From contig OX442418.1 in assembly GCA_949361645.1 (NCBI GenBank), forward strand, positions 3,801,771 through 3,865,770: a stretch of DNA of 64,000 nt, read 5' to 3'. The notes beneath the pieces were generated by a model, which did no database searches, was not told where the DNA came from, and worked only from the letters and a program-made list of their open reading frames with translations. The position numbers and the translations under genes were made by a program. Of the stretch, positions 1 through 64,000 are shown one piece after another; positions within the stretch are counted from its first letter, which is position 1; the number at the start of each line of letters is the position of its first letter. This stretch comes from Spongilla lacustris. Its lineage: Eukaryota > Porifera > Demospongiae > Spongillida > Spongillidae.

Positions 1-3000
1 TATAAAAGCACACCACACTCACAGGACTGTTTCTCTCGGCTACATGCCTTAACCCCTGACACTCTTATAAAAGCACACCACACTCACAGGACTGTTTCTC
101 TCGGCTACATGCCTTAACCCCTGACACTCTTATATAAGCACACCACACTCACAGGACTGTTTCTCTCGGCTACATGCCTTAACCCCTGACACTCTTATAA
201 AGCACACCACACTCACAGGACTGTTTCTCTCGGCTACATGCCCTAACCCATGACACTCTTATAAAAGCACACCACACTAACCAGGACTGTTTCTCTCGGC
301 TACATGCCTTAACCCCTGACACTCTTATAAAAGCACACCACACTCGCCAGGAATGTTTCTCTCGGCTACATGCCTTAACCCCTGACACTCTTATAAAAGC
401 ACACCACACTCACAGGACAGTTTCTCTCGGCTACATGCCTTAACCCCTGACACTCTTATAAAAGCACACCACACTCACAGGACTGTTTCTCTCGGCTACA
501 TGCCTTAACCCCTGACACTCTTATAAAAGCACACCACACTCACAGGACTGTTTCTCTCGGCTACATGCCTTAACCCCTGACACTCTTATAAAAGCACACC
601 ACACTCACAGGACTGTTTCTCTCGGCTACATGCCTTAACCCCTGACACTCTTATATAAGCACACCACAATCACAGGACTGTTTCTCTCGGCTACATGCCT
701 TAACCCCTGACACTCTTATAAAGCACACCACACTCACAGGACTGTTTCTCTCGGCTACATGCCCTAACCCATGACACTCTTATAAAAGCACACCACACTA
801 ACCAGGACTGTTTCTCTCGGCTACATGCCTTAACCCCTGACACTCTTATAAAAGCACACCACACTCGCCAGGAATGTTTCTCTCGGCTACATGCCTTAAC
901 CCCTGACACTCTTATAAAAGCACACCACACTCACAGGACTGTTTCTCTCGGCTACATGCCTTAACCCCTGACACTCTTATAAAAGCACACCACACTCACT
1001 GTACTGTTTCTCTCGGCTACATGCCTTAACCCCTGACACTCTTATAAAAGCACACCACACTCACAGGACTGTTTCTCTCGGCTACATGCCTTAACCCCTG
1101 ACACTCTTATAAAAGCACACCACACTAACCAGGACTGTTTCTCTCGGCTACATGCCTTAACCCCTGACACTCTTATAAAAGCACACCACACTCACAGGAC
1201 TGTTTCTCTCGGCTACATGCCTTAACCCCTGACACTCTTATAAAAGCACACCACACTAACCAGGACTGTTTCTCTCGGCTACATGCCTTAACCCCTGACA
1301 CTCTTATAAAAGCACACCACACTCACAGGACTGTTTCTCTCGGCTACATGCCTTAACCCCTGACACTCTTATAAAAGCACACCACACTCACAGGACAGTT
1401 TCTCTCGGCTACATGCCTTAACCCCTGACACTCTTATAAAAGCACACCACACTCACAGGACTGTTTCTCTCGGCTACATGCCTTAACCCCTGACACTCTT
1501 ATAAAAGCACACCACACTCACAGGACTGTTTCTCTCGGCTACATGCCTTAACCCCTGACACTCTTATATAAGCACACCACACTCACAGGACTGTTTCTCT
1601 CGGCTACATGCCTTAACCCCTGACACTCTTATAAAGCACACCACACTCACAGGACTGTTTCTCTCGGCTACATGCCCTAACCCATGACACTCTTATAAAA
1701 GCACACCACACTAACCAGGACTGTTTCTCTCGGCTACATGCCTTAACCCCTGACACTCTTATAAAAGCACACCACACTCGCCAGGAATGTTTCTCTCGGC
1801 TACATGCCTTAACCCCTGACACTCTTATAAAAGCACACCACACTCACAGGACAGTTTCTCTCGGCTACATGCCTTAACCCCTGACACTCTTATAAAAGCA
1901 CACCACACTCACAGGACTGTTTCTCTCGGCTACATGCCTTAACCCCTGACACTCTTATAAAAGCACACCACACTCACAGGACTGTTTCTCTCGGCTACAT
2001 GCCTTAACCCCTGACACTCTTATAAAAGCACACCACACTCACAGGACTGTTTCTCTCGGCTACATGCATTAACCCCTGACACTCTTATAAAAGCACACCA
2101 CACTCACAGGACTGTTTCTCTCGGCTACATGCCTTAACCCCTGACACTCTTATAAAAGCACACCACACTCACAGGACTGTTTCTCTCGGCTACATGCCTT
2201 AACCCCTGACACTCTTATATAAGCACACCACACTCACAGGACTGTTTCTCTTGGCTACATGCCTTAACCCCTGACACTCTTATAAAGCACACCACACTCA
2301 CAGGACTGTTTCTCTCGGCTACATGCCCTAACCCATGACACTCTTATAAAAGCACACCACACTAACCAGGACTGTTTCTCTCGGCTACATGCCTTAACCC
2401 CTGACACTCTTATAAAAGCACACCACACTCGCCAGGAATGTTTCTCTCGGCTACATGCCTTAACCCCTGACACTCTTATAAAAGCACACCACACTCACAG
2501 GACAGTTTCTCTCGGCTACATGCCTTAACCCCTGACACTCTTATAAAAGCACACCACACTCACAGGACTGTTTCTCTCGGCTACATGCCTTAACCCCTGA
2601 CACTCTTATAAAAGCACACCACACTCACAGGACTGTTTCTCTCGGCTACATGCCTTAACCCCTGACACTCTTATAAAAGCACACCACACTCACAGGACTG
2701 TTTCTCTCGGCTACATGCCTTAACCCCTGACACTCTTATAAAAGCACACCACACTCACAGGACTGTTTCTCTCGGCTACATGCCTTAACCCCTGACACTC
2801 TTATAAAAGCACACCACACTCACAGGACTGTTTCTCTCGGCTACATGCATTAACCCCTGACACTCTTATAAAAGCACACCACACTCACAGGACTGTTTCT
2901 CTCGGCTACATGCCTTAACCCCTGACACTCTTATAAAAGCACACCACACTCACAGGACTGTTTCTCTCGGCTACATGCCTTAACCCCTGACACTCTTATA

Positions 3001-4215
3001 TAAGCACACCACACTCACAGGACTGTTTCTCTCGGCTACATGCCTTAACCCCTGACACTCTTATAAAGCACACCACACTCACAGGACTGTTTCTCTCGGC
3101 TACATGCCCTAACCCATGACACTCTTATAAAAGCACACCACACTAACCAGGACTGTTTCTCTCGGCTACATGCCTTAACCCCTGACACTCTTATAAAAGC
3201 ACACCACACTCGCCAGGAATGTTTCTCTCGGCTACATGCCTTAACCCCTGACACTCTTATAAAAGCACACCACACTCACAGGACAGTTTCTCTCGGCTAC
3301 ATGCCTTAACCCCTGACACTCTTATAAAAGCACACCACACTCACAGGACTGTTTCTCTCGGCTACATGCCTTAACCCCTGACACTCTTATAAAAGCACAC
3401 CACACTCACAGGACTGTTTCTCTCGGCTACATGCCTTAACCCCTGACACTCTTATAAAAGCACACCACACTCACAGGACTGTTTCTCTCGGCTACATGCC
3501 TTAACCCCTGACACTCGTATAAAAGCACACCACACTCACAGGACTGTTTCTCTCGGCTACATGCCCTAACCCCTGACACTCTTATAAAAGCACACCACAC
3601 TAACCAGGACTGTTTCTCTCGGCTACATGCCTTAACCCCTGACACTCTTATAAAAGCACACCACACTCACAGGACTGTTTCTCTCGGCTACATGCCTTAA
3701 CCCCTGACACTCTTATAAAAGCACACCACACTCACAGGACTGTTTCTCTCGGCTACATGCCTTAACCCTGTTATAAAAGCACACCACACTCACAGGACTG
3801 TTTCTCTCGGCTACATGCCATAACCCCTGACACTGTTAAAAAAGCATACCACTCACACGACTGTTTCTCTCGGCTACATGCCTTAACCCCTGACACTCTT
3901 ATAAAAGCACACCACACTCGCCAGGACTGTTTCTCTCGGCTACATGCCTTAACCCCTGACACTCTTATAAAAGCACACCACACTCACAGGACTGTTTCTC
4001 TCGGCTACATGCCTTAACCCCTGACACTCTTATAAAAGCACACCACACTCACAGGACTGTTTCTCTCGGCTACATGCCTTAACCCTGTTATAAAAGCACA
4101 CCACACTCACAGGACTGTTTCTCTCGGCTACATGCCATAACCCCTGACACTGTTAAAAAAGCATACCACTCACACGACTGTTTCTCTCGGCTACATGCCT
4201 TAACCCCTGACACAC
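1..4215. repeat. 65-bp satellite array with higher-order repeats
   Basis: About 64 head-to-tail copies of a 65-bp monomer that starts TATAAAAGCACACC and ends CCCCTGACACTCT. Length variants of 64 bp (one A missing in the TATAAAAG part) and 66 bp (CTAACCAGG instead of CTCACAGG) mark particular monomers. A four-monomer marker block recurs, identical or nearly so, beginning near 179, 700, 1613, 2264 and 3045, with offsets of 521, 913, 651 and 781 bp (8, 14, 10 and 12 monomers). A second block with a shortened monomer (CTTAACCCTGTTATAAAAG) recurs at 3761 and 4078. Short minus-strand reading frames through the array are by-products of the repeat. Confidence 0.97.
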
Positions 4216-4840
4216 TCACTGGGCTGTGGCTATGTCGTTTAACCCCTGACACTCTTAACGAAACCACTGGGCTGCTTCTTAACCTTTGACACTCTTAACA
4301 CACTCACTGGGCTGTTTCTCTCGGCTATGTTGTTTAACCCCTGACACTTTTAACACACTCACTGGGCTGTTTCTCTCGGCTATGTCGTTTAACCCCTGAC
4401 ACTTTTAACACACTCACTGGGCTGTTTCTCTCGGCTATGTCGTTTAACCCCTGACACTCTTAACACACTCACTGGGCTGTTTCTCTCGGCTATGTACTTT
4501 AACCCTTGACACTCTTAACACACTCACTGGGCTGTTTCTCTCGGCTGTGTCGCTTAACCCCTGACACTATTAACACACACACTGGGCTGCTTCTCTCGGC
4601 TATGTACTTTAACCCTTGACACTCTTAACACACCCACAAGGCTGTTTCTTTCGGCTATGTGCCTTAACCCCTGACACTCTTACAAAGACCACACCCACAG
4701 GACTTTTTTTGCCGCTAGGTTGATTAACCCTTCGAACTCTTACAAAGACCACACCCACAGGGCTATTTTGCCGTTAAGTTGATTAACCCTTCACACTCTT
4801 AATACAAAGAACACACGCACAGGCCCCTTTTCATGGTTGA
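4216..4840. repeat. Diverged 56-bp edge of the satellite
   Basis: Monomers related to the 65-bp unit but shorter and degenerate, for example TTAACACACTCACTGGGCTG followed by TTTCTCTCGGCTATG and TTTAACCCCTGACAC, with a period near 56 bp. The TATAAAAG part is missing, and similarity falls steadily towards 4840, as expected at the old edge of a satellite. Confidence 0.85.
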
Positions 4841-4866
4841 GTTGCTTAAAACTTTCTTGCATAAGC

Positions 4867-4954
4867 TAGTTGGGCTTGCGCGACCTTCGCATTTTGGCGG
4901 AACGTGGTACCTGGAACGTTTCCGCTAAACGCGAAGGTCGGGCTATGCCTACTA
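4867..4954. mobile_element. Short foldback element (MITE-like), copy 1
   Basis: An 88-bp palindromic unit. It begins TAGTTGGGCTTGCGCGACCT and ends with the imperfect reverse complement (GAAGGTCGGGCTATGCCTACTA), with a perfect CGACCTTCGC/GCGAAGGTCG stem. The loop contains TTTTGGCGGAACG. A related unit with the same loop motif lies at 43906-43968, which supports a dispersed family rather than a chance hairpin. Confidence 0.65.
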
Positions 4955-5449
4955 GTAACTAGAACACCTACAAGACCATTTTTAAACTCCGCACTTGCGC
5001 AATGTAAGCCACACCAACACGACGAATTGCTTTTAGAGCATCCTTGCAAGCTAAGCAACACACATTCACTTCACAACTTACGGAAGGTTCTAAATGTTTA
5101 GTAGCACTAGGGATCATAATTTTGAACCTGCGTCGCGTGAGCTATATGAGTCTGGGAACGATTCAATTAATTTTGCGCATGCGTTTGTTGTATTTAGGTT
5201 TATTGGCTACAAAACGAGAGTTTTAGCACCCAAAAATACAGGACTAGTCTTTTATAAGCTACCTACTATGCGGCGTTCATAAAATAACTTGTTGTTGTAA
5301 ATAAAGTTAATTAATTTTAATTAATAATTAGCCATTTTGAAAGTATGATAAATCATAAAAAAATCAGGAAAATATATTGGTGAACCCAGAATTTTAATAT
5401 CATCATCCTATAGTAACTTATTATTCATGTCCTCAATTGCTGGCCATGC
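4955..5449. other. Non-coding spacer
   Basis: AT-rich sequence between the satellite and the duplicated gene block. Short open frames occur on both strands but none has recognisable similarity, codon structure or splice sites. An AT-only stretch lies near 5290-5340. Confidence 0.5.
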
Positions 5450-6085
5450 TCTGACAGCTGCGGTGTGGTGAGTTGGCATCGGCTGTCCACTGGGCCCCGC
5501 TCCACTTCCGCGAGCAGCTGTGAGATTAGCTGTTGGTCTTGAGTGCTGTTTGAGCAGTAGTGAGAGCCCAGTGCTCTGACGTTGACTGATACGACAGTGG
5601 TTTTCAGAGGCAGGCAGCTCGCTGGTTTTGGACGTATGGGGAATCAAATAATTAGCGCTAGATCGTAAACATGTGCGTGTATCATTGTCGTCTTACGGAT
5701 TAAAGGAGTTGCTCCGCATGCAGCTGCAACGAGTAACGACAGCGGGAGCGTAACTTGCCACATCATCTCCAGATGCGCTCGCGATGCTCTTGTACAGATA
5801 TCGGCACCTCCTATAGCGCTTATATGTGCAGTTTACAAACGCCTCCGCATCAAATTACCGTATACTTTGTTGTACCGCCCCCAGCATTCAACGGAACAAA
5901 GCAGGTATAGATTTGAAAAGCGCAGCCCATTGCCCGCAATGATGTTCAAGCGAATTAGTCAAAATGCGGACATTCGGGATGTGACTGAATGGCTATCGCT
6001 CTGTGTAGCGTGTTATAACCACACAAAGTCTATTAGCCCTTTTTCAACACACCGCGCCGGCATCTATAAGCTGAATTTTATTACT
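5450..6085 (-). repeat. Inverted copy of the CCHCR1 upstream region
   Basis: This stretch is the reverse complement, with small differences, of about 57500-58141, the sequence between the first CCHCR1 exon and the extracellular gene in the other copy. Landmarks such as TTGTACCGCCCCCAGCATTC (5869-5888) and CTCCGCATGCAGCTGCAACG (5711-5730) are found reversed near 57700 and 57860. Its left edge, at the CTCTGACAGCTG motif near 5450, corresponds to 58141. Immediately beyond that point the other copy continues with sequence found here at 8551, so this edge is an inversion breakpoint. Confidence 0.85.
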
Positions 6086-7293
6086 GACTCTGGATGTCAG
6101 ACTGAAGTGTCAGAGGACCTCTATGCACAGAGAGCTAACTTTGTGAGGTGTGGGAGTGTTTTTATGTCTTACAACTGCTGATGTGTTCCAACACCATTTT
6201 TGTTGTCATATCTGTCTCTCAAAGTAATTTTACTTCCTGCCTCAATCCTTTCCTCTTCCATGCACATGCAGCTTGTCCAAGGACCAGCTGGTTGATGAGG
6301 TGGCCACCCTCACCAAGGAGCGTGATCATCTGGCCAGGCAGCTGGAAGATGTGGTGTCTAACTTTGAGCACCAAATTAGGGAGCTTGAACAATCTAGTAG
6401 GTACCAATGCAATGTTGTTTTTTTTTTTTTTAATCTAATGCTTGCATATGTTCAAAACTCAAGAAGGCTTGTATATATATTTCTACATCGCTGGTTATTC
6501 CATTGCCTTGCTAGGTGCTGCTCGAGTAGCTGTGCTGGAGGAGAGGTTGGGCAGACTGAAGGGAGAGAAGGTGGTCCTGAGCGAGGAGCTAGCTTCATCA
6601 CATAAGGGGCAGCAGTCCCTAGAGAGCGAAAGAGCTGAACTGGTTGAGAAGTTGGCAAGAGTTGAGAAGGAGCTTTGTGACATCCAGACTACTCTCAGTG
6701 CAAGTAATATTGGATTGTGATTGTGAAGGCATCACTCATATATGTACATGTACATGCGTATCACTCATACACAAGCATAATGCACATATGTACATGCACG
6801 TACATGTACATGTATACACACCAATTACACCTTCACACAACTCATGTACACATTCCTGTATCATGTATGTACACATGTGTTGTGTGTGGTCTGCCTGCTC
6901 TACAGGAGTGGAAGCAGCCATGTTGAAGGAGCAGCATGAGACAGCTCACTTGGAGGAGCTCATCTCCATTGCTCGCAGGGAGCATGACAAGGCCGTGTTG
7001 CAGGCCCAGCAGGTCCTGCTGCAGGCAGAGAGGGAGAGGGAGAGGCTCACCCAGTGTGCAGAACTGGAGAAGGCAAGGCTCAGGGAGGAGCTGGACATAG
7101 CCACCAAGAAGCTGCACTCCATTGAGGCTGAACGTAACCTCCTCATGGTGAGGGGTGGGGTCTTTTATGTCATGTACTTAAACAAAGAGCATTATTTATC
7201 ACATGATCCTATCTGCATGCTACATGTACATATACACATGTAGTACATGTATATCTTTTGGGAATCGATTTTTAAAAATGGACCTTTGAACAG

Positions 7294-7409
7294 TAATTGT
7301 GCAATATTAAAATTGGACTGCGCACAATAACATGGCTGTTATGTCATGTACTAATTGTGCAATATTGAAATTGGACTGCTCACAATAACATGGCTGTTAC
7401 GTCGTGTAC
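7294..7409. repeat. 58-bp tandem duplication in CCHCR1 intron
   Basis: Two copies beginning TAATTGTGCAATATT (7294 and 7352) and ending in GTGTAC/ATGTAC, about 90% identical. The matching intron in the other CCHCR1 copy (near 48110-48180) has only one, so this arose after the duplication. Confidence 0.85.
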
Positions 7410-7749
7410 ATGTACATGTACAGTAGATGCTACATGTATACATTGTTACACTGTTTGTTTTGTTTATCCTGGGAAGTTGCAAGAATGTGCACGCTTTTCC
7501 AGGTACATGTAATTGTGCTATATTACATTAGGGCCTGGGTGAGGCAAGGTTGGAGTTACAATGCACATGTATGTACCCTTGTTACTCCTGTGGTGGTAAT
7601 AACATGCACACACACACACACCCTTCTCTCTGCCTGCCACACAGACCACACTGAGACAGGAAGGTCTCCTGAAGAGGTCCAACATGCCTCCACCCCTGAG
7701 GCAGTGGCTGTCTCCCAAGCTTGTGGGAGCTGAGGGGGATGGGGAGGAG

Positions 7750-7855
7750 GAGGAGGCCTTTGGAGCACTGCCACTGGATGTGAGTGCCTCTGGAGGGAGT
7801 GGGAGGAGGCCTTTGGGGCACTGCCACTGGATGTGAGTGCCTCTGGAGGGAGTGG
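7750..7855. repeat. 53-bp tandem duplication in last CCHCR1 exon
   Basis: Units at 7750-7802 and 7803-7855 differ by one base (TTTGGAGCACT/TTTGGGGCACT). The other copy (about 47700-47760) has a single unit. Because 53 is not a multiple of three, it throws the last exon out of frame. Confidence 0.9.
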
Positions 7856-7997
7856 GAGGAGCCATCATGCAGACAATGGGGGCCTGCTCATGGCACAGAT
7901 GAACCATGATGGAGTGGCCACTGGGGAAGATGTGAGGCAGGCATTGAGGGACCTCCATCTCCTGTCTACCTCTCTTCTGGACATGGACCCAAGTTAG

Positions 7998-9137
7998 CAT
8001 TAGCTCACTGGGCACTTGTGTACTGTACACATTGCCTATCTGTCTATATGAGATTGTCTTCAATTTATACAATGTAGGTGTAGACTTTTATTTAGCATGG
8101 GGGGGGAGGGGGAGGGGTTTGCGGCTCGAATGAGGGGGTACTCGTTGCATTTACCAAATACAAAATAATTTTGTTGGTGTGAATTAACCAATGTTAAAAT
8201 TTAATTCAATATTGCAATGTACGGTTTTAGACCGAAGAGTGTTTTAAAATCAACATGCAATGCATTGTTACACGATGAATCAGCTGGCAATAGAAGAAGT
8301 GGGCATATGAAGAGACCCAGAGGGTGAGAGTAAATTAGCATGGCTACTTTGCACCCTTTGTATTCACATGTATTTTCAATCCAGCCTGAGCAATACCCTG
8401 ACGTACGACTGGCTCAGGTGACTTTTTATGGGCGAAGCCAAGTAGTAATAAACTGCAAATGGCAAATGGCTGACAGGAGTATTATAAATGAGGTACTGTA
8501 AGCAGTAAAAATTGGCTTTATTGCTTTTAAAATACTTGTGTGCATGGCCCGGTGCATTCCCGTCGGTATGTGCATGTACAGCAATTACGTCATCGGTTGA
8601 TCATATACATGATCTCACAGTTATAGGCGTTGCTAAATATATACATGCATAACTACTGTACACGTAGTCTCTATGGCATCTAAACGTGCATGCGCAAGTT
8701 TAAAATCGCATTTGATTACGTATTGATGATTTTTATTGGTTGATTCGGCCATCATACATATTACGTGCAATATATATGTACTTGGTATCTTACCAATCTG
8801 ATATATATGTATAAGTGTTGATATCAATTATTGGCCGGTGTGAGTTTCAGCGGTACCAGAAAGTCAAACACCTCTGCTGGTTGTAAATACAAAAGAATAC
8901 TACTAATAATTGCATTGATCGTACCTCCAGTTGGTATTTACTTCTACATGTATGTTAGTACATGTACATTTGTATCATTGCGGTACATTGCAGTACATTG
9001 GTTAATTGAAATGACATTTCTGTATTATACGTGCATCATTGATTCACTGCCAGATGACAGTAGGTCATTGTGGAACTGCAAACTGATTGTATATGCAATA
9101 AAATCATATAAAATATGTGTCCCTTTCTTGTCCCCAG
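7998..9137. other. Spacer and 5' flank of extracellular gene copy 1
   Basis: Similarity to the CCHCR1 3' flank stops near 8075. 8076-8550 is specific to this copy and starts with a G-rich run at 8100-8120. From 8551 (GTGCATTCCCGTCGG) the sequence matches 58142 onward in the same orientation, so 8551-9137 is the duplicated upstream/intron sequence of the following gene. I see no convincing coding exon in it. Confidence 0.6.
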
Positions 9138-11087
9138 GCCAAGGACAAGCTAATATGCGCACTCGCATGATCATCACGGCCACCATGACATGTGACAGCC
9201 CATGTGTGCGCCACAACAGCACCCTGCAGACCCTAAGTGTGCTGCAGGACAACCTGCTCTACCTCAGGACTGCAGCCCAGCAGAGAGTGTCCGTGAACCT
9301 CAACATAGGAGGGGTCAACATTCTCATGTGGTTTTTTGATGGCCGCCGATCCATTGTGAGCACCTGTGAGGGTGGCAGTACCACCTCTGTGATAAAGGGA
9401 CTGTCCCTGTGTGGTGAGTGAAAGAGTGCCTGATTGTTACCATGGAACATGAAATACTTTAAAGGAATAAGGGAAGGCAACCTTCTTTCCTTTTCTCAGT
9501 CCCTTCATTACTTCCCTTCCATACCACCCTTCCATTCCACCTTTCCGTTCTTTACACCTTCATTCCTTCCTTATATCCATTCGTAATGGGAAAAATATGT
9601 CCAAACTTGTGATTTGTGGTATTAATCAGGATGGGCTCTACCTACCATGAGTGTCTTCTATGTGGTATCTCCTCCCCAGACTGTCCAGCCCAGTGCGACA
9701 AATGTGGGGGTGGGCTCTACCTCCCACCAATGTCATCTCAGTGCCAGTCCTGCCCCCAGGGCACATGGAGGCAGATGGGTATGGACTACACCTCCTGCGT
9801 CCAGTGTCCTCCAAACACTGACACATTATCCTTTGGAGCCTCTGCACCTACAGATTGTGTGACTCCAGGTGTGTGAGAGTGTGTGCATGTGTATAAGTGT
9901 GTGCGCATGCCTGTGGTATGTGTGTATATGTGTGTGGAGGTGTGTGTCAATAGGCTGTGTCTGTACATGAACATTGTGTTTTGGGATGTGTGCATTTAAG
10001 TACATATATATATATATACATTTAGTGATGTGCATGACATGCATATATTGCAGCAAATCTGAATTTAATATTGGCATCCAGATTGGTATTATTTGGTTGT
10101 GAGTGTGAAATAAAAGTTTAATACTTCATGATTGTAAGTGATGTGCTGTCTGAAGATGTGTGTACATGTATTCTTCCCACCATATCTCTACCTCAGCCAT
10201 GTATTTTCCAATGTACCCCACCTCTCTACCTCAGCCTGTCCTCAAGGGATGGTCTACTTATCATGTGGTCCAGTCTGTCCAGCAACGTGCACTAACCCCA
10301 CCCCTCCAGAAGGCTGCCCAACTAACTGCATGACTGCATGGCTGCTTTTGCCCACCCAACACTGTGGAGTATTATGGAGAATGCATCACACTGTCCAACT
10401 GCACTAGCTTCACTCCTGCTCCCCCTAGACCCCCCACCATTGTGGACACCAATATCACCTCAAGTTGGGCCTGGTGCAGTACTCAGGGGAAAGAGGAAAT
10501 GTTGGGGGAGGGAGAGACTGAGTGATGGTGGCCAGGAGAGCAAAGAGGGAGGGAGAGTAATGAGCTGAGAGGAGGAAGGAGAAGGGAGTGATGGAAGGGA
10601 GGAGGGATGGAATAGGAGTGATGGAGGGGAGAAAGGAAGGTAGGGAGTGATAGAGAGATGAATGAATGAGGGGGAGTGATGGAGGGAGGAAATAGGGAGG
10701 GGAGTGATGAAGTGAAGGAAGGAGGGAGGTGGGGCAGAAGCGGGAAGGGACAAATTCTTATCCAAACATGTCATACAACCCATATTCAATCTTGGGTCCA
10801 ATGTGCTCTGTTCTCTGTATGCTTATTCCATCTCCTGTACACGTAGGTAACATACCTCTCACTATCAGTTATGACATCAGAATGTACGAGGTTTTGAACA
10901 TCACAATGAATTGCTCTCTGCTGGTAGATGTCAATCCTAATGGATCAATCCACTGGTGTACACAGCTCATCAACCCAAGAGAAGTGATCCATGAAGAGCT
11001 TGAGATTCCCATATCTGACACCTTCATACAGCTGGTGGTGCCCAGTACCTGATTGCTGGAGCAACAACTCCATCATCTCTGTCATCA
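9138..11087 (+). pseudogene. Extracellular GCC2-TIL-Ig protein gene, copy 1
   Basis: Four exons with good acceptors: 9138-9413, 9680-9868, about 10235-10410 and 10847-11087. Exon 1 encodes a segment with two CDS/CEG-type cysteine sites of unknown family. Exon 2 joins in phase and encodes a cysteine-rich segment (CPAQCDKCGGG, CPQGTWRQMG, CVQCPPNTDTLSFG) of GCC2/GCC3 (ephrin-receptor-like) type. Exon 3 starts a TIL-type module (CPQGMVYLSCGPVC, then CPTNCMT), and exon 4 looks like an Ig-like strand region (MNCSLLVDVNPNGSIHW). A 4-base insertion (GCAT) just after CPTNCMT breaks the TIL module, whereas the other copy keeps GCFCPPSTV there. In exon 4 a TGA follows VVPST. Exon 1 is open here but has a stop in the other copy. 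Predicted secreted or membrane-anchored; the N-terminus and signal peptide are not seen. Confidence 0.6.
10470..10740. repeat. GA-rich minisatellite-like tract
   Basis: Purine-rich degenerate repeat built on GGGAGTGATGGAGGGAGG in the intron before the Ig-like exon. A shorter version lies at the same intron position in the second gene copy (60000-60195). Confidence 0.8.
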
Positions 11088-11227
11088 GTAAGTGGGTGGG
11101 CAAATGGACCTTTCTGGATGCAGTTTATCCATACCAAACACTATCCATCAAAAGTATAAGACAGCTTTCTTTGTCCATGTGAACTATTGCATGCCAGTAT
11201 ATATAAAACTTTGTTCCAATTCTTTCA

Positions 11228-11655
11228 GCTGGTTGCATTGGTGAGGGCAGCCACCTCCCCAGTCCATTCAGCCTCCCGCCTGCGTGCATCACACTGCACC
11301 TTCACATCCTGCCCCCTCCCCTCTTCACTCCTCTCAAGCTCCGCACTCAGTTCCTCTTTCTCCTTCTCCAGAGTGCACAAGGCATTTTTGTGCTAAAGCA
11401 CGAGTTCCTCTATGTCTCTCTGTCACTTCTCCTCAACAAATGCTGGAGTTCCACTACTTGGGCGGCCATTTTCTGTCTGTCTTCTTCCAATTCACTACTA
11501 CAACTACTCCACTACTTCACAATCCCTTGCTCTGTAGTAAGTGACATATCCACATTCAACAGCTCATTTGCAACCAGTGCCGTGCTCATTCTATTGAGGA
11601 GGTAGACATGGTGAGCTTGTTGTGCTGGAGCTCAAATTGCTTCCTGCATGGAAGA
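11228..11655 (-). pseudogene. CCHCR1: CCHCR1 exon-2 remnant
   Basis: The plus strand is clearly similar to 52230-52664, the large second exon of CCHCR1, so the coding sense is minus. Shared landmarks include TCAAGCTCCGCACTCAGTTC and TACTTGGGCGGCCATTTTCT. The copy is degenerate: a 5-base insertion (CAATGCAACC versus CAACC) near 11235 and extra bases near 11495-11535. At the point where the fuller copy has lost 5 bases (about 52262) this remnant keeps the longer form, GAATGGACTGGGGAGGTGG. It lies after the extracellular gene, not with the other CCHCR1 exons of this copy, so the locus has been rearranged. Confidence 0.8.
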
Positions 11656-11865
11656 TACCTCCACCCCTTTAAGGTGCCGCCCGGTCTAGCTCGCCCCTTC
11701 ATACACTACTGTATTGGCTGAACTGTACTTAATAACAATTATATCAATGACAATCACACACCAAATGATCCACATCAAACATCAGTTAGGCATATCATCT
11801 AAACAACAGTCTACATGTGTTCTATTCATTCAAAATAATACATAATACAAAACATAAAAAATAAT

Positions 11866-12158
11866 CTAACAATACTTGGTAGTTAGCTTGTCAGCTAAAT
11901 CATTCTCTCCAACAGCTGGTTTCCTTAGGATGGCAATAATGTGGGTCCATGTGTATGTACTTTCTGAGTCCTTTTTACTCCACTCGATGAACACCTGTTC
12001 AAATGACTTGAGGTGTGGACTTGATTCCCTAGAATTCTGATTTTGGATACTATCTAGAATACCAGTTGGTAGATTTAACTGTATTCCCACATCTCTCCAC
12101 TTTGCAGGGATTGCAGCAGCAATGTCATTCATAAGATCCTTTAGTAGTGGACCAACAC
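11866..12158 (-). CDS. Roco last exon, Death domain
   Basis: Acceptor CGCTGTTTAG precedes GTGTTGGTCC. The one leftover base of the previous exon completes the first codon. The protein runs VGPLLKDLMNDIAAAIPAKW and continues with VGIQLNLPTGILDSIQ and FEQVFIEWSKK to a stop after KLTTKYC. Helix pattern, the W of AKWRDVG and the later W of EWSKK fit a Death domain, a protein-protein interaction module. The upstream intron contains the 1.1-kb foldback element. Confidence 0.8.
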
Positions 12159-15100
12159 CTAAACAGCGAAGAAACATGTCCAACACAGCCAAAGAAACAT
12201 GTACCGTAGAATCCCTCTCACAACCCCCCCCCCCTCCGCCCCCAACGCGAGAGATTGAAAAAAATGGGTACTTTTTAAAATCACCGTATCTCAGTAACCA
12301 GTTACGCTAGCGCTTACCTTTTTCAAACTTTTGTAGGACTACCATTTCTTTCCTAGAAAAAGTCCCTGTTTGGCATCGCATTGACAGGAATTACTTTTGA
12401 CAGGGTCAGATAACTTACCTGGTTCTGGACAGCCGTATCTTTTGAACCGCTCGTATCCAACCGCGGAAATTCGGTGTACAATAAGTAAAACCATCCTTAA
12501 ACACAGGTAACGTATTATTTGCAGCGGTTACCTTACACTTTGCGGTGGAAAACATCGTCAAAAAAGTGAGACCTCTTCTGTCCGCCATTTTGAAGTAATG
12601 GACATACTCATAGGCCCGAGTCCGATCCATGTCTAGTGCTCATACTAAGTGCAATAGAGTTGGGATCGATTTTGCGATGTTCATATGATTTTTCGTGCAT
12701 GCAGCAATGTTATGATCCATGTCTGACCTTATACATGTGAACGGTGCAGCCAGTACGTCGTCTGACCTTTGTTACGTAACCAATATAATTTTAATGGCTG
12801 TACCCGTTCACATGTATAAGGTCAGACATGGATCATAACAATGCTGCATGCACGAAAATCATATGAACTTCGCGAAATCGATTCAAACTCTATTCCACTT
12901 AGTATGAGCACTAGACATGGATCGGACTCGGGCCTATGAGTATGTCCATTACTTCAAAATGGCGGACAGAAGGGGTCTCACTTTTTTGACGATGTTTTCC
13001 ACCGCAAAGTGTAAGGTAACCGCTGCAAATAACACGTTACCTGTGTTTAAGGTTGGTTTTACTTATTGTACACCGAATTTCCGCGGTTGGATACGAGCGG
13101 TTCAAAAGATACGGCTGTCCCGAACCAGGTAAGTTATCTGACCCTGTCAAAAGTAATTCCTGTCAATGCGATGCCAAACAGGGACTTTTTCTAGGAAAGA
13201 AATGGTAGTCCTACAAAAGTTTGAAAAAGGTAAGCGCTAGCGTAACTGGTTACTGAGATACGGTGATTTTAAAAAGTACCCATTTTTTTCAATCTCTCGC
13301 GTTGGGGGCGGAGGGGGGGGGGTTATGAGAGGGATTCTACGGTAAGTGTACATGTATGCATGAGTACATCCTATAACTACAGTTATACACGTAGGTCCAA
13401 GATATAGTCTGAAATAAAGAATTGTAATGTTCTAATTTATAATTTTCAATTCATTTCGTACATGCACATGCTTGCTTACCTGGAATTGATCTGCAGCTAT
13501 TGGAGTCAATACCAATCAGCTTTGGCAGACGAGGTTCTGTACTTATCCATTTATCTATCACCACAACCTTCCCATTGGCATCACGAACACCATCCTGTTT
13601 CTTCACCATAGCATCCTTCAATGTTGATATTTCCACACGTGGCAGTGAGCTAGGCACACAATCCTTACGGAAGAGGGGAGTTACATGACAAGGATCAATG
13701 ACAAATTCCTCGACAGCAACAGAGGGACTGTATTCATTAAGTATATCCCTAATGACCTTAAGAACAGGTACATCTTGATATTGGGGCCCTGGAAATGATA
13801 CAGCCACACACAGGGAACGGAACTGCTCCATTATGTCAACAAGTACGGTCACTCCTTCAGCAGTATTGAAACATATGCCAGTACTCCAAATTGCTGTGCA
13901 CTGACGATTAAGGCCAATCAGCCCAGGATTACAGACTAGCATTTTTGATCCACTACAGAACTGATTTGACAGTGTGAACATCATAACATGAAGGAAGCGA
14001 TTAGGGAAAAAGTAGTATGGGTGCTTTGTACACATCAGCCAGCCAAAGCTTCCCTTTGTATCGATATCACCAGGCCTCCCTACTTTAATCAGGGATGGGA
14101 AATATAGGACATAGCCATCATTATTGTTGGCCAAATCCAATGGTATTTCATTCATAATTTTGTGAGTAGTTTCAACCAGGTAGCATAATTTGAGTTCGAT
14201 CAAAAAGGTAACCAGTATCACTGCATGGGATCTAGATCAGGAAAATATTGTGTAAGATGAGATATAGGGACAAGTCCAGTGTTGCTGGCTAAGCCACGGT
14301 ACTCATCAAACCTATCAGGAGCAAACAGCACACCTGCAACTTTCCTAAGCAACACATATGTGTGTATTACTACCCAACTCTCATCAATGTTGTGCTTGTT
14401 GAGAATAAATATAATAAGACCTTTGTCTGACAAGGTCTGCAGAAGTGGCACCATCTTGGAGGTTTTAGTGGGTAGGACATTGGTGTGATCTTCCAGAAGC
14501 AGACTCAGGAGGCGTGAAATGGTTATAACCTGCTCAGAAGGTGATATCTGTATCTGTTCCAGATAGGCATAAAGAATATGACAATCATTAGAGATGACCG
14601 GACATCGCTGGATCACTACATCATTTGATTCCCTCAACAGGCCAATCAATCTCTTCATACCATCACTGAACTGAGCTGTGGTGTCCAAGACAACACACCC
14701 TGCAAAGTGTTGATTCTTAAATATTTCCTTTGCAAGATCTTCAATTGCATTACAACACCTTTGCTGATCAGCTTTATTCACCCTATCAGCATGTGTGGCC
14801 ACCACTATCACCTCTGATGGCTGGGGGCACTTAGAACACACATTTGATATCATGGTGGACCAGTAGTAGAGCTGTTTTGTAATTTCATTCTCAATCAAGC
14901 TAATGTCCACCAATGATAGAAAGGTGGCTGGACTGCTAAGAGAGATGGCCTCAATACAGGCGCAGTGACTGGTGTAGTACTCTGGCTGTCCAGCCAGGTC
15001 ATAGAGGACCATATTTCCATTTAGTGAACTCTGAATGTTGTAGGGTATGATGCCTGCCGTCAGTGGCTTGGAAGGTTCAGCTGCTTTATAACGGTTCTAA

Positions 15101-18100
15101 AAGGTTTATAACTCCAATGTTACAAATCTCTTTTTATAGTATAAATATCAATAATTCTTTAATTGTTACTACAGTGTAAATCTTGTGAAAACTAAAATAT
15201 TTTAGACGGGATGGTGGCACTTTAAATTATTTACATGTACAACCAGAACCCGATAAGATATAGGACATTGGATTACTGTGTAGCGGCTACATGCTACCAA
15301 GTATACGGAGAACCGGATTTATCTGAGCTGCTAGTTAATTAAACACACACATGATTGTTTTTTTTTTGGGAGTAGAGTGTACATGTGAATTGCTACAGTG
15401 GTGACCCTGAGACGTTTAACATTTTAAATGTCTGAAGAACATGCGGTGTCGCTCAACCTTCCAACCTTTTGGTCTTCGCAACCCGAAGTTTGGTTTGCGC
15501 AAGCATAAGCACAATTCAACTTGCGCAAAATCACTGCAGATGACACAAAATATTACTACGTCATCGCCGCACTCGACCAACCTACGGCCACTCGTTTTCT
15601 AGACCTGATTAGCCACCCTTCAGCCGACGACAAATACAAGGGGTTGAAGACCCGTCTTATCGATACGTTCAGCCTCAGTGAAAGGGAACGAGCATCCCGC
15701 CTTCTTCATTTCTGCGAGCCCTCTGTCTTAATGGACGAGATGTTGGCCCTACCAGGAGACCATACTCCTTGTTTCCTATTTCAACAACTTTTCCTCCAAC
15801 GCCTCCCCGGAGGTATACAAGTCCAGTTGGTTGACTCAAAAGCTGACGACTACCGACACCTAGCGAAAAAGGCGGACGCTCTTTGGGCGAGCTGAGATAT
15901 GAGTTTCAGCACTAACGCTGTGCAACGATGCCTCTCAAGTCAAAAACTGAAAGCTAAACATCCCACCATGGGATTACACCCATATCAATCCCACCTGACC
16001 TGCAACACAGCACCCTTATGAGGGCCCCTTCAAAGTTCTTCAGCCAGGTGAAAAAAACTTTACAATTGACATAGGAGGATGAAACGATACTGTTTCCGTG
16101 GACCGATTAAAACCTGCACATATAGATCCTGAATTTCAAGTTCCAGTAGCAGTGGCCAAACACAGAGGACGACCTCCAAGGAAGGTTCAACCTACCTCAT
16201 CACAGTCCCGGATGCACCTGACAGCCTTTCACACACCCCTTTACCCTTACACACAAGGTCTGGACGTCAGGTTAATTTACCACATCGCTTCATCTCGGTT
16301 CTGGGGGGAGTAGTGTAGCGGCTACAGGCTACCAAGTATACGGAGAACCGGATTTATCTGAGCTGCTAGTTAATCAAACACACAGGTGATTGTTTTTTTT
16401 TTGGGTGTAGAGTGTACATGTGAATTGCTACAACTGGCACTGAGCCACTGTGCAAGACTCCAAAATATATTTTAACATAGCCAAATGGTGTAGTATGAAG
16501 CGATAAAAAAAGGCCCTAACCGTTCATAAGTTATAGCAATTCAAACATAAGGGCATTAATTTTAATATACTTATGTGATAGAAAGATTTGGCGTGTAGAA
16601 ACTGTCTCAATTATTATCCGTACAAACACGGTTGACAAATATACCCTCGTGATGACATCCAGTACATCAGACACCTATGCATTTTTATTTCATCTGCCAA
16701 AGAATTTATTTAAATTATATTTATTGCTATCAAATGCGGGAAATACCAAGGGAAAATCTGAACCGAGGCATTTAATTAGATAAAGTCAAACTTTGCTTCA
16801 GCCAATGGAGGACGGCTAATGAAATGTTTGATGGTGCAAGCTTACCCTTGCATGATGGCTGATTTTCATTTATTATCTGTTAAACGCATTGTATACTATT
16901 ACTTTTTTTTGCTGTCTTTTGTGCTATGAATCTGTGCATTCGCAGCAGTAGAGTGAAATGGAGGATAAGGATGGAGATTGAAGATGGAGCTGGGCTTTCA
17001 TACCTGACTGAATGAGTTTCAGCACAGCTTCTCATGTATTTTATGTTTAATTTTATTTTAATCGTCATAGTAGTCTCTGTGTGTGCATTTTTATATCTGT
17101 TCTTTGTATATACTGATTATCTTTTTTGTGCTTCTAGATTATTAGAAGTAATGAATACACTTGTATTGTAATCCCAACTCACCTTTACTCTGTGCCTTAG
17201 TGAACCAACTTCCTCATTGCAATTGAAAACACTATGTATTGCCTACAGGAAATGAAGTAATAATCATATATGACAAGAAGTATGCATAAAAAGTTAAGTA
17301 CAAAACATAGACAGTAAATTATACCTAGCAATTTATACAGGTGTTTGGGGGTAATGGGTATTGGCATAATAACGCCCTCTTTATTTTGATGATAACGCTT
17401 TGAATTTATAAAGATTTTATAAGGTGTTGCAATATTGCTAGTACAGACATTTTCAAGTACATGTATTATTATTGCAAACAAGATATATAAATTAATGTTG
17501 TTGAGATGCCCAAGTTAAGTTTTAATTCACTATTGAAAAGTGGATCCATAATCCCTTGTTTTAATACATTTAGCAAAATAATAAATATTGCTGTCCACAA
17601 ATCCTAAATCTCTATATTACTTTTTAAAAATTGCTTCCTTCTGTTCCTCTGCTGTTTATAGTACAGATGACATACACCTTACATGCCTTGGACCACTTCA
17701 ACTCTCATGTTTCTTCAATTGAGAAACTTTCTGTCAATTCTGTTGTTTCCTCACCTGTCAGTCAGAATCTTATTATTGCTTTAAAGGCCCTTATGCTCAA
17801 TCCTCTCCTGCTAACAAGGCTAAGGTAATGTTCTATTACATCATAATGCTCTCAAGGACACTTTAGTGCACTTCTTCCACCATGTGCATGCTTCAATCCA
17901 AGTTGAAGCTGGTGCTGGGCTCTTTCCTCACCATTCACTGCCATGACCTGCCGATTTCCCAATTTCCCATGCAGGTTAGGAATCTTGCCCTAGTGGGATA
18001 TCTCCATTGTCTCACCACTACATGTATATCCTTCAACATTAGCTGAAGCGGGACCAATAGTGGTGCAGTCCTTGAGGCAACAGAAAGCAGACTGAGAAAA

Positions 18101-21100
18101 ATGCTTAGCTATAGGCCAGGTGGGTCACAACACTGTTCTCCAACTTAAGTATTAGAGCAAATGCATGCAAGAGCCATACATCGTATAGAACAAAACTTGT
18201 GCGATTGGTTATATGTTTATTATAATCTAGCTAAAGATCTAATGATTCTCTCCTCTAATAATGTTTTGGGACAGGGACTTTGCCTCAGTCACGTTTTGAT
18301 GATATTTAATTTAGGCATTTGTTTGTACAGTTGATTGATTGATTGAATTATTTGATTGATTTAGTATTGTATAACATTAGTGCATTATAGTGGTGTTTTC
18401 GTATATATAATTCAAAGTTTATACATGTAGCAAGCATTAATTATGAGCACATGCACAATATAAACACCAATTCACACATGTATATGCTACCTGAGCCAAT
18501 GTACTCTTCCCTGCTCCACTGTTTCCACATAAAATGACTTTGCTGAATGTGTGAACAGGAAATTCACACAAAGCTCTCAGCAGTTTTAGTATGTCATATT
18601 TTCCACGTGCCAACAGAACTGCAGTAGTTCCATTTCTATCTTTAATGTGTACATCAATTCCAGGAGCTGACAGCAGTTCTTTAACACACTGAACGTGACC
18701 CTCTTTGATAGCCAAATGCAATGGTGTACTGCCAGAATTGACCTAATGGTAAGTGAGCCTGTGTAGTGTTCATGCTACAAATACCTGGCTGTAAGCATAC
18801 TAGCTTGTATGTAGAAAGAGAGCTATTTACCAAATTAGTAGCATTGTGATTTTAAAGACCAATTTGGAAAATAGCTCTCTGCTTATGTAACCCCAAGCAA
18901 ATTAAAAGGTAGCCTGACAATTATAGAAAAAGTATGTACAGTTGCATTGTGATTTTAAAGAATAATCTGGGGGCCAAAAAGCAGTTCTCTCTCTCTTAAT
19001 GTCTATTGTCCTGAATGTCCACCCGGGGGTACAATTGGACACCCGGGTGGACAGCAAAAAAAGTTTTTGCCGTTCGGTCACGGAAGGGACCTGGCTGCAT
19101 TTAACGGTACTGGCTTACAGAACAAGTCTTTTCAGGATCGGGCCGAGATAAGTAAGGCTTAAAACCTTTCGGTACTCGTAAAACGACCCGTGCTAGCGGA
19201 CCTATCCATTACGCTCCGTGCATGTGGATCGGTCGTAGCGTAACTGATAGGTCCACTCTACGCGCGTATGTAAATACAACAAAGATTAAACTTATACTGT
19301 TTTAGTCCTCGAAGGACACCTGACTGATACATCGATTCTTACGTTATACGAATAAAGAAGGATAAGCCACATTCCATATTGCCATGCGGTAACTAGCTAT
19401 AGGATTCAGTTGCCTGTCTCCAAGCCAACTTTTCAATGGAATGGAACAGCCGTGGGAGCAGGATTGCCCATAATCTTTGCATGAATGTCGTGCTTAAATC
19501 AGTCTTTATTGTTTATGTCTTCATCTTGTTTTAGTTTCATTTGTGTATTTATTTATTTATTTATTTATCATTTCCAGTTACGCAAATACATGTATATACT
19601 GTTATTAAAATTCAATAGCCTAAAAGATAAAATCAAATGATTTGACACAATAATGTACAGTAACTTTTAATTGATTGCAAGCTGCTTTGTAAACCGCAGA
19701 ATAAAATAATGAAATTCTATTGACTTTTTACTAGTTAATAAATAAATGCATGCTATTATTCCACTTAACTAAGATTAATTAAAGTCAGAAGGGACCACAT
19801 TCCTGGACAGTAAGGCCCTAGCTATGGCTCTCACCAGGTTGATATTTAGCCTCCCAAACATGTCACTAATCACTCTGGCTTTGTGGAATGAAGAGCCAAA
19901 GGCTATGCGTGCGGCCAGTAGAGTGAAGGTTCTTCTTGCCTCCTCCCCCCAATTGCAGTATGATTCTACAGGCACACACACCCAGCCTAGTACAGCACAT
20001 TTCAGGTCGTTGGATGTGTGCTTTCTCCTTTCTGCGGCTTCAGCAGCAGCACCCACCCTCCTACATGCCTCAGCCAAAATAGCAGAGGGGTAAGAGGAGA
20101 CGTGGCAGTGATGTAAAAAGCAGCTGGCTTGCCTTGTGCCCAGTCCCTTACTAGCACATCAGCTGGGTGAGTGCAATCAAGTCCTGTAGTGATGGCACTT
20201 CCAGCTTCTAATCTTGCTGCCAGGTGAGGAAGACATTGCACAACCTACATGTATTGTGGCGTATAAACGACATCACCACCACGCATGTCCAAGTGTCCAG
20301 CCCAACCACCATTTCACCGCTATCTGCAGCTCATTGGGATCTAAATGTAGCCCAAGACCTACAGAAGGCACAACTGTGAGCCAAGAGGCTGCATGGGGTG
20401 CAGATGTGGAGAGAAGACATGCCATGTCTGTGTCAGTTGCAGCTCCAATTATAAGCCCATAGGAGTGGTCATCCAACCTCTGAGACAAAATTCTCTGTGT
20501 TCTAGTTAATGTTCAAATCAAACTTGAAAACGCTAGAACACCAATTTTTGAAAATCAACTTTTACTTTTAATAACTCACTATGGCATAATCACATGACTT
20601 TTAAACGGTATTTCCTACATTCGTTAATAATGAACTCATTTATATCTTCCTTCTCTTCTTAATCTTGAATAACTTTGATCATAGAGGGTTTTGAATATGT
20701 TGATTTATTATGATACAATTTCTTAACCTGCACTCACCATATATTAAATCTAATTACATTGCCCATATTTGCCTAACAGTGGTAATGTATAACAATGATA
20801 TCAAGTGGTTAATTAATTTCAATCAATAGTTATACTGATTTAAAAGCATTGCGTTCATTTATGGACACCCGGTACATGTATAGTAGCAGCACACTTTACT
20901 TGGCAGCCAGGACGTTGGCCCAGGCTTGGGTCCTCGAGTTAGAAGGTCAAGGTAGGGATCTGCCCTGGCTACATTTAGTATGAATAGGCATAGCAGCAAG
21001 CAAGAAATACACAGGGAGGTACAAAGATGATGCAAGGGTGGAGGGTGGGTGATGCAAACAGACAAACTCTCCTGAAGCACCAGGGAGTACTGGGAGGCTG

Positions 21101-24100
21101 CACTAATATAATCTCACAAGCTGGACATGGTGTACAAAGGGTAACAATAGGGAGGATGAGGCTCACACCCGCCTAAGAGCCTGTGTAGCCGCATGCATCT
21201 GCCCACCAATGCTGATAGATAGGGAATTACTAGAGCCCCATTAAGCTATGTTTAGCTCCCTAAACAGGACCAGTACTACATCATGTGTAGTGTAAGCATG
21301 TACATCCCTACAATTGCACATGGTCCCAGTGGTACAATACTGTATATTGTGATGGTGGTTTGGCACGCAGGTGTCTCCCCAAGTCTCCCCCCACATGACC
21401 TAACAAGCCACACATGGCCTGGCCACAGGGACTCCCAGCTGGTCACTTGCATGATAGTTGCATCTCTCACAGGAGCTCCCCACGGCCAACAGGTCAGGGG
21501 CTGCGGGGTCACAGCTCTGGGGGTTCTTGCCCTGGCCCCCTATTTTCGCCAATCAGTCAACTAGGTGCATTGGTGGGCATGAGCACAGAAGCATTGTAGC
21601 TGAGGAGCTTGGGGGCTGGGTGTGTACACGAGGAAGTTAGGGGAGGAGTGGGTTAGTTGAGCCACTGGGTTAGTTGAGCCACCCCCTGTTTTAGCTCCAT
21701 GAAGAAACATAATTGAATTATGTTAACATATATTGGCATTAAGTGTTATGACTAGCTTTTTGTCCTACTTTAGGATTTTGTTTTAGTATTCATCAGAATA
21801 TGAAATTCAAAAATAAGAATTTTGATGATCAAAGTGAAATTCTGTTTTTACGGTTTGTGCCCTCATAATTTCTACACAATGACTATATTCTTGTTTCAGT
21901 CTTGGGTGTTTGAAAGTACATGTATGCAGCTATATTTATGTTTATAATGAATTCTATACTTTGCTTCCTTTTTATACAACTTCGGTAGTTACAGGAAAAG
22001 TTAGTAGTGGGGTTAGTTGAGCCATTTGCAAAGGGGGTTAGTTGAGCCATACGCTTTAGCTGCAATTGTATGGTATTAAAATGATTTATTGATTGACGTA
22101 ATAGAAATAGTGAGCTATGCTTATTTGGCTATGCAGCAATCTCAGAAGTATTCTGTTTTAATTTCTATATAGAAAAATGACTTTGAATAACGTTAAAAAC
22201 ACTTGCCGATCAATTTCAAGAGCTCTCATTGAAAAAGTGTCATGCATTAGTGTATGAATTTGCTTTTATCAATGATTTGACAACATAAGGCCTAGACCTA
22301 CTTATGTTAGCAATTATTGTGCAACGCAACTAACTTTGGCTGAAGGCAGCATATGGCTGAATTGACCCATGTACCTGGCACAACTAACCCACTTGGCTGG
22401 GTTAGTTGTGCCGTTTGACACCTGTTGTTTTTAATAATGTCCCTATTCTCACGTACATCCCCAGTCTCTAACATTCCTATGACATGTACCCAAGTGATGC
22501 CCCTTTACATCAGAGTATTAACCTCTGCTTAATACCAAACCTCAGAGGCAGTATAAACCTAAACCTAAAAAGTGGCTCAACTAACCCACTCCTCCCCTAC
22601 TAGTCATGGGAACTAATACTACATTTAATGACATGATTATGAAACCATACACATACATGTACATTTGTACTAAAGCAACACTAAAAACATGTGCAGTCAT
22701 ATTTAGCAACTGTAGTGTTGTACATGTACACATGTACATGTGGCCCATACCACACATAGAAGTATGATATAAATGAGTGTGCATAATATGGCAATATGAT
22801 CACTAACACTGGGAACATGTGCAGTGATACTTACCTCCTGTAGTGTTGTACATGTAGTCCATAGCACACATAATAGAAGAGAAGGAAGATATAAATGATT
22901 GTGCAAGAAATGACATCGTCATTAAATTATACACATACTCATGCAACACTGGGTCCATGTGCAGTGATACTTACCCTCTGTAGTGTTGTACATATAGTCC
23001 ATAGCACACATAATAGAAGAGAAGGAAGATATAAATGAGTGTGCAAGAAATGACATCATCATTAAATTATACGCATACTCTTACAACACTGGGAACATGT
23101 GCAGTGATACTTACCGTCTGTAGTGTTGTACATGTAGTCCATAGCACACATAATATATAGAAGAGAAGGAAGATATAAATAAGTGTACAAGACATGACAT
23201 CATCCTATTTTTTTTACATACACACACTCATACAACACTGGGAACATGAGCAGTGATACTTACCCTCTGTAGTGTTGTACATGTAGTCCATAGCACACAT
23301 AATAGAAGAGAAGGAAGATATAAATGAGTGTGCAAGAAATGACATCGCCATTAAATTATACACATACTCCTACAACACTGGGTCCATGTGCAGTGATACT
23401 TACCCTCTGTAGTGTTGTACATGTACATGTAGTCCATAGCACACATAATAGAGAAGAGAAGGAAGATATAAATGAGTGTGCAAGAAATGACATCGTCATT
23501 AAATTATACACACTGGGTCCATGTGCAGTGATACTTACCCTCTGTAGTGTTGTACATGTAGTCCATAGCACACATAATAGAAGAGAAGGAAGATATAAAT
23601 GAGTGTACAAGAAATGACATCATCCTAATTTTTTTTAAATACACACACACTCATACAACACTGGGAACATGTGCAGTGATACTTACCCTCTGAAGGCTTG
23701 TACATTTACATATAGTCCATAGCACACATAATAGAAGAGAAGGAAGATATAAATGAGTGTGCAAGAAATGACATCATCATTAAATTATACACATACTCAT
23801 ACAACACTGGGTCCATGTGCAGTGATACTTACCTCCTGAAGTGTTGTACATGTAGTCCACAGCACACACAATAGAAGAGAAGGAAGATATAAATGAGTGT
23901 GCAAGAAATGACATCATCATTAAATTATACACATACTCATACAATACTGGGTCCATGTGCAGTGATACTTACCTCCTGTAGTGTTGTACATGTAGTCCAC
24001 AGCACACACAATAGAAGAGAAGGAAGATATAAATAAGTGTACAAGAAATGACATCATCCTAATTTTTTTTTATACACACACTCATACAACACTGGGAACA

Positions 24101-27100
24101 TGTGCAGTGATACTTACCCTCTGAAGTGTTGCACATTTACATATAGTCCATAGCACACATAATAGAAGAGAAGGAAGATATAAATGAGTGTGCAAGAAAT
24201 GACATCGTCATTAAATTATACACATACTCATACAACACTGGGAACATGTGCAGTGATACTTACCCTCTGTAGTGTTGTACATGTAGTCCATAGCACACAT
24301 AATAGAAGAGAAGGAAGATATAAATGATTGTGCAAGAAATGACATCGTCATTAAAATATACACATACTCCTACAACACTGGGTCCATGTGCAATGATACT
24401 TACCCTCTGTAGTGTTGTACATGTACATGTAGTCCATAGCACACACAATAGAAGAGAAGGAAGATATAAATGAGTGTGCAAGAAATGACATCGTCATTAA
24501 TACACATAATCATACAACACTGGGAACATGTGCAGTGATACTTACCCTCTGTAGTGTTGTACATGTAGTCCATAGCACACATAATATATAGAAGAGAAGG
24601 AAGATATAAATAAGTGTACAAGAAATGACATCATCCTAATTTTTTTAAAATACACACACTCATACAACACTGGGTCCATGTGCAGTGATACTTACCGCCT
24701 GTAGTGTTGTACATGTAGTCCATAGCACACATAATAGAAGAGAAGGAAGATATAAATGAGTGTGCAAGAAATGGCATCATCATTAAATTATACACATACT
24801 CATACAACACTGGGAACATGTGCAGTGATACTTACCTCCTGTAGTGTTGTATATGTAGTCCATAGCACACATAATAGAAGAGAAGGAAGATATAAATGAG
24901 TGTGCAAGAAATGACATCTTCATTAAATTATACACATACTCATACAACACTGGGAACATGTGCAGTGATACTTACCACCTGTAGTGTTGTACATGTACAT
25001 GTAGTCCATAGCACACATAATAGAAGAGAAGGAAGATATATATGAGTGTGCAAGAAATGGCATCATCATTAAATTATACACATACTCATACAACACTGGG
25101 AACATGTGCAGTGATACTTACCGTCTGTAGTGTCGTACATGTAGTCCATAGCACACACAATAGAAGAGAAGGAAGATATAAATGAGTGTGCAATAAATGG
25201 CATCATCATTAAATTATACACATACTCATACAACACTGGGAACATGTGCAGTGATACTTACCGTCTGTAGTGTCGTACATGTAGTCCATAGCACACACAA
25301 TAGAAGAGAAGGAAGATATAAATGAGTGTGCAAGAAATGGCATCATCATTAAATTATACACATACTCATACAACACTGGGAACATGTGCAGTGATACTTA
25401 CCTCCTGTATTGTTGTACATGTAGTCCATAGCACACATAATAGAAGAGAAGGAAGATATAAATGAGTGTGCAAGAAATGGCATCATCATTAAATTATACA
25501 CATACTCATACAACACTGGGAACATGTGCAGTGATACTTACCTCCTGTATTGTTGTACATGTAGTCCATAGCACACATAATAGAAGAGAAGGAAGATATA
25601 AATGAGTGTGTACAAGGAATGGAATCATCAATAAATTATTCCCAAGCACAACATGCCAATCATGTTCATGTGGGAACTGTGCAACATGCACTAGTTGCAT
25701 ACCCACATAAACTATATCTAGCTGTATTAGCTGACTGAAATGGTAGTGTCAGCAGTGAGGAGGTTTGTATCATTAATAGGGTATGCAGCTGTGTTGAGTA
25801 CATCATAAGAAAGTATTATCTAAAGCTAACTACAATGGTAAAGCAAACCATTTTCTTGTCATATCTGTATTACATAATTGTAAATATGTGGCACAAAAAA
25901 GCATACCACAACTACTCGATATTTCACACTATTAGCATAGGCTCCAGCCTGGACAAGAATAGTGATGACTGAGGAGTGCCCATGTTTTGCAGCAAAGTGA
26001 AGTGGTGTAGCTTCAACCTACATACAATAACAAACATGACTTTCAGTGATATATTGAATGGAATGTGTTATCAATGGGATGAGTATGCAACAGAAATACT
26101 ACAGCTACATACAACTAACAAGTGCAGTGATACTTACCTCCTATAGTGTTGTACATGTAGTCCATAGCACACATAATAGAAAAGAAGAAAGATATAAATG
26201 AGTGTGCAAGAAATGACATCATCATTAAATTATACACATACTCATGCAACACTGGGAACATGTGCAGTGATACTTACCTCCTGCAGTGTTGTACATGTAG
26301 TCCATAGCACACATAATAGAAGAGAAAGAAAATATAAATGAGTGTGCAAGAAATGACATCATCATTAAATTATACACACACTGGGAACATGTGCAGTGAT
26401 ACTTACCCACTGTAGTGTTGTACATGTAGTCCACAGCACACATAATAGAAGAGAAGGAAGATATTAATAAGTGTGCAAGAAATGACATCATCCTAATTGT
26501 TTAATATACACACACTCATACAACACTGGGAACATGTGCAGTGATACTTACCCTCTGTAGTGTTGTACATGTAGTCCATAGCACACATAACAGAAGAGAA
26601 GGAAGATATAAATGAGTGTGCAAGAAATGACATCGTTGTTAAATTATACACATACTCATACAACACTGGGAACATGTGCAGTGATACTTACCAGCTGTAG
26701 TGTTGTCCATGTAGTCCATAGCACATATAATAGACGAGAATTAAGGAAGATATAAATGGGTGTGCATGAAATGACATCGTCATAATTATATACACATACT
26801 CACAACAACACTGGGAACACGTGCAGTGATACTTACCCCCTGTAGTGTTGTACATGTAGTCCACAGCACACATAATTGAAGAGAAGGAAGATATAAATAA
26901 GTGTGCAAGAAATGACATCATCCTAATTTTTTAAATATACACACACTCATACAACACTGGGAACATGTGCAGTGATACTTACTTCCTGTAGTGTTGTACA
27001 TGTAGTCCATTGCACACATAATAGAAGAGAAGGAAGATATAAATGAGTGTGCAAGAAATGACATCTTCATTAAATTATACACATACTCATACAACACTGG

Positions 27101-30100
27101 TAACATGTGCAGTGATACTTACCTCCTGTAGTGTTGTTCATGTAGTCCATAGCACACATAATAGAAGAGAAGGAAGATATAAATGAGTGTGCAAGAAATG
27201 ACAACATCATTAAATTATACACATACTCATACAACACTGGGAACATGTGCAGTGATACTTACCACCTGTAGTGTTGTATATGTACATGTATATGTAGTCC
27301 ATAGCACACATAATAGATATAAATGAGTGTACAAGAAATAACATCGTCATTAAATTATACACATACTCATACAACACTGGGACCATGTGCAGTGATACTT
27401 ACCAGCTGTAGTGTTGTCCATGTAGTCCATAGCACATATAATAGACGAGAATTAAGGAAGATATAAATGGGTGTGCATGAAATGACATCGTCATAATTAT
27501 ATACACATACTCATAACAACACTGGGAACACGTGCAGTGATACTTACCCCCTGTAGTGTTGTACATGTAGTCCACAGCACACATAATTGAAGAGAAGGAA
27601 GATATAAATAAGTGTGCAAGAAATGACATCATCCTAATTTTTTTAATATACACACACTCATACAACACTGGGAACATGTGCAGTGATACTTACTTCCTGT
27701 AGTGTTGTACATGTAGTCCATTGCACACATAATAGAAGAGAAGGAAGATATAAATGAGTGTGCAAAATACTCATGCAACACTGGAAACATGTGCAGTGAT
27801 ACTTACCGTCTGTAGTGTTGTACATATAGTCCATAGCACACATAATAGAAGAGAAGGAAGATATAAATGAGTGTGCAAGAAATGACATCATCATTAAATA
27901 ATCCACATACTCATACAACACTGGCAACATGTGCAGTGATACTTACCTCCTGTAGTGTTGTTCATGTAGTCCATAGCACACATAATAGAAGAGAAGGAAG
28001 ATATAAATGAGTGTGCAAGAAATGACATCTTCATTAAATTATACACATACTCATACAACACTGGGAACATGTGCAGTGATACTTACCACCTGTAGTGTTG
28101 TATATGTACATGTATATGTAGTCCATAGCACACATAATAGAAGAGAAGGAAGATATAAATGAGTGTGCAAGAAATGACATCTTCATTAAATTATACACAT
28201 ACTCATATAGGGTGTGTAACCTTTTTCATAAATCAAAATCGATTATTTCTACTATGAAAAAAAGTCCAATCGATTTTTCAGGTTAATAGCAACTTGAAAA
28301 TCGGTTATTAGAAACATTAAATCGATTTTGGCGATTAGTGCACCATTAATTTGCCAACGATTACCTAGGTTTTTCCGATTTGTGTTATTAAATCCCAGTT
28401 TCTCAAGTTTATACACGGATAACTACTTATCAGCTGGTTATGCCAACATTAGATAGTATCCGCAGGGACTGGAAACGAGGTGCATTCCAATGTGATGCCA
28501 CGTACATCCACTGCATGGATTCAATGGCGGTCGGGTGGATGGGAATTATCACCAAAGAACACATTCTTGCATATTGGGTGGATGGGTGGAACACCTTTCC
28601 ACGCATATGACAAGGCCGCCAATCAAGACATGTACGATTTCATAATATTAATGTTATGGCCGAACGTCTGGAAAAGAGCCACAGTGTACCTAAGTATTTG
28701 GACACCTGTCACCTGTGCTGCTGTGCAAAAGAGTACATAGTAGCACGTTCGATTAACGCACATGTACTATACTGCAGAGAGCGCGAACGTATTTAAATCG
28801 CCGTGCCCAATGACTGCGTGTATTTACGATGATTAGACTGATGGTTATCTTTAATACTAATTCAGCCGGGTCCCCAGACTAATGTTCATTACATCATGTC
28901 AACTGTGTATCGATTAATTAACCCTTTGTACTTCAGGCAGGAAGGGGCATATAAAAAGGGTAATCGATTTCCTACCGATTTCTGTGCGAAGGAAACGAAT
29001 ATCGACTAATCGCGACTAAGAAAAACAGAATCGGTTATTTCGACTAAAGAAAATTCTGAAATCGGTAACCTGCTATTCTACTAAATGCATAGTCGACCGA
29101 ATAGGTAATCGCGAATAATCGGTTAACCTACAAAACCTGAAAATCGGTTACACACCCTATACTCATATAACACTGGGAACATGTGCAGTGATACTTACAT
29201 ACTGTAGTGTTGTACATGTAGTCCATAGCACACATAATAGAAGAGAAGGAAGATATAAATGAGTGTGCAAGAAATGGCATCATCATTGAATTATACACAT
29301 ACTCATACAACACTGGGAACATGTGCAGTGATACTTACCTCCTGTAGTGTTGTACATGTAGTCCATAGCACACACAATAGAAGAGAAGGAAGATATAAAT
29401 GAGTGTGCAAGAAATGACATCATCATTAAATTATACACATACTCATACATCACTGGGAACATGTGCAGTGATACTTACCTCCTGTAGTGTTGTACATGTA
29501 GTCCATAGCACACATAATAGAAGAGATGGAAGGTATAAATGAGTGTGCAAGAAATGACATCTCATTAACATATTCATACAACACTGGGACCATGTGCAGT
29601 GATACTTACCCTCTGTAGTGTTGTACATGTAGTCCATAGTACACATAATAGAAGAGAAGGAAGATATAAATGAGTGTACAAGAAATGACATCATCATTAA
29701 ATTATACACATACTCATACAACACTGGGAACATGTGCAGTGATACTTACATACTGTAGTGTTGTACATGTAATCCATAGCACACACATAATAGAAGAGAA
29801 GGAAGATATAAATGAGTGTGCAAGAAATGACATCATCATTAACATATTCGTACAACACTGGAACCATATGCAGTGATACTTACTTTCTGTAGTGTTGTAC
29901 ATATAGTCCATAGCACACATAATAGAAGAGAAGGAAGATATAAATGAGTGTGCAAGAAATGACATCATCATTAAATTATACACATACTCATACAACACTG
30001 GGAACATGTGCAGTGATACTTACCTCCTGTAGTGTTGTACATGTAGTCCATAGCACACATAACAGAAGAGAAGGAAGGTATAAATGAGTGTGCAAGAAAT

Positions 30101-33100
30101 AACATTATCATTAAGTTTTACACATACTCATACAACACTGGGAACATGTGCAGTGATACTTTCCAGCTGTAGTGTTTTACATGTACATGTAGTTCATAGC
30201 ACATATAGAAGGAAGGTTTTTATATGGGCAAAAAATGATGTACAAAATCTTTCCTGAGATATAAGTTCTGTCACGTTCGCTACCCAACTACTCACTTGCT
30301 GTTGCCAATAAATTATAATTCCAATACACACGTGACTTATACAAAAATACAATTAATATCAATTAATTCCGTACACTCCCCCCAGTTGACTAGTTTTTTC
30401 TAGTCGACTTGTAATGAACTGTCCTCATCGTCATCCATCCACTCCATCCACTGGTACCTAGCAACCTGAGCTGCAACTCGTTTTGGATGCTTCATAGGTT
30501 GACCAGAATCCCCAACCTGTGACTCAGAATGCTGAACTTCATCATCTTCATTTCTAGTGGTCTTAGTATTCAAATTCAGCTCCAGTGGGTATAGTTTCTG
30601 TACAGGTCGCCTTAAATTAGTAGTTCTCCCACCTGACTGTACACGGACTACAGCTCCTCTTATGATGTTATCTTCTCCCTTGATCAAATTTTCCACCTTG
30701 CCCATTCTCCATAATAACCTAGGTTGCTTCTCATCATGCACTAGAACGAGATCACCGATGGCTACAAACTTCCCATTGCTGCCAGGAACTTGCATTAGAC
30801 GATGACTTTCTCTTAAACCAGTAAGATATTCGTCCTTCCATCGTTTCCAAAATTTAGACATAGTAAGGCTGACATGCCTTACTCGTCGAGTGATCTCTTC
30901 ATGTGAAGTAGGAGCATCATAATTGTCATCATCATCTTGAATAAAGGAGTCCGGTAATACTGTTAAACGACGACCAGTAAGCAAATGTGCAGGTGTAAGT
31001 GGCTCCTCCAGATCTTCTGAGGATACATAAGTGAGTGGTCTGGAATTAAGATTTGCTTCTATCTCAGTTACCACGGTTAAAAGTTCATCATAGGTGAGTT
31101 TGGCTCGTCCAATAACCTTTTTCAAACACCTCTTTGTCATACCTATCAGCCTCTCGAAGAAGCCTCCCCACCAAGGAGCCTTCTCCAGGTTAAATGACCA
31201 TGTTACTCTCTGATCCGCCAGAAAGGTTTCAACTTCTGGATGGTTCAATAGATCCGTCAACATTTTGCTTGAGCTCACAAATGTCTTACTGTTGTCAGAA
31301 ATGATATTTCGAGGAACACCTCTCCGCGATGTGAAACATCTAAGACAACGAATGAAGGAATTGGCAGACGAGTCTGGTACCAAGTCCAAATGTATTGCTC
31401 TCGTTACACAACAGGTAAATAGACAGATCCATGTTTTACATTCAGAATTCCTAGTGTATAATGGTCCTGCATAATCAACTCCAATGTATGCAAATGGTGG
31501 AGATTCTGTCACACGAAATGCTGGTAATGATGGGGTCTGAGGAACACTGTAAGCCTTTGCATCCAGTTTCTTGCACTTTACACAGTTGTGAAGTAACCTT
31601 CGCAAAACACTCCTTCCCTTTACTATCCAGTATTGTGACCTCAAAATTGATAGGGTTTCTCTCACACCACCATGTTGTACCTTCTTATGACAACTGTGAA
31701 CAATCAGTTTTGTGATGTGATGACTTGCATCAAGAAGTATTGGATGTTTTGCACACTCCGCCAGGTCTGTGTTGTTCAATCTGCCGCCACACCTCCATAA
31801 GCCTGAGCCATCTAGATACAAGCCTAGTTGTTGTCTCCATGATGAAAACTTGGGATTTTTTGTCAATGATGTTTGTATTATCTTAATCCAGTACTGCTCT
31901 GCTTCTGAAACATCAGTTGCAGTCAATGTTCCGCTGGTGTCTTCTTCTCCTTGCTTTCTTGCCTTCAGAACCTTGAGAAACTTCATCACTAGTGCTGTTA
32001 CTCTGAAGAGATGCTGCAAATTGCTGTACACCTCACAATTCAATACTGGGAAATTACACTCAGTGGTTGATGCTGCCAGTAACAAAGAATGATTCTTAAT
32101 CTTCATCTCGCAACGACATTCTTCAGGTACAGAGTCTTCCCTTTCACACATGTAAATAGCCATATCAGTTTGAATGGTATCTTCGCTTAGCCAACTAGGA
32201 CCATGTAACCAAATGGGGTTGCTGATAAGTTCCTCCAAGTTCAGACCTCGTGATGGCAAATCAGCAGGATTTTCTTTACCAGGACAGTGCATCCAGCCTT
32301 CAACAGGAGTAAGTTTTCTGATTTCACATACTCGGTTCTGTACGAATTGTTTCCATTCTTTGTCTTGTCGTGTAATCCAATACAGTGTTTCTTTCGAGTC
32401 TGTGAAACATGTTGGTGGACTCAACTCCTTCAGCGCTGTTGTAAGGCTTGATATCAGTCTGGAAAGAAGTAGAGATGCCAGTAACTCCAATCTGGGAATA
32501 GTGTATCCACCTGTGGGTGAGACTCGAGTCTTGGAGGCCATGAACCGGACTTTACATCCCGTGGGTGTTTCAATCCGTAGGTACACAACGGCAGCATATG
32601 CCTTTTTTGAAGCATCACTGAAACCCATGAGACTGCAACGTATTGCCTTGCTGACACCACAAAACAAGCATCGTGGGATAAAAAGTGGTTGTGTTTGGTG
32701 AAACCCCTTTAGTAACTCTTCCCACTTTGTGAGCAACTCTCCAGTCAGTCGTTCATCCCAAGACATTTTGTGTGAACAAAGCTCTTGAAATAGAATCTTG
32801 AATTGTACAGTTAAAGGAGACAATAGCCCAAAAGGGTCATAAAAACGTGTTGCAAGACCAACCACATTCCGTTTGTTTGGTTCGAGATTCTGTGCCAGTT
32901 TACAAATATGTTCAATACCACAAATGACCTTGTCATCCTTGTAGTTCCACTGCACACCAAGAACTTTAAAGGAATTGCTGCCTTCTGAAGACTCATGTCC
33001 AAATACATTCTTTGCATATGACTCATTCTCTGCACTGACTTCTTGTGAACTGTCTGATGTGATTCGACTGGTGTTATCATGCTCCTGTTCGTCGATTCTT

Positions 33101-36100
33101 TGCTGTAAGACTGGATGGTTTGATGTAAATTTTCGAAGGTTAAAGCCACCTTTCCTTAGGTACTTTTTTGATTTCAAGTAGAGTTCGTATCCTGCTTCGG
33201 CTGTATCAGCTCCAAATGAAAGATCGTCAACATAAATCGAACGGAGAAATTTATCCACGAAGACTTCATCAGTATACCTGTACTTGTCCATGTGATGCTT
33301 GATCGTGGCATTTAGAAGGAACGGACTTGAGGAGACCCCAAACACGACCCTTGCAAAACGCAACACTTGTTTCCTGGGCAGTTCACTGTCTACATCGTCC
33401 ACCCACAAGAATCGTAGCATGTCCCTGTCCTTCTCGTCAATTGAAATCATCAAAAATGCCTTTTCGATATCTGCCACCAATGCCACATTGTGGACTCTGA
33501 ATCTGATCAGTATGTCTAAGATCTTCTGTCCGAAAGTAGGTCCTGCATAGAGACAGTCATTTAATGATGGTCCATTCATTCTTGCTGACGCATCGTATAC
33601 AATTCGCAATTTTGTTGTCAGCTTGTCCTCCCTGACCACTGCATGATGAGGGATGTAGTGTGTGTCTGACATGGGTGACAACTGGCTATCCACCACCTCT
33701 ATTATGCCTTTTGCAAGTTGGTCTCTGATTACTGCATCATATTCACGAAGAAGAGAAGGATTTTGCTTCAGTCTTCGTAACAGTCCAAACAGTCTGGTCT
33801 GGCACAGATTATAGTTGTCAGGTAGCATGGGATGAGGATCTTTCCATGGTAGTTGTACACAATATCTGCCATCCTTGAATGAAACCTGTTTCAGAAACTG
33901 CTCATACAAGGAAGGTTCAATATCCCTAATTCCAAGTGTTTCAACGTCCCAAAATTTTTTCAGTTCTTGTTCCATGATTTCAGTGCTGTTGGTGACAGAT
34001 GATTGAGCATCAACCTTAAGGACATGAGATGAACAAAAATTGACAGTAGTGTCCGCAGATGAGAACCTTGGGACTGGCCCAGAAAGAACCCAACCAAGCT
34101 TTGTTTCAATGGCTGTCGGCCCGCCTCTTCCCTTTTGCAGTCTTCCGGTTACCAGTCGCCAATAGTTGTCAGCTCCAATAAGAATGTTGATGTCTGTACT
34201 ATTACCAACATCTCCTGAATCAGCAAGGTCTAATGTTGACAGATGTTTGAAATGCTGTACCGCAAATGTTATGGGTTGACCAGTGAGTGGTTCGCAAATC
34301 CTGGGAACTGTAAGCAAACAAAACTCCATGTCTGGTCCATACTTCATCTTCATGTTGACTCTGACAACATCACATCTCTCCATTGTACCATTATCCTTGC
34401 CAAAAGTGCTGATCTTCATTACTTCTGTTTTTTCCGTAGTCAGAGATAGGAGCTCTCGTAGTCGGCTTGAAATATAGGACCTTTGGCTTCCACTATCAAA
34501 TATGAGCCTGGTACTGCAGGTGAAATGCGGTTTGCCGGGAGCACAAACGTGGGTCACTGCTGTCTGGAGCAACACCGGTGTATGAGTGCTGATATGCATA
34601 GACACAGTTGCATGTGACGAGGCTGACTTAACATCTGTAGAAGCAGATCGAGCAGTCTGTGGAGATGAACCAGTGTTTGTTGAGCTGTTTACATCTTTAC
34701 TGGATTGAGATGGACTTATGCTGACATGGTGTCGTCCTCTGCAGTTAGGACAATGTTGTGATGAACGACAGTCTTTTCCTATATGCCCTCTCTTCAAGCA
34801 TACAAAGCATCTCCCCGAACGTCGTAAGCACTGCTTCCGTTGCTCAATTGTGGATACAGTTCTGCATGCTTGAGATGCGTGAGGTTTGTTGCAGAAGCAA
34901 CACAAAGCTGACACTGAGTTGTCTGTTAATAGCGCAGTTGCAGTAGCAGGTTCCCTATTTGGTCTTCTTGCAGCTCCATTTGCATCCTGAGTTGTCCTTT
35001 CTCTCGCTTGGATTTCCCTCTCTATGATCTTCAGCAAATCATCTAAGTTCCAACTGTCTTCCTTCACTTCACGGCTAATTATCAAGGCTATTTCTTGTGG
35101 AATCCTTTTCATTACAACAGGTGCTAATAAGCTCCCATAAGCCGCAGAGTCTACACCAAGCGATGACAAGGAACGAACATGGGATTCAATTTTGTCAAAT
35201 ACTTGTCTAAGACCCTTGACATCACGTATTGAGGAGACTTGCTTAATGCCCAGTAGTGATTCCATATGCTTATTTATCAACAGTTGCTTATTGCCAAATC
35301 GTTTCTTTAGTAGGGCAATCGCTGCGTCGTAGTTAGCAGCAGTGAGAGTAAGACCAGAAATGGCATCGGCTGCTGAGTCCTCTAGCAGGGACCGCAGGTA
35401 GACAAACTTATCAACAGCAGAAAGTCCAGAATTCGTATGAACTGAAGATTCATAGGAATCCCAGAACGGAGCCCAAGATGTCATTTCGCCATTAAATTTC
35501 TTTAGGGTCAACTTAGGCAATTTCACTCTACCTCCGCGCTTACGCGATTCTGTTCTGCCTGTAGAATACGTGGTGAATCCACTGCGTGCTGCTGCTGCTG
35601 TTCACCAACTTCTCTTTCAGATGCATTGTTGTTCGGGCTGGCCGCCCGTTGCGGTGGATTTTCAACAGGTGTAGATGATGGCGTTCGATCGGTTATGACT
35701 GCTTCTTGTTGTTTCTGCTCCTGCGCTAAAAGCTCTTCTATCTCTTGAACTGTCATTTCGATAGTTTCTCTGAATTCGTCGGCTTTAACAATTTCGTCCG
35801 TTAATTCCCCTTCCTCGAGCGTTAATTGGAGTATCTCTTCATCAAGTTGCAAAATGATCTTTTTCTTCTCTTCCAGCGTTCGTATGTGTCGTTTCAGTGC
35901 GGGAATGTTAATTTCCTCAGCATCCTTCGCTTCGCTTACTTGCGTCCTGATTCTGGATACTGAAGCCTTGTGTCCCGCTCGCACGCGTCTTTTCCAAGTA
36001 AGCTGTTGAGCCATTTCAGAACCTATATCCTTCTACTTACTATTCCCGAGCTTTCGAAGGACCATGTACAAAATCTTTCCTGAGATATAAGTTCTGTCAC

Positions 36101-39100
36101 GTTCGCTACCCAACTACTCACTTGCTGTTGCCAATAAATTATAATTCCAATACACACGTGACTTATACAAAAATACAATTAATATCAATTAATTCCGTAC
36201 AAATGACATCACATTCTCAATATAGTATTTACTTCCACCCAATCCTGTATAGTTACATGCTTTATTATACTTGAGAGATTTCCCAGTTACATTATGCATG
36301 GGATACATTCTGGCCTACATACATGTATAGACTTACATACATATACGGTAGCTATATTTAGATGTAAATGTATATGAATGATTCATACATGTAACTAAAC
36401 ATTTGTTAGATGATTGCTCACATGTAGGGCTTGGACCAGCACACTAAGCCTATAACATGACTATGGCTTAGCTGACCCCACTGTCTACAACTTAACTGAC
36501 ACTTTTAGCGGAAACATCAAACATTTGCTATTACCTTACACCCCTCCCCCCCCACCCCCTAGACTTTACCAGTGATCTTTGTTTATACACATACAGTGTA
36601 CATGTACTGTTGTGCATGGAGAACAAAATTAATCGTGCAATCTTTACAAGATCATTTCAGAACATGTCCAGCAGACATCTTAGTTACCAATTGGGAACTG
36701 CCTTTGACATTACTGATCATTTCATCCCCCGCTTAATATGTTGGAAGTGGTCACGTACCAATGTGTTTAAGCTAAGTCAGTTGAGCAGAAACATTCAGAA
36801 AATGATCCGAAGTGTGCTGAGTTGGGCTGGTGATGTGTGGAGAACTACGGGGCCTGGGGACCAGAGGCACATAGGGTCTTTGGCTTCTCATTGAGCTATT
36901 TATGATAACACCCCTAAATCAAAAGTGGTAATGTCTGTCCCCGGGGGGGGGGGGGGTCTTTGGCTTCTCATTTAGCCATTTATGATAACACCCCTAAATC
37001 AAAAGTGGTAAGTGGTATTGTCTGTCCCCAGGGGGGGGGGGGGGGGGGGGGAGGGGGGGTAGATATACATGTATAGTATACATGTAGGCTTGTCCAAGGG
37101 TGCTGATATAGCTGTGTTTTCTTTTTGTATCAGAGACATGCACATAACTAAACAGGTGCCACCACATACAGCAGTAGTGCACAGTGAAGCTAACCACTAC
37201 TTATTATAAGTAATGTGCAAACCTTTACAACTGCATTCACATCAACACCATTGGATATCAGACGTTTGATGGTCTCTATGTCTCCATCTGCACATGCTTC
37301 ACAAAGCTGTGGGGATTGGGCAAAGAAATACATGTAGCTCAAATATCTGAATCCTTGTATGATCATAGTCTTTTGTTATATGTTATAATGTATTATACAT
37401 GTAAATGAAAACTTTGGTTTTGTTGATATTTGCAAGCTGTCAGACATACACATACTTTTTTGGCCTATTTTGTCGAACTCACATTTGGGAAAATTAGTAC
37501 CAATTGGGCTGTTCCAATATTTAACTATACACCCCTACAAATGGCAAATGTACCCCCCCCCCCCCCCTCCCCCCGGGACAAACAAACGAGGAAAATAACT
37601 GTACAAGAACCAGGCTATCTGCCAACACGGAATCCATTGTGACCTCCTAATAGTTCCAAATAACCTCGTAATCGTTCCAAATGACACTTATAGCATATCA
37701 AATAAGACACCCCTTGGTTCGCAATGCTGGACAAACGCCATTTTTAGCCTCTCAATTTGGCCGCATGGCCGGCTGACCGCTTGCCAGGCATGCACTTTTT
37801 ATACAGCAACTCCTTCATTAAGTAGTTCTATCAAAACACTCATAAATCAACATTATTAAAGCCCTGTATATATTATCAGAATTATTTATAACATGACGGA
37901 AAGCTAGTTAAGTGTGCTGTATTAATAAATACAGGGTCAGGCATCACTTTGCTTTGTTAAGACATGTGGAAAGAAGTTCAACAATCCCCAAAGACATTAA
38001 ATGCTCTGGTTCACTCAGTTGTGGCTGCCAATGGAGACAAGTTGGAGTTGGTATGGCAAGGTGAAATATATGTAATAGGAAGTGTGCAATGTCGCCTTGT
38101 CACCCCTCCCCTCGTTATGACGTTGAATTGCATGAAAGTCCACCTTTTTTACAATAAAAGTTGTAAATGTATAGCTCTGAGCTGACATGGATCACAAATG
38201 CCAAGTCGGCAAGTTCCCCATAGGAGAGATAAAGCTGCCTTTGGAAACATGACATTGTGCATTAAAATAGCAGAGGCCAAAAGGGGTAAAGGCTAATGGA
38301 GAATGGTCTATTCAAATTGTAAAGACTTGTTATTATAGTCGGAACCATAAACGTTGACGTAGGCCTTAATTCATGATCATTGAGACCCAAACTAGCGTTC
38401 TCTTATACATGTATGTACATCACTATTATCACTATTAAGTCTTATTATAATATGTAAGGAAAAAAGTTATACATCCACAGAAGGTATCTTGCATTCTAAG
38501 GTAGCAGGATTTATAGATTCACACTCACACCTATAATGAAGAGGAACAACTACAATGTGGAATTGTGATGGACGGCCACATACCACAATGAGCCAAAACC
38601 AACCAGCAGCCCCTACATACACCACCTGTGATCAGTGTTCCTCCCCTCCATGTCCCACAACCTATTGCAGCCTTCCCTATACCACCTATGGTCGTTTCGA
38701 ACTTCAAGGAAGGCAAAACCACATGTGTTATGTGAAATCCATTTCTCTACCAGATGCCATTGCTCTTTGTGTGAGGACACATTTAATAGGTAACAATGTA
38801 GTGCCCCCTGTAGCAATGTGATGGATGTCTGGCCTTAACCGATTATAAGCGGAATTATTGCCCACACGTAACGATAACCGCGGAATTAATTTTGGTTTAT
38901 AATCTAATTTGACATACCGTGTGACAGGCGCGTGATAACTTTTGAATGAAGCGACTATTGTATTGGCAACTTTTAGTAATCGGACAGGTCATTAGTTCAG
39001 CTATGCGCTAGTGCATTCCGTTTTGAAATCCGTCTGCGAAAGGTAATCATATAACGGTTTCAACAGCGACGTACAGGCTTATGAGGACGTTTATGACGCG

Positions 39101-42100
39101 AACAGTGTGGAACAGTTTTCATACCTGTGGAAAGTAAGTATATCAGAGCGATACTATTAAAGCATGTGAGAACCGTTTTTACTGGCTCATCGGGAAAGAG
39201 TGATGTTATCGATCATAATCAATCGATATCACTTTAGTACCCGAGGAGTACCCGCAATTCTATTTAGTGCCGTGGAAGATGCTAAGGCAGCAACAGTTTT
39301 TTTGTGCGCGCGTATGGATTACGGTTGACTTTGTCTCGATACCTATAGTAGGTGGTACGACATAGAGAAGAAGTCAAGGGCACCAATGATGGCATTCTAA
39401 TGAGACAAGATGGATGTGTGCACAGCTCTGGGTGTGCGCTGAGAGTGTCAAGATGGATGTGTGCATAGCTCTGGGTTTGCGCTGTGACTGTCAAGATGGA
39501 TGTGTGCATAGCTCTGGGTGTGCGCTGTGAGTGTCAAGATGGATGGATATGTACATAGCTCTGGGTTTGTGCTGTGAGTGTCAAGATGGATGTGTGCATA
39601 GCTCTGGGTGTGCGCTGAGAGTGTCAAGATGGATGTGTCAATAGCTCTGGGTGTGCGCTGTGGGTGTCAGATGGATGTGTGCCTAGCTCTGGGTGTGTAC
39701 TGTGAGTGTCAAGATGGATGTGTGCACAGCTCTGAGTTTGCACTGTGAGAGTCAAGATGGATGTGTGCATAGCTCTGGGTGTGCGCTGAGAGTTTCAAGA
39801 TGGATGTGTCAATAGCTCTGGGTGTGCGCTGTGGGTGTCAGATGGATGTGTGCATAGCTCTGGGTGTGCGCTGAGAGTGTCAAGATGGATGTGTCAATAG
39901 CTCTGGGTGTGCGCTGTGGGTGTCAGATGGATGTGTGCCTAGCTCTGGGTGTGTGCTGTGAGTGTCAAGATGGATGTGTGCATAGCTCTGGGTTTGCGCT
40001 GAGGGTGTCAAGATGGATGTATGCATAGCTCTGGGTGTGCGCTGTGAGTGTCAAGATGGATGTATGCATAGCTCTGGGTGTGTGCTGAGAGTGTCAAGAT
40101 GGATGGGTCAATAGCTCTGGGTTTGCGCTGAGAGTGTCAAGATGGATGTGTGCATAGCTCTGGGTGTGCACTGTGAGTGTCAAGATGGATGTGTGCATAG
40201 CTCTGGGATTGCGCTGTGATTGTCAAGATGGAGCTCTGGGTGTGAGCTGTGACTGTCAAGATGGAGCTCTGGGTGTGAGCTGTGACTGTCAAGATGGATG
40301 TGTGCATAGCTCTGGGTTTGCGCTGAGGGTGTCAAGATGGATGTATGCATAGCTCTGGGTGTGCGCTGTGAGTGTCAAGATGGATGTATGCATAGCTCTG
40401 GGTGTGTGCTGAGAGTGTCAAGATGGATGGGTCAATAGCTCTGGGTTTGCGCTGAGAGTGTCAAGATGGATGTGTGCATAGCTCTGGGTGTGCACTGTGA
40501 GTGTCAAGATGGATGTGTGCATAGCTCTGGGATTGCGCTGTGACTGTCAAGATGGATGTGTACATAGCTCTGGGTGTGCGCTGTGAGTGTCAAGATGGAG
40601 CTCTGGGTGTGAGCTGTGACTGTCAAGATGGATGTGTGCATAGCTCTGGGTTTGCGCTGAGAGTGTCAAGATGGGACGTGTGCATAGCTATGCACACATC
40701 CATTCACAGTGATTGTGAGTGGATGTGTGCATAGCTCTGGGTTTGCACTGTGAATGGATGTGTGCATAGCTCTGGGTTTGCATAGTGAGTGGGTGTGTGC
40801 ATAGCTCTGGGTTTGCGCTGTGAGTGGATGTGTGCGTGGCTCTGGGTTTGCACTGTGAATGGATGTGTGCATAGCTCTGGGTTTGCTTAGTGAGTGGATG
40901 TGTGCATAGCTCTGGGTTTGCGCTGTGAGTGTCAAGTTGGATGTATGCATAGCTCTGGGTGTGCGCTGTGAGTGTCAAGATGGATGTGTGCATAGCTCTG
41001 GGATTGCGCTGTGACTGTCAAGATGGATGTGTGCATAGCTCTGGGATTGCGCTGTGACTGTCATGATGGATGTGTACATATCTCTGGGTGTGAGCTGTGA
41101 CTGTCAAGATGGATGTGTGCATAGCTCTGGGTTTGCGCTGAGAGTGTCAAGATGGATGTGTGCATAGCTCTGGGTTTGCGCTGAGAGTGTCAAGATGGAT
41201 GTGTGCATAGCTCTTGGTTTGCGCTGAGAGTGTCAAGATGGATGTGTGCATAGCTCTGGGTTTGCGCTGTGAGTGGATGTGTGCATAGCTCTGGGTTTGC
41301 GCTGTGAGTGGATGTGTGCATAGCTCTGGGTTTGCACTGTGAGTATCAAGATGGATGTGTGCACTGTCGCTGTCTGTAATTATTTGTGTTGATGTGGTCG
41401 TACGGTGGGTACCTTGTGACTCACACTCTCCTATTCTTCAGATCTCTTGGTTGCTACAATGTTCAAATGTCAAGATGACATCAGCTGTTTGGCCATGCAT
41501 GATGTGGGTGCCTTGTGACTCGCACTCCTCTCTGTCTGTAGATTCCAGCCATCTTCTCTTGGTTGCTACAACGTTCAAATGTCAAGATGGCATCAGCTGT
41601 TTGGGCATACTAACTATACATGATGTCATCTGTTTGCATGTCATATCTATCGAGCGTAGACGCCCACCAGTATGAATTATATTACAATTAGAGGCGTAGT
41701 ACCTTCCTTCTCTAGGTCGCTAAATTGGTCTTCGCTGCCTACCATCATAAGATCGTCATCACCGCTATCGTCACTGCATTGCATGTCCACGGTGTCGTCT
41801 AGCGTTTCCAAAACTTCGTCAGTCTGGAGCCGTACGCGCTCGCTTCGACATTCTATACAACACAGTACGTGTTCCATTATCTAACCGGAGTATGGCCATA
41901 CTTATTACCTTGTTCGAGCGTGTTTTGCACCCAAACTAGAATAGCGATGCACCCTTTCAGCTTCTACAGTATAGTTATCACTGACAAGCAACTCCGAAAA
42001 GTTACAGGATATGTGCAGATAACAAAGCGTCTGTTAGTTAAAACCGCCTAAACCATTCGCTTCCAGCTGGACGCCAATTGGAGTCCACCGCGCTCTGAGA

Positions 42101-45100
42101 AACATTTATCGGACGCCAATTGGAGTCTTCCGCAATTAATCGGTTAATGCGAACAATACCTCTCTCCCTCGAGCCAGACTAATATCCAGCTCCCCAAGGA
42201 CACTGAGGTCTGGATCTGTCACACAAAAATTGATCTTGGTATTAAGTCCTCTGCAAAATGTTATCCAGGTATAATTATTTTTGATAACAGTTTGTTTTAT
42301 AAAAACGTATGCATGGATTGGCTTGGATAATGAGATACATGCACACATGTTGTATTCATGTATTTGCAGAAAATGGAGGTTTTTTAATCTTGCATGCACA
42401 CTTTTTGTCCCAACAGAGAACTACAACTGGTGAAATGGAGCTGCATTAGCATAGATTTTTACTCTAGGGATTGTATAATACATTTCATCAAAATAAACTG
42501 TTATTAAAGAGAATTTGTACCCGGATCACTTTTTGCAGGGGAGGAGCACTGGATAGATGAGGATTTTGTTGTCTGAAAGTGGACATGAGGAACTATTGAG
42601 TTTAATATTATTACCTGGCAAAAGAGTCATCGATGAGTGTCACATTTTTCACAGAGCTACTATCATGGGTGTCATGGTGCTATGGGAACCCATCATCTGC
42701 CATGACACTGACCTTCTTGGCAGGGTTAGCTCTGAGTCTGTAGTGAGGCAAAGTGACCCCTAGGTACATGTAGGTCCCCCACTGTTTCCACTGGTAATCC
42801 AGAAGTTGCTAACCAGCCAGGACAGAGATGAAGAGTGTGCTGACCTCCTTCAAGCCTGGTACTACAGTGTAATAACCAGGCTCAAAGAGTTGTCATGCCC
42901 AACAGCAAATTGCTGAACTAAGATGGATCAGCAACTTAAAAATTGCAACTCCACACATATTATAGTGCAGGTACACATGTACATGTGTACATGTAACCAT
43001 GATGCTATGATTAATTCTTCCCAGAAGAAGAAAAATTGAAATGGGCTGCCCAAATCCATAATCCAGTTATTCATACTAAAATGGTAATACATTGACAAGT
43101 GTGTATTATTATTTCTTGTTATGTAAAGTGAAAAAGTTGCAAAGCTGCTGGGGTGAAGCCTCAAACCCCTAGGGGGAACTTAGGGGACCCTCCCCGCCTT
43201 TGCCTAATTTATATAATTGTATTAATCAATTAATAAATTAGCCCACCCACTCTCATCTGCTTAGACATCAAGGTGTTTATTCAGGTTTCATTGGGAGACG
43301 TATGACTACTCTCAGCAAGTTGTTGCAGTGCGGGATACCGTATAACGTACTGCTGGGATTCATTAGGCTCACTTACTAAGTGATAGAGCACCATCGCAGC
43401 AGACATGTTTGGTTATTTACATGTACTTATACTTATCTCATAGGTGTTGTACGGAATTTGAATTGTGCCACACATATAGCTGTATTTAAGTTGTAAGATC
43501 ATGCCGTGGTGTGCCTTATTTTGGTTGCAGTCATATGATTGTGCAAGGGCCTTTGTGAACGAGTACGACTGTCTTCTGTGTTCACCAAAACACACTACAC
43601 CTGCATGTACACAATGTACGTTGAACGCCAGGTAATAACCTACTTTTGATCACTACTGGAGGACACTTCTTTCTGCTGTGCGTCATATTATGCACTATTA
43701 TGTACATGTACATATGTAATTCATCAAGAGTAACAATGATGAATGATGTTATTAGTTTATTTGAAGATAAATTAGAGTATGTTGTAATTCTAAGTTGTCT
43801 CGGACATTCCCACTTGTTCCCCCCCCCCCCCCCCCAAGTATAGAGGTCGGGGGCTCAGCCCCCCTTGCACATGTGCTACCATCAGGCTATGAATAATTTT
43901 AACCTGCAGCCCGACCATCACGTTTTGGCGGAAGGGACTAACCGCGATAGTCGGGCTACGCCCAACTACATGTGCTGAGTGCACCCCTGCACGTATATGG
44001 ATGAAAATGAGGCAAGTTCTATAAAGAGCTCTGTTGCAATTTTTTGCAGCTATTTGTAACGGTTGTCGTAGGAAATTCTGTCCCCCCCCCCCCTCCCTTC
44101 CACTGTCCCCCCCGGACATTTTTTCCTAGCCTGGCTGTCCCCTGGACAATTTTTCCCAGGTATCACTGTCCCCCCGGACATTGGTTCCTACAAAAGAATG
44201 TCCGGGGGGGACATTTGTGCCTAGGAGAAAATGTCCCCCCTGATAGAAATGTCCCCCCATTTCTCTTCGGCACAAATGTACCCCCAAACATTCCCCAAGG
44301 GAATGTGCCTTTCTGTTTCACAAGATTTAATAATATCGCTTCAATTTAACGTTAAAATGGCAATTTTTTTTTATTATGCCGATCAATACATGCACAGTTA
44401 ATGGATTTACCTCTCTGCTTCCTACATCAATTAATGAAAATACATGTCAGTGATGTAAATGTACATACTTAAACGATGTCAGAAGTCAATTAAATGAGCG
44501 ATAGCAATTTTTGTCATCAATGTCTCTGTACTGGTGGTACCGGACACAACTTCACTTGCATGTACTGACATGTGCAAAGAATACATGTACTATCTATTCC
44601 TGTGCTCTTTCTGGTACGTTCTTAAGGGGAGGGGGGGGGGGGGGGGGGGAACTCATATGCAGAAATCAGCGTTCACCAGTAAAAACTTGATGGTTAAAAA
44701 GACGTCCCGTATCATCATGTGTGTTATGGGTAGTGTGGAATACACTAAGCCACTCCTGGCAGATAAAAAAATTAGGGGAACAAGTAAATCAAAAAAACAT
44801 CTCTGTCAATAAGATTGGTGGTACAAAAAGCAAGGAAACATGTTACAAGAATCAAGTTTTGATAGGATCCTATATACAACTACAACATTCCTACATTTGC
44901 AAATAGGCTTCTTCATTTGCAAATTCAGGACTGTGAGTTGTAGGATCCTATATACAAACTGCACAAACCTCACTTTAACATACTGTAATTGTTCAGCAGC
45001 TTCTTGCTATTTGCACCACCAATTCTACATATATACCACCAATCACTTTCTCAATAGTGAAGTTTGTACAGTCTCTAGCTTATTAACTAGTAGCTCATCT

Positions 45101-46976
45101 TTGGTGAGGATACAGGTGAGAGTAATTTATTACTACTTTAATAGGCATCAGCACTGCTTTATAGATATGTGACTTGACATTCGGATTATGCAATTTATGC
45201 TTACCCAATATCAGCCTTCCATCACTTCATGATCAAATGGCGTTAGTCCAGTAAGTTAGAGAATCGCAGTTCGATATGCAAAGTGTGAACCATCCAGGCA
45301 TAGTTGCCCCAATTATCTGGTTCTGCATTAATAAGTTTGATCAATGATCGCTGAAGCTGCGAACCAACCTTTTACCACCTGCAGTTGATTAATTTTACGC
45401 GCGTCTAACATATAGAAAATTAGCTTCAAAGCTTTAATTTGCCTAAACATTTTAAAAGTTCTAGGAACATTTCTATAAAGTTAGAGGGGAGGCCGGGAAC
45501 ACTTTTTCCAGGGGCCGGGGATATAATTTCCTATAGGTAGGAGTGCCATGCAGGGGGGGACACTTATACCTAGGAACGAATGTCCGGGGGGACACTTTTT
45601 CCAGTGGGACAGCCATTCCAACGACAACGGTTACCATACGTCAGAAAGAAGCTTTTCGACGATGAGACGACTGTTTACCTATTTGAGATCCTCCATGACA
45701 GAATTTAATCAAACTGAATGCATTAACCTGGAGGAAGTACATGTAGCCAAGAAATTTATATACATCACGAAATGATCGACGAGTTCGCTACTTTAGTACA
45801 TTTCCATCGTCTTTAATTGCATCCCATGTTGTGTATACGCAATGTGATTATCTTTTTTACTACCACTCCCCCCCCCTCCCCCCCCCCACCCTGCCTGAGC
45901 TAGTCTCGTACCCAGACCCACACTCGCAGTAGCGGATGGATTACATCACCGCTACGCGAGAAATGGGTCTGGTATACAGTCTAACAAAAGTCGTTCTAGG
46001 CCCTTTCGCGCCAATAGTGACGTAATGAGTGTAAGTCTCATTAATGGTGTTAGTTAATAGCAACAAGGGAGTAAAAAGGGCGGAGCTTCGCCGCCATACT
46101 GTCAAACACAACGTGGCAGTAAGGGAAGCCAACAACCAGGCAGCAGCACGTAACGACCTTCGTTTAACTTCAGTTAACGTGGGTCATGCGCGCCCTTACA
46201 AACAGTTTGTAGTTTGTTGAAAATACATGTATGGCGGCGTAGCTCAGCCTTTTTTACTCCCTCCTTTGGTTCGTTTCGCTTAGGTCGAGTTAGGACCTTT
46301 GGTAAGCGAAATACACAGTACCGTTGTCTCTACTGTTTAGATAACCATGCAATTTATTAACAATTGCACCCTGATTGTGACGTCACGGGTGCTCTGCATT
46401 CTGATTGTACGCTTTTTTTTGCAGATGCCCAGAACGACTTTTGTTAGGCTGTTTACCAGACCCTATGTCGTTTATATACTGTAAGCGATAATGCTTACGT
46501 ACGTTTGGGTCTGGGTACGAGACTATGCCTGAGCCATATATGATTATATTATCATATATGGCGTAGCCAGGGTCGAATTTGGCTGTGCAGCAGAGTTTCT
46601 TCATTTTCGTCCCAGATCCCGATGGGAGAGCGAGAATACAGCGCTCCGCCAAACCCCTAAGCTGGATACCCACCCGACCACACCCACCATCCGTGCCCAT
46701 GATCTGCCGCCGCTGGCTATGTATCCAAAATCCAACCCCGCCATTTGGAGCCAAAAGGGAAAGCGTTCAAATTATTTGGTCCTTATTCTAAAGAAGCTGC
46801 GCGAAGGAAACCCGCGCGGAGATTAAAACTGCAGACTCTTTAAATAAATAATTTGATAACTAAAAACAATCCGATACCGTTTGAATCAAAAAGTTCTGAA
46901 ACACACACAGTGTTATTAAGAATAATAAAGACCTTTTCCTGCTTACCTCGTTAATACTGGTACTCCCGTCAGCCAT
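11866..46976 (-). CDS. Roco gene: ankyrin-Roc-COR-Death (gene span)
   Basis: Exons joined by splice sites and phase, in order: 46947-46976 (possible start), 42160-42250 (probable), 37223-37306, 25928-26017, 18491-18742, 17183-17242, 13480-15096, 11866-12158. The product begins with about three ankyrin repeats whose TPLH spacing is exact across the exon joins. Next comes a Roc GTPase domain with P-loop CGNSGAGKST, switch DLAGQPEYY and THADRV, then a COR region and a C-terminal Death domain. The architecture resembles DAPK1 without the kinase and suggests GTP-regulated, Death-domain-mediated signalling in the cytoplasm; that role is inferred. A frame break at about 14219 in COR means either a pseudogene or a sequence error. 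The phase between the first two candidate exons does not fit, so an exon is missing or the start is wrong. Introns carry most of the window's transposons and one satellite. Confidence 0.8.
12204..13342. mobile_element. Long-arm foldback element (TA target)
   Basis: Two near-perfect inverted arms of about 540 bp (12204-12757 and 12790-13342) around a short centre near 12760-12790. The ends read CCGTAGAATCCCTCTCA on both sides and are flanked by TA (12202-12203 and 13343-13344), as for Tc1/mariner-type or related elements. Each arm carries the same 71-codon open frame (minus 12415-12630, plus 12917-13132; one residue differs, D versus V). I do not recognise the peptide, and it mirrors the arm symmetry. 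No transposase is present. Arm identity is high, so the insertion is fairly young or the arms are gene-converted. It lies in a roco intron. Confidence 0.9.
13480..15096 (-). CDS. Roco exon: Roc switch region and COR, frame break
   Basis: Acceptor AACCTTTTAG precedes AACCGTTATAAAGC (upper end 15096); donor CCAG/GTAAGC at 13480. Reads AEPSKPLTAGIIPYNI, then DLAGQPEYYTSH (G3), VVATHADRV (G4), VVLDTTAQ (near G5), then the COR region to FPDLDPMQ. TGA follows at about 14219. Two bases further on, the homologous reading resumes (ILVTFLIELKLCYLV) and runs to SNSCRSIP. This 1- or 2-base frame change is not in a homopolymer, so a true mutation is more likely than a base-calling slip, but assembly error remains possible. 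The post-COR part has the tryptophan- and cysteine-containing fold seen at the end of COR in many sponge roco proteins (family knowledge). Confidence 0.8.
15279..16432 (+). mobile_element. Internally deleted Ty3/Gypsy-type LTR element
   Basis: 119-bp LTRs at 15279-15397 and 16314-16432, starting TGTAGCGGCTACA and ending TTGCTACA. They differ at about five positions. ACTG repeats outside both ends (15275-15278, 16433-16436) form a 4-bp target duplication. A primer-site-like TGGTGACCC follows the 5' LTR at 15399. The interior keeps a gag-like frame and a short segment (VDRLKPAHID, 16098 onward) typical of the end of integrase. Protease, reverse transcriptase, RNase H and most of integrase are gone. 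Inserted in a roco intron, antisense to the gene. Confidence 0.9.
15428..15895 (+). pseudogene. Gag-like ORF of the deleted LTR element
   Basis: ATG at 15428, in-frame TAA at 15506 (codon 27), then open to 15895. Typical capsid-like text of a widespread invertebrate Ty3-type gag: FAQA before the stop, then AQFNLRKITADDTKYYYV, LSERERASRLLHF, MDEMLALPGDH and LAKKADALW. The premature stop and the missing pol make it non-autonomous. Confidence 0.8.
16433..17182. other. Roco intron sequence
   Basis: AT-rich intron between the 119-bp LTR and the 60-nt Roc exon. No coding potential, repeats or splice-bounded exon recognised. Confidence 0.5.
17183..17242 (-). CDS. Roco 60-nt exon inside the Roc domain
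   Basis: Bounded on the minus strand by TTCCTGTAG upstream and GTGAGT downstream. It is 20 codons, phase 0 at both ends, reading AIHSVFNCNEEVGSLRHRVK. It joins the P-loop exon (ending STLAQ) to the switch exon (beginning NRYKAAEPSKPLTAGI) without a frame change and gives Roc domain spacing as expected. Found by phase and splice sites; transcript support would settle it. Confidence 0.7.
17640..18105 (+). mobile_element. Degenerate retroelement pol 3' fragment, plus strand
   Basis: Broken frames with segments such as ALDHFNSHVSSIEKLS, SSPVSQNLIIALKA and, after a frame change, HASIQVEAGAGLFPHHS and PADF. The same family of C-terminal retroelement sequence (QVEAG, PADVLV, SPL motifs) appears on the opposite strand at 19775-20490. 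The family is common in cnidarian, sponge and mollusc genomes, near the end of a reverse-transcriptase ORF; this attribution is from memory. Several stops and shifts: dead. Confidence 0.5.
18491..18742 (-). CDS. Roco exon: ankyrin repeat and Roc P-loop
   Basis: Acceptor TTACCATTAG before GTCAATTCTGG (upper end 18742); donor GCTCAG/GTAGCATA at 18491. Reads VNSGSTPLHLAIKEGHVQCV and continues through a second repeat (IDVHIKDRNGTTAVLLARG) into FSKVILCGNSGAGKSTLAQ. TPLHLAIKEGH is a clear ankyrin helix and GNSGAGKS is the Walker A/G1 motif of the Roc GTPase. Phase 0 at both ends. This exon ties the ankyrin part directly to the GTPase. Confidence 0.9.
18743..19774. other. Roco intron with two inverted-repeat structures
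   Basis: Contains a near-palindrome at 19016-19053 (TGTCCACCCGGG ... CCCGGGTGGACA) and a second stem at 19198-19255 (GGACCTATCCATTACGCT with AGCGTAACTGATAGGTCC). A TTTA tetranucleotide run is at 19548-19568. No exon recognised. Confidence 0.55.
19775..20490 (-). mobile_element. Degenerate retroelement pol 3' fragment, minus strand
   Basis: Three minus-strand frames covering about 20273-20488, 20002-20241 and 19775-20077 form consecutive parts of one protein. They run from SQRLDDHS through SAPHAASWLTVVPSVGLGLH and KWWLG to PADVLVRDWAQGKPAAFYIT and SPLTP, then a region ending LNINLVRAIARALLSR. These are hallmarks of the C-terminal region of a widespread invertebrate retroelement ORF (PADV and KPAAF resemble a restriction-like nuclease patch; inference). 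Frameshifts separate the three parts and the 5' reverse transcriptase is absent. Confidence 0.65.
20491..21637. other. Roco intron, no gene seen
   Basis: Intron sequence with short open frames on both strands in the GC-richer part (20860-21640) that lack recognisable domains or splice signals. A TGGACACCCGG motif near 20862 echoes the palindrome at 19016-19053. Confidence 0.45.
21640..22597. mobile_element. TA-flanked MITE with GTTAGTTGAGCC repeats
   Basis: Terminal inverted repeats GGGGAGGAGTGGGTTAGTTG and onward at 21640, reversed at the right end (CAACTAACCCACTCCTCCCC, ending 22597), flanked by TA on both sides. The TIR core GGGTTAGTTGAGCC is repeated inside at about 21669, 22013 and 22031, and once as GTTAGTTGTGCC near 22401. 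No transposase, so a non-autonomous element, probably of the Tc1/mariner type from its TA target. Confidence 0.8.
22678..25640. repeat. 140-bp satellite, block A (roco intron)
   Basis: About 21 tandem units of roughly 140 bp. Typical plus-strand landmarks in order: GTGCAGTGATACTTACC, TGTAGTGTTGTACATGTAG, TCCATAGCACACATAATAGA, GAGAAGGAAGATATAAATGA, TGTGCAAGAAATGACATC, then ATTAAATTATACACATACTC. A variant replaces the last part by CCTAATTTTTTTAAATACAC. The first unit (22678-22800) is degenerate. Units lie in the intron between the P-loop exon and the 25928-26017 ankyrin exon. On the gene's sense strand each unit shows a consensus 5' splice site. Confidence 0.97.
25928..26017 (-). CDS. Roco ankyrin exon between satellite blocks
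   Basis: Acceptor TTGTATGTAG before GTTGAAGCTACACC; donor AATAGT/GTGAAA. 30 codons, phase 0: VEATPLHFAAKHGHSSVITI then LVQAGAYANS. It is an ankyrin repeat, and the joins to VDVNAVVK upstream and VNSGSTPLH downstream restore the 33-residue spacing exactly. It sits alone in about 490 bp of non-satellite sequence inside the 140-bp array. Confidence 0.9.
26130..28199. repeat. 140-bp satellite, block B
   Basis: About 15 more units of the same satellite in the next roco intron. Larger duplicated blocks are visible: a segment with GTGTTGTCCATG and GACGAGAATTAAGGAAG occurs at about 26692 and again at 27403 (711-bp offset), and GTGTTGTATATGTACATG occurs near 27268 and 28090. Confidence 0.96.
28208..29159. 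mobile_element. hAT-like non-autonomous element in the satellite
   Basis: Inverted ends TAGGGTGTGTAACC and GGTTACACACCCTA, flanked by the 8-bp duplication TACTCATA (28200-28207 and 29160-29167), which is itself satellite sequence. TIR sequence and 8-bp duplication fit the hAT superfamily. The interior has many AATCGATT/AATCGGTT motifs near the ends and a plus ORF at 28480-28740 of unknown identity (starts MHSNVMPRTSTAWIQW). No transposase domain recognised. Confidence 0.88.
29168..30233. repeat. 140-bp satellite, block C
   Basis: About eight further satellite units continuing after the hAT-like insertion. The block is cut at its right end by the BEL/Pao element, whose target duplication AATGA is the satellite's own AAATGACATC; a short satellite stub (36202-36215) follows that element. 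Confidence 0.95.
30400..35526 (-). CDS. BEL/Pao gag-pol polyprotein
   Basis: 1708 codons without a stop. Domains in order: gag core of DUF1759 type (from FNGEMTSWAPFWDSYESS), CCHC-type knuckles (about residues 208-275: CFVCLKRGHIGKDC, CPNC), aspartic protease (IFDSGSQRSY, about 344), reverse transcriptase (LRIVYDASAR; YVDD about 764), Pao-type peptidase/RNase H region (GFSDAS, then TCFTDSKETLYW), integrase zinc site (HHITKLIVHSCH ... CVKCKK), integrase core (YIGVDYAGP, IISDNSKTF) and a DUF5641-type tail (LLWRMGKVENL). The first codon in this frame is GTG, not ATG, so synthesis probably needs a frame change from the upstream 163-codon gag frame, which it overlaps by 4 bases. Function: copying and integrating the element. 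Confidence 0.95.
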   Translation of the reverse strand: MKLPKLTLKKFNGEMTSWAPFWDSYESSVHTNSGLSAVDKFVYLRSLLEDSAADAISGLTLTAANYDAAIALLKKRFGNKQLLINKHMESLLGIKQVSSIRDVKGLRQVFDKIESHVRSLSSLGVDSAAYGSLLAPVVMKRIPQEIALIISREVKEDSWNLDDLLKIIEREIQARERTTQDANGAARRPNREPATATALLTDNSVSALCCFCNKPHASQACRTVSTIEQRKQCLRRSGRCFVCLKRGHIGKDCRSSQHCPNCRGRHHVSISPSQSSKDVNSSTNTGSSPQTARSASTDVKSASSHATVSMHISTHTPVLLQTAVTHVCAPGKPHFTCSTRLIFDSGSQRSYISSRLRELLSLTTEKTEVMKISTFGKDNGTMERCDVVRVNMKMKYGPDMEFCLLTVPRICEPLTGQPITFAVQHFKHLSTLDLADSGDVGNSTDINILIGADNYWRLVTGRLQKGRGGPTAIETKLGWVLSGPVPRFSSADTTVNFCSSHVLKVDAQSSVTNSTEIMEQELKKFWDVETLGIRDIEPSLYEQFLKQVSFKDGRYCVQLPWKDPHPMLPDNYNLCQTRLFGLLRRLKQNPSLLREYDAVIRDQLAKGIIEVVDSQLSPMSDTHYIPHHAVVREDKLTTKLRIVYDASARMNGPSLNDCLYAGPTFGQKILDILIRFRVHNVALVADIEKAFLMISIDEKDRDMLRFLWVDDVDSELPRKQVLRFARVVFGVSSSPFLLNATIKHHMDKYRYTDEVFVDKFLRSIYVDDLSFGADTAEAGYELYLKSKKYLRKGGFNLRKFTSNHPVLQQRIDEQEHDNTSRITSDSSQEVSAENESYAKNVFGHESSEGSNSFKVLGVQWNYKDDKVICGIEHICKLAQNLEPNKRNVVGLATRFYDPFGLLSPLTVQFKILFQELCSHKMSWDERLTGELLTKWEELLKGFHQTQPLFIPRCLFCGVSKAIRCSLMGFSDASKKAYAAVVYLRIETPTGCKVRFMASKTRVSPTGGYTIPRLELLASLLLSRLISSLTTALKELSPPTCFTDSKETLYWITRQDKEWKQFVQNRVCEIRKLTPVEGWMHCPGKENPADLPSRGLNLEELISNPIWLHGPSWLSEDTIQTDMAIYMCEREDSVPEECRCEMKIKNHSLLLAASTTECNFPVLNCEVYSNLQHLFRVTALVMKFLKVLKARKQGEEDTSGTLTATDVSEAEQYWIKIIQTSLTKNPKFSSWRQQLGLYLDGSGLWRCGGRLNNTDLAECAKHPILLDASHHITKLIVHSCHKKVQHGGVRETLSILRSQYWIVKGRSVLRRLLHNCVKCKKLDAKAYSVPQTPSLPAFRVTESPPFAYIGVDYAGPLYTRNSECKTWICLFTCCVTRAIHLDLVPDSSANSFIRCLRCFTSRRGVPRNIISDNSKTFVSSSKMLTDLLNHPEVETFLADQRVTWSFNLEKAPWWGGFFERLIGMTKRCLKKVIGRAKLTYDELLTVVTEIEANLNSRPLTYVSSEDLEEPLTPAHLLTGRRLTVLPDSFIQDDDDNYDAPTSHEEITRRVRHVSLTMSKFWKRWKDEYLTGLRESHRLMQVPGSNGKFVAIGDLVLVHDEKQPRLLWRMGKVENLIKGEDNIIRGAVVRVQSGGRTTNLRRPVQKLYPLELNLNTKTTRNEDDEVQHSESQVGDSGQPMKHPKRVAAQVARYQWMEWMDDDEDSSLQVD
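35523..36014 (-). CDS. BEL/Pao gag N-terminal ORF
   Basis: 163 codons from ATG (MAQQLTWKRRVRAGHKASVS). A basic start is followed by a Glu/Lys-rich coiled coil (RTLEEKKKIILQLDEEILQL) and a Pro/Gln/Ser-rich end. In related elements this part is continuous with the DUF1759 gag core (family knowledge). Here the TGA of this frame overlaps the start of the main frame with a -1 offset. Either a -1 ribosomal frameshift joins them or one base has changed. I see no clear slippery heptamer at the overlap. Confidence 0.75.
   Translation of the reverse strand: MAQQLTWKRRVRAGHKASVSRIRTQVSEAKDAEEINIPALKRHIRTLEEKKKIILQLDEEILQLTLEEGELTDEIVKADEFRETIEMTVQEIEELLAQEQKQQEAVITDRTPSSTPVENPPQRAASPNNNASEREVGEQQQQHAVDSPRILQAEQNRVSAEVE
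36207..36876. other. Roco intron, no gene seen
   Basis: A short satellite stub, then unique AT-rich sequence with a C-run at 36542-36560. A plus-strand frame at 36610-36894 lacks recognisable features. Confidence 0.4.
36877..37066. repeat. 80-bp direct duplication with long G-runs
   Basis: Two copies of TCTTTGGCTTCTCATT and onward through CCCCTAAATCAAAAGTGG and TGTCTGTCCCC, offset 80 bp (36877 and 36957). Each ends in a G homopolymer (about 36943-36956 and 37032-37068). The G-runs may have promoted slippage or template switching. Confidence 0.85.
37223..37306 (-). CDS. Roco ankyrin exon, first repeat
   Basis: Acceptor CAATCCCCACAG before CTTTGTGAAGC; donor GTAAAG/GTTTGC. 28 codons, phase 0: LCEACADGDIETIKRLISNG then VDVNAVVK. 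A typical first ankyrin repeat. Splices in frame to 25928-26017, across the satellite, hAT-like and BEL/Pao insertions (about 11 kb of intron). Confidence 0.85.
37307..38834. other. Roco intron with C-run, no gene seen
   Basis: AT-rich intron sequence. A C-rich homopolymer run is at 37553-37575. Overlapping frames on both strands at 38530-38820 have no recognisable domain and no clear splice bounds. Confidence 0.45.
39400..41365. repeat. 43-bp minisatellite with 35-bp variants
   Basis: About 45 tandem units based on GTCAAGATGGATGTGTGCAT followed by AGCTCTGGGTGTGCGCTGTG. Variants read TTTGCGCTGAGAG, and units near 40720-40920 and 41270-41340 lack TCAAGAT. A block of about 320 bp is duplicated (GAGGGTGTCAAGATGG at 40001 and 40325). 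Cysteine-containing reading frames are repeat artefacts. Confidence 0.95.
41400..41625. repeat. About 110-bp tandem duplication
   Basis: GTGGGTACCTTGTGACTCAC (41405) recurs as GTGGGTGCCTTGTGACTCGC (41504); CTTGGTTGCTACAATGTTCA recurs with one change, followed by AATGTCAAGATGRCATCAGC. The internal GTCAAGATG matches the neighbouring minisatellite core, so this may be the non-amplified progenitor flank. Confidence 0.75.
41677..41877 (-). CDS. Acidic ORF, possible transposase start
   Basis: 67 codons from ATG (MEHVLCCIECRSERVRLQTD) with an Asp/Glu-rich middle (CSDDSGDDDLMMVGSEDQFS) and a stop after TPLIVI. The acidic stretch resembles the disordered N-terminus of piggyBac-like transposases. No catalytic domain follows. 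It could also be an exon of an unknown gene. Confidence 0.3.
   Translation of the reverse strand: MEHVLCCIECRSERVRLQTDEVLETLDDTVDMQCSDDSGDDDLMMVGSEDQFSDLEKEGTTPLIVI
42160..42250 (-). CDS. Probable upstream roco exon
   Basis: Acceptor CATTTTGCAG before AGGACTTAATACC; donor GAGAGAG/GTATTG. Open in one frame: GLNTKINFCVTDPDLSVLGE then LDISLARGRE. Ends in phase 0, fitting the phase-0 start of the 37223-37306 ankyrin exon. Needs two leftover bases from an upstream exon, which the 46947-46976 candidate does not supply. No recognisable domain. Confidence 0.45.
42251..43905. other. Roco intron, no gene seen
   Basis: AT-rich sequence with a C-run at 43820-43837. A plus frame at 42557-42763 and a minus frame at 43413-43595 lack recognised domains or splice borders. 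Confidence 0.4.
43906..43968. mobile_element. Short foldback element, copy 2
   Basis: Same plan as 4867-4954: AGCCCGACCATCACG with TTTTGGCGGAAGG in the loop and CGCGATAGTCGGGCTACGCC on the right. The left end appears shortened. Shared loop and stem sequence make it a second member of the family. Confidence 0.55.
44056..45634. mobile_element. Foldback-like element with G/C-run motifs
   Basis: Ends are inverted: GTAACGGTTGTCGTAGGAAA on the left and, reversed, GTAACCGTTGTCGTTGGAAT on the right. Inside both ends lie clustered copies of GTCCCCCCGGACA or its complement with spacers like TTTTTCCTA (44085-44300; 45480-45605). The middle (44340-45470) is AT-rich with a long G-run at about 44628-44650. 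No transposase. No target duplication is obvious, so the exact ends are uncertain. Confidence 0.6.
45900..46525. mobile_element. hAT-like MITE, 626 bp
   Basis: Ends TAGTCTCGTACCCAGACCC (from 45901) and its complement (to 46525), extended by a second inverted block (GTCTAACAAAAGTCGTTCT versus AGAACGACTTTTGTTAGGC). An 8-bp target duplication TGCCTGAG lies at 45892-45899 and 46526-46533. The 8-bp duplication fits hAT. No coding capacity. Inserted in the roco 5' intron. Confidence 0.88.
46534..46561. repeat. Perfect 11-bp stem palindrome
   Basis: CCATATATGAT and ATCATATATGG around TATATT, starting at the very edge of the MITE's right target duplication. A hairpin-forming site may have attracted the insertion. 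Confidence 0.8.
46947..46976 (-). CDS. Candidate first coding exon of the roco gene
   Basis: ATG at 46976-46974 followed by ADGSTSINE and a good donor GAG/GTAAGC. It is the most upstream minus-strand coding start before the CCHCR1 copy begins. The phase does not match the 42160-42250 exon, so at least one exon is missing or it belongs to a separate transcript. Confidence 0.35.
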
Positions 46977-47571
46977 TTGCGGTTAATCACTATAGATTAT
47001 TTAGACACTTAATTAGACATAATCTATATGGTCGAGGTCATACATGTACGTACGTGGGCAGCGACGAGCCATCTCCCACTTCCCGCCACCAGCCTTAAGT
47101 CTTGTACATTGTAGTAACATTATGATGCGATCAATCTGGATACTCCTCTCACCTTGGCAGGGCGACCCATTGGTCACCGATATGCGATCCCAAACACCCG
47201 CCAATTAATGAGCCATTGCGCTATGTGCAAACATGTATATTTCTATAAAAACATCTTTGTATTATATCTCTGGTCTGATGAAGTCTTTATATCCATACAT
47301 GCAAACAAAATGAACAACAACTTTGAACATTTCATACATTAAATATTCGGTCATGACGAACAGCAGATTACATGCACATGTAGTTTCATCCTTGAGTATA
47401 AAGTTTCCACAAAGAACAGCCAAATTGAATTGCAGCAACAGCTACATGTTAGACATCACGATATCAGTTGTATTACATTTCGTATTTGGCAACACCTATG
47501 CACTGAAGACAATCTGATGTAGACAGATAGACAATGTCATGTACAGTACACAAGTGCCCAGTGAGCTAATG
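46977..47571. other. Spacer between roco and CCHCR1 copy 2
   Basis: Likely contains the roco promoter (minus) and the CCHCR1 3' flank. The last 40-60 bp resemble 8000-8075, marking the end of the duplicated block. No gene seen. Confidence 0.5.
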
Positions 47572-50500
47572 CTAACTTGGGTCCATGTCCAGAAGAGAGG
47601 TAGACAGGAGATGGAGGTCCCTCAATGCCTGCCTCACATCTTCCCCAGTGGCCACTCCATCTGTGCCATGAGCAAGCCCCCATTGTCTGCATGATGGCTT
47701 CTCCCACTCCCTCCAGAGGCACTCACATCCAGTGGCAGTGCCCCAAAGGCCTCCTCCTCCTCCCCATCCCCCTCAGCTCCCACAAGCTTGGGAGACAGCC
47801 ACTGCCTCAGGGGTGGAGGCATGTTGGACCTCTTCAGGAGACCTTCCTGTCTAACTGTGGTCTGTGTGGCAGGCAGAGAGAAGGGTGTGTGTGCGTGTGC
47901 ATGTTATTACCACCGCAGGAGTAACAAGAGTACATACATGTGCATTGTAACTCTAACCGGCCTTGCCTCACTGGGGCCCTAATGTAATATAGCACAATTA
48001 CATGTACTGTACCTGGAAAAGCGTGCACATTCTTGCAACTTTCCAGGAAAAACAAAACAAACAGTGTAACAATGTATACATGTAGCATCTACTGTACATG
48101 TACATGTACAAGATATAACAGCCATGTTATTGTGAGCAGTCCAATTTTAATATTGCAGACTCACAAGTACTGTTCAAAGGTCCATTTAATCAATTCCCAA
48201 AAGATATACTATATGTACATGTACATGTAGCATGCAGATAGGATCATGTGATAAATAATGCTCTTTGTTTAAGTACATGACCTAAAAGACCCCAGCCCTC
48301 ACCATGAGGAGGTTACGTTCAGCCTCAATAGAGTGCAGCTTCTTGGTGGCTATGTCCAGCTCCTCCCTGAGCCTTGCCTTCTCCAGTTCTGCACACTGGG
48401 TGAGCCTCTCCCTCTCCCTCTCTGCCTGCAGCAGGACCTGCTGGGCCTGCAACACGGCCTTGTCATGCTCCCTGCGATGAGCTCCTCCAAGTGAGCTGTC
48501 TCCTCCTTGTGGCCATGCTGCTCCTTCAACATGGCTGCTTCCACTCCTGTAGAGCAGGCAGACCACACACAACACATGTGTACGTACATGATACAGTCAT
48601 GTGTACATGAGTAGTGTGCATGTACATATACATGTATGTACATATGTGCATTATGTGTAGAGTTTACAGGCATGTGTACAATTCCATGCAAGCGTGAGTG
48701 TACAGATTCACTCATCAAGTGATGCCTTCACAATCACAATCCAATATTACTATGTATGCATGCACGTGATACAGTCATGTGTACATGTACATGTACATAA
48801 GTTGTGTGCAGGTGTAATTGGTGTACTGTATACATATGTACATGTACATGAGTTGTGTGCAGGTGTAATTGGTGTACTGTATACATGTACATGTACATGC
48901 ATGTACATGTACATAAGTGCATTATGCGTGTGTGTGAGTGAAGGTTTACAGGCATGTGTACAATGTACATGTACATGTATGAGTGAGTATTAGTGTACAG
49001 AATCACTCATCAAGTGATGCCTTCACAATCACAATCCAATATTACTTGCACTGAGAGTAGTCTGGATGTCGCAAAGCTCCTTCTCAACTCTTGCCAACTT
49101 CTCAACCAGTTCAGCTCTTTCACTCTCCAGGGACTGCTGCCCCTTATGTGATGAAGCTAGCTCCTCGCTCAGGACCACCTTCTCTCCCTTCAGTCTGCCC
49201 AACCTCTCCTCCAGCACAGCTACTCCAGCAGCACCTAGCAAGCAACGGAATAACCAGTGATGTAAAAAAAATACAAGCCTCCTTGTATGCAAGCATTAGA
49301 TTTAAAAAAAAAAAACAACATTGCATTGGTACCTACTAGATTGTTCAAGCTCCCTAATTTGGTGCTCAAAGTTAGACACCACATCTTCCAGCTGCCTGGC
49401 CAGATGATCACGCTCCTTGGTGAGGGTGGCCACCTCATCAACCAGCTGGTCCTTGGACAAGCTGCATGTGCATGGAAGAGGAAAGGATTGAGGCAGGAAG
49501 TAAAACTACTTTGAGAGACAGATATGACAACAAAAATAGTGTTCGAACACATCAGCAGTTGTAAGACATAAAAACACTCCCACACCTCACAAAGTTAGCT
49601 CTCTGTGCATAGAGGTCCTCTGACACTTCAGTCTGACATCCAGAGTCAGTCCTCTGTGCCAGTAGTGGTGGTCTGAAGGTAGGCTGCCGACAAGATGTCC
49701 GACCTCTAAGTGAAGCTAAGCAGAGAGCACAAATACAATTAAGTTACACTTAACAATATATGCCTCACTGAAATACTCTATCTGTTTTTAAGTCAACCAA
49801 CAACACACTATAGAGATTTTGTTCAGTACCTTTCACAGCAGCAACCCTTCTAGTTTGGACCATCATCCTGTCCTCATATGCAGCCATTCTGGTGAGTGCT
49901 TGATTTAGAGTGGCCTGCAAGCTTGCGTAGCTCCCTGCTAAAGTGTTCAAGGCAGCCACTGCCCCTCTGCTATCCTCTCCATGATGCCCGAGCTGGGAGT
50001 TCATGTTACTGACCAACTGCTGGGTGTGAACCAGCTGTCGGGACAGTGCCTGTGAACACAGGTGGCATGTAGAGTTAATTCCGCTGTAGAGATTAAATGT
50101 TGTATCACATGAACCAATATTAAAGCAATCAGTCTGGGGACCCTACCTCTTGCAGGGTCCCCAGACTATTACAGCAATATCATATGTCTAATGGAACCGT
50201 GCTGTACTAATAACTGAATAAAGCTGGTCACTTTACCATTTGATATGTAGAGGTCAACCTTGATACATGTACAAGAAGAGTTCAGCATACACTTGTACAT
50301 GCAGAGATATAATAAACAATATCTATTTTGTTAGTGTACCATGCCAGGCATTTGACGAAAAATTATGAGGGTGATCAGGGAGTTGTTGGCTTTGTATGAT
50401 AGGGTGCAAGGAATTGTTTTTATACATGTTAGAATTCTACATGTACATGTAGGTCGTCATGTGTGTATACATCCAAATTGTGTACGATTGTAGGAATATT

Positions 50501-51369
50501 ACTATGCAATGTTTAGTGACTTGAATGATGGAAAACGAGTAAATGTACATGTATTAACTCAAATAGTCATGTTTCTTTTGCTACTCCATCTGACCACGAG
50601 TTCAGATTGGTTCAATCAAATATTTTCAATCACACAACAATATAACAGGTGAATCCTTTCAATGTTGGAAGGTCGCACAGTAGAATATACATATAGTACA
50701 TGTAGGCATGCAAGTGTACATGTACATGTACGTAGGTATATGGACACTGCAACTGTGTACACATATTCATCATGCATGCTTGCAGTTGACATATTATACA
50801 TGTATACATTTTCATGCAGGTATCCATGGTAATACAACAGCTGTTCACATTTGAATCTAGTTAATGGGTTAAAAGTTCACCCTCCACAATGAAGGTTGGA
50901 TCACTCCATACCTCAGCCTTGTTCACACTCAACTGCAGTTCAGCACTTCTGTCAGCAAGACTGTGGGCCAGCAGGTCCCTCTCCCTCTCCACCCTCGTCC
51001 TCCACTCCATAAAGGACATCTCCTGGAGGTGGAGCACACAGGTGGAGGACTACATGTGGAGAGGCACACACTCCTAACCTTCCTCGCTTCCTGTGCACAT
51101 CTGTTCTCCTCAATACAGCGAAGCTTCTCTTGCACCAGCATGGCAAACACCTTTTCCCTCCAGCGGGAAAGCAGGTTGTCCCCTGGTCTGTTCACAGCTC
51201 TCAAACAGCCAACACCCTACATGTACATGTATATAGGGAAACACACACATGTACCAGTTGGCTACATGTTCCCTCTACATACACGTACACCACCTATCCA
51301 GTGTATGCACAGCTGTATCTCAGTTAGTCTGTTAATAATCAATGTCCATCCCATGTACTGCATAAACAA

Positions 51370-51516
<147 letters not shown>

Positions 51517-52936
51517 TAGTCATCTCATTCTCGTGTAGTGCCAGGATTTCTGTGATGGAGGTCAGACGAATATTGACAAGTCCCAGGTCATTGGACAGTT
51601 TTTGGTTCTCTTCTTCAAGCTCCTACATGCATGCACATAAAATGCACATAACCCCATACATTCTACACTTATCAGCCCCTCTCACTCCGCTTTGAACCAC
51701 TCACCTTTGACCTGCTCTGGAGCAGTCTTCTCTCCTCGTGCCACGCCATACCACACTTAGGAAGCTCACCTCCAAGGTATGCTTCTAATTGGAGCACTCT
51801 TGAACGCTTTGTATCTAGTTCAGACTGCAGGGCACTGGATGGTTCAGGGTACAAAGGGTTAAATAAATAATGGAACTAGAAAAGCAACAGCTCAGAAGGA
51901 AGGTAAGGGATGGGGTGTAGGGAAATGGAGGACATACTTGTAGGAGATGATGAAGTCCTGTAAGGGCAAGGATGTAGAGGTAACAAATATGAGGGAGAGG
52001 AAGAAAAGATGAAGAGAGGGGAAGATGAGAACAGAATGATCTTTTCTTCTCAACTGATATCACACAGCTACTCAAGCAGAATACCTTATCTGATTGGCCA
52101 TCTCCTGTCTGGAAGTCTGCCCTTCCCTATCCCTGGCAGCCAACTGCTCCCTCAGTGCTCTCTGCTGCCTATCCCAGTCACTCTTCTCCTCCGCCATCTT
52201 TCTCTCCAGGTCCCCATAACTGTGCTCCAATTCCTTCAGCTGGTTGGTGAGGGTGGCCACCTCTCCATTCAGCCTCCCTGTCTGCCTCCCACTGCACCCT
52301 CACATCCTTCACTTCCTGCCCCCTCCCCTCTTCACTCCTCTCAAGCTCCGCACTCAGTTCCTCTTTCTCCTCCTCCAGAGTGCACAAGGCATTTTTGTGC
52401 TGAAGCGCGAGTTCCTCTATGTCCCTCTGTCGCTTCTCCTCAGCTTTGAGCAACAAATGCTGGAGTTCCACTACTTGGGCGGCCATTTTCTGTCTGTCTT
52501 CTTCCAAAACCCTCACCTTGCTCTGTAAGTGACATTCCACATCCAGCAAGTCGTTTGCAAGCAGCGCTGCGCTCGTTCGAACGGGAGCAGGAACGGAAGA
52601 TGGCGGAGGTGGACGGGGCGAGCGTGTTCTTTTGGAGCTGCTGCTCGCTGAATCTAGTTGCTTCCTGGAAGCAAACACTGGCATGTTATACATCACGTCA
52701 TAAGCAGGGTATGCCGCGCACCCACTCTCACACATTAAAAATTCACGCAAGCATGTAAATGCTTACTGTAATAGAATAGTTAATTATTATTATTAGATTT
52801 AAGTGACACGTGATTAGATTAGAGATTTTGGATGTGGCTTTGAGTGTGCAGTGTGTTTTTGATCTGAGTTAATATCTGTTTGAATCGGGCTAGTTCTTGT
52901 GCTTCTACTGAAATAACACATGGTGTCAGAAGTGAA

Positions 52937-55015
52937 ATGGAGTTTTTGAAAGCGCCTAGTGAGCTCGACCTCTCTACCACGGACAGTATTTCAATTCAGG
53001 AAAAATGGCGGAAATGGAGACAAGCAATGGAGTTATACTTGCAATTCAGTATGTCAGAGAAGACTGAAAAAGAAAGGTGCGGCGCCTTTTTGTATCTGAT
53101 TGGTCAGTCGGGTAGGGACGTTTACAACACCATGACGATAACTAACGCGGAAAAGGACAAGTTAGATGTGCTATTCGCAAAGTTTGAGGAATATTGCAAT
53201 TCAAAGCAGAATGTCACTATGGAGCGGTATAAATTTAATACGCGCAACCAAGGAAAGGAGGAGACAGTCAACCAATATGTTGTTGTACTAAAGTTGCTGG
53301 CAAAGAACTGTAAATTTGGGATCCTAGAAGATGAAATGATACGAGATCGATTGGTATGTGGCATAACATCGGAGCGGGTGAAAGGACGTCTACTGAGAGA
53401 ACGAGAGCTATCACTTGACAAAGCCATGTTGATCTGCCAAATAGAAGAGGAATCAAACAAGCAGATGAAACTTCTCGGTGAAGAAGGACCTGAAACAGTA
53501 GTGCAAGTTGTGAAACGAACCCCTCATTATGAAAAACCTGTCAGATCCAAACCTCTGGACAAAGAGGAACGGAAACATGTAAGTCAGCAGTCATGTGGCA
53601 ACTGTGGCTTTACACATCACAGATCGCAATGTCCGGCTTTAGGAAAGAAATGTTATCAATGTGGACGGTTGAACCATTTTTCTCACATGTGCAGGTCCAA
53701 AAAGGTTGCTACAGTTCATCACTCAGAGGATGAAGAAGAATCGGAGGACGCTAAATATGTTGGAGGCATAACCAAAAGAGGCAAAGACGACGGGAGTGAA
53801 TACTTCACTACACTTATTATGAATGGAGCTCAAGTGAAATTTAAGGTGGACACTGGATCCCAGGTCAACATTTTGCCGTGGGATACTTTCAAACAGTTAC
53901 ACAACAAGCCACGTTTGAACACAGTAAAAACCAATTTAGTTAGTTACTCAGGTGACAAGCTAACAGTAGTAGGCACCTGTCAGCTGCGATGTAAGAACAG
54001 CTCATTGGAGTTTTTTGTTGTCAAAACAAAGCAGTGCCCAATTCTCAGTTTCCAAGCATCCAAGGAACTTGATCTAATTAGAGTGGTCACTAGCATTACA
54101 AGAACGGCAGATCTGATCAAAACATATGAGGCGGTGTTTCAAGGTTTGGGGTGTCTCACTGAACCATACAACATCAGGATTGATCATGATGTCCAACCAG
54201 TTGTCTGCCCTCTCAGGAATCAACCGGTGGCATTACGAGAGCGTTTCAAAGAAGAACTGGACAACATGGAGCGCATGGGAGTGATCAAGAAGGTTGAAAT
54301 TCCTACTGACTGGGTGAACTCCTTAGTGATCGTGGAAAAACACAAAACCAAACAGCTGAGAATATGTTTGGATCCTCGACCACTCAACAAGGCAATCAAG
54401 CGTGAACACTTCCAGTTACCAACATTGGAAGACATAACCACAAGGTTGTCAGGAGCAAAACGCTTCTCCAAGCTGGATGCAAAGAATGGGTATTGGCAAA
54501 TCCCATTGGGTGAAGAAAGTCAGCTGCTCACAACATTTAGCACTCCGTTTGGGCGATATTGTTTTGCCAGAATGCCATTTGGAGTGAAATCTGCACAAGA
54601 GGTGTTCCAAAAACGCATGTGTCAGTGTTTTGGTGACCTACCGGGTGTAGAAATAGACATCGACGACATACTCGTTTGGGGTGCATCAGAAGAGGAACAC
54701 AACAGTCGCCTACAAGCAGTGTTACAAAGATGTAAAGACATAGGGCTTACTCTGAACAAGGATAAGTGCAAGTTCAATGTTTCCGAAGTAACATATCTAG
54801 GGCATACAATCAGTGCAAATGGAGTAGCCCCAGATAAGGAAAAAGTACGGGCAATTGCAGAAATGCCACCGCCAGATGATAAAAAAGGTGTGGAGAGGCT
54901 GCTGGGTGTGGTGAACTATGTGGGAAAATTCATACCTAACATGGCTGCAGTGACAAAGCCCATACGAGAGTTACTAAAAAAAAGAGGTTCAATTCAACTG
55001 GAGTCACGAACATGA
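52937..55015 (+). CDS. Ty3/Gypsy gag-protease-RT ORF
   Basis: ATG at 52937 (MEFLKAPSELDL), just after the primer site, ending at TGA 55013-55015. Order: capsid-like gag, two zinc knuckles (CGNCGFTHHRSQC and CYQCGRLNHFSHMC, about residues 221-252), aspartic protease (KVDTGSQVNIL, about 302-312), reverse transcriptase (LRICLDPRPLNK, FSKLDAKNGYWQIP, catalytic IDIDDILVWG about 573). The catalytic box has DIDD where most families have YxDD with Y/F. The frame ends just after a run of eight A (54976-54983), before RNase H, and the rest of pol continues in another frame one base away. Confidence 0.93.
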   Translation: MEFLKAPSELDLSTTDSISIQEKWRKWRQAMELYLQFSMSEKTEKERCGAFLYLIGQSGRDVYNTMTITNAEKDKLDVLFAKFEEYCNSKQNVTMERYKFNTRNQGKEETVNQYVVVLKLLAKNCKFGILEDEMIRDRLVCGITSERVKGRLLRERELSLDKAMLICQIEEESNKQMKLLGEEGPETVVQVVKRTPHYEKPVRSKPLDKEERKHVSQQSCGNCGFTHHRSQCPALGKKCYQCGRLNHFSHMCRSKKVATVHHSEDEEESEDAKYVGGITKRGKDDGSEYFTTLIMNGAQVKFKVDTGSQVNILPWDTFKQLHNKPRLNTVKTNLVSYSGDKLTVVGTCQLRCKNSSLEFFVVKTKQCPILSFQASKELDLIRVVTSITRTADLIKTYEAVFQGLGCLTEPYNIRIDHDVQPVVCPLRNQPVALRERFKEELDNMERMGVIKKVEIPTDWVNSLVIVEKHKTKQLRICLDPRPLNKAIKREHFQLPTLEDITTRLSGAKRFSKLDAKNGYWQIPLGEESQLLTTFSTPFGRYCFARMPFGVKSAQEVFQKRMCQCFGDLPGVEIDIDDILVWGASEEEHNSRLQAVLQRCKDIGLTLNKDKCKFNVSEVTYLGHTISANGVAPDKEKVRAIAEMPPPDDKKGVERLLGVVNYVGKFIPNMAAVTKPIRELLKKRGSIQLESRT

Positions 55016-55040
55016 GGAGGCATTCAAGCAACTGAAACAT

Positions 55041-56900
55041 TTGCTGTCAACAGCACCAGTTTTAGCTTTTTACGATGTAAAAAAATCTGTAACCGTCAGT
55101 TGTGATGCCTCACAATTCGGTCTGGGTGCAGTTTTGCTACAAGAAGGCCAACCAATAGCGTATGCATCGCGATCGTTGACAGACACGGAGTGCAGATACG
55201 CACAAATTGAAAAGGAGCTCCTTGCTGTTGTGTTTGGACTGGAAAAATTCAACCAATATGTGTATGGGAAGTGCGTAGATGTAGAGTCGGATCATAAACC
55301 ATTGGAGGCAATCTCAAAAAAGTCTTTGTGTCATGCCCCGCCTCGATTGCAACGCATGTTACTTCGACTTCAGAGGTACGATTTCACACTACGTTACAAG
55401 CCTGGCAAAGAAATGGTAATTGCTGATACACTATCCAGGGCGTGTACTACTGATGACACTACTGATAGAATGGAGGAGGAGCTGAAATGTGCCGTACATT
55501 TGATCCTTAGCACAGGTATGTCGGAAATGTGGCTACAGGAGATAAAGGAGGCTACAAATGAAGACCAGTCAATGCAGAAACTCAAAATTTACATACAGCA
55601 TGGGTGGCCAGAAGAACTATCACGGGTACCTGAAGAGATACGAGAATATTGGCACCTTCGTGACCAACTCTCAGAAGCTGATGGCATTCTACTCAAAGGA
55701 GAGAAACTCATAATTCCACAAAATCTCAGGGGCAGCAGTATGCTTGATCGAATCCATATGGGACATATGGGAGTTACAAAGTGTTCACAACGGGCGAGAG
55801 AAGTGATGTTCTGGCCTGGCATGAATAAGGCAATAGAGCAAATGGTTTTAAGATGCACCATATGTCAGGAACATCGTGATTCAAATCCCAAAGAACCCAT
55901 GCTACCAGGTCCAGCACCTGAGCGCCCATGGGAAATCATTGCTACTGATCTTTTCCAGTGGGATGGCAAGGATTATGTATTATTGGTGGACTATTATTCA
56001 CGTTACATCGAAATCAGGATGTTAGAAAACACAACTAGTACAACAATGATACATCATATCAAATCAATATTTTCTAGACATGGAATACCCTCTATGATCA
56101 TTAGTGATAATGGTCCACAATACACAGCAAAAGAATTTCAGAAGTTCACAAAGGAATGGAGGATCAGACACGTCACAGCAAGTCCGTACCATCCTCAAGC
56201 GAATGGTTTGGCTGAGAAGAGTGTTCAAACAGTCAAAAGGATACTGAGCAAAGCAAAAGCAGATGGTCAAGACCTATACTTATGTTTATTGGAATACAGA
56301 AACACAATGATTGACAACCTAGCCTCACCAGCACAACTGCTGATGGGCAGAAGGTTACGCACTAACCTCCCAGTAGCAACCTCACAGCTTCAACCAAAGG
56401 TCATAGATCCAAACATGGTGAAAGCAAAACAGAATGAAAGGAAGGCACATCAAAAACAGAATTATGACAAAGGTTCCAGACAATTACCTGAGCTCAAAAA
56501 AGGAGAAAGAGCGCGTGTTCAAATACAAGGAAAATGGAAACCAGTGGTGATCATGGACAAGGCAGGAACGCCAAGGTCGTACATAGTGAAAACAGAAGAG
56601 GGCAAATTGCTGCGGAGAAACAGAAAACATTTGATGAGACTGGAAGAACATGTGACGGAACCAGAGCTACAAGTGACATATGCTCAACCAGAAGAGAGGC
56701 ACATGGAACACTCTGAGGGAGATGGAGCAGAGATAGAAGATGGTAAACCTGCAGAGGTGGAAATAGCAGAAGATGAAAACACAAGAGATGATGACCAACC
56801 AGGCAATGAAGAACTAGCACAACAAAACATTGAGTATACAACAAGATCAGGGAGAGTAGTCAAACCTCCAAAAAGGTTTAATGACTTTGTGAAAGTATGA
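55041..56900 (+). CDS. Ty3/Gypsy RNase H-integrase ORF
   Basis: About 619 codons; the first codon of the open stretch is not ATG, so it is a continuation of pol rather than an independent gene. RNase H-like part (SCDASQFGLGAVL, IEKELLAVVFGLEKF, SDHKPLEAI), a linker, the integrase zinc site (HMGHMGVTKC ... CTICQEH), the DDE core (IATDLFQWDG, IISDNGPQYT, NGLAEKS) and a C-terminal tail ending RSGRVVKPPKRF. Either a +1 type frameshift at the A-run or a single-base change separates it from the upstream ORF. Confidence 0.9.
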   Translation: MLSTAPVLAFYDVKKSVTVSCDASQFGLGAVLLQEGQPIAYASRSLTDTECRYAQIEKELLAVVFGLEKFNQYVYGKCVDVESDHKPLEAISKKSLCHAPPRLQRMLLRLQRYDFTLRYKPGKEMVIADTLSRACTTDDTTDRMEEELKCAVHLILSTGMSEMWLQEIKEATNEDQSMQKLKIYIQHGWPEELSRVPEEIREYWHLRDQLSEADGILLKGEKLIIPQNLRGSSMLDRIHMGHMGVTKCSQRAREVMFWPGMNKAIEQMVLRCTICQEHRDSNPKEPMLPGPAPERPWEIIATDLFQWDGKDYVLLVDYYSRYIEIRMLENTTSTTMIHHIKSIFSRHGIPSMIISDNGPQYTAKEFQKFTKEWRIRHVTASPYHPQANGLAEKSVQTVKRILSKAKADGQDLYLCLLEYRNTMIDNLASPAQLLMGRRLRTNLPVATSQLQPKVIDPNMVKAKQNERKAHQKQNYDKGSRQLPELKKGERARVQIQGKWKPVVIMDKAGTPRSYIVKTEEGKLLRRNRKHLMRLEEHVTEPELQVTYAQPEERHMEHSEGDGAEIEDGKPAEVEIAEDENTRDDDQPGNEELAQQNIEYTTRSGRVVKPPKRFNDFVKV

Positions 56901-57244
56901 ACTTCAAAAAGGGGAAATTGTAATAGAATAGTTAATTATTATTATTAGATTTAAGTGACACGTGATTAGATTAGAGATTTTGGATGTGGCTTTGAGTGTG
57001 CAGTGTGTTTTTGATCTGAGTTAATATCTGTTTGAATCGGGCTAGTTCTTGTGCTTCTACTGAAATAACACACTTACTTATGCTCTTTGTTCTCTTGCCA
57101 CAGCTGCCGTAGCGCTTCCTGTACGCCATGAATAGCCTCTGACCTCTCTCCCTCTTCCTTGCTGTAGAGAGCTTCAAAGAAAGACGGGGGGTGAAGAGGT
57201 ATGTTACCCGTTCCTCCTAGCTGTTGCCATGTAACTTTTATCAT

Positions 57245-58141
57245 GGTCTGGGAACGGTGAGGCAATTATCGCTTAGGAATGGTTTAAAATGTCTACATTG
57301 CACGTACGTGTATGGTTCCAGCATAATTTATGGACCTGCTGCATGTTTTCTTCAGCCCGAGACGTTTATAGTAAGTACTTGTATTTTATAGTTTATTAAA
57401 ACTGCGCGCATGATTTTTAATTAGTTAAATTTATCAAATCAGAAAAGAAAAACACGCACACGCACCCTAGTACAATAGACCACGCGTTCTAGTAATGAAA
57501 TTCAGCTTATAGATGCCGGTGTGTTGAAAAAGGGCTAATAGACTTTGTGTGGTTATAACACGCTATACAGAGCGATAGTCATTCAGTCACATCCCGAATG
57601 TCCGCATTTTGACTAATTCGCTTGAACATCATTGCGGGCAATGGGCTGCGCTTTTCAAATCTATACCTGCTTTGTTCCGTTGAATGCTGGGGGCGGTAGA
57701 ACAAAGTATATGGTAATTTAATACGGAGGCGTTTGTAAACTGCACCTATAAGGCATAAGCGCTATAGGAGGTGCCGATATCTGTACAAGAGCATCGCGAG
57801 CGCATCTGGAGATGATGTGGCAAGTTACGTTCCCGCTGTCGTTACTCGTTGCAGCTGCATGCGGAGCAACTCCTTTGATTCGTAAGCGCCCTATCATGTA
57901 TTGTTAATGTACGACAATGATGCATGCACATTTTGCGATCTAGCGCTAATTGTTTGATTCCCCACACGCACAAAACCAGCGAGCTGCCTGCCTCTTAAAA
58001 CCATTAGCTCTGTCGTATCAGTCAACGTCAGAGCACTGGGCTCTCACTACTGCTCAAATAGCACTCTCACAGCTGCTCGCGGAAGTGGAGCGGGGTCCAG
58101 TGGACAGCCGATGCCAACTCACCACACCGCAGCTGTCAGAG
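57245..58141. promoter_or_regulatory. Shared upstream region of divergent gene pair
   Basis: Lies between the start of CCHCR1 (minus) and the extracellular gene (plus), with few repeats and higher GC. Most of it (about 57500-58141) is preserved, inverted, at 5450-6085. A bidirectional promoter is a reasonable inference from the head-to-head layout; no clear TATA box or other core element is proved. Confidence 0.4.
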
Positions 58142-58702
58142 TGCATTCCCGTCGGTATGTGCATGTACAGCAATTACGTCATCGGTTGATCATTACATGA
58201 TCTCACATAGTTTAAAAGCAGCAAAGTTGTTATAGGCGTTGCTAAATATATACATGCATAACTGTACACGTAGTCCCTATGGCATCTAAATGTGCATGCG
58301 CATATTTAAAGTCGCATTTGATTACGTTTTTATTGGTTGATTCGGCCATCATATATACATATTACGTGCCATGTATATGTACTTGGTATCTTACCAATCT
58401 GATATGTAATAAGTGTTGATATCAATTATTGGCCAGTGTGAGTTTCAGCGGTACCAGAGGGACAAATACCTCTGCTGGTTGTAAATGCAAATGAATAATT
58501 GCATTGATAGTACCTCCAGCTGGTGTTTACAACTTAGTACATGTATATGTACATCATTGCGGTACATTGCACTACATTGGTTAATTGAAAATACATTTCT
58601 GTATTATTGATTCACTGCCAGATGGCAGTAGGTCATGTAGAACTGCAAACTGATTGTATATGCAATAAAATCATATAAAATGTGTCCCTCTCTCGTCCCC
58701 AG
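58142..58702. other. 5' flank/intron of extracellular gene copy 2
   Basis: Direct copy of 8551-9137 with small indels. No open exon is shared between the two copies here, so the first exons and signal peptide of the gene are not identified. Confidence 0.5.
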
Positions 58703-60539
58703 GCCAAGGACAAGCTAATATGCGCACTCGCATGATCATCACGGCCACCATGACATGTGACAGCCTGTGTGTGCGCCACAACTAAACCCTGCAGACCCTA
58801 AGTGTGCTGCAGGACAACCTGCTCTACCTCAGGACTGCAGCCCTGCAGAGAGTGTCCGTGAAGCTCAACATATAAAGGAGGGGTCAACATTCTCATGTGG
58901 TTTTTTGATGGCCGCCGATCCATTGTGAGCACCTGTGAGGGTGGCAGTACCACCTCTGTGATAAAGGGACTGTCCCTGTGTGGTGAGTGAAAGAGTGCCT
59001 GATTGTTACCATGGAACATGAAATACTTAAAAGGAATAAGGGAAGGCAACCTTCTTTCCTTTTCTCAGTTCCATCGGCCCATCATAATTACTTCCCTTAC
59101 ATATCATCCTTCCATTCCACCTTTCCGTTCTTTACACCTTCATTCCTTCCTTACCTCCCTTCATAATTGGAAAAATATCTCCAAATCCTTGTGATTTGTG
59201 GTATTAATCAGGATGGGCTCTACCTACCATGAGTGTCATCTATGTGGTATCTCCTCCTCAGACTGTCCAGCCCAGTGTGACAAATGTGGGGGTGGGCTCT
59301 ACCTCCCACAAATGTCATCTCAGTGCCAGTCCTGCCCCCAGGGCACATGGAGGCAGATGGGTATGGACTACACCTCCTGTGTCCAGTGTCCTCCAAACAC
59401 TGACATATTATCCTTTGGAGCCGCTGCATCTACAGATTGTAACTCCAGGTGTGCGAGTGTGTGTAAATGTGTATAAGTGTGTGTGTGCATGCCTGTGGTA
59501 TGTGTGCCGGTATGTATGTGTGGAGGTGTGTGTCAATAGGCTATGTCTGTATATGAACATTGTGTTTTGTGGTGTGTGCATTTATATTTAGTGATGTGCA
59601 TGACATGCATATAATGCAGCAAATTTGAATTGAATTGTGGCATCCAGATTGGTATAATTTCATTGTGAATGTGAAATAAAAGAAGAAAAAAATTGTAGTA
59701 CTTCGAATTCATGATTCTAAGGGTACAGATTGATGTGCTGTCTGGAGATGTGTGTACATGTATTCTTCCACTATATCTGTACCTCAGCCATGTATTTTCC
59801 AATGCACCCCACCTCTCTACCTCAGCCTGTCCTCAAGGGATGGTCTACTTATCATGTGGTCCAGTCTGTCCAGCAACATGCACTAACCCCACCCCTCCAG
59901 AAGGCTACCCAACTAACTGCATGACTGGCTGCTTCTGTCCACCCAGCACTGTGGATAATTATGGAGAATGCATCACGCTGTCCAACTACACTAGCGGAGT
60001 GATAGAAGGAAAGAGGCTAGGGATGGAATAGGAGTAACGGAGAGGAGAAAGGAAGGAGGGGAGTGATAGAGGGGATGAAGGAATGATGGGGAGTGATGGA
60101 GGGAGGAAATAGGGAAGGGAGTGATGAAGTGAAGGAAGGAGGGAGGTGGACAAGAAAGGAGAGGGGAGGAAGAGAAGAAAATTAAAGTGGGACAGAAGTG
60201 GGAAGGGATAAAGATTTATCCAAACGTTACCCATATTCAATGTTGGGTCCAATGTACAACATTCTCTGTATGCTTATTCCATCTCCTTCACACTTAGGTA
60301 ACATACCTCTCACTATTGGTTATGTCATCAGGGTGTATGAAGGTGTGAACATCACAATCGATTGCTCTCTGCTGGTAGACGCCCATCCTAATGGATCAAT
60401 CCACTGGCATACACAGCTCATCAACCCAAAAGAAGTGATCCGTGATAAGCTTGAAGTTCCCGGCCCATATCTGCCACCTTCTTAGAGCTGGTGGTGCCCA
60501 GTACCCGAGTGCTGGAGCAACAACTCCATCATCTCTGTC
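58703..60539 (+). pseudogene. Extracellular GCC2-TIL-Ig protein gene, copy 2
   Basis: Exon equivalents: 58703-58982, 59262-59448, 59826 to about 60000, 60298-60539. The TIL module is intact here (CPQGMVYLSCGPVC, CPTNCMTGCFCPPSTV, GECITLSNYT), unlike copy 1. Breaks: in exon 1 CACAACTAAACC gives a stop where copy 1 has CACAACAGCACC, and TATAAAGG adds four bases. In exon 2, two bases are lost (GATTGTAACTCC versus GATTGTGTGACTCC), spoiling the join to the TIL exon. The donor after the Ig-like exon is lost (CAGTAACTCAG versus CAGTAAGTGGG). TIL modules occur in secreted protease inhibitors and VWF/SCO-spondin-like proteins; the overall function is unknown. Confidence 0.6.
60000..60195. repeat. GA-rich tract, second copy
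   Basis: Shorter counterpart of 10470-10740 (GGGAGTGATGGAGGGAGG units) before the Ig-like exon of the second extracellular-gene copy. Confidence 0.75.
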
Positions 60540-61393
60540 ATCAGTAACTCAGCGGAGTTAAGGACAGGGTCTAAAAATTGTAGGTTTCCTAACGCGGCGC
60601 GCGCGTAACGTGACGTAAATGATACGTCACTATGGAATTACGGTATATAGTTGTAGGCCTAGAGAAGTTACGCGTGTACATAGGAATCGAGCTAGTTACG
60701 CGTGTACATAGGAATCGAGCTAGTTACGCGTGTACATAGGAATCGAGCTAGTTACGCGTGTACATAGGAATCGAGCTATTACGAGAGTTTTGTTCTATGC
60801 CTTCATGCTGTTGGATCACCTTTGCAACATTGATGTAACTCTGAGCGAGCGGGTTGAACTGGATCGTGGCGCCTAACTTGTGAAAGGTTAGCAGTGTTTA
60901 CTGATGTAGTGTGAGGTTTAAGTTATTGTACTTGGCAAGTCCCCATTTTTCTGACACTGGAATTTGAAATGTATTGTTCCCTCTACCACCGGTATTTCTA
61001 ACTAGCGCGCATCATCCCCCAACTACTAGTAAATACCTGGTAGCAGCCAAAAAAAAAGTGGTAACACATGTAGGCAGGGTGATAGCGTGCGTGCGTGTGT
61101 TTTTGATTTATACTGATTTGTACTGTAGTGTCTATATATGAGAGTGCAGCATGTATGGTTGTATACATGTAGCAAGAATGAACAGTGATTACAGCTAACT
61201 GTATGTGTGGTTTGATGTGTGACAAATATGTTGCGTGCCCTATCCGTTCAGCTATAGCACTCATAATAATACATATGTTATAGTGATACAGAATGTATGC
61301 TCATTTGTCCTTTGTTATAAATATCATGTGCTACATGTACTTGGTCTGTCTAGAGGATTTCAGTTGATCTCTAGTGTGCACAGGGGAGATGTC
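60540..61393. other. Spacer with CG-rich start
   Basis: Similarity to copy 1 ends near 60545. A CG-dense stretch with GCGGCGCGCGCG lies at about 60590-60605. Then the 28-bp repeat, then AT-rich sequence without a recognised gene. Confidence 0.5.
60667..60778. repeat. Four perfect 28-bp tandem repeats
   Basis: Four exact copies of GTTACGCGTGTACATAGGAA followed by TCGAGCTA. Perfect identity suggests very recent expansion. Each unit holds ACGCGT. Confidence 0.97.
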
Positions 61394-63265
61394 TTTGTGC
61401 ACAAAGGTGTGTGTACAGAGGTGTGTGTGCCTTGTGTTTGTACACAGTACAGAGATAAATTTGCCTTGTGTGTGTGTACATGCAGAGGTGTGTCTTGTGT
61501 GTGTGCCTACACATTACAGAGGTGTGCCTTGTGTGTGTGTACATGCAGAGGTGTGGCTTGTGTGTGGGTGTGCCTTGTGTGTGTGTGTACATGCAGAGGT
61601 GTGGCTTGTGTGTGGGTGTGCCTTGTGTGTGTACATGCAAAGGTGTGCCTTGTGTTTGTACACAGAGGTGTTTGTACACAGAGGTGTGCCTTGTGTTTGT
61701 ACACAGAGGTGTTTGTACACAGAGGTGTGCCTTGTGTTTGTACACAGAGGTGTTTGTACACAGAGGTGTGCCTTGTGTTTGTACACAGAGGTGTGCCTTG
61801 TGTTTGTACACAGAGGTGTGCCTTGTGTTTGTACACAGAGGTGTGCCTTGTGTTTGTACACATGCAGGTGTGCCTTGTGTTTGTACACAGAGGTGTGCCT
61901 TGTGTTTGTACACAGAGGTGTGCCTTGTGTTTGTACACAGAGGTGTGCCTTGTGTTTGTACACAGAGGTGTGCCTTGTGTTTGTACACAGAGGTGTGTCT
62001 TGTGTTTGTACACAGAGGTGTGCCTTGTATTTGTACACAGAGGTGTGCCTTGTGTTTGTACACAGAGGTGTGCGTTGTGTTTGTACACAGAGGTGTGCGT
62101 TGTGTTTGTACACAGAGGTGTGCGTTGTGTTTGTACACAGAGGTGTGCCTTGTGTTTGTACACAGAGGTGTGCCTTGTGTTTGTACACAGAGGTGTGCCT
62201 TGTGTTTGTACACAGAGGTGTGCCTTGTGTTTGTACACAGAGGTGTGCCTTGTGTTTGTACACAGAGGTGTGCCTTGTGTTTGTACACAGAGGTGTGCGT
62301 TGTGTTTGTACACAGAGGTGTGCGTTGTGTTTGTACACAGAGGTGTGCCTTGTGTTTGTACACAGAGGTGTTTGTACACAGAGGTGTGCCTTGTGTTTGT
62401 ACACAGAGGTGTTTGTACACAGAGGTGTGCCTTGTGTTTGTACACAGAGGTGTGCCTTGTGTTTGTACACAGAGGTGTGCCTTGTGTTTGTACACAGAGG
62501 TGTGCCTTGTGTTTGTACACATGCAGGTGTGCCTTGTGTTTGTACACAGAGGTGTGCCTTGTGTTTGTACACAGAGGTGTGCCTTGTGTTTGTACACAGA
62601 GGTGTGCCTTGTGTTTGTACACAGAGGTGTGCCTTGTGTTTGTACACAGAGGTGTGTCTTGTGTTTGTACACAGAGGTGTGTCTTGTGTTTGTACACAGA
62701 GGTGTGCCTTGTGTTTGTACACAGAGGTGTGCCTTGTGTTTGTACACAGAGGTGTGCCTTGTGTTTGTACACAGAGGTGTGCGTTGTGTTTGTACACAGA
62801 GGTGTGCGTTGTGTTTGTACACAGAGGTGTGCCTTGTGTTTGTACACAGAGGTGTGCCTTGTGTTTGTACACAGAGGTGTGCCTTGTGTTTGTACACAGA
62901 GGTGTGCCTTGTGTTTGTACACAGAGGTGTGCCTTGTGTTTGTACACAGAGGTGTGCCTTGTGTTTGTACACAGAGGTGTGCCTTGTGTTTGTACTCAGA
63001 GGTGTGCGTTGTGTTTGTACACAGAGGTGTGCGTTGTGTTTGTACACAGAGGTGTGCCTTGTGTTTGTACACAGAGGTGTGCGGTGTGTCTTGTGTTTGT
63101 ACACAGAGGTGTGCCTTGTGTTTGTACACAGAGTTGTGCCTTGTGTTTGTACACAGAGGTGTGCCTTGTGTTTGTACACAGAGGTGTGCCTTGTGTTTGT
63201 ACACAGAGGTGTGCCTTGTGTTTGTACACAGAGGTGTGCCTTGTGTGTGTACAGAGGTTTGCCTT
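61394..63265. repeat. 25-bp minisatellite, about 1.9 kb
   Basis: About 70 units of GAGGTGTGCCTTGTGTTTGT followed by ACACA, with CCTT/CGTT/TCTT variants and shorter GAGGTGTTTGTACACA units. A larger block is duplicated with about 659-bp offset (ACACATGCAGG near 61858 and 62517). The left part (61394-61640) has longer, more varied GTGTGTGT units. Because the unit holds no stop codon in most frames, long frames of 480-700 codons appear on both strands; these are not genes. Confidence 0.97.
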
Positions 63266-63324
63266 GTGTTTTACAGTAGTGAAACGTGTTTTATGTATAG
63301 CACTGCAAATTTAATCTCATATTC

Positions 63325-63552
63325 ACTTTTTCCAGATTGAGGATGCCACCGCTTGGAGAACATACTCCTCATTGCTTTCACATGGGTCTCATAGCTACTG
63401 CACGTCCTTCTGTCTGACCTCCTTTGAAAGTAGTTGTATTCCAGTTTGAGTGGTGCTTGAAATGTGCTCTTGAAGTCCTCCTCACTACTCCGAACCAATC
63501 CAACTCTTGCAAAACCACAGTTTACTCTTAGAGTAATTGGTAGCATTTGCAT
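63325..63552 (-). CDS. Unrecognised ORF, possible exon
   Basis: Open minus-strand stretch with non-repetitive, protein-like composition (LRVNCGFARVGLVRSSEEDF, then FQAPLKLEYNYFQRRSD and SYETHVKAMRSMFSKRW). A possible donor GAAAAA/GTGAAT lies at about 63330. Not assigned to any family; it may be an exon of a gene extending beyond the window or a chance frame. Confidence 0.25.
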
Positions 63553-64000
63553 TCTGATCTGTATTTAACAGTGTTAAAAAATATTGTATGTGATGTCATG
63601 TTGTTTTGATTAAGATTCTTATGGTTTGTACTTGTACTCATACAAGGGAAATTACCGCATACAAAGCCTTTTATGGTAGTGAGGTAGGGTGCATCTTTTT
63701 AGCAGCTGTCACTGTTGTGTCTTAAAACTTATTTGTGCATATCTAATATACCTCGATGCTTACCGTTGAAAGTTCTGACTGATCGTGATATGCTATTAGG
63801 TTAGTAGCGGCAGCTGTATCCCGCGTAATAACCGCGCGTAATAGTTTCAATTTCGTAAATAGAAGTGGCCGCATTGAAGGGACAGTGGTAACGGTTTATA
63901 AAAAGCGGAGACCCAAATGTGAGTTTCATAGTCTTATTTTATCCTAGAGCATTGGGCAAATGGTTTTACTATACAGTTTCCACCTTCGGAAGGCAGTACC
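63553..64000. other. Window end, nothing recognised
   Basis: AT-rich unique sequence with a CG-richer stretch near 63805-63845 (CCGCGTAATAACCGCGCG). No gene or repeat recognised. Confidence 0.4.

Follow-up and report, generated by a model that had tools for sequence, protein, structure and literature searches.

The 140-bp tandem array on the minus strand of a 64-kb stretch of the Spongilla lacustris genome (the window, meaning the whole stretch of DNA analysed) is, judged from the sequence, likely a row of true 3-nt exons that each carry one codon, most likely spliced serially. This reading draws on the anatomy of the array, its exact spacing and phase, its conservation pattern and the presence of parallel peptide genes, all observed directly. 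With slightly less confidence, we propose a distinct gene architecture for freshwater sponges, with each exon supplying a single codon of the protein. Serial splicing would join hundreds of 3-nt exons embedded in tandem intron units that are kept homogeneous, and unit duplication would edit the length and order of the arrays while the codons diversify. The products would be hypervariable secreted peptides and loops of intracellular ankyrin-ROC receptors, possibly immune. There is no useful coding exon below one codon, and a gene made mostly of such exons would test the spliceosome on adjacent acceptor and donor sites. If true, proteins could gain novelty by one residue per duplication, and many peptides of sponges would escape standard annotation, as would the variable portions of receptor-like genes. 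In the literature searched, we found no earlier description of single-codon exon arrays.

The array extended over positions 22668–30238, in two blocks flanking one ankyrin exon (Table 1). A profile search recognized 44 units in the window, 42 of which kept both AG and GT; the two outermost units had broken donors. This agrees with the original prediction of a 140-bp array with repeated sense-strand donors around an ankyrin exon, and the donors are paired with an acceptor on the sense strand of the gene. The ankyrin exon was present, with its limits better placed at 25907–26017 (111 nt, with both ends in phase 0) than at the 25928–26017 first given. Each unit had the layout ...CTACAG, NNN, GTAAGTATCACTGC..., with exactly three bases separating CTACAG from GTAAGT. 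NNN was GAG in some window units and other codons elsewhere, so the constant GGAG/GTAAGT expected earlier was not found. Allowing up to three edits, there were 42 donor-like sites in the window, 41 being exact GTAAGTATCACTGC. Neighbouring donors were 113–150 nt apart, except for three larger gaps, of 282 nt (containing a unit with a donor differing in one base), 596 nt (the exon) and 1112 nt (a transposon). The latter was a hAT-like insertion with an 8-bp target duplication, TACTCATA, at 28200–28207 and 29160–29167.

Table 1 Features of the ankyrin-ROC gene and its arrays in the window.
Feature	Position	Strand	Description	Basis
ANK1 exon	37223..37306	-	LCEACADGDIETIKRLISNGVDVNAVVK, phase 0, donor GTTTGC	Alignment of 7 copies, including splice sites
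BEL/Pao retroelement ORF	30403..35601	-	Between ANK1 and array A	Peptidase_A17 E 3e-47, DUF1759, DUF5641
Array A	26110..30238	-	23 units, each acceptor-codon-donor, 22 intact; serial reading EKYREEYVETEGLVEEGLRWEE	Profile search and donor list
Example single-codon exon GAG	30024..30026	-	First intact in array A: CTACAG, GAG, GTAAGTATCACTGC	
hAT-like insertion	28208..29159	.	952 bp, inside array A	Class inferred from ends TAGGGTGTGTAACC/GGTTACACACCCTA
ANK2 exon	25907..26017	-	111 nt, VEATPLHFAAKHGHSSVITILVQAGAYANSVKYRVVV, phase 0-0	Aligned in 9 copies
Array B	22668..25636	-	21 units, 20 intact; serial reading EETTVEARRRREERRRRTRE	Profile search and donor list
Example single-codon exon GAG	22835..22837	-	Last intact in array B	
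ANK3 + ROC P-loop exon	18491..18742	-	VNSGSTPLHLA...GNSGAGKSTLAQ, phase 0 acceptor	Ank_4 E 9.6e-11; P-loop label by eye
ORF with ROC-like motifs	14221..15096	-	G3-like DLAGQPEYY and G4-like THAD	Motifs by eye; homologous to Ephydatia muelleri P0005
COR-like ORF	13454..14236	-		Label inferred from position and homologs; within E. muelleri homology
Death-domain-like ORF	11869..12306	-		By eye only, from translation

Both arrays started and stopped within unit sequence, the pattern expected if a microexon already present had been duplicated with its surroundings. This counts against an introner-like mobile element, in which the unit would be a transposing intron and NNN a 3-bp target duplication. 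The unit does start with GTAAGT and end with CAG, and introners are given for about 5% of the species searched in PMC9860276. An introner predicts matching triplets on either side, yet adjacent triplets, a few of them from partial units, were equal in 32/184 cases, compared with 25.6 ± 4.2 after shuffling. The matches of the 140-bp unit that were listed clustered on contig C4 only, in a single orientation. We regard an introner origin as extremely unlikely.

In the S. lacustris genome, 208 units were analysed, of which 203, from eleven stretches, were evaluable. The triplet was exactly 3 nt long in 201 of the 203; GTAAGT was found in 184, AG in 199, GT in 199, and AG and GT together in 195. 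None of the 201 three-nt triplets was a stop codon. Among 126 contiguous hexamers outside NNN, GTAAGT had the lowest mean diversity (0.034 over the 208 units). The AG and GT columns had a diversity of 0.024, against 0.086 for random four-column sets, 0.5% of which were as low. The proposed comparison of substitutions inside and outside GTAAGT thus bore out the claim that the repeated donor is beyond chance, both GTAAGT and the AG and GT pair being conserved more than the rest of the unit. The triplet itself had per-site diversities of 0.68, 0.70 and 0.26, the median column being 0.070. Its two most diverse positions largely determine which amino acid is encoded, supporting coding triplets. Triplets with intact sites included 0/194 stops where column shuffles gave 11.7, and 3 AAG, CAG or TAG triplets (a possible second acceptor) where 28.9 were expected; array units are kin to one another, and these shuffle tests therefore overstate significance. 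Counted over the 23 distinct codons only, the absence of stops was not significant.

An intronic satellite without coding function, whose splice sites are decoys or recursive and whose triplets are never translated, would match the tandem, homogenised and transposon-interrupted state of the array and the degenerate outermost window units. It is at odds with the exact 3-nt spacing, the lack of stops, the conserved AG and GT, the hypervariable triplet between conserved flanks and the coherent peptides in sister loci, and we consider it quite improbable. The decoy donors, U1 sink and intron stabiliser put forward in the original prediction are not supported, predicting neither an exact 3-nt acceptor spacing, nor in-frame stop-free triplets, nor hypervariability centred on the triplet. 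Its suggestion of microexons fared better, as real single-codon exons are indicated, without the decoy reading of the donors.

Unit pairs identical elsewhere had different codons in 38/46 cases. A multi-unit block duplicate in locus L023 was 761/771 identical, with 6/6 codons alike, and duplicate blocks in the window (278/284, with 24 gap columns, and 403/406) kept 5/5 codons. Ongoing codon hypermutation was judged unlikely, because blocks duplicated within arrays retain their codons. In six long block pairs, the codons alike were 1/6, 1/8, 1/7, 0/6, 0/6 and 4/5; only the first pair (L026/L027, with 21/1120 other differences), which includes the unique ANK2 exon, is surely in register, and the last (L025) is shifted by two units. 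Retained codons in duplicated blocks, together with divergent codons between otherwise identical units, are compatible with homogenised introns and diversified codons.

We read the two arrays as lying within two loops between the repeats of an ankyrin-ROC gene that has paralogous copies. The ANK1 exon ended with ...AATGCAGTTGTAAAG, the array codons after it ran GAG AAA TAT AGG..., the ANK2 exon opened with GTTGAAGCTACACCA, and the array-facing sides of ANK1, ANK2 and ANK3 were all in phase 0. The GTATGC-type donor of ANK2 was kept in most of the nine aligned copies, changed in L024 and uncertain in L029. The ANK3 exon, in which the Ank match and GNSGAGKST shared one frame, was conserved in L024 (partial) and L025. 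No Pfam match was obtained for the ORF with the G3-like and G4-like motifs or for the COR-like ORF, and a genome search with COR-A gave none here among the matches listed. The gene has intracellular-type domains and does not have the look of a secreted peptide gene. Protein searches recognized no spliced ankyrin-array product, and among 86 matches no sponge-named ANK1-array-ANK2 protein was found by name.

The paralogs L021, L022, L026, L028, L029 and L030 realigned only at 36.2–36.4 kb, past the BEL/Pao element. The window copy may be impaired, with a transposon in array A, BEL/Pao upstream and the outermost donors lost. A candidate ultra-conserved intron after ANK1 was dropped, the excess over exon identity being small except against L030 (0.909 against 0.857) and the order reversed in L028.

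Ankyrin-ROC homologs were found in Ephydatia muelleri, P0005 carrying PF08477 and Ank. The models P0005 and P0007 begin at ANK3, and the array region is absent from both.

For serial splicing, every unit would bring a pyrimidine-rich region, a CTACAG acceptor and a GTAAGT donor of its own, and the ~137-nt unit introns would be taken out successively by intron definition. Each removal would add one codon to the upstream exon and place the next GTAAGT alongside. In this way ~22 and ~20 in-frame residues would be put into the finger loops ANK1-ANK2 and ANK2-ANK3, where they may have a function. Array length would change by whole-unit duplication with the intron part homogenised, and codons diverging between copies would make the loops hypervariable among paralogs. 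Against the serial-exon reading, exon definition copes poorly with 3-nt exons, and skipping of the whole array would be frame-neutral.

The triplets could also be real exons that are chosen alternatively, either one codon at a time (mutually exclusive, Dscam-like) or as a variable subset per transcript, giving combinatorial finger-loop diversity. Exons of 3 nt with adjacent splice sites are prone to skipping, the codons are diversified, and strong sites with phase 0 in nearly all units would keep any subset in frame. However, no docking or selector pairing stood out (the duplex of the one candidate conserved intron piece with the unit gave -55.2, against -52.4 ± 4.7 in 200 shuffles), and the ordered reading of the peptide genes, with Lys and the stop-bearing exon last, is sensible mainly if codons are joined serially. 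We find alternative choice possible but rather unlikely.

These peptide genes belong to a set of 20 or more additional clusters built from a different unit of ~90 bp, with the same design as the 140-bp array. For this unit, 576 exact acceptor-N1..9-donor matches were found versus 0 for the reversed pattern; among the 100 matches listed, 96 had 3 nt and 4 had 6 nt between acceptor and donor. In ten peptide loci, all 257 units with AG..GT had 3, 6 or 9 nt, a further 18 of the 275 units being partial or without a site; broken-site units occurred in L039, L040, L044 and L045. The loci had a MLKEL... exon, called signal-like from its hydrophobic sequence, followed by a pro-region, single-codon exons and a terminal exon starting with TGA. 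From their sequence, they look like precursors of secreted peptides with up to 48 single-codon units. For example, L043, whose codons run AGG CCT ... GGA AAG TGA, gave RPPHIPPIPPIPGK-stop when read serially. Amidated peptides such as RPPHIPPIPPIPG-amide are predicted. L031 and L048 together had 39 consecutive 3-nt exons under a pattern permitting 3 or 6, followed by Lys and TGA. One E. muelleri gene model has these exons and then runs on through an intron recognisable as that of a unit, which also favours the exon reading. An apparent read-through in P0202 was within shuffles (31, shuffle maximum 33), and none was seen in P0199 and P0200. The last unit was Lys (AAG) in 10 of the 11 loci having a TGA exon, immediately preceded by Gly (GGA) in 6 of those 11; the common GGA-AAG-TGA ends may have been inherited together. 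With Lys and the TGA exon in this order, serial inclusion of one residue from each exon is favoured, and the same design in a different unit, encoding apparent full peptides, points to real single-codon exons.

Periodic runs in these loci, such as GPP in L038, tracked a multi-unit repeat, and the peptide genes showed no NAG avoidance (7 versus 3.9). A possible common origin of the two unit types was looked for in a comparison that carries a search-pattern bias, which gave 9.5 versus 5.9 ± 1.4 (maximum 11.5) for the donor halves without GTAAGT and 10.0 versus 7.1 ± 1.5 (maximum 13.0) for the acceptor halves.

In Dscam-type arrays, duplicated exons lie in tandem and vary the content of a single protein position. 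Their exons encode tens of residues each and are mutually exclusive, whereas the sponge exon encodes one residue and is probably serial. Aphid bicycle genes form secreted protein families encoded by many very small exons, like the apparently secreted sponge peptide loci with their many tiny exons; bicycle exons exceed one codon and their introns are not tandem repeats. The joining of ankyrin repeats to a ROC P-loop exon resembles ROCO and DAPK-like ankyrin-ROC-COR proteins, from which the sponge gene differs by the microexon arrays in its ankyrin loops. The closest known system is the schistosome micro-exon genes (MEGs). They are described as having secreted products, a signal-peptide exon first, rapid divergence, and 10–20 short exons per gene, mostly multiples of three, with introns of 0.1–5 kb; exon size is 3–81 bp in the abstract and at minimum 6 bp, mostly 15 bp, in the results section (PMC10526429). 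The sponge loci share the many short exons in multiples of three (201/203 units; 257/257 peptide-locus units). In contrast to MEGs, with microexons of 6–81 bp and unlike introns, virtually all sponge array exons are one codon, with up to 48 units per locus, the introns are near-identical tandem units, and the window gene does not look secreted. The homothorax gene of Drosophila has a single 3-nt microexon, solitary and alternative (PMC7392893), a one-codon exon like those of the sponge, which occur in arrays.

The array of donor-bearing ~140-bp units announced by the original prediction was present in the window (C4:3,801,771-3,865,770), on the minus strand. When the window and ten other stretches of the same genome with paralogous ankyrin-ROC copies (L021-L030) were searched with a profile, 208 units were recovered, all minus-strand, 44 of them in the window. 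Across the genome (248,560,934 bases, 51 contigs), the window's unit gave at least 215 matches. Those listed were clustered on contig C4 in one orientation, at ~3.41, 3.52, 3.73, 3.76, 3.82, 3.88, 3.90, 3.91, 3.99 and 8.25 Mb.

Three bases separated an acceptor-like CTACAG from the donor GTAAGTATCACTGC in this unit. The gap was 3 nt in 201 of the 203 units evaluable for it, and the two exceptions had 2 and 7 nt; the remaining 5 of the 208 were not judgeable. AG was retained in 199 units, GT in 199 and both together in 195, and GTAAGT was the least variable hexamer of the unit. The most variable columns of the 208-unit set were the first two triplet positions (diversity 0.68 and 0.70); the third ranked seventh (0.26), the median elsewhere in the unit being 0.07. 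The triplets encoded E, R, V, W, G, L, D, T, Y and other residues. Among 194 triplets of 3 nt with intact sites there were no stops against 11.7 expected, and 3 AAG/CAG/TAG against 28.9, in column shuffles that ignore unit kinship and thus overstate significance. We consider it very probable that the triplets are real exons.

The closest named homologs of the host ankyrin-ROC gene were from the freshwater sponge Ephydatia muelleri. Further downstream in the host gene, ORFs had ROC motifs recognized by eye and were covered by the match with ROC proteins of E. muelleri; a Pfam search of the ROC and COR ORFs in the window reported nothing. The exon boundaries facing the arrays were of phase 0 and kept in most paralogs (the ANK2 donor was changed in L024 and uncertain in L029, and the exon start was shortened in L030), so that each triplet is one in-frame codon. 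The triplets fall in an ankyrin inter-repeat loop. The final unit of array B was TTG (Leu) in five of the nine loci with that end read (L021, L023, L027, L029 and the window), despite variable inner codons; it was not TTG in L022, L024, L025 and L030. The window's copy of this unit had a broken donor. A block conserved beside several paralogous arrays, part of which matched L030 in opposite orientation, resembles a piece of a transposon or retroelement.

Features of the window, with those of the ankyrin-ROC gene in sense order
Feature	Position	Strand	Remark
ANK1 exon	37223-37306	minus	ankyrin exon
Array A		minus	units between ANK1 and ANK2
ANK2 exon	25907-26017	minus	ankyrin exon
Array B		minus	units between ANK2 and ANK3
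Final array B unit	22709	minus	TTG
ANK3 + ROC P-loop exon	18491-18742	minus
Conserved block	19578-20640
Tandem 43-bp repeat	39406-41363
Long 65-bp and 25-bp tandem arrays	1-4213 and 61750-63275		window ends
Retroelement	52868-56900	+	reverse transcriptase, RNase H, integrase domains; two overlapping ORFs

Codons differed in 38 of 46 unit pairs identical at all other aligned columns, the pairs being non-independent, with gaps ignored and one short unit often recurring. In the ANK2-containing block, 5/6 codons differed between L026 and L027, with other differences at 21/1120. A mutator acting on the codon was a poorer fit to this pattern, because recent multi-unit duplicates within arrays retained their codons (6/6 in L023, 5/5 in the window, 4/5 in L025). 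Homogenisation of the introns together with diversification of the codons fits better.

An acceptor-donor pattern of free spacing (1-9) revealed other arrays. The first such pattern, common to both unit types, gave 234 matches against 16 for its reverse. The arrays found had a ~90-bp unit, ...GAACAATGCAG-NNN-GTAAGTATCAATGATG..., whose pattern gave 576 exact genome matches against 0 reversed. The 100 matches listed formed at least 20 clusters on contigs C1-C3 by hand count, four with a single listed match, and their spacing was 3 nt in 96 and 6 nt in 4. Ten of these loci (L031-L040) had 275 units, 257 with AG and GT, giving exons of 3 nt (253), 6 nt (3) and 9 nt (1). Triplet diversity was 0.715/0.723/0.594 against a median of 0.118. 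One of 254 triplets was a stop against 8.9 expected by shuffle, and one more stop lay within the 9-nt exon; both were in L039, downstream of its Gly-Lys.

At the 5' end of the peptide loci (L034, L036, L037, L039), exons encoded MLKEL... and an acidic pro-region, together with a conserved exon whose translation closes on ...GLKTQ. Read in order, the codons gave RPPHIPPIPPIPGK then TGA in L043 (the profile counted 14 units; a stricter regex, missing a Pro with donor GTAAAT, counted 13), and CDPSSDCLADCQILPRPGCYAKCC then TGA in L034, where the regex reading omits Gln and overruns TGA. L038 gave GNEEGPGPPRG...APRGPPG, then K (GC donor) and TGA. In L031+L048, 39 consecutive 3-nt exons spelled RRCPSHFPDCCGPDPCFDIQCPPECCGCPPAGEGCGPRG, then K and TGA, with introns of 76-105 nt and one of 155 that may conceal a unit. 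GPP-like periodic runs are partly multi-unit repeats.

A terminal exon opening with TGA was found in 11 of the 15 peptide loci read (L033 omitted), and its motif was not found in L032, L035, L039 and L040. The last unit before it was Lys (AAG) in 10 of the 11, directly after Gly (GGA) in six (L031, L037, L038, L041, L043, L047), an amidation-like end. Six loci and the stretch completing L034 were chosen by the TGA motif, which contains neither Lys nor Gly. L034 ended on Cys and L042 on Thr-Lys. L036 had a TGA end following Gly-Lys and, ~1.1 kb further, a second following Glu-Lys; the two are possibly alternative peptide ends. Sites were lost in units near the end of L044 and L045; the Lys unit of L039 had a broken acceptor, and L040 had two such units. 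The common GGA-AAG-TGA ends may reflect simple inheritance. L031-L048 apparently encode secreted peptide precursors, often Gly-Lys-ending, of proline-rich, cysteine-rich, His-rich and poly-Gly composition.

E. muelleri proteins had the same first exons as the peptide loci. The tail of one NCBI model (P0203, EMCRGX_G003413) matched the translated unit intron with a score of 56 against a shuffle maximum of 36 (300 shuffles), as if the annotation had run on into an array. The tails of P0199, P0200 and P0202 did not score above shuffles against this translation.

Unit introns were ~137 nt in the window gene and ~88 nt in the peptide genes. An acceptor and a donor 3 nt apart can hardly be bound simultaneously, and sequential intron definition is therefore the likely route of unit removal. 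Each splicing step would add a codon, and the next donor would then adjoin the growing exon. For the window gene the predicted inserts are EKYREEYVETEGLVEEGLRWEE and EETTVEARRRREERRRRTRE, excluding two units with broken donors. The serial mode is favoured by the ordered codons of the peptide loci, which read as peptide-like products before the TGA exon. That the triplets are real exons and are also joined serially seems to us reasonably probable. A full-text literature search, with subscription papers and most preprints outside its scope, brought up solitary 3-nt microexons and schistosome micro-exon genes (MEGs); among the papers listed, neither single-codon exon arrays nor sponge microexon genes appeared.

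Elsewhere in the window, the 43-bp repeat had a higher-order period of 129 bp (3 x 43), CAAGATGGATGTGTGCATAGCTCTGGGTGTGCGCTGTGAGTGT, and may be coding, since a three-unit period would restore the reading frame. The 25-bp array had long open frames on both strands.
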